Positions 1-64,000 of a stretch of DNA of 64,000 nt are shown here, piece after piece. Position 1 is the stretch's first letter. Each line of letters starts with the position of its first letter. Origin of the DNA: Nereocystis luetkeana (Eukaryota > Sar > Phaeophyceae > Laminariales > Laminariaceae); the NCBI GenBank assembly GCA_031213475.1, contig JARUPZ010000010.1, positions 2,907,985-2,971,984 of the forward strand, given 5' to 3'. The notes under the pieces are model-generated. The model made no database searches, had not been told where the DNA came from, and worked only from the letters and a program-made list of their open reading frames with translations. A program made the position numbers and the translations under genes.

Positions 1-2063
1 CGCCGAGAAGAGGATGGGGAGAGAGGAAAGCGGCGAAACACACGGACGCGTCCGGGGGAAGTAAAAAAGAGCCATCCCACGGTAGACGGGTGCCCTAGAA
101 GTTCCTGAGCCCCTGACATCAGGAGTTCAACATCTCACCCGATACTAATACTTGGAAGAAAAGTTATTCGCGCCCCCCGACCGGCACTTGTATGCGCTGT
201 ATGCGCTGGTCTTAAAACGGGTATGCGGGCACGATTTCCATCTTCACTGCCGGTCCCTCACTTAGGGAGCTCAATCGGTCAGAAACCGTGGGGGGAAGGG
301 TGGCACCCTTCTTACTGCGGAGACGCTCTGCCCTCGGAGGGAGCACGACACAAAAAAAAGAAGAAGACGATAGGTACTTTCTTTGAACTCGCTTTCGTCG
401 GTCATGATGCTCTCGAGCTCTTGAGAGTGGAAAACCCTTGCAAAAGTATTCCGGGTACTACTTGTACCGGGTACCAGGCATAGTGGTTCGACCACACTAG
501 GATAGGGTGGGTGGGTGGGTGGGTGGGCACCGTTCTTGGCTTGAGATTGAGAGAGTTTATTTCCACCTCCTCGGAGAGGCACATGGTTTTCGTACAGCAT
601 CGCACTACTAGCGTGACTGCTTTCCTGTGGCAAAACATCGTATACCAGGTGCATTGATATTGTATATACATATCATACTTCGAAGTATACCACTAATATA
701 ATGCGTTAATGCTCTACCGCATTAAATACAGAGAGTAAATAAGAGGGTACGGGTGGGCGGGTGTTGTGTGAAATAACGTTATTGACTCGAGATAGTGTTA
801 AGTACTTTACTTTACTTCCATCTCCGAGGCACACGATACTCTGGTATATATACTGCACTGCTGCCATTCTTAGAGATGACACGCCATACTACTGTTGTCG
901 TGCTTGTCTTCGTATGTTCGGAGACGATATTTCACGTTACGATTATTTCCCGACCCCTCGCTGCTGTTCCTGCTGCAGCCTCGCTTCGAGCGTACCAACC
1001 GTGTCCTTAAATAGACGGGGGATTTTTGTACCAATATTCAATAGAAAGGATCCTTACCTAAAAGGGACAGAGTGGTGTATACACGACGATGAGCCCGCCA
1101 GACCCCTATTCTGTTTTCGACGGCAAATTCGGCGCTCTTGCACGAATATATCGATAACATCCAGCCCGTACGCGACGAATTTCGGAAACTATGTGTCCGA
1201 TAGCAGACCCGGCGTCTCCTTCGGTCACGTAATTCCTCCCCTTTCCGCTCTCTCAATGGTTTTCCTTCGTTTTTTTCTTCTCATAAATATTGGGGGAATA
1301 TTTAGGGCGGCTAGCTAACGCAAGAAGCGTTCATACCGGCAACAATCGATAACGCCTTCCATGTTTGAAAGCCCATTGGGTTCTGCCATAATTACCGTAG
1401 TTTCCATTTCCTACGTGGGTGGTATATATGATTGGGACAAGCGATGCACATTGTTGGAGATGAATAAAATGGAACTATCACAATGAATTTCCGAGGATTT
1501 CTTCCTTTGGGGGTGCTGATGAGTTTATCAACGTTGAAGCTTGTGTCTGCTGCATATTAAGGACGGATGGCAAAACCCGATAATATCAACAAGACTGGCA
1601 ATAATAGTGGTGATAATGTCAGCAGTATCAATCATAATATCAATAACAACCACAATATAATACTATCAATAGCAACATCATAGCAATATTGATATTACAA
1701 ACAACGATAACACTAGTGATGATAACAATAAAAATAATAACAGTCAGAATACCTCGATCTACGTATCAATAATAACTATAATAACAAATATTAACCGCAA
1801 ATAACTGTAATAGGGGAGTAGACATAGAAGATATATAGACTTGGTGTACAGGTTTCCTTCGCATACGGAGATTTCTTCTTTCAGGGACGTTTTGATTTAT
1901 GAACGTGAAGGCCCATGCCGCACATTGTCGGATGGCGAGCCAACTAACAATGATAACAACAGTGATCATGAAAATAAATGAAAAAAATAATAGCAACAAT
2001 CATGATATCAACAATGACAACAACACCAATAATAACAACGACAACAACAATATTATCTTGCAG
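1..2063. other. Non-coding region upstream of first visible exon
   Basis: It holds repeat F, short GT and AT-rich stretches, a TACTTCGAAGTA palindrome near 670 and an ATA/CAA-rich low-complexity stretch at about 1600-1760 and 1940-2050. No exon with convincing splice sites was found; it is probably intron of the coiled-coil gene. A weak coding-like segment lies at 1090-1210. Confidence 0.4.
60..300 (+). repeat. Interspersed repeat F, copy 1
   Basis: It shares motifs in the same order with 29975-30365: AATCCCACGG-like start, CTCAATATCTCACCCG-like block, ATACTTGGAAGAA, TGCCGGTTCCTC-like block, GGGAGCTCAATCGG. It lacks the MITE present in the other copy. Confidence 0.6.
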
Positions 2064-2228
2064 GGTCTGATATTGAAGTATCAGTTCATGCTTGCGAACT
2101 CCATGGGGGGCAGGGCAGCGGCGACGGGGTCGGACGGGGCGGTGAACGCTCAGCGCATGCGCGCGTTGGAAGGGCAAGTGCTCCAGGCGAAGATGGAGAG
2201 CAACGAGTCCAAGGAAGACGCCGCAAAG
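2064..2228 (+). CDS. Coiled-coil gene, first exon visible in window
   Basis: A TTGCAG acceptor precedes 55 codons in phase 0, including FMLANSMGG and RMRALEGQVLQAKMESNESK. The only donor that keeps frame with the next exon is AAG|GCGAGT, a GC donor; the GT six bases downstream would put a stop in the next exon. The acceptor and phase show that at least one exon lies upstream. Confidence 0.65.
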
Positions 2229-5200
2229 GCGAGTGGAAACCCTTGCTATGGATACTAAACGAGAGTGGTACGGTGGACCGTAGCAGTTCAGAACCCGCGA
2301 TATCTCTAAGAAACAGTTATCCCCCCCTGTTGACACGCCAAAAATGGTCATGCGTGTTCGGATTACTACAGTACCACCCCCGGTGATAGTGCGCGTTACG
2401 GGTGGGGGGGCAATCAGAACCCACGATAGACAAAAAAAAAAAAACAGATATTGTTGGCCGATAAACACCTGGGATGAGGTATGGGGATGGTGTTTGTAGT
2501 ACTTGGGAGGGGTATTTCAGATGGAAAAGCCAGGAGCTTTCCTCACCGAGGCACGAGCCTTGCTCTCGGCCTCTTCATCGTGCTCGAAAGGAATATAGCT
2601 GCTCTCCTTCTATCAGTTAGCGTGAGTACCAACGAGGGCCTGCTCAACAGGCCAGGCCTAACAAGGGACACGAAGCGTCCCGACCTTAACCTTAAAGCAA
2701 GGGTGGTGAGTTCGAATCTCTCGTCCATCATTAACAACGCTTTTTTTTATAGAAAGTGTCTTTTCTTTTTCAATCAGGCACCACATGTGGCTATTCTTAC
2801 TATTCTACTTTTTATTTTCAGTTTTATTTTTAATCCTCGGGCGGATTGGAAAAAAATAAAGCCATGTTGCACTACGAACAAGGTATCAATGCTATGTTCT
2901 CCCCGTACTTTTACGGGGGACCATAGTAAATAGGACCAAATATTGTTGGTAAAAATAGGTGAGAGTATACCAGGTAGGTGTTTGTGTGTACCGTAGGCCC
3001 TGTTCACTATGGCCCCCCGTAATGTTAACACTACATATATATACCTGAACTACATATATATACCTGATAAAAACAACGTAGAGTGGGGAGATAGTAAAGC
3101 TGCCGCTTTGGAGTTCGTGCAGAGGGATAATGCGCTGGTGGGTGGGAGCGTTACGGCGTTCTGTCGGGCGCTTCAGGGGTTCAGAAAAAAAACAACCGAA
3201 ACGAGATTTTCCTCGTACATAGAGGCGTTCTACGCTAGAGGTTCACCTTATTTTTTCTGACGCTCCTCACTTCAAGAGCTCCGTGCCTCGCCCGAAACTG
3301 ACTCCAGCAAAAAAATCAAACTGCATCCCGACGAGTAATCCCATGGCGCAAGTGTGCAACGAAACGTCATTTTTCGAAACAAATTGGCATTATTCCGACG
3401 ATTTTGGGGTTAAGGGAGCCCTTTCATCCAGAGCAAGAAAATGGCGTGAATTATGCTATTTCTCTGGTTTCGCGCGTCTCTTTGCAGCTTTCACGCCTCC
3501 GAAACTAGAAAACTCGCTGAACTAACAAAGTGCTTGAGAACGATTGTGCACGGACGGGCAGATAGAACGGTGGCCCAGCAGTTTTATGTTGTTGTCAAAA
3601 ACGATGCTCACGGCACACGATACCGACGCGCGACACGATTGGGCTGAAACCTTTTTTCCCGGTGACACTTCTTGGCTGAAGCTATTCGGACTGACTGCCG
3701 TTACGTCGCGTCAAGTCTGCAGATTTTCAGAATGTAGCCAGTGCTCGGGTCAAAATGCAGGGCTGCACAAAGGGAGGAAGGAGCCTCAGAAAGTAGTCGG
3801 TGCTTTCCTGGCGCCGTCGCCTAGCGTCTCCGGGTTATAACCCTTTTAGGAATACAGTCCCGTTTTGGGGACGAACTACTTGGAATTTGACTGATTTGTC
3901 CCCAAAACGGGACTGCGGCGCTAAAAGGGCTAAGCGCTTCCTGTTTTTTTTTTGTTGTTGCTAAAACTCTGTTTTTGGGTGAGGTGCAAAGCTTTCTCCA
4001 CACGAGGGAGCCTCGCTTATAGGTGTAGCAGTACAGCAGCGTGCGTCTAACACGTGCGTGCGTGTGTGTGTGCGCACCGCTTGCCGCCGCAGGTGTACAA
4101 GATGCTGGAGCTTTTCAAGGCTAAGTACGTCAAGCTCGTGGAAACAAAATCGAGCCAGTCCATGTGAGGGGAGAGAGAGAGAGAGAGAGAGAGAGAGGAA
4201 CGTTGAGGAACAGCACTTCATCGAAACCATAACAATGCCATAGGTCAGACCCGGAGATCATTTACAGATATACCAGTACCATTTACGGATATCATCCACA
4301 GATATATCATCTAGAGGTATATCATCTACAGATATATCATCTACAGATATATCATCTCCAGATATATCATCCACAGATATATCATCTAGAGATATATCAT
4401 CTCCAGATATGTCATCTCCAGATAGATCATCTACAGATAGATCATTTACAGATAGATCATTGATAGATGATCTACAGATATATCATCTACAAACAGATCC
4501 TCTACAAACAGATCATCTAAAGATGGATAATCTACAAACATACAATCTACATACCTGGTACATATCATCTACAGATAGATCATCTACAAATAGACCAACC
4601 TAGCTCATATCCTGCCGATACGAGAAGTTGCGCAGGACCTGCACAAATGGCACAGATCAATTATAAGAAACACGCTGAGTTGTCATTACGGGGGGGACTA
4701 CGGTAATCAGGACCAAACACGCTGAGTAAAAATACCGTAACATATAGTTTTTTGTGTACCTGATGGGTCCTGATTACAATGGTCTCCCGAGATAGATGTA
4801 GTGCAGATCGCACGGACTCCCACCCGATGACACGAGCTATCGATAGATCCTACTAGTACCGGGTATAGGTCAGGGATGTGAGTGCCCTGAAATAGTCGTA
4901 TCTCGAAGCGGGAAGTACCTACAGTATCTGAGCTGGCCGATGTTGTGTCCATGCCCGAAGATAGCGTAGTGGCAACCTCTGGCGTTCCGCGCGCAGATTC
5001 TTCCAACGGAAACGATCGCATCGTCTCCACAGAACACATCACGTCACGCTATCACCACGGGGGATCCATAGTAAATAGGACCAAATATTGTTAGTAAAAA
5101 TATCGAAATATATTGGTTTTTGTATGTGCCGTAGGTCCTATTTAGTGTGATCCCCCGTAACAGTGTAGCAGCTCAAGCCGACAATGGATGCATTGCTTGT

Positions 5201-8200
5201 CACGCCGCACGCAACACACGATACGTTCCCAAAGAAAGAGCAACCCTCCACGCGCAAACATTTCTTGGCACGAAACGGTGAGTGAATGCTGCACTGCGTT
5301 TCTGCTTCTGAAACCGCCGCACGTTTTCTTCGTGACGGACGGACGGACGGACGGACGGACGGACGGACGGGCGGGCGGACGGGCGGAATCGCGACGGCAG
5401 GGAACTAATAAACGCGGAGGAAGAGAAGCTTGACGTGTCCCGCTGCCTCCTCGACCTGAAGCTGGAGCACTCGAAACTCCTGGAAAAGTTCGAGACGGAC
5501 CGTTATGCCTTGACGACCGACCTCCTCGCGGCGAAGAACGAAGTGGTGGAACTCGAGATGGGGTGAGTTCGCACCCCCCCCCCCCCCCGACTACGGCCAT
5601 GCATGAGACCGAGTACATCTCTCCTATCGAGTACACCCCCCCCCCCCCCCCCTCTCCTTCCACGGAACCCTATATATTATAAATAGGTTGGGTTGGCGTC
5701 GGTTGGCACCGTTGCTGTAAAACATGCTGCTCACTGCGTGACCAACATAGACACTCAGGGTACATTTTTGTTTAGTTTTTTTGTTTTTAGCGGTAGGGCC
5801 GTCGGTCACAGCTTGCGATCGAGTTAGATCGCTTGTGCGGGGTAGAGAGCCTTCGCTTCGCAGGAGGGGAATGATCGAATCACATACCTGGAAGTGTTTA
5901 TGGTCAGGCACCCACGAGGCGGTTATATAGTACCCCCTTGCTGTCACGCCGGAACATGCTCGAACTCATTTAATGTTGTTGTTACCCATGACCAAGACCG
6001 CCTCACAAGCGGTTCTGAGTATTATAGGATGCAGTCCATCCTTTTATGCGACTCGCTGAACACCTCACGGCGCTTCGCGCTTGGTGCAAGCAACGTCTGC
6101 CTGGTCTGCGAAAACCCACGTGCTCCGTCCCGGCATTGTAAAGGATGCGAGAGTCTATGGTCATATGACTACGGCCATGGATGATATCGAGTGCATCCCC
6201 CCACGGAACAAGAAACAAAATGTAACAAAATGTGTCGTACCACGGTAAAAAAAAGCTGGCAAAAAAAGCGTGTCTTCAAGCCTCTTTCATATCCAACTGC
6301 TTGTGCTCACGGTTTAGGAGACAAAACTAAGTTGGTACAGAAGGGAGGTAGACTCGGTGCGTATGGTTTTCTTTTTGTTCCCGAGGTTTTCTTCTTTCGG
6401 GAAAGTTGTGAGTGATCAACGTTGAAGATCATGGTGCACATTGTCGGATGGCAAGAGAAATAAAAAATAATAAATACTAAAGAAGTTCGTAGTATGAGTT
6501 TTTTTTTTGTTTTACATGTTTCGCAACCGTGTACGTGGACGACTGTCTCCTATTATAATCAGGGGTACAACACAACGTTTTAGGAGGCCTAACTTCTTGA
6601 TTTGTTTTTTTGTTTTCCAAGAGCAATGCCCCTCTAGGGGCGGTGCCTTCTTTTCGGGAGTTCCTCTGAGGAGGGGCTAAATACCTCACCCGAACCACAA
6701 CCGCGAAGATGCTTCTTCGCGCACCCCGACCCGCAGTCTTCCGTGGGGGGAAAAAAGTATCAGACTATTACGGGGGGGGGGGGGGGGCATGTTAACAGGG
6801 AGTGATCAGCACTCATCATGTACGCGTAAACCTATGTATCCCAGTGATTTTTACTGCAGTATGCATGTTTGGTCCTGACGACTACTGCGCTCGGTCCTGC
6901 TCACGTTCGAGGAACTCAACCTGTCAGTCAGAAAATAGGAAAAAAAATATACCAGGTATGTATCGAGCAAGAAAAAGACGCTGCCCCTGCCTCTTGGGGG
7001 CTATTAGGGCTGCACTCCCATCGTGGGTACAAAACACTTGAAATGAGAGCCAAACCCCGCCACATGTGCACTGCACCACTAAAAGGGTAGAATGAGACGG
7101 TGTGGCCATCCAAACGTAAAGGTACACCGGTAGCACGCCGGTTTCCGGACGAAGGAAGGGTGCCACCAAACCCCGCTGTGTGATTTTCTTGATGAATTTT
7201 AGTCATTCTCGAAAGGCGCGAAAGCGGGTGCGCTTGAAACGAAAAGTGTGCCCTCACCCCCACTACTACTCTATCAATTTTTCGAGACCCGGGATTGAGG
7301 GGAGGTACATTAAGGCCGGTAAACACACCTGAGGAAGAAAAAACAAAAGAACCTCGCCGAGTGGTCTGCATTTTAGTTTTTTTCCTGTTTTGTTGTTACG
7401 GGGGACCATAGTTAATAGGACCAAATATTGTTATTAACAGTAAAAATGATTAAATATATATATATGGTAGGTTTTTATGTATACCATAGGTCCTATTAAC
7501 TACGGTCCCCCGTAAATAGGAGTGTGGCTTGTGTCGATCTGCCTTTTTTTTCGTCGTGCGTGTGTGCGCCCCCCCCCTGGGCAGAAGTGGAACCACTGTG
7601 AGCGTGAATATAAGCTACTTTTGGGCATTAATATGAGTACCAAGCGGTCCTTACATTTGCGCCCACCAGATTGGCACAAGTTTTACGAAGGAAAAGGGGG
7701 CGCGTTTACTACCGGTGGGTGTCTGCGTGGGTGTCTGCGTGGGTCTGCGTGTGCGTGCGCGCGCGCGCGCGTGTGTATGTGTGCGTATCTCATGCGTTGT
7801 GTTCGCGTGTGCGATTTCCGCTCCCACAGGCTGCAAGAGTCGGAAGCCGGCCGCGCCTCCAAAGAGAGGGAGGCGACCGGCGCCGTCGCCGACAGGGAGG
7901 CCATGCAGGTGGGCCAACAACCAACAGCGGGTGCGCAGCCAACGCGCGCAACAGCGAGCACCTTATTGTCACGACCTTATTTCTCGTCTTGTAGAAAAAC
8001 CTTATTGCCACGCCTTAGTGCCTGTCAGTCTTCTTTCTATATACCGGCGTTTCACGGTTCGTACCCGGACGATCGGGGTATACACATATATATATATGTA
8101 TATATAGTAGATGTAGATGTATATTTTTTTTGCCTAGTGAGGCAATACTTGTGACTGACGAGGCGCCACCTCAACCATATGTAGTTCGAGGAACTACCCA

Positions 8201-9461
8201 ACAAGGCATGCCTTATCGCTGGAAAGGAATACCCCTCATTCGTGTGTTTCATGATACGTATCTGTGCCCATCGGGGTCGCACTTACTTTCATATTTTCGA
8301 CTGGTTAGTGCAGGTACTGAGGCATTGAGAGTCTGGAGCTCCTCGAGAGATTTTGTACTCAGAAGGCGAAAGTAGGTGCCACTACCCCTACCACCCTACC
8401 ATAGCTGAAGGGAGTGCGCAGCCAGCACCAGCCGCAATGTTTTCAGCGTCGCTTCTGCAAGTCGCTCAAATGTTGGAGCTACTTTCGAAGTATGAAGGGA
8501 GTAGCGACGGTGCGGTTCGTGACTTCATTCAGCGTTCCCCCCGACCTTCCGGAGGTCCCCTGTCTCAGAGTTCATGGAAAATGTTGATGGTATACATGGA
8601 AGTTATTCACACATCGGGCAAACAGATCATTACATATCTATCTATCTATCTACCGTATCTATCTGCAGATCATCTAGATCGCCTAACCTGCCGATGTGAG
8701 ATGTTCCGTTGCAGGATCTGTTGAAGTCACAGATCCAACCCAGAAAATACGTTCTAGCTGCAGTGGGAGCAGATCATACGGATTGCACGGCTCCCACCCG
8801 GCAATATGAGCTAGATACTACCTTAATAGGTCAAGAACGTGTCTTCCCTGAAATTTCTAGATCATTTTGCGGGAATGATCTGTAGATGATCTGTAGATGA
8901 TCTGTACGTGATCAGTAGATATTTTCCGAGGTGGGGAAGTGTTCTTCCGTGCGACCAAGTTTTCAGGGTGAAAATGGCCGGCTGGCGTTGCGTGGGAACG
9001 CCATCTCATCCTGATGTAGCAAACGTTAGCGCAGCCAATCGGCCCTTGTCGATGTAGCAGCAGCTGCAATAACAGGGGCATGAGGAGTTGCAGTAGTTGT
9101 GGTGCGGTATCTCCCTGTAGGAATGCAACATGGGTAGTACTAGCTTCTAGCTAGATTTCATGTAAATGAGCTACAGTAGTGTAAGAACATCATCATCATG
9201 ATTATCACCAGAATCGTCATCATCACGATTATCACCAGAATCGTCATCATCACCACGACCACCACCGTATTCATGGTCGTAATTATCATCGTCATTATCG
9301 TCGCCATCACCATCATCGTCATCGTCATCACCACCGCCTTCATTATCGTCATTGTCATCATCGTTATCATCATCGTTATCATCATCATCATCATCACCGC
9401 CATCACCATCACCATCATCGTCACCACCACCGCCTTCATTATCGTCGTTGTCATCATCATT

Positions 9462-9492
<31 letters not shown>

Positions 9493-9728
9493 CCATCACC
9501 ATCACCATCATCATAACTATCATCATCATTACCACCACCATCATCATCATCATCGTCACCATCACCACCATCCCCATCATCGTCATCACCACCGTCTTCA
9601 TTGTTGTTATTATCATCATCGTTATTATCATCACCAACATCATAATTGTCGCTATCATCATCACTATTATCATCGTCAGTACCACCATCATCATCATCAT
9701 CATCATCCTCATCATCATCACCACCATC

Positions 9729-9786
<58 letters not shown>

Positions 9787-9816
9787 CCACCATCATCATC
9801 ATCATCATCATCATCC

Positions 9817-9875
<59 letters not shown>

Positions 9876-12800
9876 GACATCGTCACAATCATCATCATCA
9901 TCATCATCATCATCGTCATCGTTATCCCCACCACCATCATCATCGTCGTCACCACCACCACCACCACCACCACCACCACCACCACCACCACGTTCCCCTT
10001 TTCTTCCTATCCCGTGTTCTGCTCATAGGAAAAACTGTTCGAGGCGCAGAAGAGAGTGAAAGAGCTGCAGGAGAGCTTTGGCGTCGAGGAGGCACAGAGC
10101 ATCGAGATGGGCGCCGAGCTTCTGACCCTCGTCAACCAGAAGGCCCATTTAGACGCGGTACGATTCTGCAGCAATAGCGTACCGGTACACAGTAGTTGAC
10201 CCCTTTGCAGTGCTGATTGAGCAGTCCGGGCTGCCCTCCATAATGCCGATTGAATCATCCCGGCTGCCCTCCATAATGTCGATTGAGTAGCACCGGCTGC
10301 CCTGTATAGTGCCCCGATTGAGTAAACATGATCTGGATGTTACATATCACACCATGCGGGAATACCTCTGCCCCGACAGGTCTCGATCATGACCCGGAGT
10401 GTCTGGTTTGATTTGATCTGATCTGATCTGATCTGATCTGAGCTGATACTTCCTGATATTATCTGGTCTGTGAGATGTGTGTAAAATCCGACGACGCCAT
10501 CAAGGCACTTGTCCTGGGGAGGGAGGCGGCCCACTCATTGTCATGCATGGCCGTATATAGTCACGTGGTCATAGACCTTAGCTTTCCTACACAATGCCGG
10601 GAGACGGAGCACGTCCGATTTTTGACCGACCGGAGGAAGCCATTCCTTGCACCAAGCACGAAGCGAAACGTGAGGGGTTCGGCGAGTCGCACGAAGGGTG
10701 ATCTGCATCCTACTGGCAACCGCTTGTGGAGCGGGCATATTTACACATACATGACAGCGTCGAATAAAAAATGCCCCGAGGGAGGGAAGGCATAGACAGC
10801 CGTGCGCGCGTTTTTTGTGCGCTCTCGTTGAAAGGTACGGGAAGACTTGGAGAGGCAAGTGGAAGACTTCTCGGCAAGGCTTCGGATGCTCGAGCTGGAC
10901 CTGAGGACTGCGCGCGAGGAGACCCGCCTCCTGAAGCAGGACGCCGAAGAGGCACACAAAAAGGCCGACGTGCTAGAAATTTCCAAGGTTTGTGGCGTGG
11001 GGGGGGAAGGAGGGTACTCATGTCATGCATGACCGTATCGTATGACTTTGGACCCTCGCATCCCTGTATCCTATGCCGGAGCCGAACACGTCGGGTTTCA
11101 CCGACCAGCTCAGACATTGCTTGCACCAAGCGCGAACCGCCGTAAGGTGTTCGGCAAGTCGCATGGAGGGTGAGCTGCGTCTTACTAAGCACCGCTTTTC
11201 AGGTGGATTTTCACATGGGTGACAGCTTCAATGAGTTCATGTATTAGGAGCGGGGTGGAGGGGGGTAGTGTATCCCGCTGCTCCAAACAACGTCCAACGG
11301 GCCGCCCTTGAAAATTGAGTGCAGGAGCGGCGAGAACGCCTGGTTGCGTGTTCGCTTGTTGTGAACGTTGCTGGCTGGGATGGTGCGAAGAGTGACGATA
11401 AAACACACGAAACACGATGCAGTACCAAAGCGGTGTCAAGCTCCGAGCGCATGCCGATGACCCTAACTCGGGGTTATACCTTGCCTTGTACCAAAAATCA
11501 AGTGGTCGAACCGGCATATATCCCACTACATCACGGGTGTGTGCCGATGTCCCTAGCTCTCCGACGACGTGTTTCGTCCGACGGACAAAACCAGAGTGCC
11601 CAAACCCTCGCTCGCTTCGGCACGCCCGACCTCGCTTGCACCGAACCTAACCTCCCCCACCCCCTTGTTTTCTTCCTTGGCTTTTTTCTCTGCGAAGGCT
11701 AAAGCGGAGCTTGACCTTCAGCGGGCCCAAGTCGAGTGGGAGACGCGGACATTCGACCACCACAGGTACGATGTCTTTTTGTTGGCGAGCGGCGCCTCCC
11801 GAAGGCGGAGGAGCGATGCTATCTGGTCTGAGACGTAAATACGTTGTTTCGGCGCTGTCCCGCCTTCCTTTTTCCCCATCTTATTTGTGATATTCGCCCT
11901 TGTCGTCTCTCTCTCTCTCTCTCGCCTATTACCAGTCGGCACTCAGACCCGGAGATCGAATAGGAGGCTCTCCTCCCTCGTCCTCCCTCTTACGGTTCCT
12001 GCCTTGCTTTTGTTTTTTCATCATGAGGAATACATTAGACGTTTCTTCCCTTGTCGGAGACGTTCCTTTTTCTTTCTTTTTGTTGTTGTTGTTGTTGTCT
12101 CGGTCGGGGCTGCTGCCGCACGCTGTGCGGTATGTACAACACGGTGGCTTGCTTCAGGTATTTTGCTTCGGTCGTACAGGTTTTCGCATCGGCTGCCTCT
12201 TCTCGCAAGGCCTAAGCACTTCGATATGTCCCCCCTCTTTTCATGTTCTCACTCCTCCTACTTAGAGCGCCAGCAAGACGCAGCAATCGTTGCTGCTCGT
12301 CTGCACCTTTTTCCACGGGGGGGAGGGGGGGGGGCGGGGGTGTACTCGATAGGAGAGATGTACTCGATCTCATGCATGGCCGTAGTCGTATGCCATAGAC
12401 CCTCGCATCCCTACAATGCCGGGAGGGAACATGTCGGGGGAGGGGACGGGGGGGGGCTGAGGGCGTACTCACTTGTGTTGCCTGTCTTGGTACTGGGACC
12501 ATTGACCACGCACCCCTTTCGAGACGAAGCTCCGCTCCTACTCCTGATAGAGGCACCTCGAACGTTTGGACGTTCAGGGGGGATGGAGGGGTTACGTCTG
12601 ATGTGCGCTCGACGCTAGCGTTTTTCGGGACCCTTTCCTCCCCTCCCCTCCTCTCCCCTCCCTTCTGCGAGCGATCCGGCTCCGATCTTATCGACAGTAT
12701 GCCACTGCTGCGGCACGCTTAGGCGGTGCACGGCGGGAAGAGTATCTCTGTCCTTGGTCCGCCGTATCCCTCTGTCCCGAGGTCTAAGGACGGCTTCGAT

Positions 12801-15800
12801 TTAAAGATTTGATAGATAATCGGTCGTAACATGTTTCGGGGCAGAGTGGTACGCCACAGCCCACGGTCCCTAAACCCTTTTAGTACTACTGCAGTCCCGT
12901 TTTGGGAACAACTTTCATACTCAGAATAGTATTAGCGGTTTACCCCCAAAAACGGGACCGCATTTTTGCCCCCAAAGGGACAAACACGATGCCTGGGGAA
13001 ATAACTAGACTTGGGGGGTCCACTTTTCAGCTGCAGCATGCGGGTCGTAACCTCTTTGGTCTGTCAACTTTCTTCGCTCGGGTGCACCAAACGACGCTCA
13101 ACCCTCGCGGACAAGGAAGCGATTGGTGGGGCCTCTACGGTGTGACCACCCACCCCGAGACATATTGGTCTTTCGCCCTCTTCCCCCCCCCCCCCCCCCC
13201 CTCTTCCATTTTTCAGTCGGTAGTACGAGAGTTTCATTTTTCAGACTAATGTTCGACACTACGGGAGTGTAGAAGACGAAGAGGTATACCCCCCCCCCCC
13301 CCTTTATATATAGGTTGGATTGGCATCGGTTGGCAACGACACCGTAACACATGCCTCTCACTATGTGAGCTGGACAACCAGGGTGTTTTTCCTTTTTCTT
13401 TTTCGGCGGTCGCCCACAGCTGGTCGTCGAGTTAGATCATTTGTGCGAGGTAAAGAACCTTTACTCCGCACAAGGGAATTGATCGTGTCACGTAGTGCAA
13501 GGTAAGGCACCCAGGAGGCAGTTACATAGTACTCCCATTGCTGTCTCTGGAAGGGGCTACACCGGACATGATATTAATTCATTGAAGCTGCCATCCATAT
13601 GCGAGAAAATACGCCTGAAAAGCGTTTCTTAGTAGGATGCAGCTCACCCTTCATGCGACTCGCCCTCCATCTCACGGCGCTTCGCGCTTGGTACAAGCAA
13701 TGTCTGCCTGGTCGGTCAAAACCCGACATGCTCCGTCCCGGTATTGTAGGGACGCGAGGGTCTATGGTCATACGACTACGGCCATGCATGAGATCGAGTA
13801 CATGTCTCCTATCGAGTACACCCCCCTCCCCCCCAACCATTGCTGATTGGGTTTGAATCGGCGTTGCGGCAGGAGGTGCTGCTGCAGCCCCCTTCCGTAA
13901 GAGCCCTACGTACGTACTGGTAGTGCGCTCAGGATGAGAGAAAAGTATTACTACTCAGTAGTATCACTAACAATAAGTATAGCTACTACTGTAGTACGAC
14001 TATTAATGGTATATATATTATATAGAATAACTGGTACGACACACAGCTTGCAAAAGCCTAATTTCGACGAGATCCTCGCATCTCTGACATCTGTTGTTTT
14101 TCTTTCCTTATTCTCAATGTACCAACGCCCTCTATCTGAGCTGGCACCGGCCCCTTAACGGTCAATGTTGTGGGCTAAAAAAACGGGCGCGCAGGAAGAA
14201 ATTGAGGCTCTTTTCACCTACACCGTTTACCCTTGGAAGGGGCTAGGCTCCCTTGAAAAGGGCCAGGCTTCCTTCGAAAGGCGCTGCCTACTGCTGTAAT
14301 CTTGTGTTCGTCGCGTCGTGCAACAGCAGTGTTCCACCCTCGCTCATGCCGTCGGGTAACCCCCAGCTGACGCACGCATGCTGGGGCAAGAGTGCACCTG
14401 CAATTCCCTGAAGCTGATCGCTCGAGGGAGCTCTCTCTCTCTCTACTCATCCATCACCCAAAGAACAGATATTTTAGAACAGTATTTTGTTTTTTTGAAG
14501 AAGAAAAATTTACGTATAGATGAGCACTCCCACGGCCTGCGCACACCAGGTCCATATCGAAAAATGTTGGAGAACAACACTTTTGAAAAATACAGTATAT
14601 GTAAATGCTGGGATTTTCCCCCCTCATATCAAGTCAGTTGAGAAATGTTTGGACCTAAAGGCGCTCCTATACCCGACGTGTTTTACGATAGGGATCGCGA
14701 TTAGGGGTATCCCTTTTTTTAACCTTGTGAGGCAATATTTCTGACTGACGAGGCCTCAACTCCAGAAACTACACAAGTTCGCTGGAATTGATTTACCCGT
14801 CGGGTGGGTGAGGTCTATATATGCCGTATCAATGCGAACAACCCCCCCCCCCCCCCCCCCCCCGCTCCGTCTCGAAAGGGATGCGTGGTCAATGGTCGAA
14901 CGACTATGGCAATCAACAAATGAGTACGCGAACTCGACCGCCAGCCGTAGTGACCGCCGAAAAAAAAAAAACGGTTCCCTGGTTGCCTGGCTCACGTAGT
15001 GAGGGGCGTGTTTCACAGCGTCGTCGCCAACCGACACCAACCCAACCTATATATATATATATATATGTATATATATCCCAGGTATATCAGATAGGGGAGG
15101 GGGGGGGGGGGGGGGGCGCTCACTCGCATGATTACGGAACGTGCATAGCTCCTCCATCGCGGGGCCTCGGAAAATAGTATGGTAAATATGGTGCACCTCT
15201 ATCGCAAGCATGCATCACTCACCTCTACAACGTAGCAAGCACCGACCACAAAGGGAATGAAACCCTCAGAGTGTCGACTTTACGTCGACGGTTTCGGCTG
15301 TAGTTGTGCTTGCTTCGTGATAATGTCTAGGCTCATTCTTATCGGAGAGCGTTTTTTCCTAATTTTCCGTAGTTTGGAAATAATTGGAGATATGTATCGA
15401 TATAGTTAGGCGTTCTGTCACTATTCGTGAAATTCTTCAGAAGCAAAAATATCAAGTTCGTTAACATTCCAATATTTGGAAAAAAAAACAGGAAAATATG
15501 GAAGATTGAAAAATTGTGCGAAAAAAATGTCGAAAAATTGGGAAAAAAAAGCTCTCGGATAAGAATGACCCTTAGTTAGTAAGGAGAGTGGTTGCGACGG
15601 CGACTCATTTTAGTGGGGATGTCTAAAAAGTGTTTTGAAACCGACAAAAACACGACGAGGGGTGATCGGTCAAAACAGGCGAAATCACAGGTTGCTCCGC
15701 TTTGCTCCGCTTTGCTGCCCAGCCGCCCACAGAGTTACCCCAACCCAAGAACACTCAGGCCAAAGACGTCGTTTTGGTCTCCGCCAGTTCTCCCACAGCG

Positions 15801-18800
15801 AACACGTTCTCGTGGGCTAGGATCGCAGTTTATTGTACAGGAAACAGAGACCACAAGAAAGCAAACCCAATCGATTTTTTTTTCGCAGGCGATGTAGTGG
15901 TAACGATCCCTCTTTTTTTTTTGGGAGGGGGGGGGTTGGGGAATTTTTCAGTCAGATGAGTAATCAGAGGCCGTCATCGGGAGTCCGAGCCCGAGTCACC
16001 GAGGCTCAGTCCCTTGACCCGGGGGAGGGGAGCCCGAGTCAGGTTTTAGAGCACTAGAGCCTCAAGAGGTTCCAGGAGCCTAGACTGCTGATTCCTCGCG
16101 TGTACCGAGGGTCAGGTGACCTTAAAAGCTGAAACGGACGGCTGAGTCCTTGGGAGCACTCAAAGGGGGCATGAGAAGCTGAAGTGACTGGCACTCGCTG
16201 GTATTGGGATTGCAATGACCTCTGAAACGTGCGTGTACAGGGCTGCGGTGAGTGGGGAGCAGACGCGGGAGGCGGAACTGCTGAAGAACCACATGCACGA
16301 CCTCGAGGAGCTGACCAAGATAAAGGCCGACAACGAGGCCCTGCACAAAGACCAGGAGCACCTCAGGTAGGGGGGAACGGGGGGCCCCCGGCGGTGGCGG
16401 AGTCAATCTTCGCATGCAAAACCAACCGACCGATTTTTGTCATCCGTTAGCTGAGCCGATCCGTTGGTTGTACCGGATTAGCGCTGGTCGATGCCTGACC
16501 GACAAAGCACCATACCTGGTATATGTCAAAGGCGGGTTGGGGTCTATATATTATCTATCTGTCCAAGATCCAGTACAGTATATCTTAACAGCAGGGTGGG
16601 GTGTAGATGATCTATTTGCGTGATCTGCCGAGATCCTGTGCGATACCTCGTGACGGAAGGATAAGATCTACAGAAGCTAAAGCCGCAGTAGATCGTGATC
16701 TGTCCAGGTCCTGGATAACATGTATCAACGAACGGTTAGGATTTGGACGGTCTATACCGTGACCTGTCCACATCTTGCAACACAACATATCTTAAAACAG
16801 CAGGTTAGGGCCTAGAGGATCTATCTGCAGATATATCGTGACCTGTCCAGATCATGCACCACAACATCTCTTGACGGCAGGCTGGGATCTACAGACAGAT
16901 CGGCAGGTTAGGATCTACAGATAGATCGTGATATGTTTGGATTCAGCACCACAATATTTCCCAACGGCAGTTTGAGATCTAGATGACTTGCCGCAGGTCG
17001 TGATTTCGTGCGCACGCTGCATGCACAACATCTCCTAACGCAGGGTTAGGATCTGCTGCTATACATGATCGAACGTAGATGATCTAGGTAGATGATTTAC
17101 AGTAGTTTAGATGATCTACTGCAGATGATCTATATCATGACCTGTCTTGATATGTTGCAAAAACGTTTGACCCGCCGTCGCACCCCGGGGCAGGCTGGAT
17201 GTCAAGCAGGGTGAGCGGCGATGGCAGCAGTCCCAAGAGGAGTGCGCCCGGAAGGCCCTAGACCTGTCGGAGTCCCAGCGGGAGCTGGCAGAGGTGAACG
17301 CGGAGCTGGACGAGCTGAGGCACAAGTTCCGCGACAAGATGGAGAGCTTGGTGACCGGTGGGAAGGTGATACCCGCGATGCCACGGAGCGCACTGGATTA
17401 TTTTTGGTAAAGCCACCGCCGTCGCCATCTATATATATATTTTTTTTCCCTTTCGTGATATTTCGTTTCCTTAGTCGCAACGAAGCACCTGCGTCTTATT
17501 TGTTCGTTCGTTTGTTCGTTCGTGTATGTTGTCTGCTTAAGAGTCTTCCTTGCGTGTTTGTATACTATAGTAGATAACCCATAAACACGAAACGCCCGGA
17601 AATGACGACCCGGCTGCAGTCTGACGTCAGAAGCAGATACAGCACCAGCGGACTGACTGATGGACGCAAGCGCCTGCCTTCCACAGGGGTCCCACGGTCG
17701 CGCCAGGCGGCCTCCGCTTACATCCAAGCACTCTCTCAAACGAGACCTCTGGATCCCCTAGATGGTGAAGGCCTGCGGGATCGGTCGTTGCCGGCCGGGC
17801 CGCGACCTCCGAAGACATTTTTTCAACCCCCTCGAAACCCTCTCTGGGCCTTAAGGACTTCACTTGTGTTGTCGAGACAAATCACTTGAAATTAGAGTCA
17901 AACCACTTGACATTAGGGTGCAGCACTAAAAGGACTAACAAAACCGTAAGTTTGTTTTCCCTCAACTCTTTCTGTGCCGCTTTGGGTTGTTCTCGAAAGC
18001 TGTGCTTCGGAGAGCGGCCCCGCCGGCCGTGGTCGCTCCCGCAAAAAGCCTCCGTCTATATACGTAGGAGACCCGAGGTCCCGTCGGAAGAGTGGTTGAG
18101 TTGTGTATGTAGGAGGCCGTCGCACCCCTCGGCACCAGCCTCGATCGCAACATCGCATAAAACCTGCGTCAAGGGGCAACGAAAGAGTCGCGGTGGAAAT
18201 TTGTACACGGCGGATGCCTTAGTTGCCTTTCCCCGCACTCCATACCCCACCCCACAAGACCACCTATCCCTCCCCATTCGTTCCACGCGGCATCATAGGG
18301 AGGGATGCGAGGGCCTACGGTCATACGACTACGGCCATGCTTGATAATGAGTACGCCCCCCTGCCCCCCCCTCCCCTCCTACCCTCCCCTCCCACCCTCC
18401 CCGCCTACTGTATACTACCACCCGACCGGCGGACTACCGCCCAACTGCAGTAAGCCTCTACCAGGTATACATAATTTTCTTCACTCCCATTACGTAACCG
18501 CCCGTGAAACCATTTCGGCGAAAACAACATGCGCTAGGGAGCAAAGAAAGGCTCGCGACGGAAGGGGTACACGGCGGACGGTGGCGGGGAGGAGAAAGGC
18601 GAGGGGAAGCGAGCGGCTCTCGAGGAGATGGTGGCTTCTTACAAGGAGCGGGAGGAGAGGGCCATGGCGGACGCGGAGGCGCTGAGGGAGCAGGCGCGGG
18701 ACGCTAAGTTGAAGAACCGTGCTTTGTTTGATCGGTGAGAGCGGGGGGCGCCGGGGGGGGAGGGAGAGAGGGAGGGGAGGCGGGGGGGGGGGGGGGGGGG

Positions 18801-21800
18801 GGGGGGGTACTCGATACCATGCTTAGCCGTGCGTGTGTGACCATAGACCCGGAGAGAGCGGAGGGGGGGGTTAGGGAAAGGAAAACAGAGAGGGGGATGT
18901 TTTTAGTTTGGACACGGAAAATACACAGAGACATACGGGGAGGCGGGATGTACTCGTTGTGATACATGGTCGTAGTCGTGTGACCATAGGGCCTTGCATC
19001 CTTACAATACCGGGACGGAGCACGCCGGGTTTTTACCGACCAGGCACATATTGCTTGCGCTAAGCGCAAAGCGTCGTAAGGTGTTGGGCGGACTCAAATG
19101 GAGGCTGAGTTGCGTTCTAGGAAAAACCGCTTGTGAGGTGGACTCCGGCAAAGTTTGTTCGCACTTTCTTGCATAAAGACGAAAGCGCCAAATGACTTTT
19201 TTATTTTCTCGGTGGGTTCAATCCCAAAGACAGTTATGGGTGCACCATACCATGTAACCGCCTCGTGGGTGCCTGGCCATATACACACTACGCGCTACGA
19301 TCATCCATGGTGACAGCCAAAACCAAAGTGTGTGTGGGGGGGGGGGGGATGTGCGTTACTGTAAACACGGAAAGAGCCACGGTGCACGTATTCTCTGTGG
19401 ACAGGGGACTGGGTAATGCTTACGGGGGGGGGGGGGGGGGATGTGCGTTACTGTAAACACGGAAAGAGCCACGGTGCACGTTTTCTCTGTGGACAGGGGA
19501 CTGGGTAATGCTTACGGTTGGCCCCCATCTTGCACTATGAGGCGTGGAAGGTGTAAAGGGCTACGACAATGCCCAATGTGATTTTGCGAACGGGGTATGG
19601 CGATACGAGCGTCATGTGATACTCCGCGCACGATGGTACAGGTTGGCAGAGTCGGAGGTCGTAATCTCCCCCATGATCCCCGCGGTCACGCCGGAGAAAT
19701 AAATGAATTAATTCGAAGCTGTCATCCGCATGCAAGAAACGTCCACCTAAGGATAACCGGTTCTTCGTAGAATGTAGCTCACCCTTCATGCGACTCACCG
19801 AACATATCACGGCGCTTCACGCTTGGTGCAAGCAAAGTCTGCCTTGCCAGTGAAAATCCGACATGCTCTGTCCCGGCATTGTAGGGATGTGAGGGTTTAT
19901 GGCCATACGACTACGACCATGCATGATATGACTATCCCCCCCCCCCCCAATATAACGTGAGCTAGACAACCAGGGTATCGTTTTTGTTTTTGGCGGTCGC
20001 CCACGGCTGGTTGTCGAGTTAGATCATTTGTGCGAGGCAAAGAAGCTATACTTCGCACAATTGGGAACGATCGTATGACGTAGTGTTCAAGGTAAGGCAC
20101 CCAGGAGGCAGTTACATAGTACTCCCATTGCTGCCTCTGGAATTACCTACACCGGAAATTAAATCAACTCATCGAAGCTGTCATCCATATGCAAGTCCGC
20201 CTCACAAGCGGTTCTTAGTAGGATGCAGCTCACCCTTCATGCGACTCGCCCTCCACCTCACGGCGCTTCGCGCTTGGTGCAAGCAATGCTTGCCTGGTCG
20301 GTGAAAACCCGACAGGCTCCGTCCCGGCATTGTAGGGATGCGAAGGTCTATGGTCATACGACTACGGCCATGCATGATATCGAGTACATCTCTCCTATCG
20401 AGTACACCCCCCTCCCAATATCGTCCATACCACGGGGCCTTCCAAATTTAGCGTTCCTGTAGGGAATAAGGTGGGAAAATACATACCCTTCTGAGCACCA
20501 TTTTTAGAATTTCGCAAACCCCGTAGCTCGATAAAAAACGTACGTGGACAAAAAATCGAAGTCACGAAGCCAGCAAACCCCACAAAACATCGATCCATCC
20601 GAACGGCAGACGGGCGTTCTCTGAGACCATTGTACTTCTCCCAAAGGTGCAAGGCGCATCTCAAGTAAGTCCGCACGTTGCCTCAGCTTCGTACGGGAAA
20701 ACGTACAGCCTCAAAGCGAGCGAAGAGCCCGATCACGCGTATATAGCAGTACCACGCCCTCTGTCAAAACGTCGTGTCGCCGTGCCCCATGCAATACACC
20801 CCTAAGGTACAAGCATCTGCCAGGTGTTATCGAAGACTCCCTGTAACGTGGCACGACTCCACACAACTATCGTGTTATCGCGCCTCGCAACCCAAACCAA
20901 CCCAACCCTGCCCAACCCAACCCAACCCGATCTAACTGAACCCAATCTAACTTAACCCGAGCCAAACATATACAATGCATCACCCAGATACAAGCAGTTG
21001 CGAGGCATAATCGAGGACTCCGTTGGCGAGCAGAACCTCCCTCCAGACCTTCCCCCCGACGATCAGCTAGTCGCGGCTGGGGCGGCGACTGCGACGGGTG
21101 TAGGGGGATCTGACGGAGCAGAAACTGCCGCCTTGAAAGGTGAGAAATACCATTCCTGCTTCTTTCTTCCGAAGCAAACACGTAATTATCCCGGACCAAT
21201 TTAATCCTCGACTCACGCGAGGACGCAATGCTACGGGGGCGGGGGGGGGGGGCGTGTAGAGCGTTACCGTAAGGGCGCGAGTCGTCACACACGGCTAGAC
21301 CGATTGTTGATGGGTCGAATGTTCCACAGCCGTGTCTTTGACCAAAGGTTGCGCACGCCTCCGAGCAAGGCCGGACTTGAGGCTACTTACTAGTTGCTGG
21401 TTGTGGCGAAATAAGCCAACTAAAAAACTTTTGGTTTCTAGTTTTTACCAGCAACAACGAACGCAACCAGCATGGATCGCGAACGCGCCAGGCATGTGTT
21501 CTCAAGACCCAGAACTCCACGGAAAGGTGGTAAGATCGTGCTATGGTTTGGACGTATGTCGGTCGGTTCTCTGAGTATTGAACATGTCGGACAGCCTGAA
21601 AGGAAGCAGCGCATACGGACAACACGCAACGCCACCCCAGCACATTTTTAAGTGTTAGCTTGTTTCGGAGCAGAAGGACGAGAGATAAAAATCAACTCTA
21701 AATACCTACCGGGGTAGTCATCCGACAACTACTTGGCGACTGATTATGCTCAAGTTCCCTAGACCGGCGTGTGTCGCGTGTGTACCCAGCTCGTAGCTGG

Positions 21801-24800
21801 TGTGTATTCGTACCAGGTTTACGCTTCTAGGCTCGCTTGTCGATGGCCGATCAAGACACATCCCACGAAAACCTGCCACCTCCTAGTACCGGCAACCTAC
21901 AGCCCTCCCCCCCCTCTATCCGCTATCCCCCAACCGTTTCCCTATCTCCCGCCCCCTCCCCCCTCCCCTCCCCCAGCGCGCCTGAAGATAGCTTCGTCGG
22001 AGCTCTCCTCCCAACAGGAGAAGAACGTCAACACGGCCGAGGAGTACTCCGAGCTCGTCAAGTACCTGGAGCAGAAGCAGCGGGACGACGCACTGCAGGT
22101 ACGGTTTGGACAGAAATGTAAGGACCCTTCGGTGCTCAGATCAGTGCTTAGACGGTCCTCATGTATCCGCCCAGAGTGACACACCTCAGACAAACCTAAA
22201 CTGAGCATACCCTCACACGAAGAGTGCTGGCTTCGCAAGAGGGGTGCGCTCGTTTTTGTATACCAGGTATACAGCAGTAGCGCTCGATTTGTGGTTTATG
22301 TCTGTTTCCGAAACAGGAAAAACAAGGAGAGGGGCGCGTGTTTTCGGGAAGCGGTCTGTTCGAGACAGGGAGGGAGAGAGAGATAGAGAGAGAGAGAGGG
22401 GGGGGGGGGATAGAGAGAGAGTTCATGGGGGTAAAAAAGGGTTAAACTTTGCACTTTTTCTTGAAAGTCCGAAGTTTGGGTTTCAAAACGCACACACATA
22501 TCTTTAACATATATATATATATATATATATCCTCAAGACCAAGAGCCTCTAGAAGAAACAAATTCGCCGGGAGGATGAAAAATTTAAATTCAGAATAGGG
22601 GTACCCTTATTCTATACGCACCCTTGACGGCGCCGTCGCGGAGTTTCGACCACACACCGCACACACCTCGCCCGGGGGGGGGGGGGGGCAGGGCTGGGTG
22701 GGGCCGGGGTGACGGTGCAGAACTCGGGGGCCGATGGTTTCATGCATTGTATTGTACTGCGTACGGCTGTCATCACTCGACTGAACAAACCCACCCCAGC
22801 TTTTTTGTTTGGTGCAGGCAACAAAAAACAAAATCAGGACTGCTCCATGGAAACTGAACACGAAAACGAAAACCCCATGCATGCACTGCTGACATTCGCG
22901 GACCGGGCACCCAGCCTTGGAGCAGGCAAAAAAAGCGACCTGTAGTAGCCCCCCCCCCCCCCCCCCTATTTTATATAGGTTGGGTTGGCGTCGGTTGGCA
23001 ACGACACTGTAAAACATGCCGCTCACTACGTGAGCTAGACAACCAGGGTACCGTTTTTTTTTTTTGGCGGTCACACAGCTGGTTGTCGAGTTAGATCACT
23101 TGTGCGAGGTAAAGAACCTTTACTCCGCACAAGCGGGAAAGGTCGTATCACGTAGTGTTCAAGGTAAGGCACCCAAGAGGCAGTTACATAATACTCCCAT
23201 TGCTGTCTCTGGAAACGCCTACACCGGATATTAAATCAACTCATTGAAGCTGTCGTCTGTATGCAAGTCCGCCTCACAAGCGGTTCTTAGTAGGATGCAG
23301 CTCACCCTTCATGCGACTCGCCAGACACCTCACGTTTCGCTTCGCGCTTGGTGCAAGCAATGTCTGCCTGGTCGGTGAAAACCCGACATGCTCCGTCCCG
23401 GCATTGTAGGGATGCGAGGGTCTATGGTCATACGACTACGGCCATGCATGAGATCGAGTACATCTCTCCTATCACGGTACCCCCGCCCCCCCCCCCCCCC
23501 CCCCCCGCCATCGACGCCACCCACATACCCCCCCTCCTCCTCCCCTCCTCCTCCCCTCCTCCTCCCCTCCGCCCCCCTCCTCCCCCCGGTCCCTTTTCTT
23601 CCTCCCCTGGAAACTCTTGTTTCGGGTTTCCCCATCCCCACCACCCCTGCCCCCCCCCCTGCTAACCCTGTCCCTTCTCAGATCGGGCGGCTCCAGGCCG
23701 AAAACCAGGGTCTCACTCATCAGGTGGAGAACGCGAGCGGGGGCCCGCAGCTGCAAGCGATGCAGGCCATGATGGAGAAGATGGCTTCGAGACCCCCAGC
23801 GGGTGGCGGTGAGGCGCTGTCCCGCCCGCGCTTCGTCGTTGCTGCGTGATACTGGAATACTGCTTCAATTACCGTCCGGCGAATGATTCATGTCGACTTG
23901 TTTGTTTTGATGTCGTGCGCGCGAGAATAATAAGATAAAAACATCATTAACTTGAGTGTGAGCATGACTACCATGGTTGTTTTCAGGAGACGGGTACACA
24001 AGATATATATGTATGCATGCGTATACGGGCATGCACGCAATGCATAGTTCAGTTGATGCATGCGTATACGGGCATGCACGCAATGCATAGTTCAGTTGAT
24101 TTCTCTACGCTGTTATTTCGCCGCCCGTGAGGCTTGCCCAGTTTTCACAGCGCGGATCGGTGGTGTCGTGCACCCTTCGGACAGATTCACGATCCATATC
24201 ATTCGGATCCTACCCAACCGTCACGATAATTTACAGATACGCGACCCGTATCATCGGGATCCTGCCCAACCGATATGATAAGTTATTCAGAGGCACGACC
24301 CGTATCATCTGGATCGGTTCCAACCGTTATGAGAAATGACAGATACACGATCCATGCCATATCTGGATCCCACTCAACCGCCACGAAAAGTTGTGCGGAA
24401 TAAGTCTTGTTAAGTACACGTTCAAAACCAGGACCCTCGTCCTAGACCATGCAGATTACACGGCGGCTCCCACCCGGCATCATGAGCTAGATCACACAGA
24501 TAATACAGATCATCTTCCCTGAAATATCTAGATAATCAAGTTGGAATGATCTGTAGATGATCTGTAGATGATCTGTAAACGATATGTAAACGATCTGTAC
24601 ATGATCTGTCCGAGGCGTGGAACCACGATCATTACCTCTACCTCTCCCCCACCCACCCCCCCACCCCCCCCGCAGTCGTGGTGACAGTCAACCATTTCTT
24701 GGTCCCGTTCGTCGAAAAGAGGGCTGAGGCCTCGCGGGACACTTGCCGCTGTTTTATACATCTTTCTGGCCATCCCTCCCTCCCTCCTCCTCCTCCTCCT

Positions 24801-27800
24801 CCTCCTCCTCCTCCTCCTCCTCCTCCTCCTTCGCCCAACCGTGAGGACAGTCGTCCCGTCATCGATGGAGGAACCTTGCGGGCGTACTCTGATGGGATGG
24901 GATTCGATTTTTATTTTTCGCCGTATGCTGACGCCACCGCTAGAGGGAAGTGCCACTGCAGCAGCAGAATGCAAGCAGCAGGAAAACACTCACTTGCCAA
25001 CGGCTGCTGCCGCTGCTGCCGCTGCCGCTGCTGCCACTGCTGCCGCTGCTGCTGCTGCTGCTGCTGCTTCTGCTTCTGCTGTTGTTGCTGTATCGTTGGG
25101 CACGCTCTGCCAACACGCCACGCGGCGCCTTTTGTTGCGTTTCAGGCCTCACGTCGGCGAGGGGGGGAGCAGGAGCGGGATCGAGAGACGCGCACATCAG
25201 CATACGACTAGCAGAGGAAGAGAGAGATCGAGCCCTGGACGAGGTGGGTTCAGCGCTCCATTAATTAGGTTATGCCCCCCTCGCCCCTGCCTCTGGTTAG
25301 ATCGTGCGTGCCAGCAAGAGCTAAGGTCCCGTTGGAGCACACTGGTCCTTTTTTTCTGATGAGTTTGTGTTTTTCGAATTTGTGCGTCCCATGTAAAAAA
25401 ACATGTTGTCGTGTTTACCGTCCGAATTGGTGTGCCCCTCTCTTTAAAACATGTGCCACGCTGATGCGCACGCACCAACCATTGCTACGAGAGAGGTACT
25501 CCTCTACCCGCACCTCTTTCCTGGCTGAGGGGGGCTTCTCTCAACCATTGCAACCGAGGAGGACTATGACGATCGACCGCAGTAGTCAGGACCCATCAAT
25601 ATCTAAACTAAAAAAAAACACCAGGGGTATACATTAAAGTGTAGTTCAGTGAGCGATGTTCGGTTCGTGATCGCCGTGTTCCCTCGTGATTGCACCCAGT
25701 ATCGTTTCGGTTCGGCATGGGACATTTCGATCTGAACCTTGGCCATGGGCATCGATCATCGGGATACTGAGCGCATACGCTTGTCCTTTGACGCTGTGTC
25801 TGGTTCATTTATAGAGCCCCTCTACCGAGAGGAGCCTGTCCTCCATCGAACGTAGGTGCAACATTTCACCGCAGCATGCGCCCGTCCACCTCGTGTGTGA
25901 CATGAGCCACAGCATGGACTCCTTGATTCGACCGGAGTTCGATGTTCGCTGCTGCTCTAGGTTGAGGTCCGTCCCTGGGCTATGCCCTCTACACCCTATG
26001 GGCGGTGTCCAGCATGAACACAGGTGGCCGGGACCCCCCCTGCACAATGTGGGCTTAACCCAGCCCTTATGGAGACGTTGAACAATGTAGCACAGCCATT
26101 AGGCGTACCGAATTCGCGAGGTTGTATACATGCAGACACCTTGCTGTGGGGTTAGGTGCGTTGTTCAGTGTCTCCACGAGAACGTTTCAACGCCTACACT
26201 GTGCAAAGAGGGGGGAGGTTCCGGCCAACTGTGTAGTACCACCATTATTCCTTTCTTTGACCACAGATTGGCCCGCGATTCCCGACACCAAGATGACTCT
26301 TTTTTGTTCATTAGAAACCCCTTTCCTCGTCCCTCCCCTCCCGCAGGTGGCGGTACTGCGGCAAGAACGAGGTTCCGGTGGAGGGGGCAGTCACAGCCAG
26401 GTGAGAAAAAACAAACAGAAACGACCGTTTCAGAACGGCCAAAATCATGAAATCCTTGACGAAAGCACCGTCGCAGTATGTATGCGTGTACGTGTGCGCT
26501 ACGGCTGCAAGCGTTACAAAAAGGTAAATTACAAATGACCCGTTCTACGATAGAGGTAGCACGTTTCCGCTGTTTAGGTTCCGAACGACGGGGTTCATTG
26601 ACCCCAAAATGGTCTGAATGCCAATCTTGATTTCGAAAGAAAATGCCTTGTAGACTCGTGCCATGAGATCACTCGCAGGTATGCAATTTTTTATTTTCCC
26701 TGAAATCGGTTTTCGGGTGAGTTATGGAGCTCCTTGAGTGAGGAGCCTCAGAAAATATGTGGGGAAACCTCTATCGTAGAACGCCTCACAATGCCGCATT
26801 CCAGCAGTGGACAGAGTTTCGAAAACGACCAAAATAAAAATGTGCTGTATATCAGCAGCGAGAAACTCTGCAAAACGATTTAAAAAACAAAACAGGTTGG
26901 CGTGGTGGTTTTTTCAGCAAGAAATCGTTTCGAAGCAGTGGTGGCGAAAACGTGTCAGTACCGTACTTATTAACAGCACGGCAGAAAATTGCGCGCTGTT
27001 TCCAGAGAGCCGAAATGGTCAAAATCATACCGAACACTACGGCGGCGGCGGCGGGCAGCAGAAGAAGTGGTAGAGCAGTGTTTTAAACACTTTGGGCGGG
27101 GCAACTGCGTTTCTCTGTCTCCGGAAGCGGCTACACCAGCAAAAATATATTTCATTATTGAGACAATGACCGAAAAACAGTTGCCTTCAGCTCTGTGTCA
27201 GGCGCAAGGCAGTATGGGCCCACTGTATATAGGGGCCGATTACTGCTGATAGCAGGCGATGCCTCTGGCTCTGCTCCGGTCCCTCACACAAGGTACGCTC
27301 GACGATGTCAGACGTTACAGATAGGCTCTTGTGCTAGTTTTGCTCCTAGCTTGCGTCGCCAGATGTCTTCTGAACGGAGGGGCGAGGCACTGCCATAGAA
27401 AAAAAGGCAAGCGGTAAACGCCTGCCAGGCATGATGAGGGGACGCTCGCTACAAATCATTACGCCGCAAGAGGGGAGAGAGGACGCCATAACATCTAGAT
27501 GAAAAAAACGTCCGCCCGAGTTGTATTGGGCGCCCGGCAGTAAGGGTGGGGGGGGGCATGCTGCGTCCGAGACGATCAACTCCTTTCAACTATCGAAGCA
27601 ATAGTTGGGGCATTAACATTTCTTTGTCATCTCCGCAATCACGCGGTAGCCGTCCAGTTAGCTCCCGCCTCTATAGTTCCAAGAGGCTTTTCGTCCATGT
27701 GGCAAAAACGCTCGACTCGCAAGCGGTTCTCCGTAGGATACGCAGCTCTCACCCTTTTTTACGTCTCGCCCAACACCTCACACGTTTAGTTTCTTGGCGC

Positions 27801-29472
27801 TTTCGGTGCGAGCAAACGGTGTCTACCTGGTCGGTGAAAACCCGACGTACTCCGTCCCGGCACTGAAGAGACGCTTGGGTCTAGCTAGGCATGGCCATAT
27901 ACGACTACGGCCATGCACGGCATGAGTACCTCCCCCCCCGCCCCCCCCCCCCCCCCCCTCATGAAGCTGTCATCCGTATGCAAGTCCGCCCCACAAAGCG
28001 GTTCTTAGTAGAGGATGCAGCCCACCCTTCATGCGACCCGCTTTACACCTCACGGCGCTTCTTTCGCTCGGTGCATGCAATGTCTGCCCGGTCGGTGAAA
28101 ACCCGACATGCTCCGCCGTCCCGGCTTTGTAGGGATGCGAGGGTCTATGGTCATACGACTACGGCCATGTATGAGATCGAGAACATCTCTCCTATCGAGT
28201 ACCCCCCCCCCCCCCCCCCCCCCCTCCCCCCACCCCCCCCCCCTTTCTCCCGCGTTGATACGCTCGGTTGCGCGCAGGGCCTGGTCGAGGAACTAAAGCG
28301 TGCCGAGCGAAGAAACGCCGAGTTGATCTCTAGCAACACCACCCTTGAGGCCGAACTGACCCACTTCAAGACCTACATGAGAGAAACAGGTACATCGTCA
28401 GATGTAAGGATTATCCTGAACTGGATAATCGATCGACCTTTTACCCCTGTAGGTCAGTGCAGTAGATAACGCCGTCACACCTAGCGTCGTCGGGGGCACG
28501 GGTTCGAACCTCACTTCGAACGTTTCTTTTATAGAAACGATTGCGCGTGCGAACCTGAACACGTGTATCTCCCCGGTCCCCCAGGCATTGAAACGAAGCG
28601 GGCGAGTAGGTCAGCGCGCGGCCGCATACGGTCCCGACGCCCTAAAATATCTCGCCGTTCAGAGGGGGGGAGAGTGTGTTACAAAGATTACCCTGGGCTG
28701 GGTAATCGATCGATCTTTTACCCCCATACACCTATATCCCGGTAGGTAGTACCTTCACAAGGTCATATTATCGTTCGAACACCATTTGTGTTTTGAATGC
28801 CTTATTCGTTTATATGCCGTACCTAGCGCCATGGGGTTGCTCTTTTTCATTGTCAGTGTTTGGGTGAGCTGTAAGTAGAGCCCCTCTCAAGCGACCAGTG
28901 CCTCAGAAAAAAAAGCGCGTGCAACCTCTGCCCTGTACCAGTTGCGGTATAGCGTGTGTCATGTTCCATAAAAGTGTAAAAAGTGGAAAGCGTTCTGCTG
29001 CGAGCTTGAACATTTTGTTAGTAATTGCTCGAGGCACCGTCACTACTCTACTGATTGTCGCGCTTGCTGCGGTCCAGTCCATCACCCTGAACAACACTTG
29101 ACGCAAAAATCTAGTGTTATCAGCAGCAGTTATGTACTGCACTGCTGTACTCCCACTTTGTGTAGGGCCATACCGCCCGTCTCTCGACTCTGAACACAAA
29201 CCTGGCCGATCTTATGAGTATGCACACTGCCCACCCCCCCCCCCCCCCCCCCCCCCTTTCGACACCCCGCTCCCGCTATCACCGCCCTAAACCCCCCTCC
29301 TTTCGTTGACACCGCCCCCTCACCCCTCCCCCACCCGCCCGCCGCATCCCGCCTCCCTCCCCGCCCCCCACGCCCCCCCTTCCCTCCGCAACCTCGCCAT
29401 ACGCCAGTGGCGCGATATCAGGCGACGATCAGTCAGCTGCAGGCTGAGCTCAAACAGGTCAAGGGGGGCTGA
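2064..29472 (+). CDS. Multi-exon coiled-coil protein, 3' part of gene (17 exons)
   Basis: Seventeen exons join in one frame to give 683 codons and a stop; every junction keeps phase (0,2,2,0,0,0,2,2,0,2,1,0,1,0,0,1). The product is almost wholly heptad-rich and charged (Glu, Lys, Arg, Leu, Gln), with no membrane segment or catalytic motif. It is interrupted by a low-complexity Gly/Ala/Pro linker (about residues 450-490) and small Gly/Ser-rich stretches near residues 575-620. Residues about 80-135 (SRCLLDLKLEHSKL, AAKNEVVELEM) and 190-200 (ELLTLVNQKAHLD) recall CCDC78/DUF4472 coiled-coil proteins, some of which follow a kinesin-like motor; this comes from memory of the family pattern and is tentative. 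A cytoskeletal or ciliary scaffold role is inference only. The N-terminus and any motor domain would be upstream. Introns run from 677 to 4475 bases and are full of repeats. A small phase-neutral exon could be missed in the 4475-base intron (11766-16240). Confidence 0.8.
2911..3023 (+). mobile_element. MITE A copy (TTACGGGGG ends)
   Basis: Terminal inverted repeats TTACGGGGGACCATAGTA and ACTATGGCCCCCCGTAA enclose the AAATATTGTTGGTAAAAAT core. It carries a 7-bp CCAGGTA insertion at 2968, absent from most copies. Confidence 0.85.
3180..3530 (+). repeat. Interspersed repeat X, copy 1
   Basis: TAGAGGCGTTCTACGCTAGA, CTCACTTCAAGAGCTCCGTG, GACGAGTAATCCCATGGCGC, AAACAAATTGGCATTATTCC. A reversed copy occupies 26555-26800. 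Confidence 0.65.
3839..3932. mobile_element. Foldback B copy
   Basis: AACCCTTTTAGGAATACAGT then CCCGTTTTGGGGAC pairs with GTCCCCAAAACGGGACTGCG and CTAAAAGGGCTAA, so nearly the whole element folds on itself. Confidence 0.8.
4093..4163 (+). CDS. Coiled-coil gene exon
   Basis: CGCAG acceptor, GTGAGG donor, phase 0 in and phase 2 out. It encodes a heptad-like stretch around KMLELFKAKYVKLVE. The codon split at the donor (AT|G) restores Met with the next exon. A (GA) microsatellite begins about 6 bases after the donor. Confidence 0.75.
4169..4196. repeat. (GA)n microsatellite
   Basis: About 14 GA units starting just after an exon donor. Confidence 0.95.
4257..4605 (+). repeat. ATCATCTACAGATAT 15-bp array
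   Basis: More than 20 units of a 15-base repeat (ATCATCTACAGATAT with T/C and TAG variants). The reverse-complement array lies at 45780-46205. Confidence 0.9.
4686..4793 (+). mobile_element. MITE A copy, diverged
   Basis: Inverted ends (TTACGGGGG... and ...CTCCCG) and the AGTAAAAAT core are recognisable; several substitutions. Confidence 0.65.
5056..5161 (+). mobile_element. MITE A copy
   Basis: CACGGGGGATCCATAGTA start, AAATATTGTTAGTAAAAAT core, GATCCCCCGTAA end. Confidence 0.8.
5333..5385. repeat. (GGAC)n microsatellite
   Basis: About ten GGAC units followed by GGGC variants, ending about 15 bases before the acceptor of the exon at 5401. Confidence 0.95.
5401..5562 (+). CDS. Coiled-coil gene exon with DUF4472-like segment
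   Basis: CGGCAG acceptor and GTGAGT donor, phase 2 in and phase 2 out, 54 codons. It carries EEEKLDVSRCLLDLKLEH and LLAAKNEVVELEM, the block most like CCDC78/DUF4472 proteins (tentative). The intron upstream ends in a (GGAC)n array that reaches within about 30 bases of the acceptor; a poly-C run starts about 12 bases after the donor. Confidence 0.85.
5572..5652 (+). repeat. Element C tail fragment between two C runs
   Basis: GACTACGGCCATGCATGAGA then ATCTCTCCTATCGAGTACAC sits between C15 and C14 runs, immediately after an exon donor. Confidence 0.75.
5668..6208 (+). mobile_element. Element C, full-length copy
   Basis: It starts AATAGGTTGGGTTGGCGTCG, then GTGACCAACATAGAC (variant of GTGAGCTAGACAACC), a T-rich block, CGAGTTAGATC, GGCACCCACGAGGCGGTTAT, AGGATGCAGTCCATCC, CGGCGCTTCGCGCTTGGTGC, and ends CATGGATGATATCGAGTGCA plus a short C run. 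No open frame of note. Confidence 0.75.
6771..6787. repeat. Poly-G run
   Basis: About 16 consecutive G after TTAC, in an intron. Confidence 0.95.
7396..7515 (+). mobile_element. MITE A copy
   Basis: Near-perfect inverted ends TTACGGGGGACCATAGTTAA and TTAACTACGGTCCCCCGTAA; the core has an extra ATATATATGGTA. Confidence 0.85.
7830..7908 (+). CDS. Coiled-coil gene exon
   Basis: CCCACAG acceptor and CAG|GTGGGC donor; one base completes the previous codon and the exon leaves phase 0. The 26 codons are charged and Ala-rich (LQESEAGRASKEREATG). Confidence 0.75.
8125..8400 (+). repeat. Interspersed repeat E, copy 1
   Basis: GTGAGGCAATACTTGTGACT, CGACTGGTTAGTGCAGGTAC, CTCAGAAGGCGAAAGTAGG. Related blocks occur at 14640-14765 and 52745-52870. 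Confidence 0.6.
8600..8925 (+). repeat. AGATC-rich repeat D
   Basis: TATCTATCTGCAGATCATCT, CACGGCTCCCACCCGGCAAT, CTGAAATTTCTAGATCAT, then GATGATCTGTA units. Same order as 24180-24615, 31030-31495 and 43830-44130. Confidence 0.7.
9190..9990. repeat. 800-base trinucleotide array
   Basis: ATC/ACC/GTC triplets (CAT register) almost without break, ending in (ACC)n. All frames read as poly-Ile/Thr, Ser/Pro or Met/Val, so the long open frames here are not genes. Confidence 0.95.
10029..10157 (+). CDS. Coiled-coil gene exon
   Basis: CTCATAG acceptor, GTACGA donor, phase 0 both sides, 43 codons including KRVKELQESFG and ELLTLVNQKAHLD. The upstream intron is a roughly 800-base trinucleotide array ending about 35 bases before the acceptor. 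Confidence 0.85.
10412..10446. repeat. (TGATC)n microsatellite
   Basis: Seven TGATC or TGATT units. Confidence 0.9.
10538..10765 (-). mobile_element. Element C, partial, reversed
   Basis: TCATGCATGGCCGTATATAG, GGAGCACGTCCGATTTTTGA and GCACCAAGCACGAAGCG in the order expected for a reversed 3' half. Confidence 0.65.
10835..10987 (+). CDS. Coiled-coil gene exon
   Basis: GAAAG acceptor and AAG|GTTTGT donor, phase 0 both sides, 51 codons. Clear heptads: DLERQVEDFSARLRMLELDL and EETRLLKQDAEEAHKKADVL. Confidence 0.85.
11016..11250 (-). mobile_element. Element C, partial, reversed
   Basis: GTCATGCATGACCGTATCGT, CGTCGGGTTTCACCGACCAG, ATTGCTTGCACCAAGCGCGA, GTGACAGCTTCAATGAGTTC. It begins about 30 bases after an exon donor. 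Confidence 0.7.
11698..11765 (+). CDS. Coiled-coil gene exon
   Basis: A strong pyrimidine tract ending GCGAAG precedes AKAELDLQRAQVEWETRTF; donor AG|GTACGA leaves phase 2, which matches the exon at 16241. Confidence 0.75.
12319..12565 (-). mobile_element. Element C tails, reversed, with G run
   Basis: A G-rich run, then TACTCGATAGGAGAGATGTA and CATGCATGGCCGTAGTCG, followed by a second tail type (GACCATTGACCACGCACCCC, TTTCGAGACGAAGCTCCG). Confidence 0.7.
12870..12980. mobile_element. Foldback B copy, diverged
   Basis: AACCCTTTTAGTACTACTGC and AGTCCCGTTTTGGGAAC, then CCCCCAAAAACGGGACCGC. Confidence 0.6.
13288..13846 (+). mobile_element. Element C, full-length copy
   Basis: C13 run, TATATATAGGTTGGATTGGC start, GTGAGCTGGACAACCAGGGT, CTTTACTCCGCACAAGGGAA, TAGTAGGATGCAGCTCACCC, and the GATCGAGTACATGTCTCCTA end with C-rich tail. 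Confidence 0.85.
14640..14765 (+). repeat. Interspersed repeat E fragment
   Basis: GTGAGGCAATATTTCTGACT and GACGAGGC, as in copy 1 at 8125-8165. Confidence 0.5.
14838..15075. mobile_element. Element C pieces joined head to head
   Basis: C23 run then the second tail type (CTCCGTCTCGAAAGGGATGC, GGTCAATGGTCGAACGACTA), followed by the 5' end of element C in reverse ending GACACCAACCCAACC and (TA)n. Confidence 0.65.
16241..16366 (+). CDS. Coiled-coil gene exon
   Basis: GTACAG acceptor, AG|GTAGGG donor, phase 2 both sides. It encodes REAELLKNHMHDLEELTKIK and DNEALHKDQEHLR, a clean coiled coil. It follows the longest intron of the gene (4475 bases). Confidence 0.85.
16560..17155 (+). repeat. AGATC-rich repeat D, long diverged array
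   Basis: Four or more diverged units of about 100-120 bases with CGTGACCTGTCCAGATC, CACAACATCT and GGTTAGGATCTACAGA; it ends about 40 bases before the exon at 17194. Confidence 0.7.
17194..17365 (+). CDS. Coiled-coil gene exon
   Basis: GGGCAG acceptor, phase 2 in. It encodes a coiled coil including SQRELAEVNAELDELRHKF. The end is uncertain: donors at 17351 (GTGACC) and 17366 (GTGATA) both leave phase 0 and both suit the next exon; the longer form is given. Confidence 0.8.
18290..18370 (+). repeat. Element C tail fragment
   Basis: GGGATGCGAGGGCCTACGGT, CATACGACTACGGCCATGCT, then a C-rich tail. Confidence 0.65.
18538..18734 (+). CDS. Coiled-coil gene exon (5' edge uncertain)
   Basis: The core from about 18592 encodes KRAALEEMVASYKEREERAM and DAEALREQARDAKLKNRALF, ending CG|GTGAGA in phase 2. 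Several AG acceptors between 18537 and 18594 all give phase 0, so the true start is open; the first AG after the pyrimidine-rich stretch (GCTAG) is used here. Confidence 0.7.
18781..19145 (-). mobile_element. Element C, partial, reversed, with 27-base G run
   Basis: G27 run then TACTCGATACCATGCTTAGC, an unrelated insert, and a second reversed copy (GTCGTAGTCGTGTGACCATA, GCGCTAAGCGCAAAGCG). Confidence 0.6.
19340..19517 (+). repeat. Tandem duplication with G runs
   Basis: A unit of about 98 bases starting with a G run then ATGTGCGTTACTGTAAACAC and ending GACTGGGTAATGCTTACGG occurs twice, differing at one or two bases (ATTCTC/TTTCTC). Confidence 0.85.
19680..20416 (+). mobile_element. Two element C copies in tandem
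   Basis: The first lacks its 5' part and ends in C13 at about 19947; the second starts at GTGAGCTAGACAACCAGGGT (19958) and ends TCTCCTATCGAGTACACCCC. Confidence 0.8.
20881..20975. repeat. CCCAA-rich array
   Basis: CCCAACCCAACCCAACC and CCCGATCTAACTGAACCC variants; a degenerate pentanucleotide array just before the exon at 20988. Confidence 0.8.
20988..21139 (+). CDS. Coiled-coil gene exon with linker
   Basis: CACCCAG acceptor gives one base that completes Arg, then YKQLRGIIEDSVGEQN and a Pro/Asp then Ala/Gly-rich linker (about residues 450-490). Donor AAAG|GTGAGA leaves phase 1. Confidence 0.8.
21977..22098 (+). CDS. Coiled-coil gene exon
   Basis: A C-rich tract of about 80 bases ends CCCCCAG; phase 1 in, phase 0 out at CAG|GTACGG. 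It encodes RLKIASSELSSQQEKNV and EYSELVKYLEQKQRDDALQ. Confidence 0.85.
22504..22532. repeat. (AT)n microsatellite
   Basis: About 12 AT units. Confidence 0.9.
22950..23505 (+). mobile_element. Element C, full-length copy flanked by C runs
   Basis: C17 run, ATATAGGTTGGGTTGGCGTC start; GTCCGCCTCACAAGCGGTTC, GCTCCGTCCCGGCATTGTAG; end ATCTCTCCTATCACGGTACC and C18. It carries all landmarks and is a good reference copy. Confidence 0.88.
23682..23808 (+). CDS. Coiled-coil gene exon
   Basis: CTTCTCAG acceptor, donor GGCG|GTGAGG, phase 0 in and phase 1 out. It encodes IGRLQAENQGLTHQVENASG and a Met-rich stretch (QAMQAMMEKM). About 180 bases of C-rich sequence following a poly-C element lead into the acceptor. 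Confidence 0.8.
24004..24104 (+). repeat. 45-base tandem duplication
   Basis: TGCATGCGTATACGGGCATG followed by CACGCAATGCATAGTTCAGT occurs twice with no visible difference. Confidence 0.9.
24180..24615 (+). repeat. AGATC-rich repeat D
   Basis: First part: diverged units CACGA(T/C)CC(A/G)TATCATC.GGATC with CCAACCG. Second part: GCGGCTCCCACCCGGCATCA, CTGAAATATCTAGATAATC, GATGATCTGTA units. Confidence 0.7.
24775..24831. repeat. (CCT)n microsatellite
   Basis: About 17 CCT units. Confidence 0.95.
25005..25090. repeat. (CTG)-rich array
   Basis: CTGCCG and CTG units, then CTT variants, inside an intron. Confidence 0.9.
25146..25243 (+). CDS. Coiled-coil gene exon
   Basis: TTTCAG acceptor, GAG|GTGGGT donor, phase 1 in and phase 0 out. 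A Gly/Ala/Ser-rich start is followed by ISIRLAEEERDRALDE. A CTG/CTT repeat array lies about 60 bases upstream in the intron. Confidence 0.75.
26347..26400 (+). CDS. Coiled-coil gene short exon
   Basis: CCCGCAG acceptor and CAG|GTGAGA donor flank exactly 18 codons (VAVLRQERGSGGGGSHSQ), phase 0 both sides. It is short, so support comes from the splice sites and phase. Confidence 0.65.
26555..26800 (-). repeat. Interspersed repeat X, copy 2, reversed
   Basis: Reverse counterparts of copy 1: ATGCCAATCTTGATTTCGAA, GTGCCATGAGATCACTCGCA, GAGCTCCTTGAGTGAGGAGC, ACCTCTATCGTAGAACGCCT. Confidence 0.65.
27715..28222 (+). mobile_element. Two partial element C copies in tandem
   Basis: Both hold the 3' half (CAAGCGGTTCT through CATGCA/CATGTATGAGA) and each ends in a C run (27933-27959 and 28202-28222). 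The second run is the pyrimidine tract of the exon at 28278. Confidence 0.8.
28278..28389 (+). CDS. Coiled-coil gene exon
   Basis: GCGCAG acceptor, ACAG|GTACAT donor, phase 0 in and phase 1 out. It encodes LVEELKRAERRNAELISSN and TLEAELTHFKTYM. The poly-C end of a repeat at about 28202-28246 supplies the pyrimidine tract. Confidence 0.85.
28406..28545 (+). repeat. tRNA-like repeat (possible SINE head), copy 1
   Basis: GGATAATCGATCGACCTTTT then TAGGTCAGTGCAGTAGATAA (A-box-like) and GGGTTCGAACC (B-box-like). The first part recurs at 28686-28730. No cloverleaf could be drawn. Confidence 0.35.
28686..28730 (+). repeat. tRNA-like repeat, copy 2 (first part only)
   Basis: GATTACCCTGGGCTGGGTAA, TCGATCGATCTTTTACCCCC, matching 28406-28446 with few changes; both contain a small stem (GGGTAAT/ATTACCC type). 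Confidence 0.6.
29231..29400. repeat. C-rich tract before last exon
   Basis: A C23 run then about 140 bases of C/T-rich sequence running into the acceptor at 29407. Confidence 0.9.
29408..29472 (+). CDS. Coiled-coil gene last exon with stop codon
   Basis: CGCCAG acceptor after 170 bases of C-rich sequence; two bases complete Val, then ARYQATISQLQAELKQVKGG and TGA at 29470-29472. This fixes the 3' end of the coding region. Confidence 0.8.
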
Positions 29473-29734
29473 AGGCGACTACTACTGCTGCAGTTGTTTG
29501 TTTTGTGCCTTCCGTTGGACTACGTGCGTGTGCAGGTAGCGTCTTGTTTGCTTTTTTTACGTATACGAAGTATAAGGCTGAGTGGATGGGCTGGCAATGC
29601 GTCACGTTTACGTCGTGTGGTACGTCTTTTGGGCTTTGGGTAAGACCCCCCCCCCCCCCATGGCCCACGTTTCAACGTATTGGGACTGAGGATTATCACC
29701 ACGTCCGTCGGCGTACGGCTGTCTATTGGGTTCC

Positions 29735-29815
29735 ACTGCAGCAGCAGCACCAGCAGCAGCTGAAAAAGCAGCACCAGCACCAGGACCAGCAACATCAGCG
29801 GCTGCAGCAGCAAAA
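29735..29815. repeat. (CAG)-rich array
   Basis: CAGCAGCAG and CAGCACCAG units about 260 bases after the coiled-coil gene stop, so possibly in its 3' untranslated region. Confidence 0.85.
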
Positions 29816-29974
29816 GCGAATCCACATCGTTTATTTGTCAATTTTTGTTTGCGTTGGTACTCTAGTATCCCTCTCGGTATCCTCTTAGCCGCACGAGACG
29901 CTCTCTGCTTACGTGCAGTAGTCGACGCGAGACTGACTGTCGAATGCCAGGCGGGGCATTATTATTTGAAAAAA

Positions 29975-30365
29975 AATTAAAAGAGCAATCCCACGGTGGT
30001 AGGGGTGCACCAGAAAAGTTCCTTTATTAGCCCCCCACGTTAGGAGCTCAATATCTCACCCGAGACAATACTTGGAAGAACGTTGTCTGCGCCACCCGAC
30101 CGTCACTTAAATGCGCGCTATTCCGGGGGACCATAGTTAGTAGGACCAAATATTGTTATTAATAGTAGAAATGGTTAAAATATACCAGGTAGTTTTTTAT
30201 GTATACCGCAGGTCCTATTAACTATGGTTCCCCGTAATAGTCCTAAAACGAATACCTGGTACTTCGAAGTATACGAGTAAACTTTTTCATCCTAACTGCC
30301 GGTTCCTCCCTTCCTTAGGGAACTCAATCGGCCGGAAGCCTTTCGCCCAAAAAGTACCCCCCCTA
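29975..30365 (+). repeat. Interspersed repeat F, copy 2, with MITE inside
   Basis: Matches 60-300 in block order; a MITE A occupies 30121-30237. Confidence 0.6.
30121..30237 (+). mobile_element. MITE A copy inserted in repeat F
   Basis: Ends TTCCGGGGGACCATAGTTAG and GTTCCCCGTAA, flanked by TA on both sides. The homologous site in repeat F copy 1 (near 207-215) lacks it. It carries a CCAGGTA insertion at 30183. Confidence 0.85.
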
Positions 30366-30440
30366 CCGTGGGGCCACTCACAAACACCATGTCTCCGAAA
30401 TCGTGCCGTTCTGCCCACACGGAACGGGCAAAACGACCAC

Positions 30441-30547
30441 TACGGGGGACCGTAGTTAATAGGACCAAACATTGTCAGTAAAAACGGTCAAATATATAGG
30501 TTTTTTTATCTATGCCATAGGTCCTATTAACTATGGCCCCCCCGTAA
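30441..30547 (+). mobile_element. MITE A copy
   Basis: Ends TACGGGGGACCGTAGTTAAT and CTATGGCCCCCCCGTAA; core AAACATTGTCAGTAAAAAC. Confidence 0.85.
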
Positions 30548-31029
30548 TAGTCTGTGGCTCAGCTGCCCCCTCCGGTGGCCGCGCCCGCCGAGTCTTGCAC
30601 AGTTTTTCGAGAGGTTACGCTTGGTGGGTCGTGGATTGAGAAAATGGGGGGGGGGGGGTAAATACTACCGTACCCAACAAAAAAAGGGGGTCAACAATTT
30701 GCTTGAAAACATATATTAAAAAAAAACGGTAGGGGGCTGTGTTCTTTAGTGTGGTTCGAGATTTAGTGCAGACGGAATCAAACCTCAGAAAGATTGACTC
30801 CTATTGTGGGAGATCACGTGGGAGGGTTGCCGGGGGCGAGCGACGCAAGGGACGGGCCAAGACCGCGGAATAGGTGTATCACGCGCACGTGCGCGTGTAC
30901 CTTGTTGTGTGGTATGCGCTGGTCAGCCTCAGAGAATTTCATCTTGCGAGGGCGTGCTCAGTTGACCGCAGCGCATCCCCTTGCTGGAGATTTTATGGAA
31001 TTCCGAGGGGAGAGACCAAAACGGTCCCC

Positions 31030-31495
31030 ACTTTGGACAGATCATCTGCAGATAAATCATCTGCAGATAGATCATCTGCTCGATCATCTAGATGCTAGCC
31101 TGTCGTTACGATATATATATCTGGTACTAGGGATTAGGCCGGCCTTCCGTCCGGATGGCGGAGGGTCCATACTTTTGGAACTAACAGATCAACGTGTCAA
31201 AAGCCTACCCCGTAGGGTCTGTTGCTTGCTGCGCTCTACATCGCTCTCGGATGAGGTGTTGGTACAATCCCACACTCAGTTCTTGTTTTTTTTTTTTCCA
31301 AGAATCGGTCGACATCCTAGCTGTAACATATTATAATGATTGTGCAGGATCTGAATAGTATAGTGCAGATCCAACCTAGAAAGCATGTTCTAGATCATGC
31401 AGATTACGCGGCTCCCACCCGGCAACATGAGCTAGATCGTACAGATCATACAGACCATCTGCCCTGAATCATCTAGATCAATACGCGGGGATTAA
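31030..31495 (+). repeat. AGATC-rich repeat D
   Basis: CAGATCATCTGCAGATAAAT start; CAGATCCAACCTAGAAAGCA; CGGCTCCCACCCGGCAACAT; CCTGAATCATCTAGATCA end. Confidence 0.7.
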
Positions 31496-32097
31496 ATAAG
31501 TATCTCATTCCGATATATATGCGTAACAGTCCTAATGTCAACCACACAGAAAGAAACGTGAGTTTTTGTTACCAACCATTGGCAGCCCCTGGGCTCTACC
31601 GACATGAGGGTTTTTGCTACCAACCATTGGTAGAAGAAGGCAAGGAAGACGGAAATAGGGGGCCACACGCTCGAGCGCGTCGTGCTTGGTGTGCAGAGCT
31701 GCGCGTGCAGAGCAGAGGCTCACGCACAACAGCACGCGGCACGACACCGTCCGCTACCGACCGATAGGCTCGACTACTACTACTACCGTAGGTCTGCTAT
31801 CGTGGCTTTATGTATATACACCGTGCGTGAAAGGGATACGAAGCGAAAAACAAAGATCTTGTAGTACTCGAATCTATGATAGGGGCTGGCCGGACAGACA
31901 CAGCTACTGACCCCGCGAGAGAACGAGTACAGCTGACCACACGCATCAGCGCATCCCGCGCAAGAGATGCATGTTATTGTGCGGAACTCCCGGCGCGTGA
32001 TTCGATAGGGGGTCGCTTTCTGACTAAAATGTTTCTGGCTGGCGGTTCTCCTCGGGTGCCCTGACGAACTATTAATAGTAATGCACAATGGCCCGTG

Positions 32098-32172
32098 TCG
32101 CCCCCGTGGTTCAAGTGGTTAACCTCGAATTCCACTTGTTTGAGTCCTGGGTTCGAGCCCCAGGTGGGTTGG
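32098..32172 (+). tRNA. tRNA-like sequence (pseudo-tRNA or SINE head)
   Basis: It has a good T arm (CTGGG TTCGAGC CCCAG) and D arm (GGTT...AACC with GTGG). The anticodon stem TCGAA/TTTGA leaves a 9-base loop, and the acceptor ends GCCCCCG and GTGGGTT pair poorly, so a working tRNA is unlikely. Confidence 0.35.
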
Positions 32173-32476
32173 ACTTTGACTTTATTTGGAAAAATTAAAT
32201 AAAAAAAGGATTCAATTGTTGAGAGCGCCTTGCAGCGTGGGTAGGCACAATTCGATGCTAGTCGACGAGGAAGAAAAGGGCTGAAATCTTCTCGCGATAA
32301 AAAATGAAGGCACGTACCGTAGCGGGAAGGGGGTAGAAGAGCCTGCTATGTGACCCCGGATCTGAGTTACGAGTTGGAGGGAGAGAGAGAAGAAGATGTG
32401 CGAAGATAATGAATGGGATGAGCAAACAAAATACATAAATAAAAAATAAACATTGGTGTTGTGTTCTTTTTACAGT

Positions 32477-32574
32477 TTAACCCTTTTACAACCGCAGTCT
32501 CGTTTTGGGGACAAGCCACTCAAATTTCAGTAGGTTAGTCCCCAAAACGGGACTGTGGTCCTAAAAAAGAGGCT
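32477..32574. mobile_element. Foldback B copy
   Basis: TTAACCCTTTTACAACCGCA start, central GGGGAC/GTCCCC arms, GGACTGTGGTCCTAAAAA end. Confidence 0.78.
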
Positions 32575-32629
32575 AACCGTTACCTTGAAAACATAAAAGA
32601 GACCGAGAAGGGGAGACAGATTAATCGAG

Positions 32630-32639
32630 AGATCGAGAG

Positions 32640-32689
<50 letters not shown>

Positions 32690-32702
32690 AGAGAGGGAGA
32701 GA
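32630..32702. repeat. (GA)n microsatellite
   Basis: About 35 GA units with GGGA interruptions. Confidence 0.95.
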
Positions 32703-32761
32703 GCGCTTCCGAAATTACAATGTTCGACTCTATTTTAGCACCCTTACTATTAATATATACC

Positions 32762-32774
32762 AGTGTAATAAATA

Positions 32775-32821
<47 letters not shown>
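32762..32821. repeat. (TA)n microsatellite
   Basis: About 28 TA units just before the assembly gap. Confidence 0.95.
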
Positions 32822-32824
<3 letters not shown>

Positions 32825-32885
32825 TGCCTTCTGACAATGTGCAGGGCGTTATTCATTCAAAATGAAAAAGCTGACATAATAATTA

Positions 32886-32985
32886 NNNNNNNNNNNNNNN
32901 NNNNNNNNNNNNNNNNNNNNNNNNNNNNNNNNNNNNNNNNNNNNNNNNNNNNNNNNNNNNNNNNNNNNNNNNNNNNNNNNNNNNN
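32886..32985. other. Assembly gap, 100 N
   Basis: Exactly 100 N, a conventional placeholder of unknown true size, between TA/GA microsatellites and an element C fragment. Confidence 1.
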
Positions 32986-33075
32986 AGGCTCGGTCGCACG
33001 ACCATAGAAGCTCGCGCACCACAACAACGCCCGAACGGAGCACGTCGGGCTTTCACCGACCGAGCAGGAGTGTAC
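32986..33075 (-). repeat. Element C fragment, reversed, at gap edge
   Basis: GGAGCACGTCGGGCTTTCAC then CGACCGAGCAG, directly after the N gap; the rest is lost in the gap. Confidence 0.55.
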
Positions 33076-33103
33076 AAATGTTAAAGCATCGCCGCGATCG
33101 GCC

Positions 33104-33262
33104 AGGCATAGGGGGGGGGGGGGGGGAGGGAGTTTCGACCCAATCGGCGCACGCCAGTACAGCTGGCTTGGGGCACTTGGTGTATCATCTCGTATCTCCC
33201 ACCCCCCCCCCCCCCCCCCAGACAGTAACGCATGACGTGAGTACAACTCCCCCCCCCCCCCC
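33104..33262. repeat. G and C homopolymer cluster
   Basis: G18 at 33110, C19 at 33200 and C14 at 33249 within 160 bases. Confidence 0.9.
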
Positions 33263-33649
33263 AAGACAACGAACAAACGCAATACAATGGACAACAAAAA
33301 AAACGTGCGAATCACGGTACCAGATACGACGCAGGTAGGCACACAGCAGACCACGACAAAGCAGAGCAGAACGGACAACCCACCTCCACTGCTCGGGCTG
33401 TACCCAACACAGATGTAAAAAAAAAGAAACAACAAAAAAGGGGGAGGGGGGGGGGGGGGGAGGAAGGAAAGGTTTTCGCCGACTGCTCGCAGGCGTTTTT
33501 CTGTTATTTTTCAATTCCCCCTTACAAGAAAAAAGCGGCGGCTCTGTTGTAGCCTGCCTACATCAGTCGGCGAGAGGAGAGAGAGACATGCCCGTGGCGG
33601 GCGCGCTGCTAAACATGTGTGCGGGAGCACGAACAAAAAAGGGTAGCAG

Positions 33650-33770
33650 CGACAGGAGCAACAATAGCAGCAGCAGCAGCAAGAACAATAGCAGCAGCAA
33701 CAGTAGCATGGGCGGCAACAACAGCGGCAGCAGTGGAAGCACATGAAGCAGCAGCAGCAGCACGAGCGCC
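33650..33770. repeat. (CAG)-rich array
   Basis: AGCAGCAGC and AACAATAGC units; gives poly-Ala/Thr/Leu in open frames on both strands. Confidence 0.9.
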
Positions 33771-34229
33771 TCCACTCTTCAAAAAAGGCGTACCGGAGGA
33801 CTTAAGAAAAGGCGAAAGGAGCAAGTTGCAGGGGAGAGCACACAAAAAAAAAAAGCCCCAACGTTAAAAAAAAAGGAAAAAACAGACTTGAAAACTAAAG
33901 CACGTCAAGAAAGCGAAAAACAAGCTTCTCAGCAAAAAAAACGCAGGAGAGAGAGAAAAAAAAAAAAAACGAAACAAAAAAAAACAACAGGGAAATAGCG
34001 CCGCGCGAAAAAACGCAGAGCTGAGCCAAAAACTGGCGCGAAGAGAAAACGCTGAGAGCAGCTTTAGCCGATTCCACTACACTCCACAATCAGATTACTA
34101 CACAATCCTTGCTTGACCTCGGAGAACGCCACCAAAAACGTGGGAAACCTCTTCTCGCTTAGAAGAAGCGTCCAAAAAAAACTGTATAGCAAGGCGCAGC
34201 AGAGCAAGCATCACGCGGGCTGAATAAAG

Positions 34230-34410
34230 AAGGGGGGGGGGGGGGGGGGGGCGGTTAGTCGACTATAACCCCGTCCGACTCTCCCGAACGAAACGCTGTC
34301 GATGTTTTCGATCATCTTTGATGGGCTGAATAAGGAGGGGGGGGGCTGGTCGACTATAACCTTGTCCGACTCTCCCGAACGAGCGCTGTCGATGTTTTCG
34401 ACAATCTCTG
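34230..34410 (+). repeat. Tandem duplication with G runs
   Basis: A unit of about 110 bases (G run, TCGACTATAACC, GTCCGACTCTCCCGAACG, CGCTGTCGATGTTTTCGA) occurs twice, beginning with G20 and G7 runs. Confidence 0.85.
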
Positions 34411-34619
34411 ATCATCGTGGAGCCGCACTCTCGACAAGGTGGGGAACAAAAAAAAAAAGCGAACACGGTGATTCGTTTATCATTTCGTTTCGCCGCACGC
34501 GACGTGATCAGAATGGACAGCAAGAACAAAAAAAAAGCACCAAGAACACCAAGAACACCAACCAGGGCATGATTGCGCGACCGCAAGCGTGGCCGTGAGT
34601 GTTATCTGGGTCCTGATCT

Positions 34620-34998
34620 TGATCACCCTGCTGCTGCTGCTGCTGCTGCCGCTCCAACCCGGGCAGGAAAAAAAAAAAAAAACAACAACAACAACAACGG
34701 CATGACCGTGATCTCTCTTTCATGGCCCCGCTGCTGCTACGGCTGCTGCTGCTGCTACTCCTGCTGCTGCTACTGCTGCTGCTGCCGCCGCTTCTGCTAC
34801 TGCTACCACCGCTGCCATCACTTGTTACCCGTGCTGCTGCTGCTACTACTGCTGATACTGCCACGGCTGATGCTACTACTAATACTGCCACGGCTGCTGA
34901 TGCTGCTGCTGATGCTGCTGCTGCTGCTGCTGCTGCTGCTGATGCTGCTGCTGCTGCTGCCACGGCCGCCACCGCTGCCGCCGCCGCTGCCGCCGCCC
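34620..34998. repeat. (CTG)-rich array, CAG-rich on the kelch-BTB strand
   Basis: Almost 380 bases of CTG, CTA and CCG triplets, ending 20 bases from the kelch-BTB stop codon. If transcribed, the mRNA carries CAG repeats in its 3' untranslated region. Confidence 0.9.
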
Positions 34999-35017
34999 CG
35001 GAGGTGTCGGAACGACA

Positions 35018-35137
35018 TCAAGAAGCCTGTCGGAAAATAATCTCCATCAGAAGCTCGGGCTCTTGCTTCAGCTCCAAGAAGCCCGGCGTCACCTTGACTC
35101 CTTCCATGTGGTCCAGCACAAAGTCGAGAGCGATTTC
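35018..35137 (-). CDS. Kelch-BTB gene last exon with stop codon
   Basis: CGACAG acceptor, phase 0, 39 codons then TGA: EIALDFVLDHMEGVK and PGFLELKQEPELLMEIIF, the end of a BACK domain. The 3' untranslated region runs straight into a CAG-rich array. Confidence 0.92.
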   Translation of the reverse strand, partial: EIALDFVLDHMEGVKVTPGFLELKQEPELLMEIIFRQAS

Positions 35138-37575
35138 CTGTCGGTGGTAAAGCGAATGCCACGCCACAAATAAAAACGCCAAAGGCAAAAACAACAACGA
35201 AAACAAGGAAGAAGAACGACGAGATAAAATAAAAAAAATCATAATAAAAAAAATAAAAAATCATCAACGTGTTCAAGGCCACGGAACGCCACATACTGCT
35301 CGACCACGATGCTACTTTACTGAAAGAATACAATTCAAACAAACACGTTCAACTCATTATACCATCATACCCAAAAAATAAACGTAAAAACAATACCAGG
35401 TATATATTTTTTTCCCCTCTCCCCCAAGGAAAAAAAGAACGAATGCATGCCCCCCCCCCCCCGCCCCCCTCCCCCCCCCCCCCCCCCCCCCCCCCCACCC
35501 TGCCTGGTCGGTCAAAAACCCGACGTGCTCCGTCTCGGCCCCGAAGGCATGAGAGGGTCTGTGGCCACTCACACAAACGACTACGGTCATGAATGACATG
35601 AGTACCACCCCTTCCCACCTTCAGCCCCTCAGCGTTGTGCTTGTGCGCCAGAAGAAAAATGGCGCAGACGGTCTCGACTGTGATGCTCTTGCGGATAGCC
35701 TCCTCGCACAAAGTCTTCAGTCGTACCAGGAGGAACCTTTTTTTTAGGTTTCCACCCACAAAACACGAGCGAAAAAAAAAAATCGGGGAAAGGTCGGAAG
35801 CTATGTACCAGGTATTGAACTACAGCATATACCAAATCATGTACCGAAAAATGTACCGAAATAGGTACACCGAAAAATATACCAGGTGCCGAATAAGGTA
35901 TCGGACAATGTACCGAATAAGGCACCGAATCTTTCCTTTTTCGTTTCCACCCACGAGAAACGCGCGAAAAAAAATCGGGGAAGGTCGGAAGTAATGTACC
36001 AGGTATTGAACTACAGTACATACAAAATCATGTATCGACTAATGCACCGGGGGGATATACCGAAAAATGTACCTGGTACCGAATAATGTATCGGACAATG
36101 TACCGAATAAGGCACCGAACTTTACCTTTTTTTCGTTTCCACCCACAAGAAACGCGCGAAAAAAAAATCGGGGAAGGTCGGAAGCTACGTACCAGGTATT
36201 GAACTACAGTATAATACGAAAAAAACGAGGAAATGGGGTGGTTGCAATCGAATAATTTATTTTGCAAAAGGAGGGGAACTATATATGTAAAAGGCATAAA
36301 AAAAGGCAAAAAAAGGCAAAAAAAGTAAAAACAAAAAATGGCAAAAAATGGCAAAAAAAAACAAAAAAAAACAAAAAAAGGCAAAAAAACAAAACAACAG
36401 TAAAAAAGGAGGAAACACTGCTGTAGCAAAGAGCAACGAAACAAGCAGGAGAAAGAAACGCATGACTCACTGCTCGGACGCGACGAGGAGATGCACCGCC
36501 TGGTTAGCCGACACGTCCGAGAGCGCATCGGTGTAGAGGTACTCCAGAAGCTTCAGGAACACCGAGTGGGACACGTCCTGCCGGTGCCGCATACACAACA
36601 ACAAAACAACAAAAATAAGACCCCTTTTATTCTTTTTTCATATGGTCGGTTGTATCACTTTTTTGCTTTCTTTTTTCTTGTTCGTTCGTTCGTTCGTTAG
36701 TTTTTTGTGTTTTCCTTCTGTTCATAGAATGTGTATCCCGTATCCCGTACGACGAGACATGGTGGCATCGCGTTGTCTATTCAGCTCACTGCATAACAAA
36801 GTGAAACAATAATATTACGGGGGACCATAGTAATTAGGACCAAAATTTGTTATTACGGGGAACCATAGTTACAGGACAAAACAGGACCTATGGTATACAT
36901 AAAAACCTATATGTTTAACTATTTTTACTAACAATATTTGGTCCTATAAATTATGCCCCCCCGTAATAGTAAAAATAGCGAAATATATAGGTTTTTGTGT
37001 TTACCGTAGTTCCTACCAGGTATGTACTATGCCCCCCCCCCCATATTAGTACCTCTGTGGCGTAGGCTTGTGACCGCATAACTTGCAAGTCTCTAATGCG
37101 GGGGACCATAGTTAATAGGACCAAATATTGTTGGTAAAAAAAAAGGGAAATACATACAGCAGGTCTTTTGTGTGTGCCGTAGGTCCTATTTACTATGGTC
37201 CCCCGTCGTAGGATTGAAGAGTCGGCGTTGGCACTGGTTGTGCTGGAAGTCGACGGGTATAGAAAGGACGGTCTAACGCGAAGAACACACACGGTAACAT
37301 CCAGCATCATAATACAACCAACCCGATCCCCACCACCCTCATCCACCACCACCATCGCGACCACCACACACGACTCTGGAACAAAATCGAAATCATCCAT
37401 GACATATCGTCATGACATATACAGCCCAACTCCACAAATCATCACGACCAACACCATCACCAAAAATGCCTTCAGAAATAAATGCCATCGACAATCGCAA
37501 GCCCTAAATATATACGTCGACGTGCAGTATATAGAGTGCCGACAACGCGGGTAGGCACACATTTACGCCAGAAGG

Positions 37576-37626
<51 letters not shown>

Positions 37627-40600
37627 TAATATGTGACTCCGGGTCTGAAATACGACTACGGAGGGCGAAAACAGGTTTAAAAAAATAAAAAAATAAAATG
37701 TACGACTCTGTCCCGAAATATTTGGACCTAAAGCATTGCATACAAATGTACAAATAAATGGTCCTCCAATAATTTTTAGGAAAATAGTGGTATAAAAATG
37801 GGTTGCTACTGTGGGTACGTGCACTACGCGAGCTAAGACAACCAGGGCAAACGTTTTTTTCTTTCTTTTCTTTTTTTGGCGGTCGATCACAGCTGGCGAT
37901 CGGAGAACCTTTACTCCCCACAAGGGGGAACATCGTGTCGGAACCCAAGGGGAGGATACCACCATTGCTGTCTCTGGAAGTGGCCATATCGGAAAAAAAT
38001 CGACATATTGGCGCTGGCCACATCGGGAAAAAAAAACAACACATTGGGGCTGTCATCCATATGCAAGTCCGTCTCACACATCTTAGCAGGATGCAGCTCA
38101 CCCTTCATGCGACTCGCCGGACACCTCACGGCGCGTCGCGCTTGGTGCAAGCAACGTCTGACCACCCGACGTGCTCCGTCCCGGCTCTGTACGGATGCAA
38201 GGGTCTAAATGATCATACGGCTACAGCCATGCATGATATCGAGTACACCCCGTCCCTAACCCTGCTCCGTCTCGAAAGGGATACGTTGCCAATGGTCGAA
38301 CGACTAACGCAAGCAACCATTGCGTTCGCCCCGCCCCCCCGCCCCCGTATCGAGTACACGCCTCCTACCGAGTACGCCCCCCCCTCCTCTAACCCTGCAT
38401 GACGCCGTTTGCAATCCGCAGTACGTACTGCTACTCCTATGTAACATACAGCTTGCATATAGACGAATTTCGACGAAATCTTCGATCTCGCAGCTCACGT
38501 TCAAAAAACAATGATCATACATACTATATTACGGGGGACCATAGTTAATAGGACCTATGGTATACATAAAAACCTATATATTTAACCATTTTAACCTACA
38601 ATATTTGGTCCTACTAACTATGGTCCCCCGTAATAGTCGTATAGCCATGCACAGGGGCCATAGTTAACAGGACCTATGGTATACATCAAAACCTACCTGG
38701 TATATATTTAACCATTTTTACTAACAATATTTGGTCCTATTAACTATGGTCCCCCGCAATAGTCGTGTTGCCATACACACCTTGATTTCGATCTCCGTCC
38801 CTGCTTCGCTCTCCCGCATTCCCCCGTATAGCATCGCTCGGAAGTGCTCTGATCGAAGCGCCAAGTGGACTCGGCTAATTATCGTTTACAAAAGAAAAAA
38901 AAAAAAAAAACAGGCATGAAAAAACAGCGCAGCCCACGACGAAAAAAAAAAAAAAAAAAAGACGCGGAAAAACAGCGCAGCACACGAAGAACAGAAAAAA
39001 AAAACGGGGCGGACCAAAAACAAAAACGAGACAGGGAGGAAGGCAGCAACAGGCAGCAGCATCGGCGGCAGCAACAGCAGTGTTCGAATGAAGGGGGTAT
39101 CTATCGTCAGGTATGATAACCTACCTCATCACGAGAGAATGCCCCTGTTGTATGTATGTACATACGTACTCTAAATAATCCGCGTACAAACAAGCGTTTT
39201 TCGTCAACTATTTACAGCAGCGATGGTTATAATCATTCAGTGCTGTCTTAACCCCTTTAGAACCGCAGTCCCATATGTGGGGACAAACCATTCAAATTTC
39301 AAGTAGTTTGTCCCCAAAACGGGACTGCGGTTCTAAAGGGGTTAACCCATAAATGTATGTGCATGGCGTGGACAGGGGGGAAGGTGGTCGGAAAAAAAAT
39401 GCCTCGTACTATTACGGGGGACCATAGTACATCCAGGACCAAATACTGTTGGCAAAAATAGGGAAATATTCAAGTTTTTGTGCGTACCGTAGGTCCTATT
39501 CACTATGGTTCCCCGCAATAGGTATATACGTCGATGAGTTTTCTCTCACTCATCCTCCACACAGGAAGTGCAGGCTTGAAAAATGTACCGTACATCCTCC
39601 TTGACTTCTGCAGCTTCATATAGGAGTTGTATACCAGGTATCCTATACAAGGCTATATAAAAAACCCGTAGCAAACACGATCGAGTAAGTATCATACAGC
39701 TTGCAAATACCTGGTACGAGTTTTTGTTGCCGGTATTTTTTTATGAAAGATACACGTATCGCGCAACAGTCAAGCAGAAACATTATCAGCATCACTTACC
39801 AGGTATAACTTATAACCCTGTTAGCACCCAAGTCCCGATTTGGGGACACACCTGTCAAATTCCAGGTGGTCTGTTCTCAAAACGGGACTGCGGTCCTAAA
39901 AGGGTGAAAACTTCCTACGAAACCCTTTTAGGAATGCGACAAAAAAAAAACGCCTCGGACTGACATCACAGATCATGATCTACGTATCTACCTACAGATG
40001 GATCATCTAGTTCCTTCATCACCTGCTGTTGTGAGAGGTCGAAAAGGGATCTATCTGTCTATAGTACAGATATAACCCAAGCAACACACGACGCAGAATA
40101 TACGGTCCCACCCGACAGCATGAGCTAAAATCATACCTGGTACCGCTCATACAGCTCATACAGATCATACAGCTCACACAGATCACACAAGATCGGGAAT
40201 TCCTCTACAACCCGCCTTGAACTCCGGCGGATTGGTGAAGTGAAAGCTAAAACAAAAAAAGAGCTCAAACCCTTTGAGGATTCTGCCGTTCCTCTTTGGA
40301 TCAGTTTTGGGGGTACAAACTTTCGCACGTATTTTGGAGTGGTTGGTCACCCAGAACGGGACTGCAGTGCCGAAAGGGCTAAAAGCAGCGTCAGCTACAG
40401 TACCTCTCGACAGCACAGGCAGAGGATCACGTTGCGCCCCGCGCCGCACGCCTCCTTGTTGCATTCCACCAGTGTAACACACCCGGACGCCAAATACGAT
40501 GTTTTATCCTCTCGCAGAAGAAACACGCAGTGCCTGCTGCGGTTGGTTGCCGTATTCGGCACTTTTCGTTTCATACTCGACGGTGTCCCTCTCTGAACGC

Positions 40601-43600
40601 CCAAGCGGGTTAATCCTTTTAGAACCGCAGTCCCGTTTCGGGGGCAAACTACTTGGACTTTGACTGGATTGCCCCCAGAACGGGACTGCAGCCATAGAAG
40701 GATCAGGCTCACCGCACCCCCCCACACCAGGATATAACATACATACGTGCCGTGCGCCGAGTGAGCCCCGTCTCTTCCGCAGCAACAGCGGAACAAGCCG
40801 CGGCTACCTCGGGGGCGCTGACCCGACCGCAACGTGAGGCATCTGCTGCAGTATACGCGCAGGCAGCGCGGCGATACTCCTGCTGACGTACGTGCGTGCG
40901 TGCGTACATCTTAATACACGCTCCATTCAGACTGCGCTTGTTTATTTTTTTTGGACTCTTTTTTTTTTTCGTGTGTTTCCAGCGCTGTCGCGTACTGCTA
41001 CCGGGGGTCAGGTACATCCACACCTGGCGCAGAAAGAAAGAAAAAAAACAACTACATGTGGTTGCCGAGCCAAACTCTTACTTCTACTATTACGGGGGGC
41101 ATAGTTAATATGACCAACTATTGCTAGTAAAAATGGTTAAATATGTAGATTTGTATGTATACCATAGGTCCCATTAACTACGGCCTCCCGTAAGACCGCA
41201 AGAATCAACCCGAGTAGGTTTGTGCCCAAAATGCTGAGCGCAGTTACTTCTAAACCCGTCATTAACCCTTTTGAGTAAGTACTGCACTAAATACGTCCCT
41301 AAATAAATTTAACTCGATTTCCAAGCGTTTTAATCCCCACAATGGGACTGCAATCCGAGAAGGGGTTTAAGATTAAGACCAGCCTAAAAAAGCCCTTGTA
41401 TGTCCTATTTTTTCGTGCCAGCCACATCGCTCAGAGCTCTTGCCCCACACGCATGAATCTGGTTCTCCCGGTAAGTTTTCGCGCAAAAGTTCGAGCCAAA
41501 ACGCCCTTCAGAGCTGCAAACATGTTTTTTTTTGGGCGGGGGGGGAAACTATTAATATTTGGAATTATTCGAGTGGAATTTTATTTTTCTTGCAGCATGT
41601 ATGTACATGAAAGGGTCAACACGCCCATTTTCGTTTTACTGTGGTTGGTGTTGTGGCGCAAAAAGTCGAGCCGAAAAAGTTTTCAAAAATTCGCAATTTA
41701 TGATGACGTGTTGTGTGTGTCTTCACATTAAACCGTTCTTTCTACCCGTCGACATCCAGCACAACCAGTGTCCGTGCCGATTCTTCCATCCCAGACAGAT
41801 ACATGTTATGTGGTCACAAAACTACGCCACACATCAGAGATACTACTGTACGTTGTTATGCAGTAAGCAGATGGCATACAATGCGACGCCATGTCATCGT
41901 ACCGGATACGACAGGCACGACATACACGTTCTACGAAAGAGAGATAACAAAAGGAAACCGACAAACGAACAAACAAAACCAAGAAGCAAAAAGCAAACAA
42001 ACAAAACAGCACCACTACATACCACATACAACATATGAACAGAGTAAGACTACTATTAATAGTAAGAACCCGGCGCACACCACCAGGTATTCAATAGTAC
42101 CTGGCGTATACGGGGAAGCCGTCGACGATGAACGTCACGTCGCTGAGCTCCCGGTTGTTGACCAGCCTGCGCATATCCTCCTGGAGAGTAGGCGGCGGAA
42201 CCAGTAACGGTTGGAACCTCCACTCGTAGAAGTCGTTCAGGACAACCTGACATAAAAACATCGAGGAGGGGGGGCGGCGGCGGCGGCGGCGGGGGGGGGG
42301 GCGGGTACTCATATGTTGCTTGAATTATTAACAGTAATTTGACCATTGAGCACGACTCCTTGCGAGACCGAAAAGCCACCATCCCTACTCCGGGGGGCGG
42401 GGGGGGTCCCCCGGGCTAGCGGGGGGGGGGGGTCCCCCAAATCAGCGAGGGGGTCCCCCGGGTTACGTTATATTAATCATAGTGGGGGGGGTTTCGTCTC
42501 CAGGGTCACGTGGGATAAACCATGGATGGCGGGGGGGGGGGGGGGGGTCACGTCGTATGAACCATATCGGGGTGGGGGGGTCCCCGGGGTCACGACGTTC
42601 TTATTATATTGGGGGGAGGGACGGAAGGGGGGGTCCCCGAGGTATCATGATATGCACCATTTCGGGGTGGGGAAGAGACCGGGGGGGGGGGGGGGGGGGG
42701 GGGGGCTCGGTCCCTGGGTCAAATGAGGGGAGACTGGGGGGAGGGGTTCCGGGGGATCAGGTGCTAAACAGTATATTGGGGGGAGAGGGCGGAGGAGGGG
42801 GGGGGGGGGTTCAAGCGGCACTATTACTGCGGTAAGTACTCATTCGCTGCTTGCCTTACTGCTTGCCTTACGTAGTCCCTTGACCATTGACACGCATCCC
42901 TCTCCAGACGGAGAGGGGGGGGGCGGGGTAGTAGAGAATGGGGGGGAGGCAACAACCCACCTGCCCGTTGTACCCTCCAAAGATGAAGAGAGAGTTTCCG
43001 TGGACCTGGGCGACAAGGCTACTCCGGCCCGTCGGAACGTCCCCGTGGGGGTCCTGGGCGAGAACGGTGGGCGGGGGTGGGGGGTGGGCGGTGGGGGTGG
43101 AAAAGCGAGCAAGCAATGGTGCGCGGGTGGTTTGCCATTCTTACGTACGAAAAGAACGTAACCGTCTCTCAGAAACTTGCTTGCCAGTAGTTAAGAGGGC
43201 AAATAAAAAAAAAAAAAAAAAAAAAATGAAATAAAATGAAGGCAACACCGAAGGTTGTACACAGGGCGCTTCGCTTCACGATTCATGAACCCAACGGTTA
43301 GGGTAAGGAAGTTTTCGAAGTCTCTCGGTCGGGCCGAGTTGGGTTGGGCCGGCTCGTACAAAGAGGCTTTCACATTCTCACGGATCGGGCCCGGGTCATC
43401 GTGACCCCGCCCGCGAAATTTTGACCCGTCCCGTAAAACGACAAGGAAAAAAAGGAATGCATGATCACACCGCCCGTCATTGCTTGGTTAGAGGGGCGAG
43501 GGGGGTGTACTCGATCGGAGAGATGTACTCGATCCCATGCATGGCCGCAGTCGTATGACCATAGACCCTCGCATCCCTACAATGCTGGGACGGAGCATGT

Positions 43601-46600
43601 CGGGTTTCACCGACCAGGCAGACATTGCTTGCACCAAGCGCGAAGCGCCATGACAGCGCGGGGGGGGGGGGGATATACTCGGACTTCGGGTCACAAATAG
43701 AACGAGTCGAGCCACACGACACGGTTACAGCTCGGTCCTCCTACCCCCTACAGTTTGTTTGCACGCTCGTGGTTTTATTGTGTGCACGCACGTTCACAGG
43801 CCCACTCTTAACTCTACACACATATCCACACCATGGACAGATCATACAGATCATACAGATCATGATCTATCTGTCTACTATAGATCATATGATTCCTCAC
43901 TTGCCGCTGCGGGCGTTTGTGCAGGATCTGCTTAGTACAGATGCAACCCACCCAGGAAATATAAAAAATGTGTTCTGTACGAGTAGATCATGCAGGTGAC
44001 ATGGGTCCGTCCCACCCGGCAACATGAGCTGTAGATCCTACAGAGCATACAGATCATATATCTGCCTCGAAGTATCTAGATCATGACCTGGGCATAGATT
44101 ATCTGCATATGATCTGTATATGATCTGTCCATGATTACTCCAAGGTGTGAGCAAATCACAGCCCTCTTCCTTTTTTTACCCTAATATATACCAGGGTATC
44201 GCGCAACCCCTATATAATTATACGCTACTGCAACATATCACAGCCCTGACTACAAGTAATCCCCGAAACAATCGGAGCAATTGAAATCGGAATCGGCAAA
44301 ATCGCGGCGATAATTTCGCCCCATCATGTGCCGGTGTACAAAACTAAAAAATCGATTTCGCGCGTATTGTCAAGAGAGAACGAAGCCAGACGGCCCTTTT
44401 TCTTTTGTTGCCCTCGTCCGATATATATCGGCTCCGCCCCCCGATATATCGGGCATCGGCCGCCCCGAAGACAGAAAGTTTTGAATATCGCTCAACACAA
44501 CCGATTCACGATCGTACAAACTACACGTTACGATATCGGACAGTCCAAAGTATTACCCAAAACAATCGGAGCAATTTGGGACGGAATCTTTATTGCCGAT
44601 GTATTGCCGTTGCAGAAAATACTGAAATACGCACGGATTGCGAAAAGAGAAGTAAAGCCAAATCGCCACTTTTTTTTTTTTTTTGGGGGGGGGGTGGAGC
44701 TCGTCCGATATATAGGCTTCGATACCCGATATATCGGGGATCGGGTGCGCCGAAAATCGATATTTTAAATATCGGCAAACGCAGCCGTTCAAGTATATCA
44801 ACCCTACTTACTGAAAAACTACACGCTACAACATCTCACAACCTTCAACTATATGTATACCCTCCATTACGACATGCCTCCGTACGATATGTAGACCACG
44901 TATGTAGACTCACGAGCTCTTTCCAGGTGCCGGATTCAAAGTCGTGCTGAAAGAAATCGCACAGCCTGTCGGAGCCGTTGTAGCCGCCGAAGACGTACAT
45001 GCTCCCGTTGTGAACGGCGCAGGAGTGGAAGTAACGAGGCGTAGGCACGTCACCTGCATTTTGGGCGACGACACACAAAAACAAGAAAAAAACTGTGGAA
45101 TTACCATCCCGTCTCGTCTCGTCCCGGCCCGGCCCGGCCCGGCCCGTCACGGTCTTCCCATATCTACCGTCCCGTCAAATCACCACGTTACACTTTGAAA
45201 TTTTTGAACTTTTTTTTTCTTAATTTTTCCGAAATTCATTTTGGAAAATCTGGTACGTCCGTAAATCCTGTAGTTTTTCGTTTCGTTTTGGGAACCATCA
45301 GTCTTTTTGGCCTTAACTGCGGCGAATTGGAAAAATTGGGAAAATGAATGAAAACCAAGCGAGCCGGTTTTGCCCCTGTAGCCCATGAGTATTTCCACCC
45401 TTACCAACACATTTTATACACCTGTACGAGCGTATAAGAGGTACCTGGTAAGAAAAATACCGAGGATGAAAGAATAGGGAACAACATTGGAGGCAGCAAT
45501 CGTCACAACAAGATCAAAGCCATACACGATACCACTGCTGCTGCTGCATTTTCTTATCCCGAAAGTTTGGGGTGCGGGGTGTACGGTAAAAATAATAAAT
45601 GAGTGCAAAATAGTTTATTTTTTTCTTGACTTCGGGTAGACAAAACATACGTACGTAGTACGTACGTACGTACGTTCCACAAGTGTCGTACGTACAGTTT
45701 AGTATATATGCCTGCACGGAAGAAGTACCCGGTACAATTGCTCTTGTACTGTACAGATCCTGCGCAGCACCTCAGAATGGCAGATCAGGATCTAGATTCT
45801 CTATCTGTGGATGATCTATTTGTAGATGATCTATCCGTAGTTGATTTTTCTGTAGATGATCTATCTGTAGATGATATATCTGTAAATAGTATGTCTGTAG
45901 ATTATGTATCTGTAGCTAATATATCCGCAAATCATTTATCTGTGGATGATCTGTGTGTAGATGAACTATCTGTAGGTGATATCTCTGTAGGTGATCTATC
46001 TGTAGATGATATATCTGTGGGTGTTCTACCCGTAGATGATCTATCTGTAGACGGTCTATCCGTAGACGATCTATCTGTAGATGATATATCCGTAGATTAT
46101 CTAATTGTAAATGATCTATCTGTAGATGATCTATCCGTGGATGATATATCCGGAGATGATCTATCCGTAGATTATCTATCTGCACATGATATATCTGCCG
46201 AAACGGTGAAGTATTTCTCATGCGCCGCCAGTGAACACATTCACGTTACGCTACGCCACTCTTGCTTTTTCGCCCACTCACCCACGCCCGGAATCTGCGC
46301 CCACGTCATCGTCTCGAGGTCGCAGCGGTAGAAATCGTTCATGCGCTGGCAACAGACGTCGCATTGCGTTGCGTTGCGTTATGTCGTGTTACGTTGCGGC
46401 CAAACGAGGGGGGGGAGGGGGAGGGGGGGGGGGGGGGCGGCGGCACTTATTTGTTGAAGGTGTCTCATTTTTGGGCGCTCATTGCGTTATTTCCATACAT
46501 ACAGTCTTACGGTGGACCATATTACATAGAACCTACGGCCCATACAAAAACCTTTATATTTCGTTATTTTTACTACACAATATTTGGCCCCCTATTTACT

Positions 46601-48008
46601 ATGGTCCCTCGTAATAGTACCTAAAAAAGTTCTTCCTCATATTAGCAATAAACCCTTGCTGTTTGCGCTTTTGTCGGAACCATCTCCTATTAATAGGATG
46701 GCGATCGTTTTCTCGCTATTATGAATAATAGTATCCACTGTAGTGTATCAACCTTCTCAATGTGACAACACGATTGCGGGGGGAGGGGCAAGAGAGGCGG
46801 CACCGAGGGAAAACAAAGCCCATAAAAACATGAGAGCTTCGTATCGTACCTCACGCGAAACGGACGTACCGTAGGGAAGATATGAAGGCTCAAACTCGAT
46901 GAAACCCTTAGTCTAGGCCCTAACGAAAATTATTGTGCAACACAAGATGGATAAATTACCCGGTAAAATTCCTTAATTGAGGAGCCCAACAAATTATTGT
47001 GCAACACAAGTGGGATAAATTACCCGGTATTTACCCCGTAATTCCTTCTTCGAGAGGCCCGAAAATAATTGCGAAATACAAGTGGGATAAATTACCCGGT
47101 AATTACTGGGTAATTCCTAAGGTGAGGAGTCCCAAAATTATTGCGCAATACAAGTGGGTTGAATAACCCGGTACTTACCGGGTAACTCCTTAACTGAGGA
47201 CCGCAGTCCCGTTTTGGGAACAAACTGGTCATAATCTGAGTGGCTTTGTCCCCAACAACGGGACGGCAGTTCTGAAAAAGGGCAAGGGTTTCCTATCGTA
47301 ATAATCCCCCTCAACCATTCCAGGGCCGCAGTCCCGTTTTGGGGACGAACCACTCCGAATTTGACTGGTTTGTCCCCAAAACGGGACTGCGGCCCTGGAA
47401 TGGTTAAATAGGTTGGGTTAGCAACGGTGGGCAACGACACCATAAAACCAGCCGCTCGCTACGTGAGCTAGACAACCAGGGTACTGTTTTTGTTTGTTGT
47501 TTTATTCGCGGTAAGTCAAAGCGGGTGGTCGCGCTAGATCATTTGCGCGGGGTGGAGAACATTTACTCCGCACAAGGGGAATGATTGCATCACGTAGTGT
47601 TTATGGAAAGGCACCCACGAGGCAGCTACAGAGTACCCCCCCCCCCCTCCATTCCGGTCTCTGGAAGTGGCCAGCCACACCGGAAATTAAATCAACTTAT
47701 TGAAGCTGTCATCCATGTGCAAGTCTGCCTCACAAGCGGTTCTTGGCAGGATGCAGCTCACCCTTCATGCGACTCGCCGAACACCTCACGGCGCTTCTTT
47801 CGCTTGGTGGAAGCAATGTTTGCCTGGTGGGTGAAAACCCGACATGCTCCGTCCCGGCACCGTAAGGATGCAAGGGTCTATATATGGTCATACGACTTCG
47901 ACCATGCATGATATCGAGTACACCCCCTCCCCCCCACCCACCTCCGTCTCGGCAGGGGATGCGTGGTCAATGGTCAAAAGACCAAGACAAGCAACAAAAA
48001 TGAGTACG

Positions 48009-48057
<49 letters not shown>

Positions 48058-49586
48058 CCCCATCCAACCTCCACCTCCAACACGCCCCCTACCCATCCCC
48101 TACCCATTTTCACCTGCACCCCGTCGTACCCTCCGAATACGTACACATTATCACCATCCTTGCACCAGCTGGGGCAGGACCGGATGCTCGGGAGCTGACC
48201 CGAGGTCTCCACCTCCTCCCACAGAGACGTGTCTTAACAGGCAAAAAAAACGGAGAATCGAAAAAAAAAAAAAACAGAAAATCGAAACGCGGACAACGGT
48301 GGCAACAGATCAGCACCACACCCCCCCCCAAAAAAGCAGCGACAAAAAAAAAACAAGATAAAACAGCAGCACCGAAGAAGCAGAAAATCGAAAAAACAAA
48401 AAAAGGGGAAAAAAACTAAAATTGCGGGACGGGGGGGGGCGAGGGGGGGGGGGGTGACATAAAATCGGTCCCCTAGATACAGTTGCGAGGAGCTGTGCGG
48501 TACGAGCGCCGCATCACCGTACCAGGTGTACGTGTGGGCGTTAACGCTGCTCCTAGTGGAGACGGCTGCCAACAACACATTCATCATCGCTTTGATCGTT
48601 TCTTCGAGGCGTCCCATGAGGGGTCATAAACACCATGGGTCGGGTCGAATCGGGTCCGGTAAGCGTGACCCGATCCGATCCGATCCGATCCGATCCGATC
48701 CGAGAGTCCGAAGACCTCCCGACCCGACCCGACCTGACCCAACCCGCGAAATGGGGTCATGACCCATGAAGCGCCCTGATTAATCGATGCTCGTACTCGT
48801 GCGGCCTGCCCCCCCCAGACTCACCAAAGTTGAACCTATGCATATCGTTGAGCCAGGTGGTGCCGTCGTAGCCTCCGAAGAGGCAAAAGTAGTGGCTGTG
48901 GACCACGGCGACATAGCCAAACCGAGAAACCGGAGGCGCCCCGGCCGGCTCCACCTTACTCCACGTGCGCGTCTCTGTTTTCGATCGACGCAAAAAAAAA
49001 AAAAAAAAAAACGCATTAAAAATAAAACAATCCACATAAAAAATTCAGATGGATTTAAAAAAAAACACTCGCATTAAAAACCAAAACAATCCACATAAAA
49101 AATTCAGATGGGTTTTTTTCAACGAAAAAACACACGTGCTCATTTTTTATGTACGACGTTAACGAATATTTTGAAACGAAGCCCGTGCAGTTCGAATACT
49201 CTTTCGTTTCCAGTAACGGACAATCGGAGGCGCCCCAGCCGGCTCCATCTTTTTTTCACGTGGGGGTCTCTGTTCCGAAAAAACAAAAATGAAACCTCAA
49301 CTTTAAAAGGATGAGAAATCAACTCAAACACAAACCTCGCGTGAGAAATTCAGATAAAAATAAAAACAACACAAGACATATACGGAGTATATATTTTTTG
49401 TAGCAACAGGTGAAAACAAAACTATTTAAAAAAAAAACATACGAGTACATACCTAGAATGTACTTGTTATCACTCACATTTCATAGAGAAGGTCCGGTTC
49501 AATCTTCAGTTTAGCTCCAACTAAACAACTTAAAAACGGAAAGGCGAAGAATAAAAAAAACTGAAGAAAAACAAAACAACGAAAAA

Positions 49587-49681
<95 letters not shown>

Positions 49682-52600
49682 CCAAACAAATCGAATTGAA
49701 AAAAAAAAAAAAACAGAAAGAACCAAAACAAATCGAAACCTTAAGGGAAGAAACACACGCACACGCCTCACCGATGTGAAACCCGTGGAAGTCGTTGAGC
49801 CACTGGGAGCCGTTGTAGCCCCCGAAGAGGTATAGAGACCCCTTGTACTCCACCACCCCGTTGTTCTCCCGTACCCCCGGAGAAGGCCCGTGACACTTGA
49901 CTTCCTTCCAATCTCGAACCCCTGTGCATAAATCACACGGACCACGCGCAGCACACTTCCTTGTGTCAAGGCTACAATTACCGGTGTACATCAGTGGATA
50001 TACTTTGAAGGATGACAAGGATAATACAGATACCGTGGGGCGGAGGAGAGGTGGGGAGGGGGGGGGGGGGGGGGGGGGGGCGTACTCATTTGTTGCTTGC
50101 CTTAGTCATTTGACCATTGACCACGCATCCCTTTCGAGACGGAGCACCGTTCCTACTCCTAATAGAGACACCTCCAACAATTGGGCGCTCATTACGTTGT
50201 TTCCATATATTACATGGAAACTTTTTGCTAATCTTATCCCCTTCCTGTTTGGCCGCCTGTGGCCACCATCTATCTCCTAGGATAGCGATCGTTTTCTCGC
50301 TGCTATCTAGAGGAGGAGGGGGGGGAATGCACACACAGGTGCGCATCACACGACCACACGCACTGCTGTCTTCGACCATGTACCGCATACCAGATAACAT
50401 TCAAGATAACACACACACAACCCTCTCTCTCTCCCTCCCTCCCCTCGGGCTAATCCCAACGCTGGGTGAGCATACGTATCACCTACTCCCGATTTGATCT
50501 GATTGGCTCAGGCCGAGGGTTCAGGGTTGCTCTGATTGGCTTATTATGGTCAGGTTGAGGGCCGCTCAAATCGGCTTAGGGCTAGGGTTAGTTGCCATTC
50601 ATCCTGTATAAAGTAGTGTGTGTCAGCCATTTTCTCGAGTAAGCTTGGGAGATGGGGGAGCGTGTAAACGCCGAGCAGCGCGTCCACGGAAATATATCTC
50701 GACGAGAAATTTCCAAAGCCCCCCCCCCTCCCGTTTCGTGTTGTGTGTACCCCCATACATTCACCCTTTTAGAACCGCGATCTCGTTCCGGGGGCAAAGC
50801 ATTCAAATTCCACGTATTAATAGTTTGTCCCCAAAACGAGGCAGCGGTCCCAAAAGGGTCAAGGCTTGAGGCATGTTTCGGATAAAATCGACGCCGAAAA
50901 TAATTCCGGGGGGGGGGGCGAAAGGTGCATGTGCAAACCGCGGGCGTCACACGGAAATACGCATGTGCAAGCCGCGGGCGGGCCATACTGGGGCAACAGA
51001 CTACAGCAGGATAAGTCGTGAAGAGTCAATAGCACAATTGTCAGTATTACCACACCATAACTAAAACCACCAAACACAAAAAAAACAGCCAATCTCAACC
51101 CTCCGTTCGACAACTACACTACCACCAACACCAACTCCAACAATACCAACACCACCACCCACACCAACGTCACCTCCAACTCCTACACCAAACCAACAAC
51201 AACGCTAACACCAACGTTGATACCACTTCCAACCCCACTGCCAAATCAAACACCACCAACACTAACACCGAAGCTAAGACCATCACCAACACTACCGCCA
51301 AATCCAATACGAACACCTGTACCAAGCCCACCACCACCTCTAACCCAGACACAACCTCGCCGAATCCAACACCAACACCAACCCCAGCACTCAGCACCAT
51401 CTCCAACCCCAACACCACACCACCACCCCCACCTCTAACCCAGACACAACCTCGCCGAACCGAACACCAACACCAACCCCAGCACTCAGCACCCTCCAAC
51501 CCCAACACCACACCACCACCACCACCACCACCGCTAACACTGACACCAACGCTATTATTACGCGGGGGCCATAGTTAATAGGACCTATGGTATACATACA
51601 TTCCTATAAATTTAACCATTTTTACTAACAATATTCGGTCCTATTAACTATGGTCCCCCTTAATAGCACCACCACCGTATCTACCAAGAGTCAAACGAAA
51701 ACAATCTCAACAGTCAAGAGTCGAGCCATCCGACAATCGACTGCAGCATTCAACACCCACCAAAATCGAATTCCCAGAAGTCGTCCAATCGCCCGCTGCC
51801 GCCGTACCCACCGAACATGAACATCTTAAAGCGAGCCGAGCGAGAGTGCAGATAAGGCGTGCCAGGTTACAGGGTGAGGGTAAAAGCAAGGCAAGGCAGG
51901 GCACGGGTACGGCAAGACAAGCCAAGGCGAGGCAAAGCGAGGCAAAGAAAGGCAAGGCAAGGCAAGGCAAGGCAAGGCGAGGCAAGCCGAGGCGAGGCAA
52001 GGCGAGGCAAGGCGAGGCAAGGCAAGGCAAGGCAAGGCAAGGCAAGGCAAGGCAAGGCAAGGCAAGACAGGGCAAGGCAAGGCAAGGCAAGGCAAGGCAA
52101 GGCAAGGCAAGGCAAGGCAAGGCAAGGCAAGGCAAGGCAAGACAACGCAAGACATCACAAGGAAGGGCAAGGCAAGGCAGGGCAAGGCAGGGCAAGGCAA
52201 GGCAAGGCAAAGCGAGGCAAGGCAAACCAAAGGCAAGGCAAACCAAGGGCGAAGCACAGGCAAGGAAAAAAACCCAATCGTTTTCAATCGCGCGCGACGT
52301 GGGCAGTCAATCGAGCACACAGACAAGGCAGACAGATAGGCATACGTACAGAGAACAGACATCAGACAGACTCCTTCACGGCCCGCAAAACACCACCAGT
52401 TCCCTACTCTAGTACGCACATAGCAAACATCTTTGGTGCGTCATGACGAACTTTCTCGTGCTTAAAGAGGCATGCTACGACACGTAGGGATAGTACTTTC
52501 GGCCTTTTTTTTCTTCTCCTGACTGACCGGCCTTCTTGATCCAAAATCTGTTCGCACACCAACAATTTTTCACTCTTCAAGCGTTAAGATTTCGTGATAT

Positions 52601-52987
52601 ACCTACGTACTGTAGGCGTTCGGGTTGGCCATCGGGTAGGTTTCGTGATATACCTACGTACTGTAGGCGTTCGGGTTGGCCATCGGGTAGGTTTCGTGAT
52701 ATACCTACGTACTGTAGGCGTTCGGGTTGGCCATCGGGTTGCACGTCATGCTTTTTCATAAAAACCAGGCTTCGGCCTACTGCAGGTATTGAGGCACCCA
52801 GCTCCCCAAGTGATTTTGCATCAGAAGGCAAAAGTAGGCGTTCGTGCTACGAACCCCTACTGCATGCAGGCGTCTCACCTTATTTCCTACCACCACGGAG
52901 GCGGCTCCACTCCGGGGCCCGGGGAGCTGGTCGCCAGAGGCACCCGCGGAGGAAGGGTCGGGCTTGACCTGGCGCCATGATCGCGAC
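35018..52987 (-). CDS. Kelch-BTB-BACK protein, LZTR1-like (13 exons, 5' end missing)
   Basis: Thirteen minus-strand exons splice in phase to 490 codons and a stop at 35018-35020. Six kelch blades come first (residues about 1-315), each with an FGGY(N/D/G)G motif, a partner W, and usually a conserved LND-type strand. A BTB/POZ domain follows (about 325-412; ELSDVTFIVDG, LRSEHFRAMLYGGMRES, LLEYLYTD), then a BACK domain (about 412-490; LCEEAI, HNAEGLK, LEL.QEPELLMEI). Kelch before BTB is the LZTR1 order, the reverse of KLHL proteins; only one BTB-BACK unit is present, whereas animal LZTR1 has two. Known members of this class bind CUL3 through BTB/BACK and recruit substrates through the propeller; a ubiquitin-ligase adaptor role here is inferred. 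Five splice sites fall inside blades at equivalent phase-1 positions, suggesting blade duplication. The 5' exon with Met was not found above 52987. Confidence 0.92.
35451..35618 (+). repeat. Element C tail next to BACK exon
   Basis: A C run of about 46 bases, then GCCTGGTCGGTCAAAAACCC and GACATGAGTACCACCCCTTC, ending against the minus-strand splice donor at 35618. Confidence 0.7.
35619..35736 (-). CDS. Kelch-BTB gene exon (BACK domain)
   Basis: One base completes Gln, then FLLVRLKTLCEEAIRKSI and VCAIFLLAHKHNAEGLK, the 3-box/BACK region. The acceptor (A-rich, ending AAAG) has almost no pyrimidine tract and lies at the edge of a tandem repeat; the donor GTGGGA lies against the C-rich end of a poly-C element. 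Phase 2 in, phase 0 out. Confidence 0.88.
35738..36215 (+). repeat. Three tandem units of about 190 bases
   Basis: Each holds TTTCCACCCACRARAAACGC, AATCGGGGAAGGTCGGAAG and GTACCAGGTATTGAACTACA; each begins near 35738, 35934 and 36123. TACCWGGTA occurs at several points, some present in one unit and absent in another. Confidence 0.85.
36471..36577 (-). CDS. Kelch-BTB gene exon (BTB end)
   Basis: CGGCAG acceptor, donor GAGCA|GTGAGT, phase 0 in and phase 2 out: DVSHSVFLKLLEYLYTDAL, then VSANQAVHLLVASEQ, the C-terminal helices of a BTB domain. Confidence 0.92.
36815..37045 (+). mobile_element. MITE A copy interrupted by a nested MITE A
   Basis: The left arm (36815-36852) stops at TTGTTA and resumes at 36967 with TAGTAAAAATAGCG, the expected continuation. 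Between them lies a complete second copy. The junction shows a TA duplicated. The right end has a C10 run and a CCAGGTA insertion near 37015. Confidence 0.8.
36853..36966 (-). mobile_element. MITE A copy nested in another MITE A
   Basis: TTACGGGGAACCATAGTTA start, reversed core ACTAACAATATTTGGTCC, CCCCCCCGTAA end, flanked by TA on each side. Confidence 0.8.
37098..37207 (+). mobile_element. MITE A copy
   Basis: GCGGGGGACCATAGTTAATA start, AAATATTGTTGGTAAAAA core, CTATGGTCCCCCGTCG end. Confidence 0.8.
37575..37622. repeat. (GA)n microsatellite
   Basis: About 23 GA units with one AAAG break. Confidence 0.95.
37797..38335 (+). mobile_element. Element C copy with second tail type
   Basis: GCGAGCTAAGACAACCAGGG, a T/G block, CATATGCAAGTCCGTCTCAC, GGCGCGTCGCGCTTGGTGCA, end GATATCGAGTACACCCC; then CTCCGTCTCGAAAGGGATAC and C-rich tail. 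Confidence 0.78.
38529..38633 (-). mobile_element. MITE A copy, reversed
   Basis: Near-perfect ends, flanked by TA. Its core reads AACCTATATATTTAACC with no CCTGGTA, the empty counterpart of the next copy. Confidence 0.88.
38653..38762 (-). mobile_element. MITE A copy, reversed, with CCTGGTA insertion
   Basis: Same core as the copy at 38529 except for an exact 7-base CCTGGTA after AAAACCTA (38693-38701). Only 18 bases separate it from the blade/BTB exon donor at 38780. Confidence 0.85.
38781..38874 (-). CDS. Kelch-BTB gene exon (BTB middle)
   Basis: ATTAG acceptor, AAG|GTGTGT donor, phase 2 in and phase 0 out. It encodes RVHLALRSEHFRAMLYGGM and RESEAGTEIEIK, the core BTB helices and strand. 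A MITE ends 19 bases beyond the donor. Confidence 0.9.
39249..39346. mobile_element. Foldback B copy, TTAA-ended
   Basis: TTAACCCCTTTAGAACCGCA start and GCGGTTCTAAAGGGGTTAA end are exact complements over about 20 bases; the inner arm has a TATGTG change. Confidence 0.85.
39412..39520 (+). mobile_element. MITE A copy
   Basis: TTACGGGGGACCATAGTACA start, AAATACTGTTGGCAAAAAT core, GGTTCCCCGCAA end, TA flanks. Confidence 0.8.
39812..39906. mobile_element. Foldback B copy
   Basis: TAACCCTGTTAGCACCCAAG start and CGGTCCTAAAAGGGTGA end with AAACGGGACTGCGG. Confidence 0.75.
39970..40195 (+). repeat. AGATC-rich repeat D
   Basis: AGATGGATCATCTAG, GGTCCCACCCGACAGCATGA, then ATACAGCTCATACAGATCAT units with a TACCTGGTA insertion near 40135. 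Confidence 0.65.
40267..40381. mobile_element. Foldback B copy, degenerate
   Basis: AACCCTTTGAGGATTCTGCC start and GAACGGGACTGCAG end; the left arm is heavily mutated. Confidence 0.5.
40610..40706. mobile_element. Foldback B copy
   Basis: TTAATCCTTTTAGAACCGCA start, GGGGGCAAAC and GCCCCCAGAACGGGACTGCA arms, AGAAGGATCA end. Confidence 0.78.
41090..41193 (+). mobile_element. MITE A copy
   Basis: TTACGGGGGGCATAGTTAAT start, TTGCTAGTAAAAATGG core, GGCCTCCCGTAA end. Confidence 0.8.
41262..41370. mobile_element. Foldback B copy, degenerate
   Basis: ATTAACCCTTTTGAGTAAGT start and AATGGGACTGCAATCC end with GAAGGGGTTTAA; the arms no longer pair well. Confidence 0.5.
41727..41815 (+). repeat. Interspersed repeat G
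   Basis: CACATTAAACCGTTCTTTCT, ACCCGTCGACATCCAGCACA. Other copies: 54107-54185, 63548-63625 and reversed at 37213-37285. Confidence 0.7.
42101..42246 (-). CDS. Kelch-BTB gene exon (blade 6 end and BTB start)
   Basis: TGTCAG acceptor, donor GCCAG|GTACTA, phase 0 in and phase 2 out. VVLNDFYEWRF closes the propeller; MRRLVNNRELSDVTFIVDGF opens the BTB domain. The donor itself reads CCAGGTA, the core of the TACCWGGTA motif. Confidence 0.92.
42289..42365 (-). repeat. Element C second tail, reversed
   Basis: G12 run, GGGTACTCATATGTTGCTTG, TTGACCATTGAGCACGACTC. It sits about 45 bases upstream of the BTB-start exon acceptor, giving a C-rich tract on the minus strand. Confidence 0.65.
42366..42830. 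repeat. G-rich minisatellite, units about 60-70 bases
   Basis: Repeated GGGGGG(G)TCCCCGGGGTCACG with ACCAT and TCGGGGTGG-like spacers, with pure G runs up to about 29. It lies in the intron between blade 6 and BTB exons. Confidence 0.75.
42831..42915 (-). repeat. Element C second tail, reversed
   Basis: GTACTCATTCGCTGCTTGCC, TTGACCATTGACACGCATCC, CTCCAGACGGAG then G run. Confidence 0.65.
42961..43053 (-). CDS. Kelch-BTB gene exon (blade 6)
   Basis: CGCCCAG acceptor, CAG|GTGGGT donor, phase 0 both sides, 31 codons: DVPTGRSSLVAQVHGNSLF, then IFGGYNGQ. Confidence 0.9.
43490..43672 (-). mobile_element. Element C, 3' half, reversed
   Basis: GGGTGTACTCGATCGGAGAG, CATGCATGGCCGCAGTCGTA, CGGGTTTCACCGACCAGGCA, then a 13-base G run at the inner end. 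Confidence 0.78.
43830..44140 (+). repeat. AGATC-rich repeat D
   Basis: GATCATACAGATCATACAGA, CGTCCCACCCGGCAACATGA, AAGTATCTAGATCATGACC, GATCTGTATATGATCTGTCC. Confidence 0.7.
44222..44860 (+). repeat. Two tandem units of about 298 bases plus partial third
   Basis: Units start near 44222, 44520 and 44817 (ACGCTACTGCAACATATCAC, ACGTTACGATATCGGAC, ACGCTACAACATCTCAC). Each has ACAATCGGAGCAAT or its remnant and CGATATATCGGG palindromes after CTCGTCCGATATAT. Confidence 0.8.
44914..45053 (-). CDS. Kelch-BTB gene exon (blade 5)
   Basis: ATGCAG acceptor, CTC|GTGAGT donor, phase 1 in and phase 0 out. It encodes PTPRYFHSCAVHNGSMYVFG, the GYNGSDRLCDFF strand, and SGTWKEL of blade 6. Confidence 0.92.
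45655..45676. repeat. (CGTA)n palindromic microsatellite
   Basis: ACGTACGTAGTACGTACGTA, a self-complementary stretch. Confidence 0.9.
45780..46205 (-). repeat. GATCTATCTGTAGAT 15-bp array
   Basis: About 28 units of GATGATCTATCTGTA, the reverse complement of the array at 4257-4605. Because 15 is a multiple of 3 the array stays open and reads as a DDLSVDDISV repeat; codon drift is not limited to third positions, so it is treated as non-coding. Confidence 0.88.
46282..46345 (-). CDS. Kelch-BTB gene exon (blade 4 end, blade 5 start)
   Basis: GCCAG acceptor, donor GTGG|GTGAGT, phase 0 in and phase 1 out: RMNDFYRCDLETMTWAQIPG. It completes the MND strand of blade 4 and opens blade 5. Confidence 0.85.
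46507..46614 (-). mobile_element. MITE A copy, reversed
   Basis: TTACGGTGGACCATATTACA start, reversed core CACAATATTTGGCCCC, GGTCCCTCGTAA end followed by TA. Confidence 0.8.
46930..47195 (+). repeat. Four tandem units of about 60 bases
   Basis: ATTATTGTGCAACACAAGTG, GGATAAATTACCCGGTAATT and GAGGAGCCC repeat four times; the fourth runs into a foldback B. Confidence 0.85.
47198..47282. mobile_element. Foldback B copy, truncated left end
   Basis: ACCGCAGTCCCGTTTTGGGA start and CCCCAACAACGGGACGGCAG end. Confidence 0.65.
47313..47407. mobile_element. Foldback B copy with matched variant arms
   Basis: Outer arms are AACCATTCCAGGGCCGCAGT and ACTGCGGCCCTGGAATGGTT, exact complements, though both depart from the family outer sequence AACCCTTTTAGAACC. 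Confidence 0.85.
47402..48058 (+). mobile_element. Element C, full-length, with second tail and 48-base C run
   Basis: AATAGGTTGGGTTAGCAACG start; TTGAAGCTGTCATCCATGTG; end GATATCGAGTACACCCCCTC; then the second tail (GGGATGCGTGGTCAATGGTC, AAATGAGTACG) and about 48 C at 48009-48056. Confidence 0.82.
48114..48232 (-). CDS. Kelch-BTB gene exon (blade 4, first part)
   Basis: GTTAAG acceptor, CAG|GTGAAA donor, phase 1 in and phase 0 out. It encodes SLWEEVETSGQLPS and NVYVFGGYDGVQ. A 48-base C run on the plus strand begins about 55 bases beyond the donor. Confidence 0.9.
48670..48704. repeat. (CCGAT)n microsatellite
   Basis: Seven CCGAT units, then CCCGACCCGACC-type sequence. Confidence 0.95.
48825..48974 (-). 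CDS. Kelch-BTB gene exon (blade 3)
   Basis: AAACAG acceptor and TTTG|GTGAGT donor, phase 1 both sides, again exactly 50 codons (TRTWSKVEPAGAPP, FCLFGGYDGTTWLNDMHRF). It has the same length and phase as blade 2, as expected for tandem exon duplication. Confidence 0.92.
49218..49278 (-). pseudogene. Partial duplicate of kelch blade-3 exon (pseudoexon)
   Basis: About 55 bases match the start of the blade-3 exon with its acceptor (48922-48980); both encode an EPAGAPP-like stretch. In the exon's frame the copy reads into a stop (ACG TGA) four codons in, after an A-run, and similarity stops before the FGGY motif. Flanking A-rich intron sequence (AAATTCAGAT) is also duplicated at 49011-49115 and 49347-49356. 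Confidence 0.6.
49586..49681. repeat. (AAAT)n array, 24 units
   Basis: Perfect AAAT units about 90 bases beyond the donor of the blade-2 exon. Confidence 0.97.
49772..49921 (-). CDS. Kelch-BTB gene exon (blade 2)
   Basis: GCACAG acceptor and ATCG|GTGAGG donor, phase 1 both sides, exactly 50 codons: one full blade (VRDWKEVKCHG, SLYLFGGYNGSQWLNDFHGF). An AAAT array lies about 90 bases past the donor. Confidence 0.92.
50043..50160 (-). repeat. Element C second tail, reversed, with G run
   Basis: A G run of about 24 then CGTACTCATTTGTTGCTTGC, TGACCATTGACCACGCATCC, TTTCGAGACGGAGC. Confidence 0.72.
50760..50863. mobile_element. Foldback B copy
   Basis: TCACCCTTTTAGAACCGCGA start, AGTTTGTCCCCAAAACGAGG arm, GGTCCCAAAAGGGTCA end. 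Confidence 0.72.
51110..51545. repeat. CCAACACCAAC-type low-complexity array
   Basis: A/C-rich sequence (ACACCAACACCAAC, CACCACCACC), with one 80-base block duplicated (CACCTCTAACCCAGACACAA at about 51330 and 51429). Confidence 0.85.
51558..51663 (-). mobile_element. MITE A copy, reversed
   Basis: TTACGCGGGGGCCATAGTTA start, reversed core ACTAACAATATTCGGTCC, GGTCCCCCTTAA end, TA flanks. It lies 98 bases from the blade-1 exon (51761). Confidence 0.82.
51761..51824 (-). CDS. Kelch-BTB gene exon (blade 1, C-terminal half)
   Basis: TTTAAG acceptor, donor TTTG|GTGGGT, phase 0 in and phase 1 out. It encodes MFMFGGYGGSGRLDDFWEFD, with the FGGY and LDDFW strand typical of kelch. Confidence 0.88.
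51880..52245. repeat. (GGCAA)n pentanucleotide array
   Basis: About 65 units of GGCAA or GGCGA, GACAA and GGCAG variants. Open in several frames because a pentamer array cycles through all frames. Confidence 0.95.
52591..52741 (+). repeat. Three identical 51-base tandem units
   Basis: TTCGTGATATACCTACGTAC, TGTAGGCGTTCGGGTTGGCC repeat three times without visible change except at the last unit end. Confidence 0.92.
52745..52870 (+). repeat. Interspersed repeat E, copy next to exon
   Basis: CTACTGCAGGTATTGAGGCA and GATTTTGCATCAGAAGGCAA, matching 8310-8375; it ends within about 10 bases of the minus-strand donor at 52878. Confidence 0.65.
52879..52987 (-). CDS. Kelch-BTB gene, first visible exon (blade 1, N-terminal half)
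   Basis: GCGGCAG acceptor, AAG|GTGAGA donor, phase 2 in and phase 0 out. It encodes SWRQVKPDPSS, then GPRSGAASVVVGNK, a kelch blade up to the strand before FGGY. The reading frame has a stop just above the acceptor and no Met, so an upstream exon is required. Confidence 0.8.
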
Positions 52988-53235
52988 CTGCCGCCTGCTC
53001 AGTGGCGCGGGGAACAAAAAACGCCTAAACAACGGCCATAAAACCCCGTACCACTCGATCCCCAAACATAAGGACATTTTGTATTAAATATTAGGATATA
53101 AATGGTCCCACAAACTCGTGACTACATCACCAATACATTTTACAACGTCCAATCTTGAAAACCAACCACACGCACATCGTCGAGAACCTATCCCCGTCCT
53201 ATACATATATAGGCACGCCTGATGATGGTGATGAT

Positions 53236-53264
53236 CTCCCCCCCCCCCCCCCCCCCCCCCCCCC
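53236..53264. repeat. Poly-C run
   Basis: About 28 consecutive C. Confidence 0.97.
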
Positions 53265-53298
53265 TTATTTTTTAACTTGCTACACCCCCGAGATTCTA

Positions 53299-53404
53299 TT
53301 ACGGGGGACCATAGTAAACAGGACTTACGGTACACACAAAAACCCATACATTTCCCTATTTTTACCAACAATATTTGGTCCTATTTACTATGGGCCCCCA
53401 GTAA
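53299..53404 (-). mobile_element. MITE A copy, reversed
   Basis: TTACGGGGGACCATAGTAAA start, reversed core CCAACAATATTTGGTCC, GGGCCCCCAGTAA end, TA flanks. Confidence 0.82.
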
Positions 53405-54106
53405 TACTGCAAGTCCACCACATTCTCGAAGGGGGGGGCTTGTGTATCACACTTGGTCAGCTATACCTGGATTTCAAGTCAACCATATCCCGAGTACGGG
53501 AACCTTGTGTATACGTATTATATACCTGGTGTGCGAGTATACCATTTTCGATTTTCGAATTTCGATTTTCGACACAAGTGCGAAGCACGTCAAACTTTTT
53601 AAGAAAAGAGCGAACGAAAAAACTAAAAAAAAAAAAAAATGGGGGTGGCAGGGGGCAGGGGATGGAGGGAAAAAACGCCTTCGATCGAATAGATGACAAA
53701 AGCTGCGTCCAACCACGAAAATATTTCAATTGTTGTCCAAAAACAGACACACCCACGCTTTGAAAATCTGCAGCTTCCGGTTCTGTTTTCCTTGTATACG
53801 GAACCGTACTTCCTGCATGCGACCATATAAAACCCGCACATACTCTCTCGTAGTGCGCGCGATCAAAGTATCGCACACAGCATGTAAAGACGATTTTCGA
53901 CCTAAATCCTTGACCTCACAACTGTTGCTTTAATTTTATAGACACAACAAACAGTAGAACGTCGAAGCTTTGAATACGAGACCGAACACAGAACACGCAA
54001 TCGGTGCGTACGAGGGTCGCGTGAAGCCTCAACGCGGGCCGCAAGCGGGCCGTGAATCAGTCAAGTGTCGGACAGAGCAAGCACAGCGGTGTGGCGTCTT
54101 GTCTTC

Positions 54107-54185
54107 ACATTAAACCGTCCTTTCTACCCAACTGCGTCAGTAAACCCAATTGTCCGGCCTGATTCCTTATCCCAGAGAGATACTA
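54107..54185 (+). repeat. Interspersed repeat G
   Basis: CTTCACATTAAACCGTCCTT, TCTACCC, CTTATCCCAGAGAGATA. Confidence 0.65.
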
Positions 54186-54645
54186 ATCCTGTAGTCACAG
54201 ATTGTGATCCGGATAAAAAAAGTTAAGATAGTGGCAGTGGAATAGCTCCTCCATCAACGCGTACAGTACACTCAAGAAAACGATCAAATACACATGATAC
54301 GAGGAACAGAGTACTATAGTTTTGCGACCGAAGAGCTTGCACTGGTAGAGGTACGAGCAGGGTTGTGAACCGAAAACTGCAAGTCGTTTTTTTTCGGTCG
54401 TTTTTTCTCTCGCTTTTTTACTACCGAAAACCGGCATTTTTTTTTCCGTTTACTCGCAAAAAAAAAGAAGACCAAAACCGACCGAAATGTTCGGGGGGGC
54501 GGAGGGGGGGGTCGTTTTTTTTTCGGTGTGCTTAATAAAACCCCGACCGAAACCGACCGACTTTTCGGTGCGGAACCGAAAAACCGAGCCATTTTACGTT
54601 CTTGGTTCTCAATCCTGGCTACGAGTATACCCGATGAGGCCCTTG

Positions 54646-54727
54646 CAGCATTATTATTTGGGAGCTCGCGGACGTCGATCCGGGTGTGCTATTATTTGGG
54701 AGCTCGCGGACGTCGATCGGGGTGTGC
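54646..54727 (+). repeat. Tandem duplication, about 38-base unit
   Basis: ATTATTTGGGAGCTCGCGGA then CGTCGATC(C/G)GGGTGTGC occurs twice. Confidence 0.9.
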
Positions 54728-57336
54728 GACAGCGCCAGCGGCGGAGATTGTTGGTATCCTTAAACAGGTCAACAGGAAACACCTAATCTGGGCAAGCCTG
54801 AGATTCTTATTGGGGTGCCATTTTCAAACAACCTTTGAGCATAGGCTATTATATACCTGGTAGGATTTAGTGTAGAGTCCACCACTGAGGCGTTTTTCTT
54901 GGCCCAAACGTCTTAGCGTTCTCCAAAAAGCGAACACTACCACTGCCCTCTCATAATATAATAACCGATTATACGCTCAACGTTCAACCAAAAGGGTCTT
55001 AATATTTCGGGACATACATAGTGGTATGTTCTTATTGGGCACTTTCTTATTGGCGGTGCCTGATACTGTACATGTACTGCTGTAGCATAGCCGCTGTTAC
55101 TACAGCAGTGGATATGTAAGTATGTACGTACCGCCGTACGTGCCTGCTTACCCTAGAAGTAGACGTGCCGCAGGAGTGCAGCAGCCAGCAGTGTACAAAG
55201 TACACGCAATCATGTTAATACTCGCACCCGGCACTTTATTAAGGGCAACACCCCCACATGAGAGGGTGGGGGGAAAGAAAAAAAGCAGACTCTTTCAAAA
55301 GGAGAATGCGAGAATTAAACCGAACATTGCTCCGCTGGCGTAAATCTGCCCATTTAGGCGAACTCCCTCATTCCTCAGACGTGCCAGAAAAGCGATGCTG
55401 CTCTACTGAGTCAGCGTGTTGTCACGAAACTGTCAGGCGTTTTTCTTCCCGCCGACGGTGGTATCATTTTCGGCTTCGGCCAACGGCGGTCACCGCCCCG
55501 ACCCGGAACTCTAACGCAAACCCTAACCCTAGCCAGAGGTCTGCTTGGTGGGTGTGCCAGCTGGTCGTGGCGTTTGGAAAAGCTCTATTCGCTGTAGGGG
55601 CACATCGAAGCAAGTTTGCCTGCACGGGCAGCTCTACGCCTCCACGCGAAATCAACACGGATTGCTGCTTTGCTGTTCTGCTGACCAGAGTACCAGCCCC
55701 TCTATAAAACAAGAAAATACTTAACTACCGGTACAAAGCGCGCGTCGGCATATCGCGGCCGTGCTGACCGCGGAGGTACGAGTACATACCAGGTACGGTC
55801 GTATCACACATGTGCCAGAGTGACACAACCCCCGGACGGATTTCAAAGTTGGGTTCTCTAGTCTGCAGCAATGCATATTATTAGTACGTGCCAGCCACTA
55901 CGCCAGGACTATTCACCGTTGGTATACTGTGTTGGATATCGAACGAGAGGCGGTTCCGCCAGCTACGCTCTCGCTAACGAGCAAGGATCGAACAGAACAA
56001 ATGGTGCAAACAAAACAGGTGCCAACAGGCGACCTGCAAGGCCAAGAGCTCCACGCTACATCCAGGAGAACAACCCGGACGCTGCATGCATGTGCGTACA
56101 TGGTTAGGTTGATATGTACGAAAGAGAAAATGCAGCACCGCACGGTAGCACCGCAACAAAAAAAGGAATAACGTGGAAACGAAAAATGGGGGAAAAAAAC
56201 GCCGCCTGATTGGAACACCTTGCGCCGGTAGACAACCAAAAAATCCCGTCTGATTGGAACAGCAGAGCGTCGCTCAGCTTCGTACGCAGCCCTCCCCTGT
56301 CGCGACCGACTCAACGCCGATTCGGTTCGGGTAAAGCTTCCCTCGCTCTCTGCCCCAGCGAGCGCGGTCGCAGGCCTCGCGTGAAGCCCGGCGCTCACCG
56401 TGGGGCTCGTTCGCTAGCTCGACAATATTGGTGGTAAGACGCGCGGAGCTCTCTCACTCGCTGATTTTCAGCTTGTTCGCAAACATACGCACCGCTCGCA
56501 ATACTATTTTGCAAAACCAAAACGACCCTAGTCAAGATACACTCCTACAGAAAATCTTCAACCCGACATCAGGAGGCCAGAGAGAGCGCATTCATGCTTC
56601 CGTCGCGTCTCGATGCACACTATGAATAGACGCCTATATAGCCACGAAAACGCCCACCGCGCTCTTTCCAACCTACCCCCTCTACCCGCCAGCGCCCACT
56701 GGCACCAGCGATGGCACCGGGCTCGCCCGGGTTGCTGTGCTATGGGCACAGACGCACGCACGCACGCACGCACACAAAACTTAGAAAAAGGCTCGCGACA
56801 CCATGTAATCGAAGGAGGCGGTGTTCAAGTGGGAGCTCTGAAATGCCGGGGATGTATGTACCAACCGAGCACGCTACGCGTAGAGAAAAACGTACGAGCT
56901 CAAGCAGGTCAATGCAAACAAAAATAACTCCAACAGCGATACGATTGCAATAATTGATACCATAAGCACACGGAAGCTTTCGATCAGTGTCGGCATAAAA
57001 GAGGGCAAAACGCGATGGATACGATATAAATAATATCCAAAGTTCGACACTTTGATACACGTCGAAACTTTTAACTTTTGACGCGATATTCAGCACTAGC
57101 CACGACTCTGATCGCCGACTTCGGCGGCGGCTGCGACTGCGACGTATATACCAGGTATACAACACATGTATTATGTACGGCACCTATAGAGCACTACAGC
57201 AGTAGTACCAGGTATGAATCTTGCTTGACCTGTGGACTGCGTGATGCTGCTTGCTGTGCTGCGTACCGGACGTGTCTGTTTGTCGCTGTGGTTTGTTTCG
57301 TTTGTTATACGCACTCGTACTCGTACAGCAGTAAGC

Positions 57337-57381
57337 AGTCAGTCAGTCAGTTAGTCAGTCAGTCAGTCAGTCAGTCAGTCT
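57337..57381. repeat. (CAGT)n microsatellite
   Basis: About 11 CAGT units with one TTAGT change. Confidence 0.95.
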
Positions 57382-57494
57382 GTGTGTTCGTGTTTCGTTT
57401 GGCGCTGGCTGTGCTAAGCCTCGTGCCACCTGCGATATGATGAAACGCGCGACCAGACAACAGACCGCAAACGACCATAACAACAACAGGGCAA

Positions 57495-57840
57495 CAGCAG
57501 CAGTAGCAGTAGCAGTAGCAGCAGCAGCAGCAGCGGCGGCGGCGGCGGCAAGAGTCTTACTGGTGCGATACCGGCTACCCGGACCATCCTACTCGCATCA
57601 GAGACTACTGCATTGCTGCACATACCAACAACCACATACGAACACGAACATGGATCTCTCGATCAATGTTGCTAAAACTACTGTACCACCATGTGTATGA
57701 TAGCAGCAGCAGCAGCGGCAAGAGTCTTACTGGTGCGATACCAGCTACCCGAATCATCCTGCTCGTATCAGAGAGTACTATCTGTACATAACAACAACCA
57801 CATACGAGTACGAACATGGATCTCTCGACCAATGTTGCAT
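57495..57840 (+). repeat. Duplicated CAG-led unit
   Basis: A (CAG)n or GGC stretch, then GGCAAGAGTCTTACTGGTGC and ACATGGATCTCTCGA, occurs at 57510-57672 and 57700-57839. Confidence 0.88.
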
Positions 57841-57854
57841 GTGATGGCAGCAGC

Positions 57855-57916
57855 AGCAGCACCACCACCACCACCACCACCACCACCACCAGCACCACCA
57901 CCACCACCACCACCAG
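57855..57916. repeat. (ACC)n microsatellite
   Basis: About 18 CAC/ACC units. Confidence 0.95.
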
Positions 57917-58689
57917 CAAACCAGCAGCGGTAGCAGCAGCAGTACCTTCGGCCCTTATATTCATACCAGGCTACACACGTACGAAGTCCACTTGGCCATG
58001 TTGGGACCCAGAGTCCAAGCAGTGCTTGCGACCACCACAACAACAAAGGAGTGCGGTCTTCATCCGTATCGCAATGTGTCAGCGCGAACACCACCACGAG
58101 GCGCGAGTACCATGCTCCGCGCGTGCCGTTTTCACCCCTTGCGCAGCGCGCGGTAGTACTGCTGTTCGCTGTAGGCTGTCCGAGTAACACTCGAGCTGTA
58201 CGTTCAATTTTCTGTATCAGGTTACCACCCTCCTGTGCTATTAATAGCCCACGGTCGGACACTCTCACGTATTATGCCACTCCTGGACTAAAATGTAACG
58301 ACCGTTCCTTGATAATTATCGATACCTAACGGTCTCTACATTTCCGTCCACAGTAATACGTACAGCAGCAGTTTACATGAAAATGCAATTTCAAGTTTGC
58401 TCTGATAAGTACCACTTTTGTCCGAAATTGTAATAAACGCTTGATTGTTAATATGTATTATTACACGTATCTTACATTTGCGGACACAAAGTGATGCCGA
58501 GGACGCGGATGGCCGATACAAGTGCAGGGGAGAGGGGGGGGAGGGAGGAGGAGGAGGAGGAGGAGAGGACGAGGACAGCAACGCTTCGCTGCGGTGGAAT
58601 TGTGGGGGCCCTGTGGCTATCGTCTGCGGTGCCTATAAAGCAGCAGAAGAAGTCGTGGTAAAATTGTCATTTTAGACTGTCTTGCTGCA

Positions 58690-58737
58690 GCTGCTACCCT
58701 GTTGCTGCCGCTGCTGCTGCTGCTGCTGCCGCAATTT
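58690..58737. repeat. (CTG)n microsatellite
   Basis: CTGCTGCTGCTGCTGCTG with CCG and CTA variants. Confidence 0.9.
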
Positions 58738-60613
58738 TGCTTTAAAATTACGAAATACTGCAGTCAAGCTGGTGGGGGCTGGTCGGGCAGGCACCTTGTG
58801 AAGTCAACACAACGTTTGAAGGCGGACAACAGCAGCAGTGACAATACATCCCCGTGCAAAGTGAACCGATCCAGTACAGTACGACACGAACGCAGCAATC
58901 TACATGACGACGCACCTGGAGCCATGCTGTGAGAGGAGTAGAGGGTGTGGAGTCGTTCAAAAGTCAAGAGAGAGTCTCCGTGGGTTTCGGGACGGGGGAG
59001 TTCCACACAGACGATTGGCCTTCCATAGCCGGGGATACATATGATTATTTATTGCAAAAGTGCGTGTTGGGTTGCTGGTTGTGTTCTGTGTTCTCCTTGC
59101 TGTCGTGGCTCTACGCATACCTGTGGCGACAAAATCACTGCTCGATCCGTGTATGCTCTCCATGCTCTGCGCGAAAGAGCCCTAGAGGACGTGAGCGTGC
59201 TGGACGACAGCAAACAATCAAGATATTGCACGCACCAGGTATGCAACTAATTGTAATATACAGCAGTGTATTGATTGGTAAAAGTAACAAAAGTAAGGGA
59301 TTGCTTTGATTACTCATCATGTACTACTGCTGTAGAATTGCTTTCTCATACATAGCCCAAAACGTTGCTCATGCTTACTTGCTTTTGGGCGAGTTGGGAG
59401 GATCACTCAGGATCATCGTGTTGTCAAGCGGGAGCGCGTAGTAGGCGTTTCGGCAACATATACGTACGACTCGGCACTAGAACAAAGCATTTTATTTGCT
59501 ACCAAAGATCCGTATTTCGAAGTTTCAGAAGAATGGTGCGAATAAACGAGGATTATTGACAAAAAGGGGTACACCCCCCCCCCGAAAAAAAAATATTGAC
59601 CCCTAAATGGTTTTACTCTGTTATATTCGCCGACGAGGAGGGCCTTATTATTCTCCGTCGAATCAACTTCAAATCTATATTACGCAGCTTGCAACGTTGA
59701 GTATCAACTATTTAATTAGTCAGTCGAACCCACATCTGATCTATTTTATAATTTTCATAAAATCAGTCTTGTGTATACCCCGCCCCTCGCGTGTCGATCT
59801 GCTGTTTCAGCTCACGAAATAAATGGTACTGGCCGACATCAATTAATTGGAAGTTGACCCTGCTGTAAGTATTATCGTCTCGTCGACCCTGGTAGCATCC
59901 AGGGGAGTCACCGGCCAGTAGTCAATCGCCGGAGAAATACGAACAAAAAACGGTTCACGCAGCTTGCAAAGTTGAGCATCGCGACCGATCTGCCGATCGG
60001 TGTTGAACTCACAGCTGAGGACGTCTTTTTGCGGCACCCATGCTCCGGATAGGAAAATATACCTCAGTGCCTAAACTCGTGTGATTATGTTGAAGCAAGT
60101 TGACGTAAGTACACCATTCGATCTTGTTGCGAACGGGATCAGGGCAATACCAAGTGGTGCAGGGAAAAGGCAATGCCGAGTGTCAGTTATCAGTTCTTGT
60201 ATCTGTCTCACTCGATTTAGAGACCAACTTTTATATCCTTTTTTGGGACGCTCTTATTATTTGGTGTCTTTTTCAGCCCAGCACCCATCTACTCTGAAGC
60301 CCGAAAATCAAAAGCGTCTACCAGGTACCAGTATAAATTATGATCCAGGAAATGATCGATAATTTGGAGCCCAGTTGCAGCTGGCGGGGGCAGAAATCAG
60401 CTCAGTTCTGAGAGGTGTCTCTTATTACTCTCAGAACTGAGATTACTTTAATGATGTTGTTTACGATAGTATTAATAGTATTGCTGCCCTTTTTCTGCCC
60501 AGTTGCCAAGTACCCAATACCCACGCCGATATCACACCCCTATCTACGGCGAGCTGTACCTACTTCCAACGACGCTTGTGCAGAAGAGAGGGTCTCTCCC
60601 GCACATGAAAGCG

Positions 60614-60765
60614 ATAGCAGCAGCAGCACAACATGCAAAATGGCAGCAACCACAGCAGCAGCAGGAGTAGTAGCAGGCATCGCTGCTGCTGCGGTCGGTT
60701 GCTGCAGCTGCTGCTGTGCAGACCCAGCCCCAACATCAGCAGCAGCACAACAGCAGCAGCTGTAC
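60614..60765. repeat. (CAG)-rich array
   Basis: CAGCAGCAGC, CACAGCAGCAGCAGG and related triplets in about 150 bases. Confidence 0.9.
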
Positions 60766-61359
60766 GCACGTCATCGCAGAAGACAACAACTTGCAGTATA
60801 CGCCCAAATTACTGGGAGAACAGGACGCGTACTGTATGCGCATTATCGCACGCAATCCTGAGAACAGGCAGTGATCGAGATACTGCGGGTATGAGCAGTA
60901 TCATCATACACCTGATAACCGATACCCCGGTACCTGATATCGATCGGCAATACCTGGTATATTATACAGAACAACCGCAAAGTACTGCCGACATGGGCAG
61001 CATTCTCATATTAATAGCATGAATACCGAAATATTCGTGTTGGATATAGTATTACGTGTAGCACACGCAGCAGTATACGTAATGCAGCACAAAACTCCGA
61101 CATACTGCGAGTACTTGCAGTCTGAGCAAGCAGTCTCCAACCCTTGATTACCTCCAGTAGTGCTCGCCGAAACAACTGGGCGCGTTTTTCAACAGGGAAT
61201 CGTACCCAGCCGAACATCATATATAATTCCTGAAACGAAGGATCGTATCTTTAAAGCGGGTCCGTATCTCCCATTTACTAGTAAATAAAGACCTCACATC
61301 TGGACTGGATATGATTATTTTCTCAAAGTGAAAAACGTCTGCTGTGTTCGTACGATATC

Positions 61360-61700
61360 CTCCGATGTGATTGGTCGGTTTTTCTTATCGAATCCACAGC
61401 ACCCGGCCGACTTGCCAGCAACCTTCATTCAATTCGACCGGCGAAAACAAAGCTTTGTACATACATATTCGAAGTAGAACACCTCTGAACTACTGTATAC
61501 TGCTGTACTACTGTAGTTGTTAGTAGTGGTATTCCAACGCGCCTCACTCTGCAGTAGTAGTGGACAAAGTCCGAGCATGTACGGCCACCTGTACTATACC
61601 TTCCGATGTGATTGGTTGTTTTTCTTATCGAACTAACAACACTCCGAGTCGGCCGAATTCATCATACTCCCCAACAACCTTCATTCCATTCTACCGGCGA
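61360..61700 (+). repeat. Dispersed duplication, two units about 236 bases apart
   Basis: TCCGATGTGATTGGT, TTTTTCTTATCGAA, CAACCTTCATTC and ACCGGCGAAAACA recur in the same order at 61360-61452 and 61598-61700. Confidence 0.85.
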
Positions 61701-63547
61701 AAACAGAAGACGTGCCGAGTTGTCAAAATTTTACTAAAAAAATACCCAACAAAGCAAAATCACCGGGATATGCAACGATCTCGCACCAAGAACGGCGCGA
61801 TACGCCGAGAATGCGCGTGCAGTCGTCCGTCGAAGAGACAGGGGCAAGGGAAGGCAGCCACCGAGAAAGGCAGGACCGAGGGGTTCGAACAGGCCGATGG
61901 CGGCGGCCCGCAAAGCAAGGCGGTCGTTAGAAAGCGGTAGCATCAGCGAGACCAAGAGATCAAACCTTGGAGAGTAAAAAGCTACTACTACTGTAAGATG
62001 AAGCCTGTCGCAAGAAGCTCTTCGCGGAGCAACACCTAAACAAATTTCCAGCACCACAGAAAATAGAACGTCCGTGTCTCCTTTTTCGAGCAAATATCCC
62101 TCAAGTTCGGGGTCGCCGCGCTCGTCGGTGGCGCGAGACTCCGAGACCCGCGCACGGGAGAACACCAGTCGAAGTCCGGCTCGCGCGACCGTCGAGGAAA
62201 GCGGTCGAAAAACCAAGCACGAAGGCAGGGGAGCGAAGGCTTCCGGAAATCCAGACAAAGTTGAAGATAGAATCGGAATTTTAAGGTTCGCTCACAGCGG
62301 CCGAGATTCATTGTATATTTATCTATACCTGGTATACCTGGTATATATTTTCGGGTACGCATATACCAGGTAGTTAGTGTTTAACGGGTGAACGAGCGTG
62401 ATCAGTAGTGGCGTGGAAGCACGTACACGTACATACCCCTTTTTGTCATGCTCACGCGAGGGTATACCCTGCCGCCTCCACCAGTCTACTAAGCTTAGGA
62501 AGTACCCCAATTTTGTACCTGGTACGCCTTTACCCCTTTTTGGCACGTGGTGAATGGAAGTACCCCCTACTGGCTAAAAAAAAACACGCCCGGAGAGTTA
62601 TTGATGTTCAAGCTCATAGTTGTCGTGGCATCACGAAAAAAAACTACGCCCCATGTCGAGGCGACCAGCGGCCCAGACCCGCTCTGACACCGTGATTAGC
62701 GTACGTGGGGAGCGTGTCACAGAGCTGCTTACATTATGATACCATGATCGGTCATGATGAAACAAGGTCACGAGTCACGAGTGACGCCCATCTCGTCTTG
62801 CAGCCCTGCCGGCACCAGATCATGGGGACACAGGTATTCAGGACGCTACGAGTATATGTACAACTCGCCGTGTTGTTGCTCTTCTTACTGCCCTTCCTAC
62901 CAAATCATCATTGATTGGTGGCCTGTGGCCCCTGCACGAGGCAACTACTTCGAGGCAACTGCCGCAAGGCATTCCCCACCTACCTGTCCACCTGTCTGCG
63001 GCCGAGAGCCATTGGAGTGAATCGCTCGCGATCTGCCCTCGTAGTGGATCATAACAAACACATATTATATATGCCAGCAACCCAGAGGCATTGAAACAGA
63101 CAGAAACGAAAGGCAATATCAAAGAAAGGGCAAATCCCAAAATCAGGTATACCTGATCCCTTTGTGCCAAAATCAGTTACATACTAAAACCAAGTAAAAA
63201 CGCCCGCCTCGAGCGGTGTTCTGTCCATGAAAAAGTCCGGTAAAAAAGAATGCGTAAAGCATAAAGCGTGCCACATGGCCTCCAAAATCTGCATTGTTTT
63301 GTTTGGTTTAGGGTGTACACTATTAATAGGCTTCGTTCGTTTCGCCACGGCGGGGGCGCCAAGAGTATCTGGCGCCCCCCCCCCGTTGACAGCTTTAAAT
63401 CTTCTAGACCGTCCTCGCGGAACCGCCTGCTCGGCACGAAATTATCTTGTCCTACCAAACCTGAGACCACCTCGACGCGGGGTGGTGCAGCCAAAGACCA
63501 TGGTGCTGTATCGACTGCTGTGGCCATAGAAAACAACACACAGAGTG

Positions 63548-63625
63548 TGTGTGTTCTTCACATTAAACCGTTCTTTCTACCCGTCGACATCCAGCGTGTC
63601 CGTGCCGATTCCACATCACGACAAC
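63548..63625 (+). repeat. Interspersed repeat G
   Basis: TTCACATTAAACCGTTCTTT, CTACCCGTCGACATCCAGCG, GTCCGTGCCGATTCC. Confidence 0.7.
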
Positions 63626-64000
63626 TATTAAATAACTGAAACACACGCCCTTAAGAAGAAAAAGGGAAACCAACGTACGCATGCATGCATGTGTAAATAC
63701 GTACTTTTACGTACGACGTACGAGTACAGAGTTTATACGTTAATACTGAATAATTTCAACCGAGGGAGAGCAAACGCATATACTCGGAGAAAAAATAGTG
63801 AACGTATGGCCTCTCTGATTGGTTCGAAGTTGGCCGAAATCAGTTGAAAGCTAGACAGAGTAGAAAAAACAGGTATAACTTGGCATTTTCGAGCCAAAAA
63901 TCAGTTACAATGCCAGCTTGGCCAATAGCAGGGCTCCTAGTGTGTGTTTTTTACTTGTTTTTAGACTGTAACTGATGTTGGCCGAAAAGTGGCCAGGTAT

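Follow-up and report, generated by a model that had tools for sequence, protein, structure and literature searches.

The abundant word TACC(A/T)GGTA of the Nereocystis luetkeana genome as a probable excision scar of DD39D mariner-like transposons

The word TACC(A/T)GGTA in the window and the genome

The window, the whole 64,000-nt stretch of DNA analysed here, contains TACC(A/T)GGTA 30 times where 0.42 occurrences are expected (the largest count among 100 shuffles was 4), with A at the centre of 17 sites and T at the centre of 13. The original prediction, which took the word to be a transposon excision scar, pointed to two neighbouring copies of a repeat, MITE A, one with a plain TA and the other with the same TA plus 7 bp, and both copies are present as described. 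We use the term scar for the word throughout. The relevant features of the window are listed below.

2968..62524, no strand: all 30 TACCWGGTA sites of the window, by word search
2968..2976, no strand: scar in a - strand MITE A copy, at the core TA
30183..30191, no strand: scar in a - strand MITE A copy, at the core TA
35806..36198, no strand: scars at 35806, 35997 and 36190 in a tandem repeat of ~191 bp, with a further scar at 36070
37014..37022, no strand: scar at the second MITE A TA (TTAA-TA-GGACC)
38529..38636, + strand: MITE A copy with the TA still empty (...AAAACC-TA-TATATTTAACC from 38559)
38654..38762, + strand: scar-bearing MITE A copy (...AAAACC-TACCTGG-TA-TATATTTAACC from 38678)
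38694..38702, no strand: scar TACCTGGTA, 7 bp inserted at the TA inside this MITE A copy
62326..62343, no strand: two adjoining scars TACCTGGTATACCTGGTA, neighbouring TAs having been used repeatedly

The scars at 35806, 35997 and 36190 are probably a single scar that was multiplied with the ~191-bp repeat unit. Across the 465,085,209-base genome, TACCWGGTA occurs 182,395 times compared with 1,744 for the reversed word, while the variant with C or G in place of W occurs 10,882 times (reversed control, 1,899). In a 264-kb sample that combines the window with 20 segments of 10 kb taken from contigs 1-3, CCAGG/CCTGG ranks at the top of all TA-N5-TA words, with 85 occurrences against 2.2 expected. 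The second-ranked word, CCCTC (56 in the same sample), looks like the product of a local satellite. Ladders of scars with a common TA were found at 5 of 60 sites in an unseen set from contig 1. Scars one mutational step away from the word also exceed a simulated background, both for transitions (41 versus 15.4 expected) and for transversions (48 versus 36.4 expected), and the existence of these mutated forms means that at least some scars are not recent.

A 7-bp insertion at TA within MITE A

We compared the joined flanks of 87 single-TA scar arrays with the sampled loci. Among the matches listed were MITE A copies with a plain TA exactly where other copies have the scar. For a census of this site, 38 rows with a match to the left half of the core were inspected by eye. 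Six rows (five that are not MITE A copies and one too diverged) and two duplicate places were removed, which left 30 copies. The core TA is empty in 22 of these, including two in which the TA itself is mutated (53329 and L028:609), and scarred in four (38694, 30183, 2968 and L020:6350). One copy has a scar at a neighbouring TA (L023:975), one has the shorter form TACCATA (7468, - strand), and two hold a mariner-like element at the core TA (C32 and C35, on contigs 32 and 35). Because the empty state is the commoner one among the aligned copies, the seven bases are derived and not ancestral to the MITE, the case that the original prediction had named as speaking against it; the clean 7-bp insertion at TA that it proposed is borne out.

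The same prediction held that three further MITE A copies, at 2911, 30121 and 36967, differ from the core in the same manner but at different TA sites. All three do carry the insertion, but the scars of the copies at 2911 and 30121 (2968 and 30183) lie at the same core TA as 38694, and only the copy at 36967 uses another TA (scar 37014). The copy with scar 38694 and the three further copies thus use two TA sites, not four. The second of these sites is scarred at 37014 and at L028:592, and both scarred and re-occupied on contig 19 (C19, L093). All four core-TA scars have a T centre in the same orientation, and may therefore in part reflect one event copied along with a MITE A subfamily.

Target preference of the scars

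Positions 1-8 of the outer flanks favour T, A, T, A, n, T, A/T and A/T, based on 165 flanks after exclusion of 5 tandem ones. The chi-square reaches 58 per position within this region and drops to ~1 at positions 9 and 10. In a cross-validated flank score, scars lie 12.9 standard errors above ordinary TA sites (z 12.9), and the score holds on unseen data outside the training set (z 10.1; 60 contig 1 sites, 120 flanks). As expected, TATATA-like words also score highly. The scar flanks therefore show a palindromic, AT-rich preference typical of transposase targets, and this preference holds across unrelated sequence contexts. A target of this kind is known for the Tc1/mariner element ZB, described as a “palindromic AT repeat” in the available text of PMC7913693.

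Shorter and longer relatives of the scar

A 6-nt relative is also abundant genome-wide. Its A version, TACCAGGGTA, occurs 11,422 times (control, 409) and its T version, TACCTGGGTA, 1,578 times (control, 362), so that the 6-nt joint amounts to ~6% of the 5-nt scar count. In the 264-kb sample, target flanks accompany the 4-nt form TA-CCAG-TA (z 5.3, n=18) but not TA-CCTG-TA (z -0.2, n=14); as the bare counts are nearly equal (18 versus 14), this asymmetry rests on the flanks and on tandem arrangements. The 3-nt forms score z 4.3 for TA-CCA-TA (n=38) and z 1.9 for TA-CCT-TA (n=23). The pattern TACCAGN{0,3}CTGGTA was found at 1,001 places genome-wide compared with 108 for its control, and among the 50 distinct places listed, 30 have a CCAG 4-nt scar in tandem with a 5-nt scar, with TACCAGCTGGTA (4) and TACCAGGCCTGGTA (1) among the other forms. 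The A-not-T asymmetry of the 4- and 6-nt siblings indicates that the third base of the overhang is A rather than T.

TA-CAG-TA was considered as a second class of scar, given its 105 occurrences against 27 expected. It is not among the best 45 words by target flanks, and we take its excess to be due to CAG/CTG-rich sequence. Two further arrangements were observed: a satellite on contig 1 with one 6-nt scar per unit, in which TACCAGGGTA recurs seven times at intervals of 528 bases (G000:C1:1305185-1308362), and a short segment in which filler separates the two half scars, TACCTGG-TTTATATTATTTATG-CCAGGTA (L008:2560, - strand), which is possibly an aberrant joint.

A DD39D mariner-like family and its short relatives

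A DUF7769 profile search of the genome gave 19 matches. We take DUF7769 to be the N-terminal domain of plant-type mariner transposases. At L042 on contig 35, a 560-aa open frame matches DUF7769 with an E-value of 1.1e-10, above the cut-off of the profile, and HTH_Tnp_Tc3_2 with an E-value of 1e-5, below its cut-off. The frame thus carries the N-terminal DNA-binding helix-turn-helix of the DD39D group, chiefly by the DUF7769 match. It also contains D294, D416 and D456, with 39 residues between the second and third Asp. These residues, assigned by motif and spacing, are presumably the catalytic triad of the D...D-39-D family motif; the catalytic part had no match in Pfam or PDB. At least 84 pieces of the genome match the L042 DNA, which is rearranged, its 3' part being inverted compared with many of the matching copies listed. 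No relatives of the transposase were confirmed in viral contigs.

In the end pieces of the copies, the element ends centre on TA-CC-AGTCYGACAWWWWATATA. Among 33 recognisable ends in the 42 stretches scanned, eight read exactly TA-CCAGTCYGAC, the commonest form among the larger copies, while the remainder differ at their first bases or at more internal positions (CCACTC, CCCAGTC, CCAGGTCC, CCWGGAGTC, C-AGTC and others). Genome-wide, the exact 12-mer end TACCAGTCYGAC occurs 224 times (control, 63), roughly 80 elements with exact ends if the whole excess is paired. A 23-nt end with up to 3 mismatches occurs 1,236 times (control, 35), and many of the listed matches with 2 mismatches represent a CCAC-type end.

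Six elements of ~570 bp, chosen for the paired ends seen in the 23-nt search and not a random sample, have CCAGTCCGAC at 12 of 12 ends, and each of the six lies between TA and TA. Their terminal inverted repeats read CCAGTCCGACA... at both ends, and the larger mariner-like copies have similar ends. The duplicated TA target is seen in all six and again in the element on C32, which sits at the MITE A TA. Five of the ~570-bp elements are 96.7-98.4% identical and the sixth is ~64% identical; the close likeness of the five suggests recent movement.

Several neighbouring observations concern repeats around this family. At C22:131895-620353, nine equal-score matches to the mariner-like element lie ~47-70 kb apart with an inverted end piece near each, a pattern that reflects either an extensive repeat array or a feature of the assembly. 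A broken mariner-like transposase gene harbours a MITE A copy (L044:2065), which means that MITE A, too, was mobile once that element was in place. The left end of L042 and L045 read TA-CCWGG-AGTCYGAC where others read TA-CC-AGTCYGAC, as if half a scar were fused to the element end. Another repeat family starts with TACCACTCYGTCCC or nearly so (L012, L025, L027 and, on the - strand, near position 12840 of the window), a start that resembles Stowaway ends. With a CCAC end unable to self-anneal, this family would leave no uniform scar on excision.

Elements and scars at the same sites

When scored on the target preference of the scars, 18 element ends, irregular ones included, reach z 5.4. The core TA of MITE A exists in three states within this genome: empty, scarred, or holding a mariner-like element, at C32 (L083 on the left, L084 on the right) and at C35 (L085 and L086). 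These are paralogous sites of one genome, and both filled loci have irregular element ends. The C35 locus has a scar in place of the outer left element end, lying between the target TA and a TA further in, and on its right side one element end is nested within another; both features would fit self-insertion followed by excision. Of the six ~570-bp elements, two lie directly against a scar (L093 and L096), and that of L093 occupies the second MITE A TA, the one scarred at 37014 and L028:592. The scar itself has the composition of an excision footprint, with TA, terminal bases of the element and TA, since the CCAG of the element end is contained in it. The first four bases of the family, its target preference, its occupancy of the MITE A TA and its abutment on scars all fit a DD39D source.

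Proposed mechanism and length of the overhang

The excision-scar reading is supported by these data, and TACC(A/T)GGTA is likely the scar left by this DD39D (plant-type) mariner-like family and its ~570-bp non-autonomous relatives. In the mechanism that we propose, elements with the ends TA-CCAGTCYGAC...GTCRGACTGG-TA would insert at a TA inside an AT-rich palindromic site. At excision, the cuts would fall at the TA on one strand and ~4 nt within the element on the other, so that each flank keeps a 3' overhang CCAG. The two overhangs would anneal as C-A-G against C-A-G with one A.A mismatch, one base would be filled in on each side, and repair of the mismatch to A.T or T.A would turn TA into TA-CC(A/T)GG-TA. 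Slipped or trimmed joints could yield CCAG (4 nt) and CCAGGG/CCCTGG (6 nt). The new TAs would again be targets, giving rise to ladders and to elements lying against scars, and other repeats afterwards copied part of the scars. With so few elements set against 182,395 scars, the majority of the scars could instead stem from a relative that is extinct or escaped detection, and the role of this family in making most of them is inferred. Much of the original prediction agrees with this scheme. Its reading of the word as the excision scar of a Tc1/mariner-type element is supported, as is its derivation of the W centre from an A.A mismatch that would be repaired either way. The kinship it saw with the Sleeping Beauty scheme also stands, since CAG would again anneal with an A.A mismatch.

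Its overhang finds no support in the form proposed. The original prediction called for a 5-base CCAGG overhang, whereas the elements end in CCAGTCYGAC and a 4-base CCAG gives exactly CC(A/T)GG. We enumerated the joints for the overhangs CCAG, CCAGG, CCAGT, CCAC and CCA. With CCAG, the CC[A/T]GG joint forms two matched pairs beside a single A.A mismatch; the 4-nt joint has two matches and two mismatches, and the 6-nt joint has no matched pair. With CCAGG, four of five pairs match at the 5-nt joint and two of four at the 6-nt joint. For CCAC and CCAGT, CC(A/T)GG is not the favoured joint, and the scars that CCAGT predicts are nearly absent from the 264-kb sample (ACAGT 1, ACTGT 1 and CCAGT 3, compared with 85 for CCAGG). 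CCA forms CC(A/T)GG without any matched pair, and the CCATGG that it predicts was seen twice against 85. Within the excision reading, a 4-nt overhang is the likelier choice because the element ends read CCAGTC. The footprints of two members of the DD39D group, Osmar5 and Ppmar2, measure 1-4 nt, as given in the accessible portions of PMC9632168 and PMC1925063. The frequency of CCAGGG is the main point for a 5-nt overhang, which keeps some probability because it explains this 6-nt scar more naturally; that a joint with no matched pair from CCAG reaches ~6% of the 5-nt count counts against our preferred explanation.

Number of excisions

The genome-wide figure of 182,395 is a count of words and not of excisions, since other repeats copied some scars. 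Among 141 scar arrays with 50-bp flanks, flanks and site are common to 45 pairs involving 38 arrays, and 103 arrays have no partner in the set. The shared cases comprise a six-member family with five members on contig 1 below 115 kb, MITE A and local tandem repeats, and three scars are common to L011 and L147-L149. Among the 81 arrays of the 264-kb sample, same-site pairs occur only in MITE A and in one local tandem repeat. The Chao1 estimate from the 141 arrays is ~780 distinct events, a floor given a small and partly clustered sample, and the true number of excisions may lie anywhere between ~780 and 10^5.

Alternative explanations

An element with CCAGG ends, from an extinct or unsampled subfamily, could have made the scars by the same process with a 5-nt overhang. 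Such a source would pair better at the CCAGGG joint, and a few copies do have CCAGG-like ends (TACCAGGTCC in L059, TACCWGGAGTC in L042 and L045). However, CCAGTCCGAC stands at every end of the six ~570-bp elements, plain TA-CCAGTCYGAC is commonest among the larger copies, and the DD39D relatives Osmar5 and Ppmar2 leave shorter footprints (PMC9632168, accessible text). The original prediction had proposed a search for elements ending in TACCAGG...CCTGGTA; among sampled loci, TACCWGG...CCWGGTA pairs with inverted inner sequence gave nothing convincing, and 89 TACCWGG without a following TA in 264 kb show no continuation more than 3 times. We consider this source unlikely. An origin from another TA-specific transposon, unrelated to the DD39D family, is less probable still. 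In its favour, the DD39D copies are few compared with the scars, and pogo-like DDE_1 genes are present (28 matches in a genome profile search). Against an unrelated transposon, the first four bases and the target preference of the DD39D family are the fitting ones, and the family occupies the MITE A TA and abuts scars. Profile searches of the genome gave no matches for DDE_3 (PF13358) or for Transposase_1 (PF01359), the latter with a control that was likewise silent. Eight pogo-like loci (L029-L036) have no fitting TA-bounded inverted repeat, and extension of the best one revealed none.

Two other readings concern the word more than its maker. CCWGG is a methylation target and HIP1 is a motif of cyanobacteria, and a short palindrome with a W centre spread across the genome could be a selected or functional site of this type, or a protein binding site. 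This is very hard to reconcile with a clean 7-bp insertion in repeat copies, with ladders that share a TA, with 4- and 6-nt siblings that show A-not-T asymmetry, and with outer flanks that carry a target preference, and we regard it as highly improbable. A more serious contender, though still on the unlikely side, is that most copies spread passively inside other repeats after a modest number of real excisions. The 38 arrays with a homologous partner at the same site, L011 and L147-L149 among them, and the low Chao1 floor argue for it; the 103 arrays without a partner, the restriction of same-site pairs in the 264-kb sample to MITE A and one tandem repeat, and a flank preference that extends across unrelated contexts argue against it.

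Comparison with known systems

The footprint of Sleeping Beauty, TAC(A/T)GTA, has a W centre that arises when CAG overhangs anneal with an A.A mismatch. The scar described here would share this origin of its centre but has one extra C per side, with 5 nt rather than 3, and belongs to a different transposase family. Mos1 mariner, a DD34D element, has an end that begins with CCA and a 3-nt overhang that does not self-anneal. The CCA start is common to both systems, and the 3-nt footprint TACCATA is a minor form here (z 4.3, n=38), whereas the 3-nt overhang, the lack of self-annealing and the DD34D transposase set Mos1 apart.

The closest likeness is to the DD39D or “PlantMar” elements (Osmar5, Ppmar2) and Stowaway MITEs, which like the elements here combine a DUF7769 and D-39-D transposase with a TA target, short inverted ends and small derivatives that share the element ends. 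The family has been reported from flowering plants and a few oomycetes (PMC7325037, in part). Its footprints consist of TA with a small number of terminal bases, which come to 1-4 nt in Osmar5 and Ppmar2 (PMC9632168), and those of Stowaway are similar (PMC1925063), in the available text of each. The ends here read CCAGTCYGAC, compared with CTCCCTCCGTCCC in the primers of PMC4561436 (accessible part). The footprint here is also uniform, self-annealing and present in ~10^5 copies, whereas those of Ppmar2 are called diverse (PMC9632168) and five were described in the wheat study (PMC1925063), according to the accessible text of both. Footprint studies have followed a handful of excisions each, in yeast, cell culture or one gene (PMC1925063, PMC9632168 and PMC7913693, as far as their available text goes). 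In the main text of a study of Ectocarpus transposons (PMC12477816), as far as it was available, the words “footprint” and “excision” occur 0 times, and among the titles listed by searches of the open literature, which takes in few subscription papers, there was no genome-wide count of mariner scars. The mechanism and the footprints of the superfamily are known; the end sequence, the scar, its scale and the ratio of scars to elements are new within the literature searched.

Implications for transposon history

If the excess of the 12-mer is all paired, giving ~80 elements, there are more than 1,000 scar copies per resident element with exact ends. We tentatively suggest, with more doubt than confidence, an excision-dominated genome, in which the DD39D family has long been mobile at about a hundred resident copies while scars piled up to ~10^5, more than 1,000 per element. 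If this is true, either the balance lies strongly with excision rather than amplification, or insertions are removed efficiently by the host and scars are left behind. The scars would then preserve many thousands of end-joining events in a natural record that can be dated.

A strongly over-represented short palindrome is not necessarily a functional motif, and this case is a caution in that respect. With ~10^5 uniform scars, the history of a transposon can be read from its scars once the elements are gone. The set allows target preference and the outcomes of end joining (5-, 4-, 6- and 3-nt joints) to be measured in nature. Mutated scars could date the activity of the family, and the set as a whole raises the question of why excision so outweighs gain.
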